Below are positions 1 to 35,860 of a DNA stretch of 35,860 nucleotides, in pieces; positions within the stretch are counted from its first letter, which is position 1, and each line of letters starts with the position of its first letter. A program made the translations under genes and the position numbers. The notes under the pieces were generated by a model. That model did no database searches and was not told where the DNA came from. It saw nothing but the letters and a program-made list of their open reading frames with translations. Source of the stretch: Thiotrichaceae bacterium (GTDB lineage Bacteria > Pseudomonadota > Gammaproteobacteria > Thiotrichales > Thiotrichaceae); NCBI GenBank assembly GCA_015490895.1, contig WFWY01000021.1, positions 1 to 35,860 of the forward strand, read 5' to 3'.

Positions 1-1
1 T

Positions 2-352
2 CGCTGTTTTCCGGGTAAAAACCCCAAAGGTGGTGACAGGGTACCGGGGAAAGAAGAAATCCGGCAATGTTCACAGTGGCTGGAGCGAGAATACCAGCTG
101 CTACAACCAGAATTGATTATTCCTATAGGTAAGCTGGCTATTCAGCAGTATCTTGTTTTTAGCAAATTAACAGAGGTGATTGGCAGTACACACCGGGTTG
201 TTTTGCAGGGCCGCCAGCTGGATGTGATCCCTTTGCCGCACCCATCGGGTGTTTCTACCTGGTTTCGGACAGATCCGGGCAAGGTCTTACTGGATCAAGC
301 CTTACAACAGATCAGGCAACATGCCGCCTGGGAAGCGACATTCTTCCGTTAA
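2..352 (+). CDS. Uracil-DNA glycosylase family protein, 3' part only
   Basis: The reading frame is open from the window edge, so the start lies upstream. The first visible residues read CFPGKNPKGGDRVPGKEEIR, followed by a segment LIIPIGKLAIQ and near the end the motif HPSGVSTW. This combination (a proline-rich loop after a cysteine, an 'L-I-I-P-x-G' strand, and a C-terminal H-P-S-G) is typical of the uracil-DNA glycosylase-like superfamily, which excises uracil or acts on related bases in DNA repair. About 116 residues are visible; the catalytic N-terminal motif is outside the window, so the subfamily cannot be set. The stop codon TAA (350-352) is joined directly to a repeat arm that begins AAGGAGCCTC. 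Confidence 0.75.
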   Translation, partial: RCFPGKNPKGGDRVPGKEEIRQCSQWLEREYQLLQPELIIPIGKLAIQQYLVFSKLTEVIGSTHRVVLQGRQLDVIPLPHPSGVSTWFRTDPGKVLLDQALQQIRQHAAWEATFFR

Positions 353-425
353 GGAGCCTCTGATCAAGCCCCAATCGTTTTTCTGAGGCTGAAATATCGC
401 CATTTTATCGCTATAAAAATGACCA
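350..425. repeat. Single degenerate arm of the ~163-bp fold-back repeat
   Basis: The sequence after the stop codon begins TAAGGAGCCTCTGATCAAG and continues with an ATCGCCATTTT-type core. It lines up with the left arm of the full copies at 8363, 15721 and 20962 (TAAGGAGCCTCTGATTAAG, then GAATCGCCCATTTTTTGC). No matching right arm was found downstream, so this is a solo or decayed copy. It contributes the last bases of the stop codon of the preceding gene. Confidence 0.55.
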
Positions 426-496
426 AGAGCGACACAGGACACAGAGGGAGCTTGTCGGTATTGGGTCTGACCGGCAGGTAAAAAATCAAGATCATA

Positions 497-524
497 TTGT
501 CTTGTTGATAAAGCAGTCTATAAT
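497..524 (+). promoter_or_regulatory. Candidate sigma-70 promoter of mrcB
   Basis: TTGTCT (497-502) and a perfect TATAAT (519-524) are separated by 16 bp. The predicted start of transcription near 531 gives a leader of about 95 nt before the TTG start codon of mrcB. The -10 box is perfect and the -35 box has 4 of 6 consensus bases. Confidence 0.5.
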
Positions 525-625
525 AGAGTATTGGGTAGTGGCTCGACGGGCATGTGGTGGCTGCTTATACCTCTATTGGGTGGTATAACTTCCTCATAAA
601 GATAACATTAAAGGAATAACATATT

Positions 626-3055
626 TTGTCTGAACAAACAGATGGCATGGGCACGGAAGAATCAGTGACAAATCGCCCTTCTCTTGTTTCATCATCGTTG
701 AAAATATTTTTTGGGGTGACCGTGGCTATGCTGCGTACGTTGCGTGTCCTTTTTCTGATTGCTGTGGTCATTGGGGCATTGTTGGCAGCGGCTTATGTGC
801 TTAAACAGGATGAAAAAGTGACACGCCAGTTTGAAGGAAAGCGCTGGTCTTTACCGGCTCGTGTCTTTGCACGTCCTCTGGAGCTGTATGAAGGGAAAAC
901 CCTGTATGCCCGGGATCTGGAGAAAGAGCTGCACTTGCTGCGGTATCACAAAACTGCCAACCCCTCCACCACCGGGCAGTACAGCAAAAAAGGAAACCGT
1001 TTTTTGATTCATACACGAGGGTTTCAGTTTGCGGAAGACCTGGAGCCTGAGCGCCTGATCCGTCTGACATTAGGGAAAAACGGTCAGGTTACCTCGCTGA
1101 AAAATGCGAATAGCAACGCACCGTTGGCCTTGATGCGACTGGAGCCGATTCTGATAGGGAACTTTTACCCGTCACATAATGAGGATCGTATTCTGGTTCG
1201 GTTAAATGAAGTCCCTCCCCTGTTAACAGAGGGACTAATCGCAGTAGAAGATAAAAACTACTACAACCATTTTGGCATTAACCCTACCTCCATTGTGCGG
1301 GCGATCATTGCTAATGTGAAAGAGGGCAAGAAAGTGCAGGGTGGCAGTACCCTCACCCAGCAGTTGGTTAAAAACTATTTCTTGACTAATGAGCAGTCGT
1401 ATAAACGTAAAGCCAATGAAGCGACCATGGCAATGTTGCTGGAATTACATTACAGCAAGGATGAGTTACTGGAAGCTTATATGAACGAGATATATCTCGG
1501 ACAAAATGGACAAAGGGCAATACACGGTTTTGGCCTGGCGTCACAATTTTATTTCGGTGTGCCTCTGCGCGAGCTGAATGCCAGCCAGATTGCACTGTTG
1601 ATTGGTATTGCCAAAGGCGCTTCTTTTTACAATCCCAGACGTTATCCTAACCGTGCCAAACAGCGTCGCGACCTGGTACTGAACGTGATGGCTCGTGAAG
1701 GTGTTATGAGCGAGGAGGAGGCAGAACAGGCCAAACAGCAACCTCTGGGTGTTTCTTCTTTCCAACCCTCCGCCAAGAACCCGTTTCCGGCTTATCTGGA
1801 GCTGGTGAAAGCACAGTTACGGCGTGATTATCAGGAGGAAGATCTGCACAATGAGGGTTTGATTATTTTTACCGCAATGGATCCAATTATTCAGCTACAG
1901 GCTGAAAAAGTCGTGCGTAGTCGGGTTCGAAAACTGGAACGTGCCAACCGGATACGCAAGGGCAAACTGAATGCTGCGATGGTAATTAGCAATGTCCAGG
2001 ACGGTGAAGTGCTGGCTATTGTAGGGGGTACCGATGCTCGCTATGAAGGTTATAACCGGGCACTGGTCGCCAGGCGGCAGATTGGTTCGGTTGTTAAACC
2101 CGCGGTTTATCTGGCAGCGATAGATCGTACTGACAAATTTACTCTGGCAACACGGGTTAGTGATTCCCCGGTGGTAGTGCGGGTTGGACGTGAATACTGG
2201 AAGCCAAGAAACTATGACCACCGGGATATGGGCGGTATTCTGGTGGTCAAGGCACTGGTGTTGTCACGGAATACGCCAACGGTTCGCATTGGTATTCAAA
2301 CGGGTCTGGATAATGTTATTCAAATGATGTACGACCTGGGCGTACATTCTGATATACCACCGTATCCATCTATTTTGCTGGGAACCTCGGAGCTGGCACC
2401 TGTTGAAGTTCAGCAAATGTTTCAAACTCTGGCCGCTGAAGGTACTTACACACCGCTTAGAGCGATTCGTAGCGTGATGGATGCTTACGGCAAGGATTTA
2501 AAGCGTTATCCACTGAATGTCAAGCAGGTCGCATCAGCGGAATCAGTGTATCAGGTCACCTATGCCATGAACCAGATTACACGTAATGGTACGGCCAAGT
2601 ACTTGTCAACGGTACTTCCCAAGTGGAAAAATTCGGCGGGCAAGACGGGAACCACCAATGACAAGCGAGATAGCTGGTATGCCGGTTTTACCGGGCAGCA
2701 TGTGATGACGGTGTGGGTGGGTAGAGATGATAATAAACCCACCAACCTGACGGGAGGCACCGGTGCATTGCGCGTTTGGGCGGATATGATGCGTATATTG
2801 CCAACCAGGCCGTTTCGTCCGAAAAAGCCCAAAGGTATACGCTGGATCAAGATTGATAAGGAATCGGGGCTACTGTACAACAGTGCCTGTGGTACCCCAA
2901 TATCATTGCCTTTTGATGTAAAAAAGATACCCAAACGTAAACGGCATTGTGCGCCGGCACCGGTGGTTCGACCGGCACCGGATGAAAGCAGCACAGTACC
3001 ACCTCGATCCGTACCACCCGCTGACAGGCCTGTCTGGCAAGGCCTGGGACAATAA
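626..3055 (+). CDS. mrcB: Penicillin-binding protein 1B, bifunctional transglycosylase/transpeptidase
   Basis: Inner-membrane peptidoglycan synthase that polymerises lipid II and cross-links the strands in the periplasm. The 809-aa product has a short cytoplasmic tail, one membrane helix at about residues 35-60, a UB2H-like region (about 70-150), a GT51 glycosyltransferase domain (about 190-360; catalytic Glu208 in AVEDKNYY, and the GGSTLTQQLVKN motif) and a transpeptidase domain with Ser488 in GSVVKP (SxxK), SRN at 547-549 and KTG at 673-675. All catalytic motifs are intact and the length is normal for PBP1b. I chose the TTG at 626 because AAGGA lies 10 nt upstream (611-615); no earlier ATG fits. 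The next gene starts 4 nt after the stop, which indicates an operon. Confidence 0.95.
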   Translation: MSEQTDGMGTEESVTNRPSLVSSSLKIFFGVTVAMLRTLRVLFLIAVVIGALLAAAYVLKQDEKVTRQFEGKRWSLPARVFARPLELYEGKTLYARDLEKELHLLRYHKTANPSTTGQYSKKGNRFLIHTRGFQFAEDLEPERLIRLTLGKNGQVTSLKNANSNAPLALMRLEPILIGNFYPSHNEDRILVRLNEVPPLLTEGLIAVEDKNYYNHFGINPTSIVRAIIANVKEGKKVQGGSTLTQQLVKNYFLTNEQSYKRKANEATMAMLLELHYSKDELLEAYMNEIYLGQNGQRAIHGFGLASQFYFGVPLRELNASQIALLIGIAKGASFYNPRRYPNRAKQRRDLVLNVMAREGVMSEEEAEQAKQQPLGVSSFQPSAKNPFPAYLELVKAQLRRDYQEEDLHNEGLIIFTAMDPIIQLQAEKVVRSRVRKLERANRIRKGKLNAAMVISNVQDGEVLAIVGGTDARYEGYNRALVARRQIGSVVKPAVYLAAIDRTDKFTLATRVSDSPVVVRVGREYWKPRNYDHRDMGGILVVKALVLSRNTPTVRIGIQTGLDNVIQMMYDLGVHSDIPPYPSILLGTSELAPVEVQQMFQTLAAEGTYTPLRAIRSVMDAYGKDLKRYPLNVKQVASAESVYQVTYAMNQITRNGTAKYLSTVLPKWKNSAGKTGTTNDKRDSWYAGFTGQHVMTVWVGRDDNKPTNLTGGTGALRVWADMMRILPTRPFRPKKPKGIRWIKIDKESGLLYNSACGTPISLPFDVKKIPKRKRHCAPAPVVRPAPDESSTVPPRSVPPADRPVWQGLGQ

Positions 3056-3059
3056 GCTT

Positions 3060-3734
3060 ATGATATATGATGACCTGATAAAATCCTGTGTGGCTGGAGT
3101 ACGAGTGCCAGTCAGGCGATTCTTGCCCGTATTCTTCGTTGTATTCTTGTTACTGACGGGTTGTAGTGTGGTGGATGTTCCGGGTGCCTATCCGCCGACG
3201 AGTCGTCCGGCCTACCCGGAATCACGCCCGGTGATTCGACCGCAGCAGCCACCGACCACATCGAAATCGAAGCCTGTCGTGACCCGGCCTGTAAAGGAGC
3301 CGGTCAGCGGAGTCAAACCGGATGAACCAGAGCAAGGTGATAACCCCTATGATACGGTCCCCCAACGCAGTATAGTCACTGTGAGACCAGATTCTGCTGC
3401 TGTCAGGAATACATCACCAGCAGTACGAAGCCTGCTTTCACAAGCGAAAACCAGTCTGCTTGCCGGGCGTCACGCCGCAGCGATTAGCAAGCTGGAGCGT
3501 GCATTGCGTATTGAACCCGGAAATCCGGCTATCTGGCACCAGCTTGCCAGAGCGCATTATCAGGAAGGTAAAGATGCACAGAGTATTTCCATGGCTCGAA
3601 AGTCCAATAGTTATGCAGCGGACGGCAGTACTCTGGAAAAGAAGAACTGGCAGCTGATAAAGGTGGCAGCCAAACGCTCGGGCAATATCAAGGTGCTTAA
3701 AGAGGCTATTCGTTATGAGCGGGCGAATCCATAA
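3060..3734 (+). CDS. TPR lipoprotein, probable LpoP-like activator of PBP1b
   Basis: A type II signal peptide ends in the lipobox LLLTGC (lipid Cys35 if the ATG at 3060 is used). It is followed by a roughly 90-residue Pro/Ser/Thr/Lys-rich linker and a C-terminal tetratricopeptide region (about residues 120-200, with NPAIWHQLARAHYQEGK typical of a TPR helix pair). The gene lies 4 nt behind mrcB. In Pseudomonas a TPR lipoprotein, LpoP, activates PBP1b from the outer membrane; lipobox, long disordered linker and TPR domain here match that plan. The link to PBP1b is inference from architecture and position. A GTG at 3105, preceded by GGAG at 5 nt, gives a shorter and more typical signal peptide (Cys20) and may be the true start. 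Confidence 0.8.
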   Translation: MIYDDLIKSCVAGVRVPVRRFLPVFFVVFLLLTGCSVVDVPGAYPPTSRPAYPESRPVIRPQQPPTTSKSKPVVTRPVKEPVSGVKPDEPEQGDNPYDTVPQRSIVTVRPDSAAVRNTSPAVRSLLSQAKTSLLAGRHAAAISKLERALRIEPGNPAIWHQLARAHYQEGKDAQSISMARKSNSYAADGSTLEKKNWQLIKVAAKRSGNIKVLKEAIRYERANP

Positions 3735-3836
3735 ACCTGGCAACATCCTGGACTCAAAAAATCCTAATTTCTAGAGGTACCCCTTATTAATACACCGAAG
3801 GTATCCGACACTCATAACGCACATGACTGGGAAACA

Positions 3837-5804
3837 TTGTTTAGTGAGCATGGGCCACTTTCCCGTGTCATTAGTGGTTTTACGGCGCGTGAGCAACAGC
3901 AGCAAATGGCTCAGGCAGTGGGCAATGCTATCCAGCACTATAAAGCCGTTATTATTGAGGCGGGTACCGGGGTTGGCAAAACCTTCGCCTACCTGGTACC
4001 AGCCTTGTCTTCTGGTGGTAAAGTGATTATCTCGACGGGCACCAAAACCTTGCAGGATCAGCTTTATTTCAAGGATCTTCCACTGGTTCGTGAGGCCTTT
4101 AAAACCAGTGCAAAACTGGCGCTATTAAAGGGTAGAGCCAATTATTTGTGTATTTACAGGCTCAGACAGGCGCTCACTGATGGGCACTATCGTGATCGTC
4201 GCTCAGTGAGTTATTTACACCGGATTGATGACTGGGCATCACTGACCCAGATGGGAGAAATAGCTGAAGTCTCCAATGTGCCTGATGATGCTGAAGTCTG
4301 GCCGGGTGTGACCTCAACAACGGATAACTGTCTGGGGGCAGAGTGTCCGGATTATGGAGCTTGTTTTGTTGCCAATGCCAGACGCAAGGCGCAAGAAGCA
4401 GATGTAGTTGTGGTGAACCATCATCTGTTCTTTGCGGATATGGCTCTAAAAGAAGAGGGGTTTGGCGAGTTATTGCCCAGTGCGAATACGGTTATTCTGG
4501 ATGAATCCCATCAACTGCCTGAGGTTGCATCCAGTTTTTTCAGTGATGTATTCAGCAGCCGACAGGTGCGTGACCTGGCACGGGATTTGCTGGCAGAAAC
4601 CATGATGCAGGGTGATATGCCAGCGTTGCGGAAAGCATCACAACAGATGGACAAGGTTGTACAGGATCTCCGTCTGGCAATGGATAAACCTGGCCTGCGG
4701 GAACCCTGGTATAAAATCCGCTCCAAACCGGCAATCCAGCGGGAAGTTGCCGAGTTACAATCAGCCATGCTGGAACTGGACAAGCTGCTAACGGCACTGG
4801 AGGAGCGCAGTAAAGGACTGCAAACCTGCCATGAACGCTTAGGGGTATTAATGCAGCGCTTGAAGGCTATGCAGGAACCTGCTGATAACGCCGTACAGTG
4901 GTATGAAACATTCACACGCTCATTTACCCTGGTATCGACTCCTCTGGATATAGCCCAGCAGTTCCAGAAACAGATGGAAACTTTACCTTGCTCCTGGATT
5001 TTTACGTCCGCAACATTGACGGTAGATCGTCAGTTTTCACATTTTAGCAAACGTATGGGAATTACAGAGGCAGATGAAATACAACTGGATAGCCCGTTTG
5101 ATTACTGGAATCACGCCTTGTTGTATGCACCGCCCAATATGCCAGAGCCACAACAGCATGATTTTGTGGACGCCGTTGTTGATGCCGCAGTGCCGGTGAT
5201 TGAAGCGTGTTCGGGGGGTGTCTTTTTATTATTTACCAGCTATCGTGCGCTGAATATAGCGGCAGAACTGCTCAAGGAACGTATTTCAAATCGAAAAATA
5301 CTGGTACAGGGAGATGCAACACAACATGAAATGATAGAGACCTTCCGGGAGCAGGGGAATGCCCTTTTGCTGGGTACGGGCAGTTTTTGGGAGGGTGTCG
5401 ATGTGCGTGGTGAGGCACTAAGTTGTGTCATTATTGACAAGTTGCCTTTTGCTGCCCCCAATGATCCGGTGACCGAGGCCAGGATTCAGTCGATTCGTGC
5501 CCATCAGGGAAATCCCTTTTATGAGTATCAATTACCCCATGCCGTGATTACTCTGAAACAGGGAGTAGGCCGACTCATACGTGATCATCATGACCGGGGG
5601 GTGCTGGTGATCTGTGATCCGCGTTTGCGTACCAAGTCCTATGGCAAGGTTTTTCTGGAAAGTCTGCCGCGAATCCCGCGCACACAAAAAATTGAAGTGG
5701 TTGAGCGTTTCTTCACTTTGTTGCAAAACTCCGACCTTTCCAAAGCCGCTTCTGCTGCGGCAAGTCCGAGCCCTGATGTGACTTCTGATCCGGATACCCC
5801 ATGA
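3837..5804 (+). CDS. yoaA: DinG/YoaA-type iron-sulfur ATP-dependent DNA helicase
   Basis: XPD-like superfamily 2 helicase, 5' to 3', acting in DNA repair. Visible motifs are Walker A EAGTGVGKTFAY, a DEAH-type box ILDESHQL, motif VI GVGRLIR and the conserved LPFAAPNDPV. Four cysteines that would bind a [4Fe-4S] cluster are present: one in NYLCIYRL and three in DNCLGAECPDYGACF. Length (about 655 aa) and the cluster favour YoaA over long DinG proteins. The start is uncertain: the TTG at 3837 has no good ribosome site, while the frame is open back to 3768, and homologues usually begin a few residues before the 'LF.E.GPL' segment. An ATT at 3786 preceded by AGAGG would give 17 more residues. The stop overlaps the tsaB start (ATGA). 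Confidence 0.9.
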   Translation: MFSEHGPLSRVISGFTAREQQQQMAQAVGNAIQHYKAVIIEAGTGVGKTFAYLVPALSSGGKVIISTGTKTLQDQLYFKDLPLVREAFKTSAKLALLKGRANYLCIYRLRQALTDGHYRDRRSVSYLHRIDDWASLTQMGEIAEVSNVPDDAEVWPGVTSTTDNCLGAECPDYGACFVANARRKAQEADVVVVNHHLFFADMALKEEGFGELLPSANTVILDESHQLPEVASSFFSDVFSSRQVRDLARDLLAETMMQGDMPALRKASQQMDKVVQDLRLAMDKPGLREPWYKIRSKPAIQREVAELQSAMLELDKLLTALEERSKGLQTCHERLGVLMQRLKAMQEPADNAVQWYETFTRSFTLVSTPLDIAQQFQKQMETLPCSWIFTSATLTVDRQFSHFSKRMGITEADEIQLDSPFDYWNHALLYAPPNMPEPQQHDFVDAVVDAAVPVIEACSGGVFLLFTSYRALNIAAELLKERISNRKILVQGDATQHEMIETFREQGNALLLGTGSFWEGVDVRGEALSCVIIDKLPFAAPNDPVTEARIQSIRAHQGNPFYEYQLPHAVITLKQGVGRLIRDHHDRGVLVICDPRLRTKSYGKVFLESLPRIPRTQKIEVVERFFTLLQNSDLSKAASAAASPSPDVTSDPDTP

Positions 5805-6520
5805 ATATATTAGCCATTGAAACCGCCACCGACGCCTGTTCAGCAGCATTGCTGAGCCATACTGCCATTGCGAGCGATTACCAGGTAGCACCCAGACAGC
5901 ATACACAACTGATTCTACCGATGGTAGAACAGTTATTAGCAGATGCCGAGCTGACCTTGCGACAACTGGATGCCATTGCTTTTGGTTGTGGCCCTGGCGC
6001 TTTTACCGGGTTACGTATCGCGGCCGGGGTGACACAGGGTCTGGCGCTGGCAGCGGATCTACCGGTCATTCCTGTTTCAACGCTGGCAGCCATGGCTCAG
6101 CAGGCCTGGAAACACTATCAGGCACGGCGGATTCTGGTCGCTCTGGATGCGCGTATTGATGAGGTGTATTGGGGCTGTTACGAGGTTGTCGGAGAGCGAG
6201 TGTGTTTGCAGGGTGATGAACAGGTGATACGTCCCGAGCTGCTCGATTTTAAGGTTGAACAAGAAGATGTTGCAGTCGGTTCTGGCTGGGAAGTGTATGC
6301 AGATATTCTGTATAAAAAAATTACGCTTGATCAGATGCCGATTCGTATAGAAGCACATATCAAACCTGCTGCCGAGTTTGTGGTGCAGCTGGCAGCGTAT
6401 GACTATCAGCAGGGACGTGTGCTTTCGGTAGAGGATGCACAGCCAGTTTATCTGCGTGACAAAGTGGCTGATACGATTCAGGAAAGGAAGCAAAAAAACC
6501 ATGTCAAATCCACTCGCTGA
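5801..6520 (+). CDS. tsaB: tRNA N6-threonylcarbamoyladenosine synthesis protein TsaB
   Basis: Actin-like ATPase-fold partner of TsaD in formation of t6A at position 37 of ANN-decoding tRNAs; cytoplasmic. The 239-aa product opens with MNILAIETATDACSAAL and has the conserved AFGCGPGAFTGLRI segment. The size is usual for gammaproteobacterial TsaB. The ATG overlaps the yoaA stop by 4 nt and its own end overlaps the pncC start by 20 nt, so the three genes are probably translated from one message. Confidence 0.93.
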   Translation: MNILAIETATDACSAALLSHTAIASDYQVAPRQHTQLILPMVEQLLADAELTLRQLDAIAFGCGPGAFTGLRIAAGVTQGLALAADLPVIPVSTLAAMAQQAWKHYQARRILVALDARIDEVYWGCYEVVGERVCLQGDEQVIRPELLDFKVEQEDVAVGSGWEVYADILYKKITLDQMPIRIEAHIKPAAEFVVQLAAYDYQQGRVLSVEDAQPVYLRDKVADTIQERKQKNHVKSTR

Positions 6521-6977
6521 GCAACTTGGGTCGGTACTCAAAGAAGCCGGACACGTGCTGGTAACCGCAGAATCCTGTACTGGAGGCTGGGTCGCTAAAC
6601 AGGTGACGGATATCGCGGGCAGCTCATCCTGGTTTGACCGGGGTTTTGTGACTTATACCAACGAAGCCAAACAGGAGATGCTGGGGGTGGATGCGCGAAT
6701 CATCGAGCAATATGGTGCGGTTAGCTTACAAACAGTCGCAGCGATGGCTGAGGGTTCACTTCACTACTCTTCTGCGACAGTCTCTATTGCCATTAGTGGG
6801 GTTGCCGGGCCTGCTGGTGGTAGTCCGGAGAAGCCGGTAGGGACGGTTTGCTTTGGCTGGGCTTTTCACGCTAAAAGTGTGTTCACACAACAACAGTATT
6901 TTACCGGTGACCGGGAAGACGTCCGCCGCCAGTCTGTCGATTATGCCTTGCAGTACTTGCTGCATTTACTGGAGTGA
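6501..6977 (+). CDS. pncC: Nicotinamide-nucleotide amidohydrolase PncC (CinA C-terminal domain)
   Basis: Converts NMN to nicotinate mononucleotide in NAD recycling. The 158-aa protein is the stand-alone CinA C-terminal domain: AESCTGGWVAKQVTDIAGSS at the active site, GFVTYTNEAKQ, and the ISGVAGPAGGSPEKPVGTV segment. The N-terminal molybdopterin-binding domain of long CinA proteins is absent, as usual in gammaproteobacteria. The start at 6501 is preceded by AGGAAAGGAAG. recA, a common neighbour of this gene, does not follow; the next gene is on the other strand. Confidence 0.93.
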   Translation: MSNPLAEQLGSVLKEAGHVLVTAESCTGGWVAKQVTDIAGSSSWFDRGFVTYTNEAKQEMLGVDARIIEQYGAVSLQTVAAMAEGSLHYSSATVSIAISGVAGPAGGSPEKPVGTVCFGWAFHAKSVFTQQQYFTGDREDVRRQSVDYALQYLLHLLE

Positions 6978-7143
6978 TTGGTTAGTTACCCTAATCCTGC
7001 CGTTACTACCCGGCGTGCAATCCGTCATTATCGTAGGAGCCTGTCCTGCCGGTCAAGTGGAGCAATCCCCAGGCCAATGGCAGGAATGGCAAAGAGCGCT
7101 AACAGCAGAAAAAATACTGTCGATGACTTGTCATAATACGCGA

Positions 7144-8277
7144 TTACGCATTGGCTCGAACATTCAGGTAGGCCCGTTCAGAATACTCATGCCAGGCCTG
7201 TACTTTTTTCCGATAGCTATTGTAGGATGCAAACACCTTTTTGGAAAAGGCGTCTTTGTTAGCCAGTTCACCGACCACCTCATTTGAGAGTGTCTTTAGT
7301 TTAGTCAGTACGTCATCCGGAAAACGCCGGATCTGAACGTGATGTTCATTAATCAGGGTTTGCAGGGCATCATTGTTACGGGCAGTATATTCTGCGAGCA
7401 TTTCGTGGTTTGCCAGTTTGCAGGCATTCAGGACAATGGCCTGTAAATCCGTTGGCAGGGCTTCAAGCGCCTCTTTGTTAATAAGGGCTTCCAGTGCTGT
7501 GCCCGGTTCATGCCAGCCTGGATAGTAGTAATATTTTGCCACCTTGTAGAAGCCAAAGGCCAGGTCATTATAGGGGCCAACCCATTCGGTCGCATCAATG
7601 GTGCCAGATTGCATAGCGGTGAACAGTTCACCTCCGGGCAGGTTGACAGGAGTGCCACCGGCACGGTTGAGCACTTCGCCACCCAGTCCGGGAATACGCA
7701 TTTTCAAGCCTTTTAAATCATCAATACTATTGATTTCCTTATTGAACCAGCCACCCATCTGTACGCCCATATTACCGGCGGGCATGGGTACCAGGTTATG
7801 CTGGGCATAGGCTTCCTGCCATAATTCCAGGCCACCACCGTTATACAGCCAGCCATTCATTTCCTGTGCAGTCAGGCCAAACGGAACCGTTGAAAAAAAC
7901 TGAAAGGTGGGGTTTTTTCCTTTCCAGTAATAGGCTGCACCATGACCCATTTGTGCTGTACCGCGTGAAACAGCATCAAAAATTTCCAGGGCAGGGACGA
8001 GCTCTCCCGCACCATAGACCTTGACTTGCAGGCGTCCGTTAGAAAGCGTATTAATTTTGGCTGCGAGGTTTTCAGCACCGGTTCCTAGCCCCGGAAAATT
8101 TTTGGGCCAGGTTGTTACCATTTTCCATTTAATGGTCGGTGCCGGTTGGTTCGTAGTCGCTGTTTGCTGGCCGGATTGTTTGCCACAGGCGCTTAGCAGG
8201 CTCGCTGAAAACAGGATGCCTACAATACTCATGTGCTTGAGAAATAGCCTAAAGGGACGTGTCAGGGGGTGATACAT
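7144..8277 (-). CDS. TRAP transporter solute-binding lipoprotein (DctP family), orphan
   Basis: Binds an organic acid or similar solute outside the inner membrane for TRAP-type uptake. The 377-aa product has a lipoprotein signal (LLSAC, lipid Cys31) and then a DctP domain: WKMVTTWPKNFPGLGTGAE at its start, GAGELVPALEIFDAVSRGTAQMGH, and the TEWVGPYND segment in the hinge. It resembles the 'mannitol/chloroaromatic' branch of TRAP binding proteins. No DctQ or DctM membrane gene lies in the window, so its transporter is elsewhere or it has another role. The ATG has GGAG 8 nt upstream. A tandem pair of repeat elements lies between this gene and the zinc-ribbon gene, which may separate it from the oxyR transcript. 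Confidence 0.9.
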   Translation of the reverse strand: MYHPLTRPFRLFLKHMSIVGILFSASLLSACGKQSGQQTATTNQPAPTIKWKMVTTWPKNFPGLGTGAENLAAKINTLSNGRLQVKVYGAGELVPALEIFDAVSRGTAQMGHGAAYYWKGKNPTFQFFSTVPFGLTAQEMNGWLYNGGGLELWQEAYAQHNLVPMPAGNMGVQMGGWFNKEINSIDDLKGLKMRIPGLGGEVLNRAGGTPVNLPGGELFTAMQSGTIDATEWVGPYNDLAFGFYKVAKYYYYPGWHEPGTALEALINKEALEALPTDLQAIVLNACKLANHEMLAEYTARNNDALQTLINEHHVQIRRFPDDVLTKLKTLSNEVVGELANKDAFSKKVFASYNSYRKKVQAWHEYSERAYLNVRANA

Positions 8278-8362
8278 GATGCATACTCCATAATATTTGA
8301 TGCGTGTATTGTAATGGCTTGATGCAAAGGGATCACTTTTATTTTTATAGAAGCAGTAGCTA

Positions 8363-8524
8363 AGGAGCCTCTGATTAAGTCGTGAGCGGTTTTCTCGAAA
8401 CTAGAATCGCCCATTTTTTGCTTAAAAATCTCCCTAATAGCATGAATATTAGCTCTATTTTTAAGCAAAAACTGAACAATTCTATCACCGAGAAATTCCA
8501 CTCAGACTTAATCAGGGTCTCCCT
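8363..8524. repeat. Fold-back (MITE-like) repeat, copy 1
   Basis: About 162 bp made of two arms of about 78 nt that are imperfect inverted copies of each other. The outer ends read AGGAGCCTCTGATTAAGTC on the left and, complemented, AGGGAGACCCTGATTAAGTC from the right. The inner ends contain the exact inverted pair TTTTTGCTTAAAAAT / ATTTTTAAGCAAAAA. Other full copies are at 15721 and 20962. No transposase frame is present, so it is non-autonomous. It lies 86 bp upstream of the TRAP binding-protein start codon. Confidence 0.85.
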
Positions 8525-8617
8525 AAGGAGCCGCTTTTATCTGAGGTTGAAGCATTGCCATCAAAAGACTGGCGAATTTTACCTCGCAGGAAATTTGACC
8601 GGACTTGATCAGCTCTT
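8525..8617. repeat. Short diverged relative of the fold-back repeat, in tandem with copy 1
   Basis: It starts AAGGAGCC directly after copy 1 and ends GGACTTGATCAGCTCTTA, whose complement (TAAGAGCTGATCAAGTCC) resembles the outer end of the family. The segment CTGAGGTTGAAGCATTGCCAT resembles CTGAGGCTGAAATATCGCCAT in the solo arm near 390. About 93 bp, shorter than the main family. The stop codon of the zinc-ribbon gene (TGA, complement of 8609-8611) lies inside its end. Confidence 0.45.
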
Positions 8618-9169
8618 AACAGCCTGGCGAATATAACAATGTTTCCACTCAAACCCTGTTGCTTGTTTGAGTGATTCCAGAAAGTGTGATTCCGGTATAG
8701 CCTCTGATTCATAAATATTATAAACCCGGATGAGGCTGCGTGCGAAACAGGCCGATTTGCGCCAGGGAAGGAGATAGGTGTTGATGTCGGTTTGGCAGTA
8801 GGGGCAGGTAAAGTAGCGAACAGGTTGCTGCTGTAATGCAGCTGGCAACATTGCCAGTGTCTGTTTGCAGGATGGGCAGCGAGGCGGCTTAATGTTAGTG
8901 CCTGAGAGAAATTCAGGCTGTTTTGTGGAGGGAGGGATTTCAATGTAGCAATAAGGTTTGTCATCAGCCTGGGGACTTAACTCAATATCAGGTGAGCAGC
9001 CCAGAAAGCACAAGTGTGAAAGGAAACGATCACCAACCTGAAAACGGGAGGCTTTCTCCGTTTCACCAATGTAGGCTAATTGTTTAAGCAGGCTAATAAG
9101 CGATTTTTGTGCGATGGTATCATCAGGTCTGGCAGGGTGTAAAATGAGTATGTGGGGAGAGATAAACAT
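8609..9169 (-). CDS. Small zinc-ribbon protein of unknown function
   Basis: I do not recognise the family. The 186-aa product has no signal peptide or membrane helix and carries two CxxC pairs, C98-P-S-C101 and C122-P-Y-C125, 20 residues apart, which is the layout of a rubredoxin-like knuckle or zinc ribbon. Two further cysteines (C54, C58) lie upstream in LCFLGC. The ATG is fused to the oxyR stop codon (TAA followed at once by ATG), so translation is almost certainly coupled to oxyR. A role in the peroxide response or in metal or redox sensing is a guess from this position. Its last two codons and stop lie inside a repeat element. Confidence 0.75.
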   Translation of the reverse strand: MFISPHILILHPARPDDTIAQKSLISLLKQLAYIGETEKASRFQVGDRFLSHLCFLGCSPDIELSPQADDKPYCYIEIPPSTKQPEFLSGTNIKPPRCPSCKQTLAMLPAALQQQPVRYFTCPYCQTDINTYLLPWRKSACFARSLIRVYNIYESEAIPESHFLESLKQATGFEWKHCYIRQAVKS

Positions 9170-10102
9170 TTATGAGGGACTGTTTTTTTCAGTTGTTTGG
9201 CTTTTAGCATGTTGGCAATGTTCACGGATAAAGTTGCCGAGTAGACGAAACTCTTCTGCTTGCGAACTGTTTTTGCGCCATACCAGGCCAATTTCACGGT
9301 AGCTTTCTTCCTCTAGTGGCCAGGTGTTGATATCAGTGTGTTTGAGCATATTTGAATTTTTGGTCATTTCGGTCAGGTAGGTGATACCCAGATCCGAGTT
9401 GACCATTTCAATCAGTGTGAGTAAGCTGCTGGCAGCAAAGCGATTCACTGTATCCTGGTTGCGAATCTGGCAAGCGGACAAGGCATGGTCACGCAAGCAG
9501 TGCCCATCTTCCAGCAAAATAATACTTTCTGTAGGTAGTGCTGAGTGATGATAGTGATCCGGGTCGATCAGCTTGGTGTTTTTTTGACAGGCCAACACAA
9601 AATTATCACGGAATAGCGGCATCACTTCAACGCCGGCCAGTTTATAGGGCAAAGCAATGAGCAACAGATCCAGGTCTCCGTCCATGAGCTGGGCATAAAG
9701 GTTGAGCGTTGTATCTTCTGTGAGATAGAGTTGTAAAGAAGGGTGTACTTCACGTAGTTGGGGTACCAGGTCAGGTAGAACAAAGGGGGCAATCGTTGGA
9801 ATGGCACCCAATGTCAGGCGGCTGGACAGGGGGCCATCGTTACTTTTGGCGATCGCAGTCAGGTATTCAATATCCCGGAGACAGCGCTTGGCGTGGGAGG
9901 CAATCTCTTTGCCAACACGGGTAATGGTGACGGTTTTGTTAGTGCGGTCAACAAGTTGTGTTCCCAATAAAGATTCCAGTTCCCGAATGGCGACGCTAAA
10001 GGCGGATTGTGAAACAAAACAGGATTCTGCTGCTTTACCAAAATGCTGTTTTTTCTCCAGTGCGATAAAGTAGCGTAATTGTTTAATTGTGGGCAAATTC
10101 AT
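9170..10102 (-). CDS. oxyR: OxyR-type hydrogen-peroxide-sensing LysR regulator
   Basis: LysR-family transcription factor, 310 aa, with an N-terminal winged helix (KQLRYFIALEKKQHFGKAAE, then SQSAFSVAIRELESLLGTQL) and a substrate domain holding LLEDGHCLRDHALSAC. C202 and C211 correspond in context to Cys199 and Cys208 of E. coli OxyR, which form the activating disulfide. This separates it from general LysR regulators. The usual OxyR targets (ahpC, katG, dps) are not adjacent; instead it lies between an unknown 299-aa protein 27 nt upstream and a zinc-ribbon protein abutting downstream, all on the same strand. GGAAG lies a few bases before the ATG. Confidence 0.9.
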   Translation of the reverse strand: MNLPTIKQLRYFIALEKKQHFGKAAESCFVSQSAFSVAIRELESLLGTQLVDRTNKTVTITRVGKEIASHAKRCLRDIEYLTAIAKSNDGPLSSRLTLGAIPTIAPFVLPDLVPQLREVHPSLQLYLTEDTTLNLYAQLMDGDLDLLLIALPYKLAGVEVMPLFRDNFVLACQKNTKLIDPDHYHHSALPTESIILLEDGHCLRDHALSACQIRNQDTVNRFAASSLLTLIEMVNSDLGITYLTEMTKNSNMLKHTDINTWPLEEESYREIGLVWRKNSSQAEEFRLLGNFIREHCQHAKSQTTEKNSPS

Positions 10103-10129
10103 GGGTTCTTCCGAGGGAATCCGGTTCTT

Positions 10130-11029
10130 CTAATCGGGTAGATCAACCTGGTCACAATACACGAATTGTTTGCTTTGTGTATCAAAGATTGACAATGTTT
10201 TACCACTACCCAGTTCATCCAGATCGCTATTTAATGAAAGCAGGTAACGATCTTTGTAGGCATGGAAATTCATGACGTATTTGCTGTAAGCAGGTTCCGG
10301 GAAGAAGAATTTGGTTCCGTCTTGCATTTCAATATAATTGGGACGGGCACTGAAATCAGTCCCAAAATAAAAATCACCCCGGATATTGATCATGCCTGTA
10401 TAACCTGCCAGAAAGCGTTTCAGGCGTTTTTTATAGGCGAGTTGTGTGGTCTGTCCGGCACGTTGGCGTGTCCACAAGTCCAGCACTTTCAGGCGATCCC
10501 CTGTGGCAACCAGAATATGTTCGTCATCATAATGATGCAGTGAATGGATATGGCGTATGCCAGACTGGTGCATATAGAAATCGTTGATCTGACAGTCATC
10601 GGCGGTGAGAATGGCGATTCTGGAGGAGTTCTCATCCATATCGTACTCACCCATGATCAGTGTATCGTCCATCTCGATGATGCTTTCGGAGCGGGTTCCA
10701 CCAAAAATGGCGGGTAGTTTGTCGATGGCAAAGCGGTCACCATAAATTGCTTGCAGTTGAGACTTGTTTAGAAACTCCCGCTTGTATTCCATAATATGCT
10801 CATGAAAATGAGCCAAAACTGATTCAACCTCGGGGTTGGTATGCACCGGGGCAGGCTTATGCACCCACTTGCAGTAGATACCATATAACAATTCGTGGGT
10901 TCTGCCTCTACGCAGTACCATGTAGATGGCCTTGCCGAGGTAGAAAGGGTTTTTGGTTTCCCTGAACTTGATAATGTTCTCGGAAATAGAGGGTAAGGGG
11001 GCTACATCTGATTGCACCGAGTCTTGCAT
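10130..11029 (-). CDS. Conserved-looking hypothetical protein upstream of oxyR
   Basis: I do not recognise this 299-aa protein. It has no signal peptide or membrane segment. The N-terminal third is helical and basic (KAIYMVLRRGRTHELLYGIY); the rest is rich in short beta-type segments with repeated His/Asp/Tyr motifs (HSLHHYDDEHILVATGDRL, NFHAYKDRYLLSLNSDLDEL), which suggests a beta-propeller-like or repeat beta fold. I prefer the ATG at 11029, preceded by AGGA with 7 nt spacing, to the TTG at 11059, which has no ribosome site. The gene is 27 nt upstream of oxyR in the same direction, so it is likely co-transcribed. Confidence 0.7.
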   Translation of the reverse strand: MQDSVQSDVAPLPSISENIIKFRETKNPFYLGKAIYMVLRRGRTHELLYGIYCKWVHKPAPVHTNPEVESVLAHFHEHIMEYKREFLNKSQLQAIYGDRFAIDKLPAIFGGTRSESIIEMDDTLIMGEYDMDENSSRIAILTADDCQINDFYMHQSGIRHIHSLHHYDDEHILVATGDRLKVLDLWTRQRAGQTTQLAYKKRLKRFLAGYTGMINIRGDFYFGTDFSARPNYIEMQDGTKFFFPEPAYSKYVMNFHAYKDRYLLSLNSDLDELGSGKTLSIFDTQSKQFVYCDQVDLPD

Positions 11030-11059
11030 GGCTTTGTCCTGAATTAAGGTCTGGCTCAA

Positions 11060-11082
11060 GGGTTGCCGGTTACAGGCAACCC
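11060..11082. other. Perfect 8-bp hairpin upstream of the hypothetical gene
   Basis: GGGTTGCC (11060-11067) and GGCAACCC (11075-11082) with a 7-nt loop. It lies 30 nt before the chosen start codon of the leftward gene, in its 5' leader. It is not followed by a T run in either direction, so a simple terminator is unlikely; an operator or leader structure is possible. Confidence 0.4.
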
Positions 11083-11601
11083 CGGGGAGTTGTGGAACAG
11101 GGGTATTGTAGCAAAAGATGAGATCAAGCCCTATGTTGACGGATTAGAGGGCAAGGCTGGAGGATGGAGCGTGACAAAGTTATCGGGGAGAGCCTCCTGC
11201 AATCAAGAAGTGAGGCAAGAAGAATAATCCAGGCTGAATAGAGGCATGTTTTTCTCACAGGCTATCCTCGGGGTATCGCCTGTGGATAACTTTGTGCATA
11301 ACGATATTTCAGCTTGATAATAAAGGTCCTCCGGATATTTTTACTGGTTGGGATAAAATTTGCATAAAAAAGTAAAACAATAGTAAATACAGAAATTTAT
11401 ATTATTTTTTTTAGAAATAGCTATAAATAAAAAATTTATATTGAGAGAGAGCCATTTTTTTGCTAGGTGTGAATAAGTAGGAGTGGCTGTGATCAATTCT
11501 TATCTACTGTATGTAGTGTTTTTGTATCGCTGAACTTAAAATGAATATTGAGTGAACAAATTTGACGTCCGGGAATGGCAGCGTACCAGGTACATCGTCC
11601 G
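11083..11601. other. Gene-free AT-rich stretch with two DnaA-box-like sites
   Basis: No convincing reading frame. TGTGGATAA (11281-11289, a perfect DnaA box on the complementary strand) is followed 12 nt on by TGTGCATAA (11293-11301, one mismatch). From about 11320 to 11460 the DNA is very AT-rich, with runs of A and T. None of the genes that normally mark oriC (dnaA, dnaN, mnmG, mioC) is in the window. Promoters for the flanking genes may lie here but none stands out. Confidence 0.35.
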
Positions 11602-11682
11602 GTTATAATTGTCGGCCAGGAAGTATTAGCACCAACCGGTAGCCACCTTGTTTTTACTCGTCGATACAACGCAGACAATGTA
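11602..11682. repeat. Dispersed repeat, copy A
   Basis: GTTATAATTGTCGGCCAGG at the left and TGTTTTTACTCGTCGATACA towards the right match copy B at 19842-19944 almost base for base. The middle part differs: about 15 nt here against about 42 nt in copy B. It lies just past the stop codon of ubiB. Confidence 0.75.
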
Positions 11683-11713
11683 TGAGTGTGAATATTTCAC
11701 CATCACCGTCCTC

Positions 11714-13387
11714 TTACTTGAAATAAGCATAAATACAGAGCAGCAGTCCGGTCACCGCGGCGATTACTCCTATCACCGGAAAGCCTGCCTGGTTGATACC
11801 GAAGGTGGAGGTGATCAGAATGGCGCTGCTGATAATAAGTGAGCTGCCAGTGATGCTCAGTAACACTTTTTGGGTAAATGCCCTGGGCTGCTCTTTGTTG
11901 CTATTGTTCTGTTTTTCATTAAATGCTTGTAATCGCTGCTGGGTATGGAGTTGTTTGATCACATCGTTGACCATGGTTGGCATATGGGGCAGTTGTTCAA
12001 CAAATCTGGGCAGATTTTCCCTGGTACCGTGCAGGAGTGAGCGCAAACCGACCTGCTCGTCCATCCAGCGTTGTAAGAAGGGTTTGGCTGTTGCCCACAG
12101 ATCAAGATCCGGGTAGAGCTGTCTGCCGAGCCCTTCGATATTTAAAAGGGTTTTTTGCAACAGGACTAACTGGGGCTGTACCTCCATATCGAAACGCCGT
12201 GCCGTTTGAAAGAGCCGTAACAGGAAAAAGCCGAAAGAAATCTCCTTGAGTGGGCGGTTGAAAATAGGTTCGCAGACCGTACGAATAGCTGACTCAAAAT
12301 CATTGATGCGGGTCTGTGAGGGTACCCAGCCGGATTCAATATGCAGCTCTGCCACCCGTTTATAGTCCCGGTTAAAGAAGGCATGCAGGTTCTCTGCCAG
12401 ATAGCGTTGGTCATCGGGTGTGAGTGTGCCAACGATACCAAAGTCTACTGCCATATAGAAAGGGTTGTCAGGGTCGGTGGCATCCACAAAAATATTGCCA
12501 GGGTGCATATCCGCATGAAAGAAGTTATGCCGGAAAACCTGCGTGAAGAAAATCTCGACACCTAGTTCTCCCAGACGTTGCATATTGACTTTCAGGCGGT
12601 TGAGTTCTTCTATGTTGCCGACCGGAACACCATGAATACGCTCCATTACCAGGACTTTTTCATGGGTGAGATTCCAGTAAATCTTTGGAATGTACAGCTC
12701 TGTGGAGTTTTCAAAGTTGCGTCCCAACTGGCTGGCATTAGCAGCTTCCCTGACCAGATCCAGTTCATCCAGAATAGTGGTTTCATATTCTTCGACAACT
12801 TCAACCGGACGTAACCGGCGCACCTCCTTCCAGTAGCGGTGTGCCAGTCTGGCGATGAGATAGAGCACCTGGATATCCTGTTTAATAACAGGTTCAATAT
12901 CGGGTCTGACCACTTTGACAATGACTTTTTCACCCGAAAACAGGGTGGCAGTATGCACCTGAGCGATAGAAGCCGAAGCCAGTGGCTTTACATCGAAATG
13001 CTGAAATATCTCGGTAACCGGCTTGCCAAAGGATTGCTGGATGATAGCGATGGCCTGTGTTGAGGAGAAAGGGGGGACATTATCCTGTAACTGGCTCAGT
13101 TCCTGATTGATTGTTGGCGGGAGCAGGTCGTTACGTGTGGATAACATCTGTCCAAACTTGATAAATACAGGCCCCAGATCCTCCAGTGCCAGGCGAATGC
13201 GTACCCCCAGAGGTTGCTCTTGCGGTGGGTGTTTACGGCTGTGTTTTTTGATATTCCAGGGCGCAATATAGTAGAAAAACCGCAAGGGGCGAAAGACCGG
13301 AATATGTAGCAAGATTTCATCCAGGCCGTGTTTGATTAGTACGCGGTTAATAGTGAGCAGGCGAGAAAGGTGGGTAAGTCCGATCAT
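11714..13387 (-). CDS. ubiB: Ubiquinone biosynthesis kinase-like protein UbiB
   Basis: ABC1/ADCK-family atypical kinase needed for ubiquinone synthesis, membrane-associated. The 557-aa protein shows the KxGQ motif (KFGQ, 77-80), the Ala-rich loop ASASIAQVH (137-145) that replaces the glycine loop of ordinary kinases, the FHADMHPGNIF catalytic segment and AVDFGIVG metal-binding motif. Two C-terminal membrane helices (ITGSSLIISSAILITSTFG and VIGVIAAVTGLLLCIYAYF) anchor it. Its ATG overlaps the ubiJ stop by 4 nt. Order ubiE-ubiJ-ubiB is the standard gammaproteobacterial operon and points to ubiquinone as a respiratory quinone here. Confidence 0.97.
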   Translation of the reverse strand: MIGLTHLSRLLTINRVLIKHGLDEILLHIPVFRPLRFFYYIAPWNIKKHSRKHPPQEQPLGVRIRLALEDLGPVFIKFGQMLSTRNDLLPPTINQELSQLQDNVPPFSSTQAIAIIQQSFGKPVTEIFQHFDVKPLASASIAQVHTATLFSGEKVIVKVVRPDIEPVIKQDIQVLYLIARLAHRYWKEVRRLRPVEVVEEYETTILDELDLVREAANASQLGRNFENSTELYIPKIYWNLTHEKVLVMERIHGVPVGNIEELNRLKVNMQRLGELGVEIFFTQVFRHNFFHADMHPGNIFVDATDPDNPFYMAVDFGIVGTLTPDDQRYLAENLHAFFNRDYKRVAELHIESGWVPSQTRINDFESAIRTVCEPIFNRPLKEISFGFFLLRLFQTARRFDMEVQPQLVLLQKTLLNIEGLGRQLYPDLDLWATAKPFLQRWMDEQVGLRSLLHGTRENLPRFVEQLPHMPTMVNDVIKQLHTQQRLQAFNEKQNNSNKEQPRAFTQKVLLSITGSSLIISSAILITSTFGINQAGFPVIGVIAAVTGLLLCIYAYFK

Positions 13388-14022
13388 TCTGGCACCGTAT
13401 CAGAGACGCCGGTGTCGAGCTGCTGACGAAGTCGCCGGATACGTGCATCCAGTCGGTCAGTGTCGGCACGTAATACATCGACCTGATCCAGGTAGCCATT
13501 GACTTCGGATTCTGTCACGGCAAGTTGCTCTTCCTCCGTGATATATTCGCCCAGATTCAGGCGCATGGCCTGTTCGCTGTCTCGTAGCCAGCCCGTGGTT
13601 TTTGATGCTATGTTACCGGCCTGATGGGCAATGATATCACCGACAGCCCGGGACAGAAACTCCTCCCAGTCAATTTCTACAGAGCCAAGAACCTGGCTGA
13701 ACTGGGTGCCTGTCCCGATATCACCTTCAATATAGGCATCGGAATCCAGTAATGTTTTTCCGGCATCTGTGGTTGTAGCCAGACGCATCAATGCAAGCGG
13801 TGAGCCGTGTATGGTTGTGTCAGCTTTACCGGCATATTGTCCCAGAACCTGTACCTGATAAGCACTCGGGAAAAAATACAGATTGAGTTCCAGCCCCGTA
13901 ATATGCAGACGAATGATTTTATCCTGTAGTGCGTAAAATTGTGGCATTGCCTCAGGATCCAGCCTTAACCAGGTATTTATTGCTGTCTCAATGAGGGATA
14001 GCAGCGGCGTGGGGAGTTGCAT
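13384..14022 (-). CDS. ubiJ: Ubiquinone biosynthesis accessory factor UbiJ
   Basis: SCP2-domain lipid-binding protein that, with UbiK, holds intermediates for the Ubi complex. The 212-aa product has an N-terminal SCP2-like domain (about 15-120, with the strand-rich YQVQVLGQYAGKADTTIHGS) and a C-terminal coiled coil rich in Asp, Arg and Leu (about 165-205). It sits between ubiE (8-nt gap) and ubiB (ATGA overlap), which is the conserved position. Confidence 0.9.
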   Translation of the reverse strand: MQLPTPLLSLIETAINTWLRLDPEAMPQFYALQDKIIRLHITGLELNLYFFPSAYQVQVLGQYAGKADTTIHGSPLALMRLATTTDAGKTLLDSDAYIEGDIGTGTQFSQVLGSVEIDWEEFLSRAVGDIIAHQAGNIASKTTGWLRDSEQAMRLNLGEYITEEEQLAVTESEVNGYLDQVDVLRADTDRLDARIRRLRQQLDTGVSDTVPE

Positions 14023-14030
14023 GGTTGGCC

Positions 14031-14807
14031 TTAAAGCTTGTAACCGGTATGCAGGGCGACAATGCCGCCGGTCATATTATGGTAACTGACACGCTCGAAG
14101 CTTGCTGCTTCCATCATGCTCTTCAGGGTTTCCTGATCAGGGTGCATGCGAATAGACTCCGCCAGATAGCGGTAACTATCGGCGTCATTGGCAATCAGTT
14201 TACCCATCAGGGGCAATAGCTTGAATGAGTATTGGTCATACAGGATATTCAGACCTGGCAGAACAGGTTTGGAGAACTCCAGCACCATGAGCTTGCCTCC
14301 GGGCTTCAGGGTACGAAAGATAGACTGTAATGCTGCATCCTTGTCCGTCACATTACGCAATCCAAAGGCCATGGTCACAATATTAAAGTAGTTATCCGGG
14401 AAAGGCAGATCCTGTGCATCGGCGAGTACATAATCAATGTTGCCAACGATTCCTTTATCCGTTAAGCGCTTGCGGCCATTTTCCAGCATGGATTCATTGA
14501 TATCCGATAGAATGACTTTACCCCCGGAACCGACAATGCGGGCAAATCTGGCCGCCAGGTCACCCGTACCCCCAGCCAGATCCAGAATATAGTCACCCCG
14601 TTTGGCACCAGAATGCTCTATTGTGTACTTTTTCCACAGTCTGTGGACGCCACCTGACATTAGGTCGTTCATTATGTCGTATTTGTCGGCTACTGAATGA
14701 AATACATCAGCGACTTTATTACTCTTTTCTTCGACAGGCACTTGTTGATAGCCAAAGTGAGTAGTTTTTTGCTTCACTTGATGATCAGTCTGTTCGTTTT
14801 TTGACAT
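14031..14807 (-). CDS. ubiE: Ubiquinone/menaquinone methyltransferase UbiE
   Basis: SAM-dependent C-methyltransferase for the 2-polyprenyl-benzoquinol step. Motif I reads [16 protein letters not shown]; the family signatures [17 protein letters not shown] (near residue 44) and the later segment [15 protein letters not shown] are present. 258 aa, normal length. First gene of ubiEJB; 171 bp without a gene separate it from the divergent secreted-protein gene. Confidence 0.97.
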
Positions 14808-14978
14808 GAGGGTTCTTATACCGGGTAGACAGTTATTAGGGTCAATGATGTCGCATTGTATCAGAACTCACAAAATTGATGGCACTGATGGTGTTAAATT
14901 TATTTCAGGAAGTTTCCGCACTGGTAGCTCTCTGAGATACCAGAAGGCTGTCCGAGACAGTTAATACAGGGTAATACG

Positions 14979-15716
14979 ATGAACAAACTGGTTGGAATAT
15001 TCGGGTTTTTTAGTGTAGTGATTTTGCCGGCATCGCTGGCTCATGCGGGCAAGGAGACGGATATTGAAAACAGGTCTGGCCCTGTCGTTCGTGTGATAAA
15101 GACCTACCCGGGAGAATGGAGAGGGTGGAGCGATGGCTGCGTGAACTGTGGCAAGCCGCTGGCACCAGACAGGGTTTTGAAAAAGAAAAAAAGAGCAAAA
15201 ATCAAGGCCAGGGCGACAGCTGCATCCAATGGACAGAATCAGAGGCAGGAGGATGAGAGTAAGAAGGATAAGCCACTTCCCCAATCCCTGCGTCGGGGAT
15301 ATTGCGAATGCCGGTGTAATCCACCCGACCGGAATCAACAGAAAGTTTTTGGCGGCAAACAACAACGAGGGCAATATAATGAGAGGCAAGGGCGTGAGGA
15401 AAAGAAGGCTGATAGTAAAACAAAGCCTGTTAACTCGAAAGAACTGGAAGCGACTTCGGACGCAACGACAGAGAAAAAGCTAGTGGACAAAAAGAGCCAC
15501 GAGGAAGGGCAGGGTCATGCTCAGGAGACCTCGCCCGATACGTCTAATGGCATCAATACGGGAGCAGGTGAAACAAACAAAAAAGACGAGAGTGGTGAAG
15601 ATGGAGAGACTAAAACGCCTCAGAGTGTAGAGCCACTCCATCCTTCAGATGGTACCCCGGAACATCAGGGTAAAGAGAGCTCAACAGTACGCCGTATTTT
15701 TTCTCTTTGGGGGTAA
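14979..15716 (+). CDS. Secreted, highly charged Cys-containing protein of unknown function
   Basis: I do not recognise this 245-aa protein. A clear Sec signal peptide ends at AHA (cleavage after residue 23). The mature part has five cysteines in two groups, C54-V-N-C57 and the unusual C109-E-C-R-C113, then about 120 residues of low-complexity Lys/Glu/Gln/Ser/Thr/Gly sequence likely to be disordered. The cysteine groups suggest metal or disulfide chemistry in the envelope; this is inference. It has no co-directional partner: ubiE is divergent and soeA starts 382 bp downstream. The ribosome site is weak. A fold-back repeat begins 5 bp after the stop codon. Codon use and composition differ from the neighbours mostly because of the charged tail. 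Confidence 0.65.
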   Translation: MNKLVGIFGFFSVVILPASLAHAGKETDIENRSGPVVRVIKTYPGEWRGWSDGCVNCGKPLAPDRVLKKKKRAKIKARATAASNGQNQRQEDESKKDKPLPQSLRRGYCECRCNPPDRNQQKVFGGKQQRGQYNERQGREEKKADSKTKPVNSKELEATSDATTEKKLVDKKSHEEGQGHAQETSPDTSNGINTGAGETNKKDESGEDGETKTPQSVEPLHPSDGTPEHQGKESSTVRRIFSLWG

Positions 15717-15720
15717 GAAT

Positions 15721-15890
15721 GCTTGAGGAGCCTCTGAATAAGTCGTGAGCGGTTCTCTCGAAGCTAGAAGCGCCCATTTTTTGCCTAAAAATCTCCCTGA
15801 TAGAGTGACGATTAGCTCTATTTTTAAGTAAACACTGAACAATCCTATCAATCGAAAAATTCCGCTCAGACTTAATCAGGGGGCTCAAGC
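15721..15890. repeat. Fold-back (MITE-like) repeat, copy 2
   Basis: Same family as 8363 and 20962 with more substitutions. The two ends are extended here: GCTTGAGGAGCC at the left and GGGCTCAAGC at the right, which are complementary over 7 bases. Begins 5 bp after the stop codon of the secreted-protein gene. A leftward frame of 92 codons across it is a by-product of the palindrome. Confidence 0.85.
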
Positions 15891-16098
15891 AGGCAATATA
15901 TCTATAAACAGGGCTAAAAAATATCGATTAGTTGTTCTTATGATGTTGTTGATAGCTATTGTGTAGGTGATGATAGAGTGTTGATATTCAGCTAAAAGTC
16001 CGCTAATTACCAATAAGCATTAGAATATCGTTATATTATTGTTATCTAACTCGATTGCTTCTATACTTTCATACTTGCTCTCTGAACGAAATGCATCT
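15891..16098. other. AT-rich leader region of soeA
   Basis: The rest of the 382-bp gap between the secreted protein and soeA. AT-rich, expected to hold the soeABC promoter. I could not pick a -35/-10 pair with confidence and saw no sigma-54 consensus. Confidence 0.3.
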
Positions 16099-19041
16099 AT
16101 GTCAAATGTACCAACTACAAGAAGCACCCGAACGGATGTAGAGGTGAAAAGTACCACTTGCTACATGTGCGCCTGTCGCTGTGGAATTAATGTCACTCTG
16201 GATAAGGGCGAGGTTCGCTATATAGAGGGAAACCCGGATCACCCCCTGAATAAGGGCGTTATTTGTGCCAAGGGCTCATCAGGTATTATGAAGCAGTATT
16301 CGCCTGCACGTCTGACCCGACCACTCAAGCGCAAGCCGGGTACGGAGCGGGGTGCTGGTGAGTTTGTACCGATTGAATGGGATGAAGCCTTTGAGATCAT
16401 GGAGAGCCGCCTGAGCGAGATCCGTGCAACGGATCCCAGAAAGTTTGCACTGTTTACCGGGCGTGACCAGATGCAGGCACTAACGGGGATGTTTGCCAAG
16501 CAGTTTGGTACCCCCAATTATGCCGCACATGGTGGCTTTTGTTCGGTGAATATGGCAGCGGGCATGATTTATACCATCGGAGGCTCTTTCTGGGAGTTTG
16601 GTGGCCCGGATCTGGAACGTGCCAAGCTGTTTATCATGATTGGAACCGCAGAAGACCACCACTCCAACCCGCTGAAAATTGAGTTGGCGCACTTTAAGCG
16701 CAATGGTGGCAAGTTTATTTCCATCAACCCTGTAAGAACGGGTTATTCAGCCATTGCGGATGAGTGGATACCCATTCGTCCTGGTACCGATGGTGCGTTG
16801 TTTATGGCGCTGATTCATATATTGATCAAGGATGCCCTGTTTGACCGTGACTTCCTGATCAAATATACCAATGCAGCGGAACTGGTGAATCAGGATGAAT
16901 CCAGTGATGCTTTTGGATTGTTTGAGCGTACGACGGAAGATGTTCGTGAAGGTTGTGTCGATCCACAAAATAAAATCTGGTGGGATAGGAATACTAACGA
17001 GCCAGTCTCCAGCCAGAATCGGAATGCTGACCCTTTCCTGTTCGGTGAATACGAACTGGAAGGGACGAAAGTGAAAACAGCTTTTCAGCTATTGGCTGAT
17101 CGTGTTGAACAATATACGCCAGAATGGGCTTCTGAAATCACGGGTATTTCTGTTGAAACTATTACCAGGCTGGCCCACGAAATGGGTATCACCGCCCGGG
17201 ATCGAAAGATTGAATTACCTATTGCCTGGACGGATGCCTGGGGTGAAGAGCATGATTCAGTCACCGGAAACCCGGTAGCCTTCCATGCCATGCGGGGTTT
17301 GGCAGCGCATTCTAATGGCTTCCATTCCATCCGTAATATGGCGATTCTGATGACCCTGTTAGGGACGATTGACCGTCCGGGTGGTTTTCGCCACAAAGCT
17401 CCTTTCCCGCGTCCTATTCCTCCTTGTCCCAAACCTCCTCGGAGCCCGGAAGATGTACAGCCAAATACGGAACTCAACGGTATGCCGCTGGGCTTTCCAG
17501 CTTCCCCGGATGACTTGTTTGTAGACGACAGGGGGGAGCCGGTGCGTCTGGACAAGGCGTTCTCATGGGAGCATCCACTGTCCGCGCACGGACTCATGCA
17601 CAATGCTATCACCAATGCCTGGCGGGGTGATCCGCATAAAATAGATACCTTGTTGCTGTTTATGGCCAATATGGCATGGAACTCTTCCATGAATACCAGT
17701 GAGATTCGCAATATGCTGGTAGACAAGGAAGAAAATGGTGATTACAAGATTCCCTATATTATCGTGTGTGATGCATTCCAGTCAGAAACTGTTCAGTTTG
17801 CAGATCTGGTGTTACCGGATACGACCTATCTTGAACGTCACGACGTGATGTCCATGCTGGATCGGCCTATTTCAGAGTATGATGGCCCGGTTGATTCAGT
17901 ACGTATCCCGGTATTGCCACCTACGGGAGACTGTAAACCTTTCCAGGAAGTGTTGATTGAAATGGGTAGCCGCCTGGGTTTGAAAGCCTTTGTGGATGCG
18001 GGTGGGCAACGAAAATACCGGGATTATCCCGATTTTATTGTGAATTACGAGACAGCACCCGGTTCTGGGATTGGTTTTCTTGCTGGCTGGCGTGGTAAAT
18101 CAGGCGAAAAATCCATGAAAGGAGAGCCAAATCCCAATCAATGGGAGATGTATGCCAACAATAATTGTGTCTATCATCATAAGCTGCCCCCATCCTATCA
18201 GTATATGCGTAACTGGAATGAAGGCTATCTGGAATGGGCACAACATCATGGTCTAACGCGCTATGCAGAGCCCATTCAGTTACATATTTACTCCGAGATC
18301 TTTCAGGAGTTCCGGCGTGCTGCACAGGGCAAGCGTCCGGGCAAGCAGCCGCCTGATCATTTACGGGAACGGGTAGAGACCTATTTTGACCCACTGCCCA
18401 TGTATCACGAGCCGCTGGAAGCAGAGATGACGAACCGGCGGGAATATCCGCTAAGTGCGATTACGCAACGTCCCATGGCGATGTATCACTCCTGGGACTC
18501 GCAAAATGCCTGGTTGCGTCAGATTCATGCACATAATCATCTGTATATGCACCCCAGTATTGGTAACCAGAATGGTTTTGAAGATGGAGACTGGGTTTGG
18601 GTTGAATCCATGCATGGCAAGGTGCGATGTATGTGTCGTTTCTCGGAAGCAGTGGAGCCAGGGACGGTCTGGACCTGGAATGCGATAGGTAAAGCATCCG
18701 GTTCCTGGGGGCTGGACAAGACGGCGAATGAATCTAACCAGGGCTTTTTGCTGAATCACCTGATTGCTGAAGAGTTGCCCTGCCGTACACGTAGTGGCAC
18801 GATTTCCAACTCTGACCCGGTGACAGGGCAAGCAGGTTGGTATGACGTGCGAGTCAAGGTTTACAAGGCAGCTGATGATGAAGAGCAGGTGACATCGCCG
18901 ACGTTTGCTACCATGCAGCGTTTGCCTGGCCAGCTGGAACCGTTGAATCGCAGCAAGTCACTGGCCTATCAAAGTGGTACGGGCCGGTTCAGGTCATGGC
19001 TTGATAGTGCCAGCAAGAAACTGAAGAGGAGCAAGTCATGA
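16099..19041 (+). CDS. soeA: Molybdopterin subunit of sulfite dehydrogenase (quinone), SoeA
   Basis: Complex iron-sulfur molybdoenzyme catalytic subunit; in SoeABC it oxidises sulfite to sulfate on the cytoplasmic face and sends electrons to quinone. The 980-aa protein has an N-terminal [4Fe-4S] site C21-x2-C24-x3-C28 with C56 in GVICAKG, and a candidate Mo ligand Cys148 in GGFCSVNMAAG, as in the polysulfide/thiosulfate reductase branch. There is no twin-arginine signal, which fits cytoplasmic SoeA and argues against PsrA/PhsA. The ATG at 16099 is chosen; an upstream TTG at 16039 would add 20 unlike residues. The stop overlaps soeB (ATGA). Tetrathionate- or polysulfide-type enzymes are the alternatives; biochemical direction cannot be read from sequence. 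Confidence 0.85.
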   Translation: MSNVPTTRSTRTDVEVKSTTCYMCACRCGINVTLDKGEVRYIEGNPDHPLNKGVICAKGSSGIMKQYSPARLTRPLKRKPGTERGAGEFVPIEWDEAFEIMESRLSEIRATDPRKFALFTGRDQMQALTGMFAKQFGTPNYAAHGGFCSVNMAAGMIYTIGGSFWEFGGPDLERAKLFIMIGTAEDHHSNPLKIELAHFKRNGGKFISINPVRTGYSAIADEWIPIRPGTDGALFMALIHILIKDALFDRDFLIKYTNAAELVNQDESSDAFGLFERTTEDVREGCVDPQNKIWWDRNTNEPVSSQNRNADPFLFGEYELEGTKVKTAFQLLADRVEQYTPEWASEITGISVETITRLAHEMGITARDRKIELPIAWTDAWGEEHDSVTGNPVAFHAMRGLAAHSNGFHSIRNMAILMTLLGTIDRPGGFRHKAPFPRPIPPCPKPPRSPEDVQPNTELNGMPLGFPASPDDLFVDDRGEPVRLDKAFSWEHPLSAHGLMHNAITNAWRGDPHKIDTLLLFMANMAWNSSMNTSEIRNMLVDKEENGDYKIPYIIVCDAFQSETVQFADLVLPDTTYLERHDVMSMLDRPISEYDGPVDSVRIPVLPPTGDCKPFQEVLIEMGSRLGLKAFVDAGGQRKYRDYPDFIVNYETAPGSGIGFLAGWRGKSGEKSMKGEPNPNQWEMYANNNCVYHHKLPPSYQYMRNWNEGYLEWAQHHGLTRYAEPIQLHIYSEIFQEFRRAAQGKRPGKQPPDHLRERVETYFDPLPMYHEPLEAEMTNRREYPLSAITQRPMAMYHSWDSQNAWLRQIHAHNHLYMHPSIGNQNGFEDGDWVWVESMHGKVRCMCRFSEAVEPGTVWTWNAIGKASGSWGLDKTANESNQGFLLNHLIAEELPCRTRSGTISNSDPVTGQAGWYDVRVKVYKAADDEEQVTSPTFATMQRLPGQLEPLNRSKSLAYQSGTGRFRSWLDSASKKLKRSKS

Positions 19042-19766
19042 CACAACTCGCTTTAATCATTGATCTGAATGTCTGCGTGGGTTGCAGTGCTTGCGTGACT
19101 TCCTGTAAAGAGTGGAATACCTCAGGCTCTGCAGGGCCAATGACGGATTTTAATGCCTATGGTCATGACCCGACAGGCACCTTTTTTAACCGGGTACAAT
19201 CTTTTGAGATTGGGGAATACCCGCATACAGAGATGGTACATTTCCCGAAATCCTGTTTGCACTGTGAAGAACCGCCGTGTGTGCCCGTATGCCCGACGGG
19301 GGCGAGCTATAAGCGCGAAGAAGATGGTATTGTACTGGTAGATTATGATAAATGTGTCGGTTGTAAATATTGTTCCTGGGCTTGTCCCTATGGTGCCAGG
19401 GAGATTGATGAAAGCCAGAAGGTGATGAAAAAATGCACCTTATGTGTGGATCGTATTTACGATACTTCCTTGCCTGAAGATCGACGTCAGCCTGCTTGCG
19501 TATTGGCTTGCCCAACTTCTGCACGTATTTTTGGTGATGTGCATGACGAATATTCTGAAGTTTCCCGTCTGATTCGGGAAGAGGGCGGTTATCAGTTAAT
19601 GCCGGAGTGGGGGACAAACCCTGCTAACCATTATCTGCCTCGCAGGAAAGCAAAAATCAAGATTCAGCGTGAAGATCTTGAGCGGGTTGAAAACCCACTG
19701 AAAGATGAGAACTTTACCAAGCCGTCAGATGATGACTTGACACTTGAAGATTCCAGCTGGATCTAG
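19038..19766 (+). CDS. soeB: Iron-sulfur subunit of sulfite dehydrogenase, SoeB
   Basis: DmsB/PsrB-like electron-transfer subunit, 242 aa, with four Cys-rich groups for four [4Fe-4S] clusters: CVGCSACVTSC, CLHCEEPPCVPVC, CVGCKYCSWAC and CTLC...CVLAC. The C-terminal tail (about 200-242) is hydrophilic and acidic. It carries electrons from SoeA to the membrane subunit. Overlaps soeA by 4 nt. The gap to soeC is 222 bp and is largely filled by a dispersed repeat. Confidence 0.9.
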   Translation: MTQLALIIDLNVCVGCSACVTSCKEWNTSGSAGPMTDFNAYGHDPTGTFFNRVQSFEIGEYPHTEMVHFPKSCLHCEEPPCVPVCPTGASYKREEDGIVLVDYDKCVGCKYCSWACPYGAREIDESQKVMKKCTLCVDRIYDTSLPEDRRQPACVLACPTSARIFGDVHDEYSEVSRLIREEGGYQLMPEWGTNPANHYLPRRKAKIKIQREDLERVENPLKDENFTKPSDDDLTLEDSSWI

Positions 19767-19841
19767 GAGTCTCATAGAATTTGTCGTAGCTTCTTGGTTC
19801 TCGGGCAGCCTCCTGTACAGTAAATCGGTAATTAAGGCCAA

Positions 19842-19944
19842 GTTATAATTGTCGGTCAAGAAGTTTAGCAGGTGTAGGTTGGTGCTGAGGAACGAAGCTC
19901 GGCCTGCGTTACCCTGTTTTTACTCGTCGATATAAGTCAATGTA
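19842..19944. repeat. Dispersed repeat, copy B, between soeB and soeC
   Basis: Outer parts match copy A (11602-11682): GTTATAATTGTCGGTCAAG and CTGTTTTTACTCGTCGATA. The interior has about 27 nt more than copy A and reads GTAGGTTGGTGCTGAGG...CGGCCTGCGTTACC, itself an imperfect palindrome. It splits what is normally a tight operon. Confidence 0.75.
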
Positions 19945-19988
19945 AACTGGTACATCAACTCACTTAACAGAGATAAAAAGGTAGCATT

Positions 19989-20963
19989 ATGCACCCAGCA
20001 TTTTCAGTTATATTTCTAACCACCCTGCTTGGCGTTGGGCAGGGGCTCTTTATGGCACTTATTACCGCGCAGACTTACACGCTGGTGGAGTTGGTGCATG
20101 TGGAAGAGTCTTCCAGTTTTTATGCACTGGGTACATTGCTTGTGCTGGTGTTTGTGGCTCTGGCGCTATTTGCTTCCTTCTTCCATTTAGGGCGCCCCGA
20201 ACGTGCCTGGAGAACCCCTTCACAATGGCGTACATCCTGGCTCTCCAGAGAAGTCATTGCATTGCCTGTATTTGGCGCTATTGCCTTTATTTATGGAGCG
20301 ATTCAGTGGTTTGGATGGGATTTTGAAGTGACTAAAATAGGGGATTTTAGTTTGCCATTCTCATTACTGGTCGGTGTTGTCGGCGTGGCGGCAAGTTTTA
20401 CACTCTTTTTGTGTACGGGGATGATCTATGCCTGTATCCGTTTTTTGCAGGAGTGGGCAACGCCTCTGACCGTTGTGAACTTTATTCTGCTGGGTTTGGC
20501 TTCGGGTTTCACTGTGGCAACAGTTTATGCGACGTTCACCGCACCGGGTCTGATTGCTATGTTTGGTGGCTGGGCGATCGTGTTTACCGTGGTGGCTGCT
20601 ATTACCCGTATTAGTGCATTGATACGTAATTCACGTATCAAGCCCAAGTCCACGCCTACTACAGCGATTGGTGTGCGTCACAGCAAGATTCGGCAAACTG
20701 CCCAGGGTGCGATGGGAGGGTCTTTTAACACCAGGGAGTACTTTCATGGTAAATCGGCAGGTTTTCTGGTGTTTATGAAATGGGGTTTTCTTGCCATGGT
20801 TTTTGTTATTCCCCTGTTTTTACTGGTCATTGGGTTATCACAAAAACTCTCAGTTCTGATTCTGGCAGCCGCCGTGATTCAGTATCTGGGTTTAATTATG
20901 GAGCGCTGGTTCTTCTTTGCCCAGGCGAATCATCCACAGAATATTTATTATCAGGTTGCCTAG
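19989..20963 (+). CDS. soeC: Membrane anchor of sulfite dehydrogenase, SoeC (DmsC-like)
   Basis: Integral membrane quinone-reactive subunit, 324 aa, with about eight hydrophobic helices, the first starting at residue 5 (FSVIFLTTLLGVGQGLFMAL). FHLGRPERAWR after the third helix and the SWLSREV segment are typical of the DmsC family. AAAAAGG with 7-nt spacing precedes the ATG. It completes soeABC despite the repeat in front of it. Its stop codon TAG (20961-20963) overlaps the first bases of fold-back repeat copy 3. Confidence 0.88.
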   Translation: MHPAFSVIFLTTLLGVGQGLFMALITAQTYTLVELVHVEESSSFYALGTLLVLVFVALALFASFFHLGRPERAWRTPSQWRTSWLSREVIALPVFGAIAFIYGAIQWFGWDFEVTKIGDFSLPFSLLVGVVGVAASFTLFLCTGMIYACIRFLQEWATPLTVVNFILLGLASGFTVATVYATFTAPGLIAMFGGWAIVFTVVAAITRISALIRNSRIKPKSTPTTAIGVRHSKIRQTAQGAMGGSFNTREYFHGKSAGFLVFMKWGFLAMVFVIPLFLLVIGLSQKLSVLILAAAVIQYLGLIMERWFFFAQANHPQNIYYQVA

Positions 20964-21124
20964 GGAGTCTCTGATTAAGTCGTGAGCGGTTTTCTCGAAG
21001 CTAGAATCGCCCATTTTTTGCTTAAAAATCTCCCTAATAGAATGACTATTAGCTCCATTTTCAAGCAAAAACTGAACAATTCTATCAATCGAGAAATTCT
21101 ACTCAGACTTATCAGAGGCTCCCT
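20962..21124. repeat. Fold-back (MITE-like) repeat, copy 3
   Basis: 163 bp with ends AGGGAGTCTCTGATTAAGTC and, complemented, AGGGAGCCTCTGATAAGTC. The core is near identical to copy 1 (GAATCGCCCATTTTTTGC and its inverted partner). It starts inside the soeC stop codon. In the transcript it would form one long imperfect hairpin and may act as the 3' end or a stabiliser of the soe message. Confidence 0.85.
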
Positions 21125-21273
21125 GGGATAGGAGGCTGTCCGAAAACTAAGAGGCTACTGCAAATTCCATGAGCATTCTAATCTGAGCTTATTGAAATCG
21201 TTAAATAGCGACGGCTATTCGCCTCTTCCAGTAATCTCACCTTATACTGTCTCTATGATTTTCGCTACGCTTC
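21125..21273. mobile_element. Possible remnant of an insertion element
   Basis: GGAGGCTGTCCGAAAACT (21131-21148) matches 16 of 18 bases of the complemented right end of the element at 35660-35782 (GGAGGTTGTCCAAAAACT). The rest up to the amidohydrolase stop codon shows no gene and no second end. I could not identify an element by name. Confidence 0.4.
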
Positions 21274-22422
21274 CTATTCATTGGGCAAGCTCCTGGGAGT
21301 TTGCCCAATGTCAAAAAAATGGGCGCTACGTGCAAAGATTTCGGTGGGTACACCCAGTGCCTGTTTTAGTGCGATATCCCGATCCCAGGGGTTTTCTATT
21401 CGCTGTATTTTCAGCATTTGCGAGAGGCTGAGTTGCAAGGGAAAGTTGTAGGCTGACACCAGGATCATATTGGTTAATGGGTAATCACTGCCATACAGCA
21501 GGCGTCCTTTGATTGCGGGTTCAGTGAGTGATTTTTCCAGGTAGCCCAGTTTGTTGATCTGTGTGAGGCTGGAAATATCGCTGTACAGGTTTGGGTACCT
21601 TTCAAAGAGTTTCAGGGAGCGCTGGTAATTGTCCTCCCCTTCCGTTTTTCCGGTAGTTGCCATATGCGCCGCAATCACTGTTACCCCCAGTGACAGAGGG
21701 AGTTCCAGGCGGCGTGGGTCACCGTAGAGGTCATTGGCTGTAGCGAATGAGCGTTCTTGCCCGGCATGGCTGAGCAGGGGCAAGTTCAATGCCTTCATTT
21801 TCCGGTAAAACGGGATGAGCCGTTTGTCAGCAGGGTCAATGAGCTGGATATTAGGAATCCATTTAATCAGTTTTGCGCCCTGGGCTTTAACTTTTTCCAG
21901 CCGTTGCAGGGCATCAGGACGGTAGGGGTTGATGCTGGCACCAAAGTATAGTGATGGATGTTTTTGCGTTTGCTGTGCCAGAAATTCATTGGGGATATAA
22001 AATTGTGTGCGTGTTCTATCCAGCTTGCCGTGCTTGTCAATGACACCATCCATCGCCAGCACGATGGCACCCTGGACGTGCCTGGAGGAAGCGACTGTTT
22101 TGGCTACTTTTTCAATCAGGTACTGATCGCCCTTGCGTTTAATCTCCTGTTCACTCACACCAAAAGCACTGAGATAGTAAGCAAATTTGTAGCCTTTTTT
22201 GAGCTCATCAGAGATGAAGCAGCCGCTTCCGCCGTGGCCCAGTCCGGCAATGTGAATGTGCATGTCAATGATGGGTGTAGCAGGCAGGCTGGCAGGTGGT
22301 AAAACAGGGCCCTTGAAAAAGAGAAGTCTGCCGCCAATAGCGCCCAGCACAAGAATGAGAAAGAGAAGGCCGACTTTCTTTACCAGGCTTGAGAGGCGTG
22401 AATATTTTTGCGGTGGTTGCAT
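21274..22422 (-). CDS. Membrane-anchored amidohydrolase family protein
   Basis: 382-aa metal-dependent hydrolase of the amidohydrolase-2 type. One N-terminal helix (about 16-35, LLFLILVLGAIGGRLLFF) would hold the catalytic domain outside the inner membrane. Metal-site motifs: MHIH (H55, H57), LSHAG, IAAHM and LYGSDYP. The substrate is unknown. It is the last gene of the narK operon, 6 nt after the kinase gene, which is an unusual partner for nitrate assimilation. The last residues are encoded by a strong hairpin (21279-21310), so the natural C-terminus may have been replaced. Confidence 0.8.
   Translation of the reverse strand: MQPPQKYSRLSSLVKKVGLLFLILVLGAIGGRLLFFKGPVLPPASLPATPIIDMHIHIAGLGHGGSGCFISDELKKGYKFAYYLSAFGVSEQEIKRKGDQYLIEKVAKTVASSRHVQGAIVLAMDGVIDKHGKLDRTRTQFYIPNEFLAQQTQKHPSLYFGASINPYRPDALQRLEKVKAQGAKLIKWIPNIQLIDPADKRLIPFYRKMKALNLPLLSHAGQERSFATANDLYGDPRRLELPLSLGVTVIAAHMATTGKTEGEDNYQRSLKLFERYPNLYSDISSLTQINKLGYLEKSLTEPAIKGRLLYGSDYPLTNMILVSAYNFPLQLSLSQMLKIQRIENPWDRDIALKQALGVPTEIFARSAHFFDIGQTPRSLPNE
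21279..21310. repeat. Strong hairpin over the 3' end of the amidohydrolase gene
   Basis: CATTGGGCAA (21279-21288) pairs perfectly with TTGCCCAATG (21301-21310), and the inner CTCC/GGAG adds four pairs after one mismatch, leaving a 2-nt loop. It overlaps the last codons on the minus strand. There is no T run after it in the direction of transcription, so it is not a textbook terminator. Confidence 0.6.
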
Positions 22423-22428
22423 CAGGTT

Positions 22429-24150
22429 TTAATGATTGAAAAGGTGATAAAGCAGTAATAATATGAGCCCAAGCTCAATGCTGGCGATCATTTGCCAGAA
22501 GCGTAAGGGGTTGCGTTCCAGCAAGGGTCGGGAGTCACTCTCCAGTAGTCTGGGGTTGGGTTTGTTCAGGTCGCAAATGAATTCTGATAGCAGCTTGTAG
22601 CGCTTCTCGGGATCAGGGTGTGTTGCTTTTTTCAGGGCGCCATCTATCCAGTCGGGGATCAGGGGGTTGTAGGTTTTCGCCGGCGTGTAGTTGAACTTTT
22701 TTTTGTGTGCTTTTTCGGTTGTTATTTCACCATAGGGTAACTTGCCGGTAAGCATTTCATAGGCAATGATGCCGAGGGAATAAATATCCGACTGATTGCT
22801 GCCTGGCTGGCCTTTGAAGTATTCCGGGGCGGAGTAATTGGCAGTGCCGACAATCTGATTATGCTCAACAACCGATTTGATTTCGGCCAGCCCGGCAATT
22901 TTGGTGGAGCCAAAATCAATTATTTTCAGGGTGTTGTTTTCATCGATCAGAATGTTGTCCGGCTTCAGATCCTGGTGGATCATCTCCATGCGGTGCATGG
23001 CGCGCAAGCCCTTGGCGACTTGTGAAATCGTCCCTCTTACCTGGGACAGCTTGGCTTGTGGGTTATCTTTCATCCACTGTGCCAGGGTTTGCCCGTGGAT
23101 ATATTCCACTACGGTGTAGAGAAAGCTGCGTTTGCGGTCGGCGGCACAGGTTTTGATCAGGTGTTCTGAATCTAAGCGCTTGCCAACCCATTCTTCATGC
23201 AGGAACAGGTCAATATAACCAGGGTCATCCTCGTAATTAACGGAAGGTGTTTTGATAACAACCTGGCGTGGGAGATCTGCCAGCGTATCTTCGGCCAGAT
23301 AAACCTGACTTCGGGAAGACGCTTTGAGTTCACGGATAATTTTATAGCCATCCATCACATCACCACCCTTAAGATCAGGCGGGAAGGGCAGGCTGCTCAG
23401 CGATTCATAAAATTCTTCTTTATCCGGTTCAGGGAGTGTTTCGAGCCTGACAAGCTGGCAGCTAATATTGTCATTGCTCTGGTTCAGTTTTGCGGCTTCC
23501 ATGAGCCTGTTTGCGGCTTCCTGCAAGTCAGCCTGGTGGTTCTCAATATGTTCCTGTAGCTCGTTGTCAGTCACAAAATCATGCAGTCCATCGGTGCTGA
23601 GTAGATAAATATCCCCCTCTTTGGCGACCGTGCTGCGGTAATCTATATTCAGGTTAAGATCAATACCCAGTGCGCGACTCAGATACTCCTTGTCGTTACT
23701 TAGCCAGATGCGATGATCCTGTGTCAGCTGCTCCAGATCACCATTACGCAGACGGTAAACGCGGCTGTCACCGATATGAAACAGGTGTAAGGTCTGTGAT
23801 TTGAGGATAAAGGCACTAAAGGTGGTAACCATGCCTTTAGGTGTGTCGTACTGGCGCTGTCCCTGGCTGTAAAGCCAGCTATTCATGGCGGACATCACCT
23901 TGGTAACGGCTTTCTTGACAGACCAGGAGTCTGGCGTACTGTAATAGTCATCAAGGAACATGCGTACGCTCATGTGGCTGGCTTCCTTGCCGCCATCACT
24001 ACCACTCATGCCGTCGGCAATGGCAACGGCAATCCCTTTGCTCTCTAGCAGGGCATCATCGGGTATGAACGCACCAAGAAAGTCCTCATTGTCTTCCTTG
24101 ATGCCAGCCCCGGAAGCTTGCCCGAGACTGATACGGAGTGTTTTGGTCAT
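22429..24150 (-). CDS. PP2C phosphatase - Ser/Thr kinase fusion with C-terminal membrane anchor
   Basis: 573 aa in three parts. Residues 1-240 are a PP2C-type phosphatase with KEDNED, ADG (D46), IGDSRVYRL, STDG (D187) and NDN (D227). Residues 265-535 are a eukaryotic-like kinase: VIK with Lys300, IHQDLKPDN (392-400), DFG (412-414) and APE (441-443). The glycine loop is not canonical (KASSRSQVYLAE in place of GxGxxG). A single helix at about 552-570 anchors the C-terminus. Such fusions are known next to nitrate-assimilation genes in pseudomonads and relatives; their substrate there is not settled to my knowledge. It lies 28 nt after narK, so reversible phosphorylation of the transporter or the reductase is a fair inference. 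Confidence 0.9.
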   Translation of the reverse strand: MTKTLRISLGQASGAGIKEDNEDFLGAFIPDDALLESKGIAVAIADGMSGSDGGKEASHMSVRMFLDDYYSTPDSWSVKKAVTKVMSAMNSWLYSQGQRQYDTPKGMVTTFSAFILKSQTLHLFHIGDSRVYRLRNGDLEQLTQDHRIWLSNDKEYLSRALGIDLNLNIDYRSTVAKEGDIYLLSTDGLHDFVTDNELQEHIENHQADLQEAANRLMEAAKLNQSNDNISCQLVRLETLPEPDKEEFYESLSSLPFPPDLKGGDVMDGYKIIRELKASSRSQVYLAEDTLADLPRQVVIKTPSVNYEDDPGYIDLFLHEEWVGKRLDSEHLIKTCAADRKRSFLYTVVEYIHGQTLAQWMKDNPQAKLSQVRGTISQVAKGLRAMHRMEMIHQDLKPDNILIDENNTLKIIDFGSTKIAGLAEIKSVVEHNQIVGTANYSAPEYFKGQPGSNQSDIYSLGIIAYEMLTGKLPYGEITTEKAHKKKFNYTPAKTYNPLIPDWIDGALKKATHPDPEKRYKLLSEFICDLNKPNPRLLESDSRPLLERNPLRFWQMIASIELGLILLLLYHLFNH

Positions 24151-24178
24151 AATCGGGTCATGAATAAGGTCGCTGCGA

Positions 24179-25648
24179 CTATTTCACGTCAATAAGTTGG
24201 ACGGTGCCGTCAGGCAGGGTTTCTGCCATACGGCCTTCAGGTTCTTCAAGAAAGATCAGAATCATGGCAAATACAGAAGCTGAAACAATACCAATAAACA
24301 GAAAGAACTGGTTATAGTCTACCAGAGAGTTGACCGTCAGGAAGATGACTGCACCGACATTTCCGAAAGCCCCCGCCATACCGGCGATCTGTCCTGTCAT
24401 GCGGCGCTGAATTAAAGGCACCATGGCATAGACAGCGCCAGAGCCGGCTTTTGAAAAGATGCCACCGGCAATCGTGATGGCAACTACCATCCATACGGGC
24501 CACTCCTTGCTGACAAGCCCCAGAGTCAGGAAGCTGGCTGTAATCCCGAGAAATACGATGATCAGGGTAAGCTTGCGACCGATTTTATCACTGATAAGGC
24601 CACCACCAGGACGGGCAAACAGGTTGATAAAGGGATAAATGCCGGCTAACAGGGCGGCAGCGACCTTGGGTACATCAAACCAGGAGACGTAAAACATGGC
24701 GAGCATGGAGACAACGGCCAGTTCAGTACCAAAGGTTACCAGATAGGCCCAGTCCAGAATGGCGACTTGCTTGAATTTGTAGCGGTGCATTTCAGGTACA
24801 GGTTCTTTGAGTATATGGGCGTTGATATGCCATATTTTCCAGACCTGTACCAGGTAGATGACGACAAGCGTGGTATAGATGATATAGCTTGTCAGTTCGT
24901 TAATGAGACCCATTTTGGCGGGTGACAGTTTCCATGTGAGTACGGCAAGTGCAAGAAACAGCGGGATGTTCATGAGCATGTAGAGCACCAGATCGTAGCC
25001 GCTGGTGACTTCCATGGCTCCTGTCTTTTTGGGTTTAAAATACGTTGAACCCCTGGGCGTATTACTCACGATAAAATAATATAAAATGCCATAGCTGATG
25101 GCGAGCAGGCTGGCAACGGTAATCGCATAACGCCAGCCGTCATCCCCACCAACATTGGCAGCGATGACAGGTAGTGTAAAAGCAGCACCGGCGGAGCCAA
25201 AATTTCCCCAGCCTCCGTAAATTCCTTGTGCCACACCCGTCTGTCTGGCAGGAAACCATTCACTAATCATGCGAATACCGACGACAAAACCTGCACCGAT
25301 AAAGCCTGAAAGAAAGCGTAAAATGGCCAGCATTTTGTAGGAATCTGACCAGGCAAAGGCAATGCTGATCAAGCCACCCAGAATCAGAATGGAGGTGTAC
25401 ATAATGCGTGGCCCAAGGCGGTCGACCAGCATGCCCACGATAATACGGGCGGGGATAGTCATGGCTACGTTCAGGATTAGCAAAACCTTGGCCTGTTGGT
25501 CGGTTAAGCCCAGTGCATCGGTGATAAAGGGCATCATGGGGCCAAGGCTTAGCCAGACCATAAATGTCAGGAAGAAGGCAAACCAGGTATAGTGCAAAAT
25601 ACGAATATTCTGTTGCTTGAGTGCGAATAGGTTAAATTTTCCTGACAT
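24179..25648 (-). CDS. narK: Nitrate/nitrite transporter of the NarK/NasA (MFS) family
   Basis: 489-aa major facilitator with about 12 membrane helices. The nitrate-porter signatures are present: GGWGNFGSAGAAF in the first half and GAFGNVGAVIF in the second, plus RLGPRIMY in the loop after helix 2. It imports nitrate for the assimilatory enzymes encoded on the other side of the control region. I chose the ATG at 25648 because GGAAGGAAG lies just upstream; a frame extension to 25813 has no support and would cover the sigma-54 promoter at 25705-25720. First gene of the leftward operon. Confidence 0.93.
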   Translation of the reverse strand: MSGKFNLFALKQQNIRILHYTWFAFFLTFMVWLSLGPMMPFITDALGLTDQQAKVLLILNVAMTIPARIIVGMLVDRLGPRIMYTSILILGGLISIAFAWSDSYKMLAILRFLSGFIGAGFVVGIRMISEWFPARQTGVAQGIYGGWGNFGSAGAAFTLPVIAANVGGDDGWRYAITVASLLAISYGILYYFIVSNTPRGSTYFKPKKTGAMEVTSGYDLVLYMLMNIPLFLALAVLTWKLSPAKMGLINELTSYIIYTTLVVIYLVQVWKIWHINAHILKEPVPEMHRYKFKQVAILDWAYLVTFGTELAVVSMLAMFYVSWFDVPKVAAALLAGIYPFINLFARPGGGLISDKIGRKLTLIIVFLGITASFLTLGLVSKEWPVWMVVAITIAGGIFSKAGSGAVYAMVPLIQRRMTGQIAGMAGAFGNVGAVIFLTVNSLVDYNQFFLFIGIVSASVFAMILIFLEEPEGRMAETLPDGTVQLIDVK

Positions 25649-25704
25649 GGGACTTCCTTCCTGATAGTTTTTGTCGATAACGATTACGTGTCTCAAGCAA
25701 CCTA

Positions 25705-25720
25705 AGCAAATAGTATGCCA
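25705..25720 (-). promoter_or_regulatory. Sigma-54 promoter of narK operon
   Basis: On the minus strand the sequence is TGGCATACTATTTGCT, matching the -24/-12 consensus TGGCAC-N5-TTGCT at 10 of 11 defined bases with the GG and GC elements at the exact spacing. The expected transcription start is near 25694, about 45 nt before the ATG. Confidence 0.82.
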
Positions 25721-25865
25721 AATACAGTGCAGGTATCTGCCTGGCAGGAGTAGAGTATCAGTATTTGCTAATATATTTAATCTCTTTTTTCCTCTTAAAA
25801 ATGTTATGGGCATGCTGTCTCAAGACCTGTCTATGTCGTGAGTTGGTAGTTGCCTTTATGTTGAT

Positions 25866-25882
25866 GTGCTTATTTTTAGCAC
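25866..25882. promoter_or_regulatory. Inverted repeat in the nitrate control region
   Basis: GTGCT and AGCAC separated by 7 bases (TATTTTT). A candidate operator between the two sigma-54 promoters. The half-site order is the reverse of the NtrC consensus, so the binding protein is not identified. Confidence 0.35.
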
Positions 25883-25908
25883 TGTCATGAAACGAAACAG
25901 GGCTTGAC

Positions 25909-25925
25909 TGCACCATGATAGTTCA
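25909..25925. promoter_or_regulatory. NtrC-like enhancer site
   Basis: TGCACCATGATAGTTCA resembles the 17-bp NtrC consensus TGCAC-N7-GTGCA with one change in the right half. It lies about 155-190 bp upstream of each sigma-54 promoter, a normal distance for a shared enhancer. A weaker GC-rich palindromic stretch follows at 25978-26000 (GGGCACCCCCTGGTCGCC). Confidence 0.5.
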
Positions 25926-26080
25926 CAAAGGGTTCAGGTGAGCATTTAACAGATTTTTACGCTGATGGTTTTGAGGGAGGGCACCCCCTGGTCGCCGGGA
26001 GCAATCAAGGCTATCTTTATTAGCGTATGCTGATATACTGCGCCGCATTTACTCTGATGAGTATTTGCTTGCTGTTACTT

Positions 26081-26096
26081 TGGCACGGAAATTGCT
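26081..26096 (+). promoter_or_regulatory. Sigma-54 promoter of nirB operon
   Basis: TGGCACGGAAATTGCT is a perfect match to the -24/-12 consensus. The expected start of transcription is near 26107, giving a leader of about 72 nt. The leader holds a perfect 6-bp hairpin, TCGTAA (26137-26142) with TTACGA (26147-26152). Confidence 0.88.
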
Positions 26097-26178
26097 TGAG
26101 TCTAGGTAAAATTAACGCACACACTGATTGATAAGATCGTAACTATTTACGAGTGACACAACACGGAGCAAGTGGACT

Positions 26179-28608
26179 ATGAAACAAAACCTGGTACTTA
26201 TTGGTAACGGTATGGCGGGCATGCGAACAATCGAAGAATTGTTGAAGCTGGATGATGAGAAGTACAGTATCACAGTATTTGGTGAAGAGCCCTATGGTAA
26301 TTATAACCGTATTATGTTGTCCCCCGTTCTCGCTAATGAAAAGACGATTGATGAAATTATGCTCAATGATGAGCAGTGGTATGCAGATCACGGTATTACC
26401 TTTTATAAAGGGCTCAAGGTGGTTGATGTCCACCGGAACCGTAAGCAAGTTGTTGCAGAAGATGGTACGACGGTTCCCTATGACAAACTGCTGATAGCGA
26501 CCGGATCAACCTCTTTCATGTTGCCACTACCCGGAGCTGATAAATATGGTGTGATTGGCTTTCGTGATATTCATGACGTGGACATGATGATTGAAACAGC
26601 CGAAAACTATAAGAAAGCGGTTGTCATTGGGGGTGGTTTGCTGGGACTTGAGGCAGCGAACGGCCTGATGAAGCAGGGCATGGAAGTAACGGTTGTACAT
26701 CTGATGGACAGCCTGATGGAGCGCCAGCTGGATAAACCGGCCGCAAAGATGCTTCAGGCTTCACTGGAAGAAAAAGGCATGAAGTTTCTGATGGGCTATG
26801 CCACAGAAGAAATTCTGGGTGGTGAGCGCGTCACCGGCTTGAAGTTTAAAAATGGCGAACAGATTGACGCAGACTTTGTCGTTATGGCCGTTGGTATTGT
26901 GCCCAATATTGACCTGGCCAAACAGATTGGCCTGCATTGTGAGCGCGGTATCGTGGTAAGTGATACCCTGCAAACGTTTGACCCCAATATTTATGCCGTG
27001 GGTGAGTGTGTACAACACCGGGGTATTGCTTATGGACTGGTTGCTCCCCTGTTTGAGCAGGCCAAAGTGGCTGCCAATCATCTGGCGGAACTGGGTATTG
27101 CCCGGTATGAAGGTACCGTAACCTCAACCATGCTGAAAGTTACCGGTATTGATTTATTCTCCGCGGGTGATTTTCACGGGGATGAGGACACCGATGAGCT
27201 ATTGTTTCATGATGTCGCCAATGGTGTTTACAAGAAAATAGTCTTGCGTGATGACATTATCGTTGGCACGGTGTTGTATGGTGACACAATTGATGGCACC
27301 TGGTACTTCCAGATGATGAAGGACGGTACCAATATTTCCGACTTTCGCAATACGGTACTTTTTGGTCAGGCACATCTGGGCGATGCAGGTCATGGCGATG
27401 AAACTCGTGTTGCTGCCATGGCAGATAATGCGGAAATCTGTGGTTGTAACGGTGTTTGCAAAGGGGAAATTGTCACCGCAATTACGGAACAAAAGCTCTT
27501 TACCCTGGACGATGTGCGTGCTCATACCAAGGCATCGGCTTCCTGCGGCTCCTGTACGGGCCTGGTTGAATCTTTGTTGGCACATACACTAGGTGGTGAT
27601 TACTCCCAGGCACCCAGCAAAAAGCCACTGTGTGGCTGTACCGATCTGACACACGATGAAGTGCGTGCAGGTATCCGCAAACTGGGTCTGAAAAATCACG
27701 ATGATGTGCGTCAGTCACTGGACTGGAAAACCGCAGATGGTTGTGCTGTCTGTCGTCAGGCAACCAATTACTACCTGCTGTGTGAAAACCCGGATTATAA
27801 CGATCCCCAGTCACGTTTTATCAATGAACGGGCACACGGTAATATTCAGAAAGATGGCAGTTATTCTGTTGTGCCCCGTATGTTTGGGGGGATGTGTACA
27901 CCACAGGATTTGCGTGCGATTGCAGATGTTGCCGAGAAGTTCAAGGTGCCTGAAATGAAAGTAACGGGTGGGCAGCGGATTGATATGTTTGGTGTCAAAA
28001 AGGAAGACTTGCCTGCCATGTGGAAGGACTTGTCCGCAGCCGGTTTTGTGTCCGGCCATGCTTATGGTAAAGCCATGCGTACCTGTAAAACCTGCGTAGG
28101 GGATACCTGGTGCCGCATGGGGACGCAAGATTCAACCGGGCTGGGTATCAAGCTGGAAGAGCTGACCTGGGGCTCCTGGATGCCGCACAAATATAAGCTG
28201 GCGGTGTCAGGTTGTCCGCGTAACTGTGCGGAGGCGACGATCAAGGACTTTGGCGTTGTCTGTGTCGATTCCGGTTATGAAATCCATGTAGGTGGCAACG
28301 GTGGTATCAAGGTGCGGGTGACAGATTTTCTGGTCAAGGTTGAGACAGAAGAACAGGTTCTTGAATACTGTGGCGCCTTTAGCCAGTTCTATCGTGAAGA
28401 TGCACATTATCTGGAGCGTACAGCACCCTGGATAGAGCGGGTCGGTCTGGAAAAGATCAAGGCCGCTGTGGTGGATGACGAGGAAAACCGCAAGGCGTTG
28501 TATGAGCGCTTCCTGGTTTCACAAAAACCGGCGCAAATTGACCCGTGGAAAGAGCGTGCAGAAGGCGTGGATGCTCATATGTTCACACCCATAAAGATTA
28601 AGGCTTGA
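26179..28608 (+). CDS. nirB: NAD(P)H-dependent assimilatory nitrite reductase, large subunit
   Basis: Reduces nitrite to ammonium in the cytoplasm with FAD, a [2Fe-2S] centre, a [4Fe-4S] cluster and siroheme. The 809-aa protein opens with a FAD site (LVLIGNGMAGMRTIEELL) and has a second dinucleotide site VVIGGGLLGLEAANGL. C421, C423, C427 and C456/C459 form the BFD-like [2Fe-2S] region, and C639-x5-C645 with C679-x3-C683 ligate the siroheme-linked cluster. GGAG lies 10 nt before the ATG. First gene of the rightward sigma-54 operon nirB-nirD-nasA-anchor. Confidence 0.97.
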   Translation: MKQNLVLIGNGMAGMRTIEELLKLDDEKYSITVFGEEPYGNYNRIMLSPVLANEKTIDEIMLNDEQWYADHGITFYKGLKVVDVHRNRKQVVAEDGTTVPYDKLLIATGSTSFMLPLPGADKYGVIGFRDIHDVDMMIETAENYKKAVVIGGGLLGLEAANGLMKQGMEVTVVHLMDSLMERQLDKPAAKMLQASLEEKGMKFLMGYATEEILGGERVTGLKFKNGEQIDADFVVMAVGIVPNIDLAKQIGLHCERGIVVSDTLQTFDPNIYAVGECVQHRGIAYGLVAPLFEQAKVAANHLAELGIARYEGTVTSTMLKVTGIDLFSAGDFHGDEDTDELLFHDVANGVYKKIVLRDDIIVGTVLYGDTIDGTWYFQMMKDGTNISDFRNTVLFGQAHLGDAGHGDETRVAAMADNAEICGCNGVCKGEIVTAITEQKLFTLDDVRAHTKASASCGSCTGLVESLLAHTLGGDYSQAPSKKPLCGCTDLTHDEVRAGIRKLGLKNHDDVRQSLDWKTADGCAVCRQATNYYLLCENPDYNDPQSRFINERAHGNIQKDGSYSVVPRMFGGMCTPQDLRAIADVAEKFKVPEMKVTGGQRIDMFGVKKEDLPAMWKDLSAAGFVSGHAYGKAMRTCKTCVGDTWCRMGTQDSTGLGIKLEELTWGSWMPHKYKLAVSGCPRNCAEATIKDFGVVCVDSGYEIHVGGNGGIKVRVTDFLVKVETEEQVLEYCGAFSQFYREDAHYLERTAPWIERVGLEKIKAAVVDDEENRKALYERFLVSQKPAQIDPWKERAEGVDAHMFTPIKIKA

Positions 28609-28673
28609 TGCAGCTACGGCAGCAATGCTGGCAGTTCACAAGATTTACAGAAATATTGCTAAGAGATGAAACA

Positions 28674-28991
28674 ATGAGTGATTGGCTAGAAATTACAACC
28701 CTTGATGAAATCCCTGTGCTAGGTTCTCGCGTTGTAGAAACGGACACCGTGACGATTGCAATTTTCAGGGGTAAGGATAATACCCTGTTTGCCATCAAGG
28801 ACGAATGTCCACATAAAAAAGGCCCCTTGTCGCAAGGGATTATGCACGGTGATTCTGTCACCTGTCCACTGCACAACTGGAAAATCAGCCTGGTCACCGG
28901 CGAGGCTCTTGGCCCGGATGAGGGCTGTACGCATGTGTATGAAACCAAAGTGGAAGACGGCAAGGTCTTTTTAAGAAACCAGGCTTTATAA
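28674..28991 (+). CDS. nirD: Nitrite reductase small subunit NirD, Rieske type
   Basis: 105-aa partner of NirB. It keeps a full Rieske [2Fe-2S] signature, CPH then 15 residues on CPLH, as in NasE-type proteins, whereas E. coli NirD lacks these ligands. Start chosen at the ATG preceded by AAGAGATGAAACA; a frame running back to 28605 overlaps the nirB stop codon and encodes an unlike N-terminus. 65 nt after nirB and 13 nt before nasA. Confidence 0.93.
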   Translation: MSDWLEITTLDEIPVLGSRVVETDTVTIAIFRGKDNTLFAIKDECPHKKGPLSQGIMHGDSVTCPLHNWKISLVTGEALGPDEGCTHVYETKVEDGKVFLRNQAL

Positions 28992-29004
28992 GCAGGAAAA
29001 CGCG

Positions 29005-31209
29005 ATGTTATTTGGTCGAGGCAAAAAAAATCCCATTAAAATTGCCGACAAGGAAGTCAAGGAGTGGAAGTATGCGACCTGCGGCTACTGTTCTACAGGT
29101 TGTTCTATTGAAGTGGGTTTGAACAGGGATGGCAAACCGGTATCTTCCAGAGGCGTGGGTGGTGCGGATGTTAACCGTGGAAAACTGTGCTTGAAGGGTA
29201 TTTTTGAACATGAACTGTTTGACTCTGCCGGACGGGGTTCCGAGCCTAAAATACGTGACTCATTTCATGACCCGTGGCAGGTAACGGACTGGGATACGGC
29301 TCTGGATAAGACCTATGCAGGTTTGAAACAGGTACAGGAAAAGTACGGGCGTGATGCAATTGCGGTAATCTCGACCGGACAAATGCTGACCGAAGAGTTC
29401 TATACACTGGGTAAGCTGACACGGGGCTTGATCGGCACCAATAATTATGACGGTAATACGACCCTGTGTATGGCCTCTGCCGTTTCTGGTTATAAACGCT
29501 CTTTTGGTTCGGATGGGCCACCAGGCTGCTATGAGGACTTTGAGCATACCGACATGCTCATTGCCTGGGGTTCCAATCTGCCTGAGCAGCACCCCATTAT
29601 CTACTGGCGCATGAAAGAGGCGCAGGAGAAAAAAGGCTTCCCCCTGGTTGTGGTTGATCCGCGAGTGACCATGCTGGCACAAAATGCCGACAGGCATCTG
29701 ACGATTACACCGGGTACCGATGTGGTACTGATGAATGCGATGATGCATGTGATTCTGGATGAAGGGCTGGAAGACAGGCGCTACATCGAAGCCAACACCA
29801 ACGGTATCGAAGCACTGGAAGCCGAAGTTGCCAAATATGACCCTAAAATGGCACAAAAGATTTGTGGTATCGATGAAGATACGATTCGTTTGATTGCCCG
29901 CCAGTTTGCCAAGGCAGATGCAGCTATGCAAATATGGACCATGGGCATTAACCAGAGTACCCATGGCTCTGACGGTGTGGTTGGAATTAATAATCTGGCG
30001 CTGCTGACAGGTAATATCGGCAAGCCGGGAGGAACCAGTTTGTCCATCACCGGACAATGTAATGCCATGGGAACCCGTGAATGGTCGTCCTGTTCCGGCT
30101 TGCCGAATCATCGCTATCTGGAAAATGAACAGGATCGCATTGATATAGCCAAATTCTGGAATGTCGATGTGGATTTTTTTCCAACCCGGCGCGGTATGTT
30201 CCAGACCGATATTTACCAGGCGATGGAGCTTGGCCAGATCAAGGGGCTGTGGCTCATCGCCACCAATCCGCTGAGCTCCCTGCCGAACACCTCACGTATT
30301 CGCAAGGCGATGGAACAGCTGGAGTTTTGTGCGGTGCAGGACTGCTATGAAGATACCGAAAGTGCACAGTATGCCCATGTCTATCTGCCGGCAGGTACCT
30401 GGGCTGAAAAAGAAGGGGTTATGACAAATACCGAGCGACGTATCAATGTAGTGAAGCCGGTAGTCAAGCCCCATGGAAACTCCAAACCGGACTTGTGGAT
30501 TTTCAACCGAATGGCAGAGCGCTTCAACCAGGAAGGTCGCGTTAACTTTCCGGAAAAACCGGCCGATATTTTCCTTGAAATGGGCAAGTTATCCGAAGGG
30601 CGACTGTCGGATAATTCGGGTATGACACACGAGCTGATTGAGAAGCACCGTGGCATTCAGTGGCCCTATACACGGGAGCAGGCAGAACGCGGAGAAGCAC
30701 CTGCCAGGGGCGGGGTGCGGCTATACACAGAAGATGCCACGTTTCGCTATCCTGATGGGAAGGCAAAGCTGATACCACTGCCTTTTATCGATAATAATGA
30801 AGTGCCGGATGAAAAGTTTCCACTGTGGCTGAATACCGGGCGTCTGATTGAACATTGGCACGGGCGTACCAAAACCGGAAAACTGAGCAACAATAATAAA
30901 TACAGTCCTATACCGTTTGCCGAGGTTAACCCGGATGCTGCCAGAGAGCTGGGTATTCTGGCGGGGGATTATATTCGCCTGGTATCGCCACGCTCGGATG
31001 CGATCGTCATGGCTCAACTGACACACCGTGTTCCCAAGAATATGATCTTTGTACCGTTTCACTTTCATGACTGCGTGAACCGTTTGACCCTGGGGTTGCT
31101 GGATCCTTATTCACGTCAACCGGCCTACAAACAGTCAGCTGTCCGTATTGAACGCATCGAAGACCAGGAAGAGGCTGCCAGGCTCAGTATGGAGATGCGT
31201 AAGTTTTAG
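29005..31209 (+). CDS. nasA: Assimilatory nitrate reductase catalytic subunit NasA
   Basis: Cytoplasmic Mo-bisMGD enzyme that reduces nitrate to nitrite. The 734-aa protein has the N-terminal [4Fe-4S] motif C26-x2-C29-x3-C33 with C62 in LCLKG and the candidate Mo ligand Cys155 in TTLCMASAVSG, then the usual domains II-IV. It has no twin-arginine signal. It also lacks the C-terminal [2Fe-2S] domain of long NasA/NasC proteins and is closer in size to ferredoxin-dependent NarB. No NADH- or flavodoxin-type NasB lies nearby; the next gene encodes a ferredoxin-membrane anchor fusion that is the likely electron donor. Confidence 0.94.
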   Translation: MLFGRGKKNPIKIADKEVKEWKYATCGYCSTGCSIEVGLNRDGKPVSSRGVGGADVNRGKLCLKGIFEHELFDSAGRGSEPKIRDSFHDPWQVTDWDTALDKTYAGLKQVQEKYGRDAIAVISTGQMLTEEFYTLGKLTRGLIGTNNYDGNTTLCMASAVSGYKRSFGSDGPPGCYEDFEHTDMLIAWGSNLPEQHPIIYWRMKEAQEKKGFPLVVVDPRVTMLAQNADRHLTITPGTDVVLMNAMMHVILDEGLEDRRYIEANTNGIEALEAEVAKYDPKMAQKICGIDEDTIRLIARQFAKADAAMQIWTMGINQSTHGSDGVVGINNLALLTGNIGKPGGTSLSITGQCNAMGTREWSSCSGLPNHRYLENEQDRIDIAKFWNVDVDFFPTRRGMFQTDIYQAMELGQIKGLWLIATNPLSSLPNTSRIRKAMEQLEFCAVQDCYEDTESAQYAHVYLPAGTWAEKEGVMTNTERRINVVKPVVKPHGNSKPDLWIFNRMAERFNQEGRVNFPEKPADIFLEMGKLSEGRLSDNSGMTHELIEKHRGIQWPYTREQAERGEAPARGGVRLYTEDATFRYPDGKAKLIPLPFIDNNEVPDEKFPLWLNTGRLIEHWHGRTKTGKLSNNNKYSPIPFAEVNPDAARELGILAGDYIRLVSPRSDAIVMAQLTHRVPKNMIFVPFHFHDCVNRLTLGLLDPYSRQPAYKQSAVRIERIEDQEEAARLSMEMRKF

Positions 31210-31275
31210 TCGCTATGCCAGGCCAGGCCGCACACACCCGCATACATTTTCTTTCTCTCCAGAGAGGGGGCAGAA

Positions 31276-31332
31276 ATGATCTCGGGAATCGAGAACCAGA
31301 TGAAAATAGTAACAGGTTTTATTAAAGAGTAA
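31276..31332 (+). CDS. Possible 18-codon leader ORF before the membrane-anchor gene
   Basis: ATG at 31276 preceded by AGAGAGGGGG, ending TAA 2 nt before the ATG of the next gene. Predicted peptide MISGIENQMKIVTGFIKE. It has a better ribosome site than the following large gene (only AAAGAG), so it may couple translation. No homology is claimed; it may be chance. Confidence 0.3.
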   Translation: MISGIENQMKIVTGFIKE

Positions 31333-31334
31333 TT

Positions 31335-33230
31335 ATGATTCAAGTACGCGAAGACGAACCCGCCTATGCTTTTCTGCAAGATAAAGAAACCCAGCAGGTA
31401 AACCGCTATGGGGCGTCCATAGAACTCCAGGATCCTAAACAGGATGAGCCGCTTAAGGTTAACGGTGAACCAACACCTGCTGAAAACCCCAACCGTTACA
31501 AGCAGCACGGTTTTTACTTTACGGCGGACAACTGTATTGCCTGCCATGCCTGCGAAGCCGCTTGCAGCGAAAAGAACGACAATCCGGGGCATATTGCCTT
31601 CCGGTCAGTTGGTTTTGTCGAGGGCGGCACCTATCCGGACTATCGTCGTATTAATATTTCAATGGCGTGTAATCACTGTGATGATCCGGTATGCCTGAAA
31701 GGTTGTCCAACGCGTGCCTATACCAAATATGCAGAATACGGCGCAGTATTGCAGGATCCTGATATCTGTTTTGGCTGTGGCTATTGTACCTGGGTTTGCC
31801 CCTATAACGCGCCACAGCTGGATCCTGTCAAGGGGCAGGTTACCAAATGTAATATGTGCGTGGATCGTTTGGAGGTGGGGCTAAAACCGGCTTGTGTCTC
31901 TGCCTGTCTGGGAAAGGCGCTGGAATTTGGGGTGATTGAAAATACACCCGAAGGTCGTACCCAGGTAGAAACAGAAATTCCCGGTTTTCCGGATACATCC
32001 ATTACTCATCCGAATATTCGTTTTCAGCAAACCCGAGCATTAAGCCGGGATATGAAACGGGTGGATTCTACGCCCCTGAAATATCATAAGGATGACGCTG
32101 CCGGCAAATATGTGCCGGTACTTGATCCCAAGCATGGTCAGGGTAAAAAATGGGGAATCAAAACCTTATTGGCATCCCATGAAAATGCACATGTTATTTT
32201 CACCTTAACCGCACAAGCTGTTATGGGTGCCTTGGTGCTGCTACTGGTGGCCGGTTCCCTGTTGAAGTTACCCGTGATCAAGAATATCCAGCAATCAGCC
32301 GCGGAAATTCCTCTGTTGCTGACCCTGTTTGTCATTATGGGGGTGGGTTTGTACAAGTTGAATATGCATCTGGGCAAGCCACACCGCTTCTATCGGGGTT
32401 TTAACAACCTGCGACATTCCCCCCTGAGCAGGGAAATAGCTGGTGTCACTGCCTTCTTTGCCGGTCTGGGTGGTTATACCTTCTTCTCTTTCTTTGATCA
32501 CCCTGTCGCCACGTTCCTGGCAGGAGCGGCGGCATTGCTGGCGGTTGTGGGCTTTGTTGCCGGTTCCTGGTATATGTACAGACTGTATCGTATCAAGGCA
32601 CGTCCTTTCTGGGATCACTGGCAGACAGCGAGCACCTTCTACGGTTCCATGCTGAGCCTGGGTGGGTTGTTATTGACGCTACCGGCTATTTTCTTTGTGG
32701 AAGAACCGCAAGCACTGGTGCGCTTTATGGCAGGTGTTATTGCGCTGGGATTACTCATTGAAGCGACTGGACTATTCTTTCATCGCCGTTATTTGCAACA
32801 GGGAGCAGGAGAAGGGCAGGCTGCTCATTATGAACAAACGACAACCTTCGGCAAGACCTACTGGCTCAGAAACACCTTGTTGCTGATTAATATCTTACTG
32901 GTACTGGTGATAAGTTATACGGGGCTTGTGGGTAGCCCTGGAGTGATAACAGGTATATTACTCAGCCTGTCGCTTGTGATTATGGCCTATCTGGGACGAA
33001 TTCTTTTCTATGCACTGGTGATTCCAACCACCATGCCGGGTGCTTTCTTCTGGAAAAACAAAGGCTTTGTTGAACATGCCCGTGAAGTGGGCCTGGCCTC
33101 AATGCCACAACTGGGTGTGGCTTATGAGCGGCACCATGTGTTCAAGTTTGATGAGTTAATGCAGACGATCAGGGAAAACAGCCTGTCTGATATGCTGGCG
33201 CATGTACGTGCTGTTCTGACCGGGAAGTAG
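31335..33230 (+). CDS. Ferredoxin (DmsB-like) - membrane anchor (DmsC/NrfD-like) fusion, likely NasA electron donor
   Basis: 631 aa. Residues 60-210 carry 16 cysteines in four groups (67/70/73/77, 112/115/120/124, 145/148/151/155, 172/175/187/191), the four-cluster pattern of DmsB/SoeB. Residues 282-600 have about eight membrane helices; HLGKPHRFYRGFNNLRHSPLS between helices matches the DmsC-family segment after the early helices, also seen in SoeC here (FHLGRPERAWR). There is no signal peptide, so the clusters face the cytoplasm like NasA. The likely role is quinol oxidation and transfer of electrons to NasA, giving a membrane-bound, quinol-dependent assimilatory nitrate reductase. The fold assignment is firm; the partnership is inferred from the operon (126 nt after nasA) and the lack of any other donor. 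Confidence 0.85.
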   Translation: MIQVREDEPAYAFLQDKETQQVNRYGASIELQDPKQDEPLKVNGEPTPAENPNRYKQHGFYFTADNCIACHACEAACSEKNDNPGHIAFRSVGFVEGGTYPDYRRINISMACNHCDDPVCLKGCPTRAYTKYAEYGAVLQDPDICFGCGYCTWVCPYNAPQLDPVKGQVTKCNMCVDRLEVGLKPACVSACLGKALEFGVIENTPEGRTQVETEIPGFPDTSITHPNIRFQQTRALSRDMKRVDSTPLKYHKDDAAGKYVPVLDPKHGQGKKWGIKTLLASHENAHVIFTLTAQAVMGALVLLLVAGSLLKLPVIKNIQQSAAEIPLLLTLFVIMGVGLYKLNMHLGKPHRFYRGFNNLRHSPLSREIAGVTAFFAGLGGYTFFSFFDHPVATFLAGAAALLAVVGFVAGSWYMYRLYRIKARPFWDHWQTASTFYGSMLSLGGLLLTLPAIFFVEEPQALVRFMAGVIALGLLIEATGLFFHRRYLQQGAGEGQAAHYEQTTTFGKTYWLRNTLLLINILLVLVISYTGLVGSPGVITGILLSLSLVIMAYLGRILFYALVIPTTMPGAFFWKNKGFVEHAREVGLASMPQLGVAYERHHVFKFDELMQTIRENSLSDMLAHVRAVLTGK

Positions 33231-33324
33231 TCAGGAAAGCGACCGGCAGGCAGCCGAATGGCATTAAACAGGCGTTCCACCTTGTCTAATGCCAGATATT
33301 TATACGGCATCACACTGAAAATGA

Positions 33325-34506
33325 TTACGCCGAAAATGACGCCATAGCTGCACTAACAGCTTTGCCCGAGTTAATTTCAACACCCATATCAGACAGTACA
33401 GCATCCAGTGCGCCCAGACAGGTCAGTACATTCTGCTGGTTACTGGCAAAGCCCATCAAACCGATACGCCATATCTTTCCCGCCATGGGACCCAGCCCGG
33501 AACCTATTTCAAGGTTATAGCGATTTAATAGTTCAGAGCGTACTTTTGCTTCATCGGTACCTGCAGGAAACTCAACGGCATTAAGTTGAGGCAAGCGGTG
33601 TGCTTCATCGACGAAGAAAGAAAGTCCCATGGCTTCGATGCCGGCTTTTAGAGCCTGATGGTTTTTATCATGTCGAGCCCAGGCATTTTCCAGCCCCTCT
33701 TCCTGCAAGATAACGAGTGACTCATGCAGGCCGTAGAGCGCATTGATGGGAGCCGTGTGGTGGTAAGAGCGCTGGGCACCGCTGCCCCAGTAGTCCATGA
33801 CGAGATTCAGATCCATAAACCAGCTTTGTACCTTGGTCTTACGGTTCTTGATAACGGCAATCGCGCGCTCACTGAAGCTGACCGGTGAGATGCCAGGAGT
33901 ACAAGACAGACACTTTTGAGTGCCGGAGTAAATCGCGTCTATTTCCCACTCGTCTACTTTCAGGGGAGAGCCTCCTAGAGATGTCACCGCATCAACAATG
34001 GCGAGACAATCGTACTGATGCGCCAGAGCCACCAGCGCCTGTGCATCCGAGACTGCACCTGTGGACGTTTCAGCATGCACAAAGGCTACAATTTTCGCAT
34101 CTTTGTGATCCTGTAGTGCCTGTTCGACCTTTTCAGCATCAACGGGCTTGCCCCAGTCGTCCTGTACCATAATCGCTTCACCACCACAGCGTTCGACGTT
34201 TTCTTTCATGCGCCCACCAAAAACGCCATTTTGACAGACAATAACCTTGTCCCCAGGCTCAATCAGGTTGGTAAAACAGGTTTCCATTCCTGCTGATCCG
34301 GGAGCAGAGACTGGCATGGTGAGCTTGTTTTCCGTCAGGAATGCCGCTTGTAGCAGTTCTTTGGTCTCATCCATCATGGAGACAAATACCGGATCAAGGT
34401 GGCCGATAGTGGGGCGTGCCATGGCTTCCAGAACACGCGGGTTGACATCAGAGGGGCCGGGGCCCATTAGCGTGCGTACGGGAGGATGAAATGAAGATAG
34501 GGTCAT
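33325..34506 (-). CDS. PLP-dependent serine/alanine-glyoxylate aminotransferase
   Basis: Class V aminotransferase of the AGXT/SgaA family: transfers an amino group from serine or alanine to glyoxylate. 393 aa, with LMGPGPSDVNPRVLEAM near the start, the glycine-rich SAPGSAGMETCF, and the PLP lysine K198 in YSGTQKCLS. Upstream AGGA precedes the ATG. Convergent with the nitrate operon (94 bp between stops) and divergent from the next gene. In autotrophs it could serve photorespiratory glyoxylate; no serine-cycle or glycolate genes are in the window, so the exact substrates stay open. Confidence 0.92.
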   Translation of the reverse strand: MTLSSFHPPVRTLMGPGPSDVNPRVLEAMARPTIGHLDPVFVSMMDETKELLQAAFLTENKLTMPVSAPGSAGMETCFTNLIEPGDKVIVCQNGVFGGRMKENVERCGGEAIMVQDDWGKPVDAEKVEQALQDHKDAKIVAFVHAETSTGAVSDAQALVALAHQYDCLAIVDAVTSLGGSPLKVDEWEIDAIYSGTQKCLSCTPGISPVSFSERAIAVIKNRKTKVQSWFMDLNLVMDYWGSGAQRSYHHTAPINALYGLHESLVILQEEGLENAWARHDKNHQALKAGIEAMGLSFFVDEAHRLPQLNAVEFPAGTDEAKVRSELLNRYNLEIGSGLGPMAGKIWRIGLMGFASNQQNVLTCLGALDAVLSDMGVEINSGKAVSAAMASFSA

Positions 34507-34624
34507 AGCGTAGTCCTGTCAGATAAAAAACATAAAGCAGTGGATAATACCGATATCGAAAGTATTGTCCAAGTAACCCGTGGATGTTTGTTACAATTCC
34601 TCTTTTCCCTTGTGTTGATACGCT

Positions 34625-35662
34625 ATGGCCTCCCTCCCGACTCTGCACCTCGTTATTCCCGGTTTATTAACACCACTGGCAACCTGGAAACGGGATTATG
34701 ATTTTGTTCCAGCGTCATCCTTGCTGGTACAGAAACTTTCCGGTATGAAAAAACAAAAAAGCGGGCAGGCAGACTGGATTTCTACCGTTTATGCCTTGCT
34801 GCCACCATCATCAGAAACCACTACGGTGTCGCATGCCGAGAATTGCTTTGCTTTTGAGTTCGGGCAAGCACCACCGGTTACGGATGTCCCCGGTGCCGTG
34901 TTATGTGCAGACCCCATTGAACTGGAGGCAGGCATGAGTGACATCATGATTGGCACAACAGTGATTGATGATCTGACCCCTCGGGAACAGCAACAATTAC
35001 AATCCCTGTTGAACCAGCATTTTTCACAGGATGGCTGGTACTTCAGGGTATCCGGGCAGGGGCGCTGGTTTTTATTGCTACCACAGCAACACAAACCGGA
35101 GCAGACTTTTTCCATTGAGCTGGCTCTGGGCAAGAGTTTGCGTGACCTGGTGGAAGGCACGGAGGCCGTGCAATGGAGCAAGCAACTCAATGAATTACAA
35201 ATGCTGTTGTATAGCTCAGTCACCAATCAACAGCGCGAGCAACAGCGTCAACGACAGATCAGTAGTTTTTGGCTATGGGATATCGTCACGCCTGCTTACG
35301 CCCCATGTTCTACTGCTGGAGACTTAAAATTTATCGCAGGAGGTGGCTATGAAGGGCAGGTAATGGCACATCATGCCCAGGTTGACTGGATGGATTTCTT
35401 TGATGAAGCACCTGATAAAGACCTGACCGGAATCTATATTTATCGGGATCTGGTTATTGCTGCAAGGGAGAATAATCTCGCCATGTGGCAGGAAAAACTG
35501 CAACAACTGGAAGCCTTCCTGCCCGTTTTATTCAAGCACAGTCACCGCAGGGTCGTCTTGCATACCGGTGATGGTGTGTTCTGGCAGCAGGGACAAAGTT
35601 TGTGGGGGCGGCTCACAGGGGGAAGGTGGCGTCTTAAAAAGACCTTGCTGGATTATCTCTAG
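34625..35662 (+). CDS. RpfE-type / COG4255-like protein (phosphoglycerate-mutase-like), unknown function
   Basis: 345 aa, no signal peptide or membrane helix. LHLVIPGLLTPLATW at the N-terminus and a central SSFWLWDIVTPAY segment resemble the uncharacterised 'RpfE-type regulatory protein' family that often precedes recJ in gammaproteobacteria. This call rests on general resemblance and is uncertain. The C-terminal basic tail (RLTGGRWRLKKTLLDYL) is also typical. No ribosome site of note before the ATG. The stop codon TAG is the first three bases of a repeat element. Confidence 0.6.
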   Translation: MASLPTLHLVIPGLLTPLATWKRDYDFVPASSLLVQKLSGMKKQKSGQADWISTVYALLPPSSETTTVSHAENCFAFEFGQAPPVTDVPGAVLCADPIELEAGMSDIMIGTTVIDDLTPREQQQLQSLLNQHFSQDGWYFRVSGQGRWFLLLPQQHKPEQTFSIELALGKSLRDLVEGTEAVQWSKQLNELQMLLYSSVTNQQREQQRQRQISSFWLWDIVTPAYAPCSTAGDLKFIAGGGYEGQVMAHHAQVDWMDFFDEAPDKDLTGIYIYRDLVIAARENNLAMWQEKLQQLEAFLPVLFKHSHRRVVLHTGDGVFWQQGQSLWGRLTGGRWRLKKTLLDYL

Positions 35663-35782
35663 GAAGCTGTTTGAGAACTAGCATTTCTAAAATATCACCA
35701 CGATATATAGTGTATATATGTATTGAAAAAGTACTATATATTGATTGAGGTGCTGATCTTTTGAGTTTTTGGACAACCTCCC
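35660..35782. repeat. Small inverted-repeat element of a second family
   Basis: About 123 bp. Left end TAGGAAGCTGTTTGAGAACT; right end, complemented, GGGAGGTTGTCCAAAAACTC. The interior is also palindromic: ATATATAGT (35703-35711) with ACTATATAT (35733-35741). No coding capacity. The left end overlaps the stop codon of the RpfE-like gene. A related end occurs at 21131. Confidence 0.6.
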
Positions 35783-35797
35783 AGGAGAGACTCCTGG
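35781..35797. terminator. Hairpin after the second-family element
   Basis: CCAGGAG (35781-35787) and CTCCTGG (35791-35797) with a 3-nt loop. Perfect 7-bp stem without a following T run, so termination is only possible, not shown. The remaining bases to the window end (35798-35860) hold no gene I can support. Confidence 0.35.
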
Positions 35798-35860
35798 CGG
35801 ACGGGAGAAATACTGCTCCGCATTGTACGCGTTAGCTTTTCACCCTGCCGGGAACAAGCA

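What the first reader, a model, noticed from the sequence alone, without database searches (positions are those of the whole stretch)
29005..33230. Assimilatory nitrate reductase paired with a fused DmsB-DmsC quinol module
NasA is normally fed by NADH through NasB-type flavoproteins, or by soluble ferredoxin or flavodoxin. Here the only plausible donor is a single polypeptide that fuses a four-cluster ferredoxin to an eight-helix DmsC/NrfD-like anchor. Neither protein has an export signal, so the complex would sit on the cytoplasmic face and use quinol for nitrate assimilation, the same plan as SoeABC 10 kb away. I know of no characterised example of this fused architecture with NasA; it may already be present in databases as a generic 'molybdoenzyme membrane anchor'.
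Basis: partly seen in the sequence, partly recalled or inferred. Interest (0 to 1): 0.8.

Follow-up and report, generated by a model that had tools for sequence, protein, structure and literature searches.

The report
Quinol-fed nitrate assimilation enzyme, widespread
This bacterium appears to reduce nitrate for growth with a cytoplasmic enzyme wired to the membrane quinone pool through one fused iron-sulfur/membrane protein, a pairing also found in many sulfur-oxidising and methane-oxidising bacteria that does not match the usual description of nitrate assimilation.

Summary
A 734-aa NasA/NapA-like molybdoenzyme (29005-31209) precedes one intact 631-aa ORF (31335-33230) joining a four-[4Fe-4S] ferredoxin to an eight-helix DmsC-type anchor; 28 of 28 homologous loci read through are one frame. 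The pair is a module: fusion in 60, enzyme in 62 of 369 sampled gammaproteobacterial genomes, together in 59, side by side in 57. The enzyme is its own clade beside NasA and NapA with the nitrate-reductase active-site signature, no export signal and no BFD domain. The 16 cluster cysteines and the DmsC-type quinol-site H, S and E are invariant in 56 of 56 fusions; loop charges put the iron-sulfur side in the cytoplasm, inverted relative to DmsABC. The genome shows no conventional NasA, no NasB, and one other molybdoenzyme, SoeA. A sigma-54 motif precedes nirB in 39 of 51 loci, about 1 expected. Best reading: a cytoplasm-facing quinol:nitrate oxidoreductase for assimilation, a new variant of complex iron-sulfur molybdoenzymes. 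Substrate, quinol use and complex formation are inferred, not measured.

The parts
24179..25813 (-). NarK-family nitrate/nitrite transporter; a homologue aligns from about residue 51, so the true start is probably near 25663
   Evidence: TIGR00886 302 bits, just under its cut-off of 311.7; alignment start in L193; start is inferred
25706..25720 (-). sigma-54-like -24/-12 element (1 mismatch), probably for narK
   Evidence: function inferred from position
26081..26095 (+). exact match to the sigma-54 -24/-12 pattern, TGGCACGGAAATTGC, 83 bp before nirB
   Evidence: in the window alone the pattern is not above chance; conserved before nirB in 39 of 51 loci against 1.05 expected
26179..28608 (+). 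nirB, NADH nitrite reductase large subunit
   Evidence: TIGR02374 932 bits, cut-off 578
28605..28991 (+). nirD, Rieske-type small subunit (ATG start probably 28674)
   Evidence: TIGR02378 92.7 bits, cut-off 74.65; ORF
29005..31209 (+). catalytic subunit, 734-aa NasA/NapA-like molybdoenzyme ('NasA734'); N-terminal cluster cysteines 26, 29, 33, 62; active site C155-M156, M313, Q351, R358-E359; no BFD domain, no export signal found
31335..33230 (+). fused DmsB-DmsC protein, 631 aa: 16-Cys ferredoxin part, then eight-helix membrane part with quinol-site H345, R351, S362, E367
31530..31949 (+). four-[4Fe-4S] ferredoxin domain (fusion residues about 66-205)
   Evidence: Fer4_11 and 16 Cys aligned with DmsB; low confidence in the AlphaFold2 model
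32184..33032 (+). DmsC/NrfD-type eight-helix anchor domain (fusion residues about 284-566)
   Evidence: PF04976; AlphaFold2 helices; structural match to ActC Z 22.2 and PsrC Z 17.8

Best explanation
NasA734 and the fused DmsB-DmsC protein form a membrane-bound quinol:nitrate oxidoreductase that faces the cytoplasm and serves nitrate assimilation. The proposed path: (1) the DmsC-type domain oxidises quinol at a site with H345, R351, S362 and E367, on the membrane side next to the ferredoxin domain (inferred from conserved residues); (2) electrons pass through four [4Fe-4S] clusters of the same polypeptide to the N-terminal [4Fe-4S] cluster of NasA734 (inferred from conserved cysteines and the plan of complex iron-sulfur molybdoenzymes); (3) nitrate brought in by NarK is reduced to nitrite at the Cys-ligated Mo-bisPGD of NasA734 (inferred from the active-site signature); (4) NirBD takes nitrite to ammonium with NADH (family assignment). 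The operon is probably switched on by sigma-54 under nitrogen limitation. Quinol oxidation and nitrate reduction would lie on the same, cytoplasmic side, so the reaction is probably electroneutral. It would spare NADH, which sulfur and methane oxidisers make at a cost (general knowledge).
For: Pairing: fusion in 60 of 369 class genomes, NasA734 in 62 of 369, together in 59, side by side in 57 of those. 75 of 80 named loci have NasA734 upstream on the same strand within 1.4 kb. The 5 other genomes with the fusion in the phylum draw also have the adjacent pair. The pair persists while nirB is exchanged: 21 of 51 loci carry another NirB lineage (mean identity between the two sets 36%, against 72% for NasA734 and 60% for the fusion); NasA734 and fusion distances correlate 0.76, and 0.66 after allowing for NirB. 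Nitrate-reductase signature: best PDB match periplasmic nitrate reductase 2jim, E 1.4e-122; Cys-Met, MGINQ and TGQxNAMGxRE motifs, not those of the FDH rows. Genome: Molybdop_Fe4S4 only in SoeA and NasA734, BFD only in NirB. Conventional NasA absent from 41 of 60 fusion genomes; of these 41, one has a stand-alone NasB-like protein of full size. Quinol-site residues and 16 Cys conserved. Loop K+R: FeS side 11.1 against far side 0.6, FeS side higher in 56 of 56. Sigma-54 element before nirB in 39 of 51 loci.
Against: No biochemistry exists. NasA734 and the fusion score below the cut-off of the NCBIfam models they match. The top NCBIfam hit of NasA734 is formate dehydrogenase (535 bits, cut-off 666), although the same model also tops a Klebsiella nitrate reductase encoded next to nirB. 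19 of 60 fusion genomes hold a conventional NasA, the same share as in genomes without the fusion (99 of 309), so NasA734 does not simply replace it. G324 has NasA734 with no fusion found (contig of 6.3 kb, genome 93% complete). In G050 the two genes lie far apart on different contigs. In a phylum draw only 6 of 398 genomes have the fusion. The topology control, E. coli DmsC, differs only by 3 against 5. The ferredoxin domain of the AlphaFold2 model is low confidence. The interface was not modelled. Soluble ferredoxins or flavodoxins as donors cannot be excluded from sequence.
Confidence: 0.8

Rival explanations
1. The same complex is a quinol:nitrate reductase but serves respiration or redox overflow rather than assimilation, like a small NarGHI, with ammonification by NirBD.
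For: The architecture equals respiratory complex iron-sulfur molybdoenzymes. Only SoeA and NasA734 carry Molybdop_Fe4S4 in this genome, so no other enzyme that could respire nitrate was seen. Nitrite-to-ammonium by NirBD can be dissimilatory (general knowledge).
Against: A sigma-54 element precedes nirB in 39 of 51 loci, which fits nitrogen limitation. Same-side quinol oxidation and nitrate reduction would conserve little or no energy (inference). The neighbours are NarK, the PP2C-kinase protein and nirBD.
Confidence: 0.1
2. The fusion is a general membrane electron port, and NasA734 takes electrons mainly from a soluble ferredoxin or flavodoxin; the gene pairing reflects shared regulation only.
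For: Short Nas enzymes without BFD domain, such as NarB, use ferredoxin or flavodoxin (recalled). In G050 the genes are apart, and in G324 no fusion was found.
Against: 59 of 62 NasA734 genomes have the fusion, and in 2 of the 3 exceptions (G102, G307) the contig ends in or just after nasA734. In no named locus with enough upstream sequence does another molybdoenzyme stand in NasA734's place, though a conventional NasA follows in some. The pair travels together while nirB is exchanged.
Confidence: 0.06
3. The enzyme acts on another substrate, for instance as a cytoplasm-facing formate:quinone oxidoreductase, with nirBD next door by chance.
For: Top NCBIfam model is Fdh-alpha; FDHs are close relatives, and the tree does not resolve the deep order.
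Against: Cys-Met and TGQxNAMGxRE instead of the FDH signature in the 11 members and the 37. Fdh-alpha also tops the Klebsiella nitrate reductase. NirB of one lineage or the other was found in 48 of 80 named loci even though many contigs are short.
Confidence: 0.03

Closest known systems
Assimilatory nitrate reductase NasA/NasC/NarB
   Same: Cytoplasmic by sequence, Cys-Met active site with the same signature, beside nirBD and narK
   Different: Separate clade (100/100), no BFD domain, and paired with a membrane quinol module instead of the known NADH, ferredoxin or flavodoxin donors (known donors recalled)
DmsABC DMSO reductase
   Same: Four-cluster ferredoxin plus eight-helix DmsC anchor with the same quinol-site residues
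   Different: B and C are one polypeptide; the catalytic subunit is of the NasA/NapA branch with a Cys ligand; no Tat signal; charge distribution says the complex is inverted, facing the cytoplasm
SoeABC sulfite dehydrogenase (SoeABC-like genes at 16039-20963 in this window)
   Same: Cytoplasm-facing molybdoenzyme on a ferredoxin and an NrfD-like anchor, exchanging electrons with quinone (recalled; listed in PMC8076601)
   Different: Opposite direction of electron flow (recalled), separate subunits, different catalytic branch (highest identity of SoeA to any row of the tree 24%)
NarGHI respiratory nitrate reductase
   Same: Quinol:nitrate oxidoreductase with a cytoplasmic active site and a four-cluster subunit (recalled)
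   Different: NarG has an Asp ligand and NarI is a b-type cytochrome (recalled); here a Cys-type NasA/NapA-like subunit and a DmsC-type anchor
Periplasmic nitrate reductase NapA
   Same: Closest solved relative by sequence (2jim); same Cys-Met active site
   Different: Periplasmic with cytochrome partners (recalled); NasA734 scores 376-389 bits against cut-offs of 904-931

Membership tests
Assimilatory nitrate reductase (NasA/NasC/NarB) | MopB domains with Cys-Met ligand and TGQxNAMGxRE active-site motif | tested here: met
Assimilatory nitrate reductase (NasA/NasC/NarB) | Cytoplasmic, no export signal | tested here: met
   0 of 37 with RR in the first 30 residues; highest N-terminal hydropathy 1.1 against 1.42 for E. 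coli DmsA, which has RR
Assimilatory nitrate reductase (NasA/NasC/NarB) | Score over an NCBIfam assimilatory equivalog cut-off | tested here: inconclusive
   453 and 454 bits against 1100 and 1000, but three BFD-type NasA controls fail too
Assimilatory nitrate reductase (NasA/NasC/NarB) | Groups with proteobacterial BFD-type NasA and carries the BFD domain | tested here: not met
   separate clade 100/100; no PF04324
Assimilatory nitrate reductase (NasA/NasC/NarB) | Electron donor is an NADH flavoprotein, ferredoxin or flavodoxin | tested here: inconclusive
   no NasB or BFD-type NasA found in the genome; soluble ferredoxins not tested
Assimilatory nitrate reductase (NasA/NasC/NarB) | Nitrate reduced to nitrite for nitrogen assimilation | not testable with these tools
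   indirect: nirBD operon and sigma-54 element
DmsABC-type complex iron-sulfur molybdoenzyme | Four-[4Fe-4S] subunit with 16 Cys | tested here: met
   16 of 16 Cys aligned with DmsB, invariant in 56 of 56
DmsABC-type complex iron-sulfur molybdoenzyme | Eight-helix DmsC anchor with quinol-site residues | tested here: met
   PF04976; 8 helices; H65, S82, E87 equivalents 56 of 56, R71 equivalent 54 of 56, S62 not kept
DmsABC-type complex iron-sulfur molybdoenzyme | Periplasmic catalytic subunit exported by Tat | tested here: not met
   loop charges inverted relative to E. coli DmsC
DmsABC-type complex iron-sulfur molybdoenzyme | DmsB and DmsC as separate polypeptides | tested here: not met
   one frame in 28 of 28 loci
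NapA | Score over NapA model cut-off; Tat signal | tested here: not met
   376-389 bits against 904-931
NarGHI | NarG over its model cut-off | tested here: not met
   48.6 bits against 1084
Formate dehydrogenase | FDH active-site signature in place of Cys-Met and TGQxNAMGxRE | tested here: not met
   Fdh-alpha model 535 bits against 666

The most novel reading that the evidence does not exclude
Quinol is a further electron-donor class for bacterial nitrate assimilation, beside NADH, ferredoxin and flavodoxin. A lineage of the NasA/NapA branch captured a DmsBC module, with B and C fused into one polypeptide and turned to face the cytoplasm, so that chemolithotrophs and methanotrophs reduce nitrate straight from the quinone pool and save costly NADH. 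The system is present in 60 of 369 genomes of a gammaproteobacterial draw (6 of 398 in a phylum draw) but has been passed over as 'nasA'.
Probability: 0.72. Interest if true: 0.72.

Novelty: new variant of a known kind. Interest (0 to 1): 0.66.

Why it matters
A 2020 phylogeny of the DMSO reductase family states that no member of the clade holding NasA/NasC, AioA, NapA and the cytoplasmic formate dehydrogenases is associated with the canonical four-cluster or membrane-anchor subunits (PMC7331816, passages read). If the pair works as read, that statement does not hold. The electron donor of nitrate assimilation in many sulfur oxidisers, symbionts and methanotrophs would be quinol, which changes energy budgets for growth on nitrate where NADH must be made by reverse electron flow. 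[quoted passage not shown] The claim can be tested directly by gene removal and membrane assays in a culturable methanotroph.

Tried and rejected
Frameshift or misassembly joining two genes: rejected, 28 of 28 loci read through.

Association by chance, or fusion mostly beside other molybdoenzymes: rejected.

Formate dehydrogenase by best NCBIfam name: rejected by active site and by the Klebsiella control.

NasB elsewhere in the window's genome: not found.

NasA734 as a simple replacement for conventional NasA: not supported; conventional NasA occurs in 19 of 60 genomes with the fusion and in 99 of 309 without it.

Rfam match in the window: none at gathering score. Promoter and terminator consensus scan over 25600-33500: near chance, not used.

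The VIA second look (collected) gave ActC Z 22.2 (rmsd 3.2, 278 aligned) and PsrC Z 17.8 (rmsd 3.7, 246 aligned), but cytochrome bd oxidase subunits also score Z 17.1-19.5, so the fold match alone is not decisive; it covers mainly residues 280-600. The NasA734 model (pLDDT 73.5) was not searched further.

Plasmid search with the fusion: no record covers 80% of it.

Paper searches: 10 used (the last found nothing). No title or abstract start in the listings, and no passage that I opened, describes a NasA with a DmsBC fusion. Passages were opened in ten papers: PMC4013037, PMC10609526, PMC10892978, PMC7331816, PMC4914600, PMC4287430, PMC8076601, PMC10100899, PMC10305379, PMC4464133; none was read whole. 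The library is open-access only, so absence in print is not shown.


Full report
What is in the window. The order is narK (24179-25813, minus strand), a divergent intergenic stretch, nirB (26179-28608), nirD (28605-28991), a 734-aa molybdoenzyme (29005-31209) and a 631-aa fusion protein (31335-33230), the last four all on the plus strand. The molybdoenzyme has the Fe4S4, molybdopterin and dinucleotide-binding domains but no BFD [2Fe-2S] domain. The fusion has Fer4_11 and DmsC domains. The window is contig 21 of an unnamed 2.78-Mb genome in 171 contigs, 95% complete. The closest named relatives of the fusion are Thiotrichaceae MAGs at 74-78% identity.

The fusion is real. It aligns with E. coli DmsB followed by DmsC, with extra stretches at its N- and C-terminus and between the two parts. 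Its 16 cysteines all align with DmsB and are invariant in 56 of 56 homologues. Hydropathy gives eight membrane helices, and so does AlphaFold2; the membrane part is confident, the ferredoxin part is not. In 28 of 28 loci given to a read-through script (of 61 matches) the gene is one open frame of 582-641 residues.

The pair is a module. In 75 of these 80 the molybdoenzyme, or its end where the contig is short, lies upstream on the same strand within 1.4 kb. In the other five (L051, L080, L107, L112, L113) the contig ends within 207 bases upstream (distant 26-35% hits in L051, L080 and L088 were not counted). Among 57 relatives searched first, 19 have a strong match to the fusion (E <= 1e-130). 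In a draw of 369 gammaproteobacterial genomes the fusion occurs in 60 at E <= 1e-60 and the molybdoenzyme in 62 at E <= 1e-150. They share 59 genomes and sit side by side in 57. The exceptions: G221 has the fusion only, and its contig ends inside the fusion gene. G102 and G307 have the enzyme only, at contig ends. G324 has the enzyme and no fusion found, on a 6.3-kb contig of a 93% complete genome. G050 has both on different contigs, and there the genes are genuinely apart. G220 has both at contig ends. In a phylum draw of 398 genomes only six have the full fusion (the window's own and five others, two of them outside the class); the five others all carry the pair side by side. Five further genomes in that draw match only the ferredoxin part. 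So the share depends on the draw.

The pair persists while its neighbour changes. Of 51 loci with all three genes, 21 carry a different NirB lineage. Mean identity between the two sets is 36% for NirB, 72% for the molybdoenzyme and 60% for the fusion. Distances of the molybdoenzyme and the fusion correlate at 0.76, and at 0.66 after allowing for NirB; 0 of 1000 permutations reach the raw value. Shared species history contributes to such correlations, so this supports co-inheritance and does not prove contact.

What the catalytic subunit is. By sequence its best solved relative is periplasmic nitrate reductase 2jim (E 1.4e-122; from Desulfovibrio, recalled). In a 26-row maximum-likelihood tree, its eleven members form one clade with support 100/100, apart from the BFD-type NasA, NapA and FDH rows; the deep order is unresolved. 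The 11 members and the 37 keep the nitrate-reductase signature: Cys-Met at 155-156, MGINQ, and TGQxNAMGxRE. The two FDH rows differ there. The NCBIfam model with the best score is formate dehydrogenase (535 bits, cut-off 666), but the same model also tops a Klebsiella nitrate reductase encoded next to nirB, so the name carries little weight. I call the protein NasA734 and not a canonical NasA.

Which donor. In the window's genome, Molybdop_Fe4S4 occurs only in the SoeA-like protein and in NasA734, and the BFD domain only in NirB. Conventional NasA of the BFD type (E <= 1e-150) occurs in 118 of 369 class genomes, not in the window's own, and in 19 of the 60 fusion genomes, so 41 of 60 show NasA734 and no conventional NasA; the share in genomes without the fusion is the same, 99 of 309. 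A NasB-like query against those 41 matches 39. One hit is a stand-alone protein of the right size and identity (G135, frame 452 aa, 63%). The other hits at 45% identity or more lie in frames of 653-1048 aa, the size of NirB, or are cut by a contig end (G288, 209 aa). Hits at 33-39% lie in frames of 664-848 aa, and two hits at 30-32% in frames of 419-443 aa. Soluble ferredoxins were not tested.

Which side of the membrane. K plus R in the three loops on the ferredoxin side average 11.1 against 0.6 in the four far loops, and the ferredoxin side is higher in 56 of 56 fusions. E. coli DmsC, whose ferredoxin side is periplasmic (recalled), has 3 against 5, a small difference in a single control. 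Loop limits were set by hand from hydropathy. By the positive-inside rule the fusion is turned over relative to DmsC and faces the cytoplasm. NasA734 has no RR in its first 30 residues in 37 of 37 and a highest N-terminal hydropathy of 1.1; the E. coli DmsA control has RR and 1.42. Six of 56 fusions have an RR near the N-terminus, with highest hydropathy 1.0.

Quinol site. Calisto and co-workers list Ser62, His65, Ser82 and Glu87 for E. coli DmsC in a residue table (PMC8076601, passages read; I did not see the column head and take it for the quinone site). His65, Ser82 and Glu87 map to H345, S362 and E367, invariant in 56 of 56. R71, recalled as quinol-site, maps to R351, kept in 54 of 56. Ser62 maps to L342 and is not kept.

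Control of expression. An exact match to the sigma-54 pattern lies 83 bp before nirB. In the window as a whole the pattern is not above chance (6 found, 3.9 expected, reached by 18 of 100 shuffles). Across loci it is: 39 of 51 stretches of 400 bp before nirB hold it on the right strand with at most one mismatch, 11 of them exactly, against a mean of 1.05 and a maximum of 4 in 100 shuffles; in 38 of the 39 it lies 34-90 bp before the NirB match. The opposite strand of the same stretches has it in 13. The shuffles do not keep relatedness between loci. The result fits nitrogen control through RpoN and NtrC, which is general knowledge of the sigma-54 regulon; no NtrC site was sought.

Literature. 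Wells and co-workers (2020) wrote that no member of the clade with NasA/NasC, AioA, NapA and cytoplasmic FDHs is associated with the canonical four-cluster or membrane-anchor subunits (PMC7331816, passages). Their 2023 survey kept sequences from its cultured-genome set only when the operon fitted described structures (PMC10100899, passages), which could have dropped this pair. The NrfD-like census of 2021 names no nitrate or Nas complex in the passages I saw; in its text 'nitrate' occurs once and 'fused' and 'fusion' not at all (PMC8076601). Ten full-text searches gave no title, abstract start or opened passage that describes NasA with a DmsBC fusion. The library holds open-access papers only, so prior description elsewhere is possible.

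Mechanism and judgement. The anatomy supports a cytoplasm-facing quinol:nitrate oxidoreductase for assimilation. Shown by computation: gene structure, pairing, conservation, loop charges, the motif before nirB, and no other Nas-type donor found in the genome. Inferred: substrate, quinol use, complex formation, electroneutrality and the NADH-saving rationale. The named hosts include Thiotrichaceae, Sedimenticola, tubeworm and clam symbionts, Methylomonas, Methylobacter, Crenothrix and Cycloclasticus (titles), which fits organisms whose electrons enter near the quinone level, but I made no statistical test of lifestyle.

Noticed in passing
L042:11919-15185; also L051, L055, L066, L070, L073 (MoxR only), L075, L081, L082, L088, L089, L092, L096, L100, L112 and G221 (L164): A bpMoxR AAA ATPase (15 of 80 named loci) and a VWA/CoxE-like protein (14 of 80) follow the fusion, possibly a maturation pair for the nitrate reductase.
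   Followed up: partly
L058:11914-12252; L168:12824-13159; L169:6811-7188; L170:13157-13498: A small protein of about 110 aa that looks like DsrC/TusE (name recalled, not searched in a library) occurs in 9 of 80 named loci, downstream of the fusion in 8 of them. By eye it lacks the terminal cysteine of DsrC.
   Followed up: partly
L042:4464-7118, L052:11924-15899, L166:12622-15285, L170:13532-16192: Conventional BFD-type NasA (56% identity or more) sits in the same cluster in 7 of 80 named loci, and a NasB-like protein of about 405 aa in 4 of 80 (one a fragment at some distance), so some cells may carry a quinol-fed and an NADH-fed nitrate reductase side by side.
   Followed up: partly
L047:2478-6303 and 20 further loci of 80: A divergent NirB lineage (about 36% identical) with its own Rieske NirD and a PhzF-like protein in the cluster replaces nirBD beside the pair; 16 of these 21 are methanotrophs or Cycloclasticus by title.
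   Followed up: partly
22429-24150: A PP2C phosphatase fused to a Ser/Thr protein kinase lies next to narK; a homologue was found in 27 of 80 named loci, so phospho-control of nitrate uptake is possible.
   Followed up: no
31276-31332: An 18-codon ORF with a purine-rich stretch before it ends two bases before the fusion start; read by eye, may be chance or a translational coupling leader.
   Followed up: no
34625-35662: A 345-aa ORF with no Pfam or NCBIfam match at E <= 0.001.
   Followed up: no
16039-20963: SoeABC-like genes: a 1000-aa molybdoenzyme, a four-cluster protein and a 324-aa ORF without NCBIfam match (not tested with Pfam); they could feed the same quinone pool.
   Followed up: no
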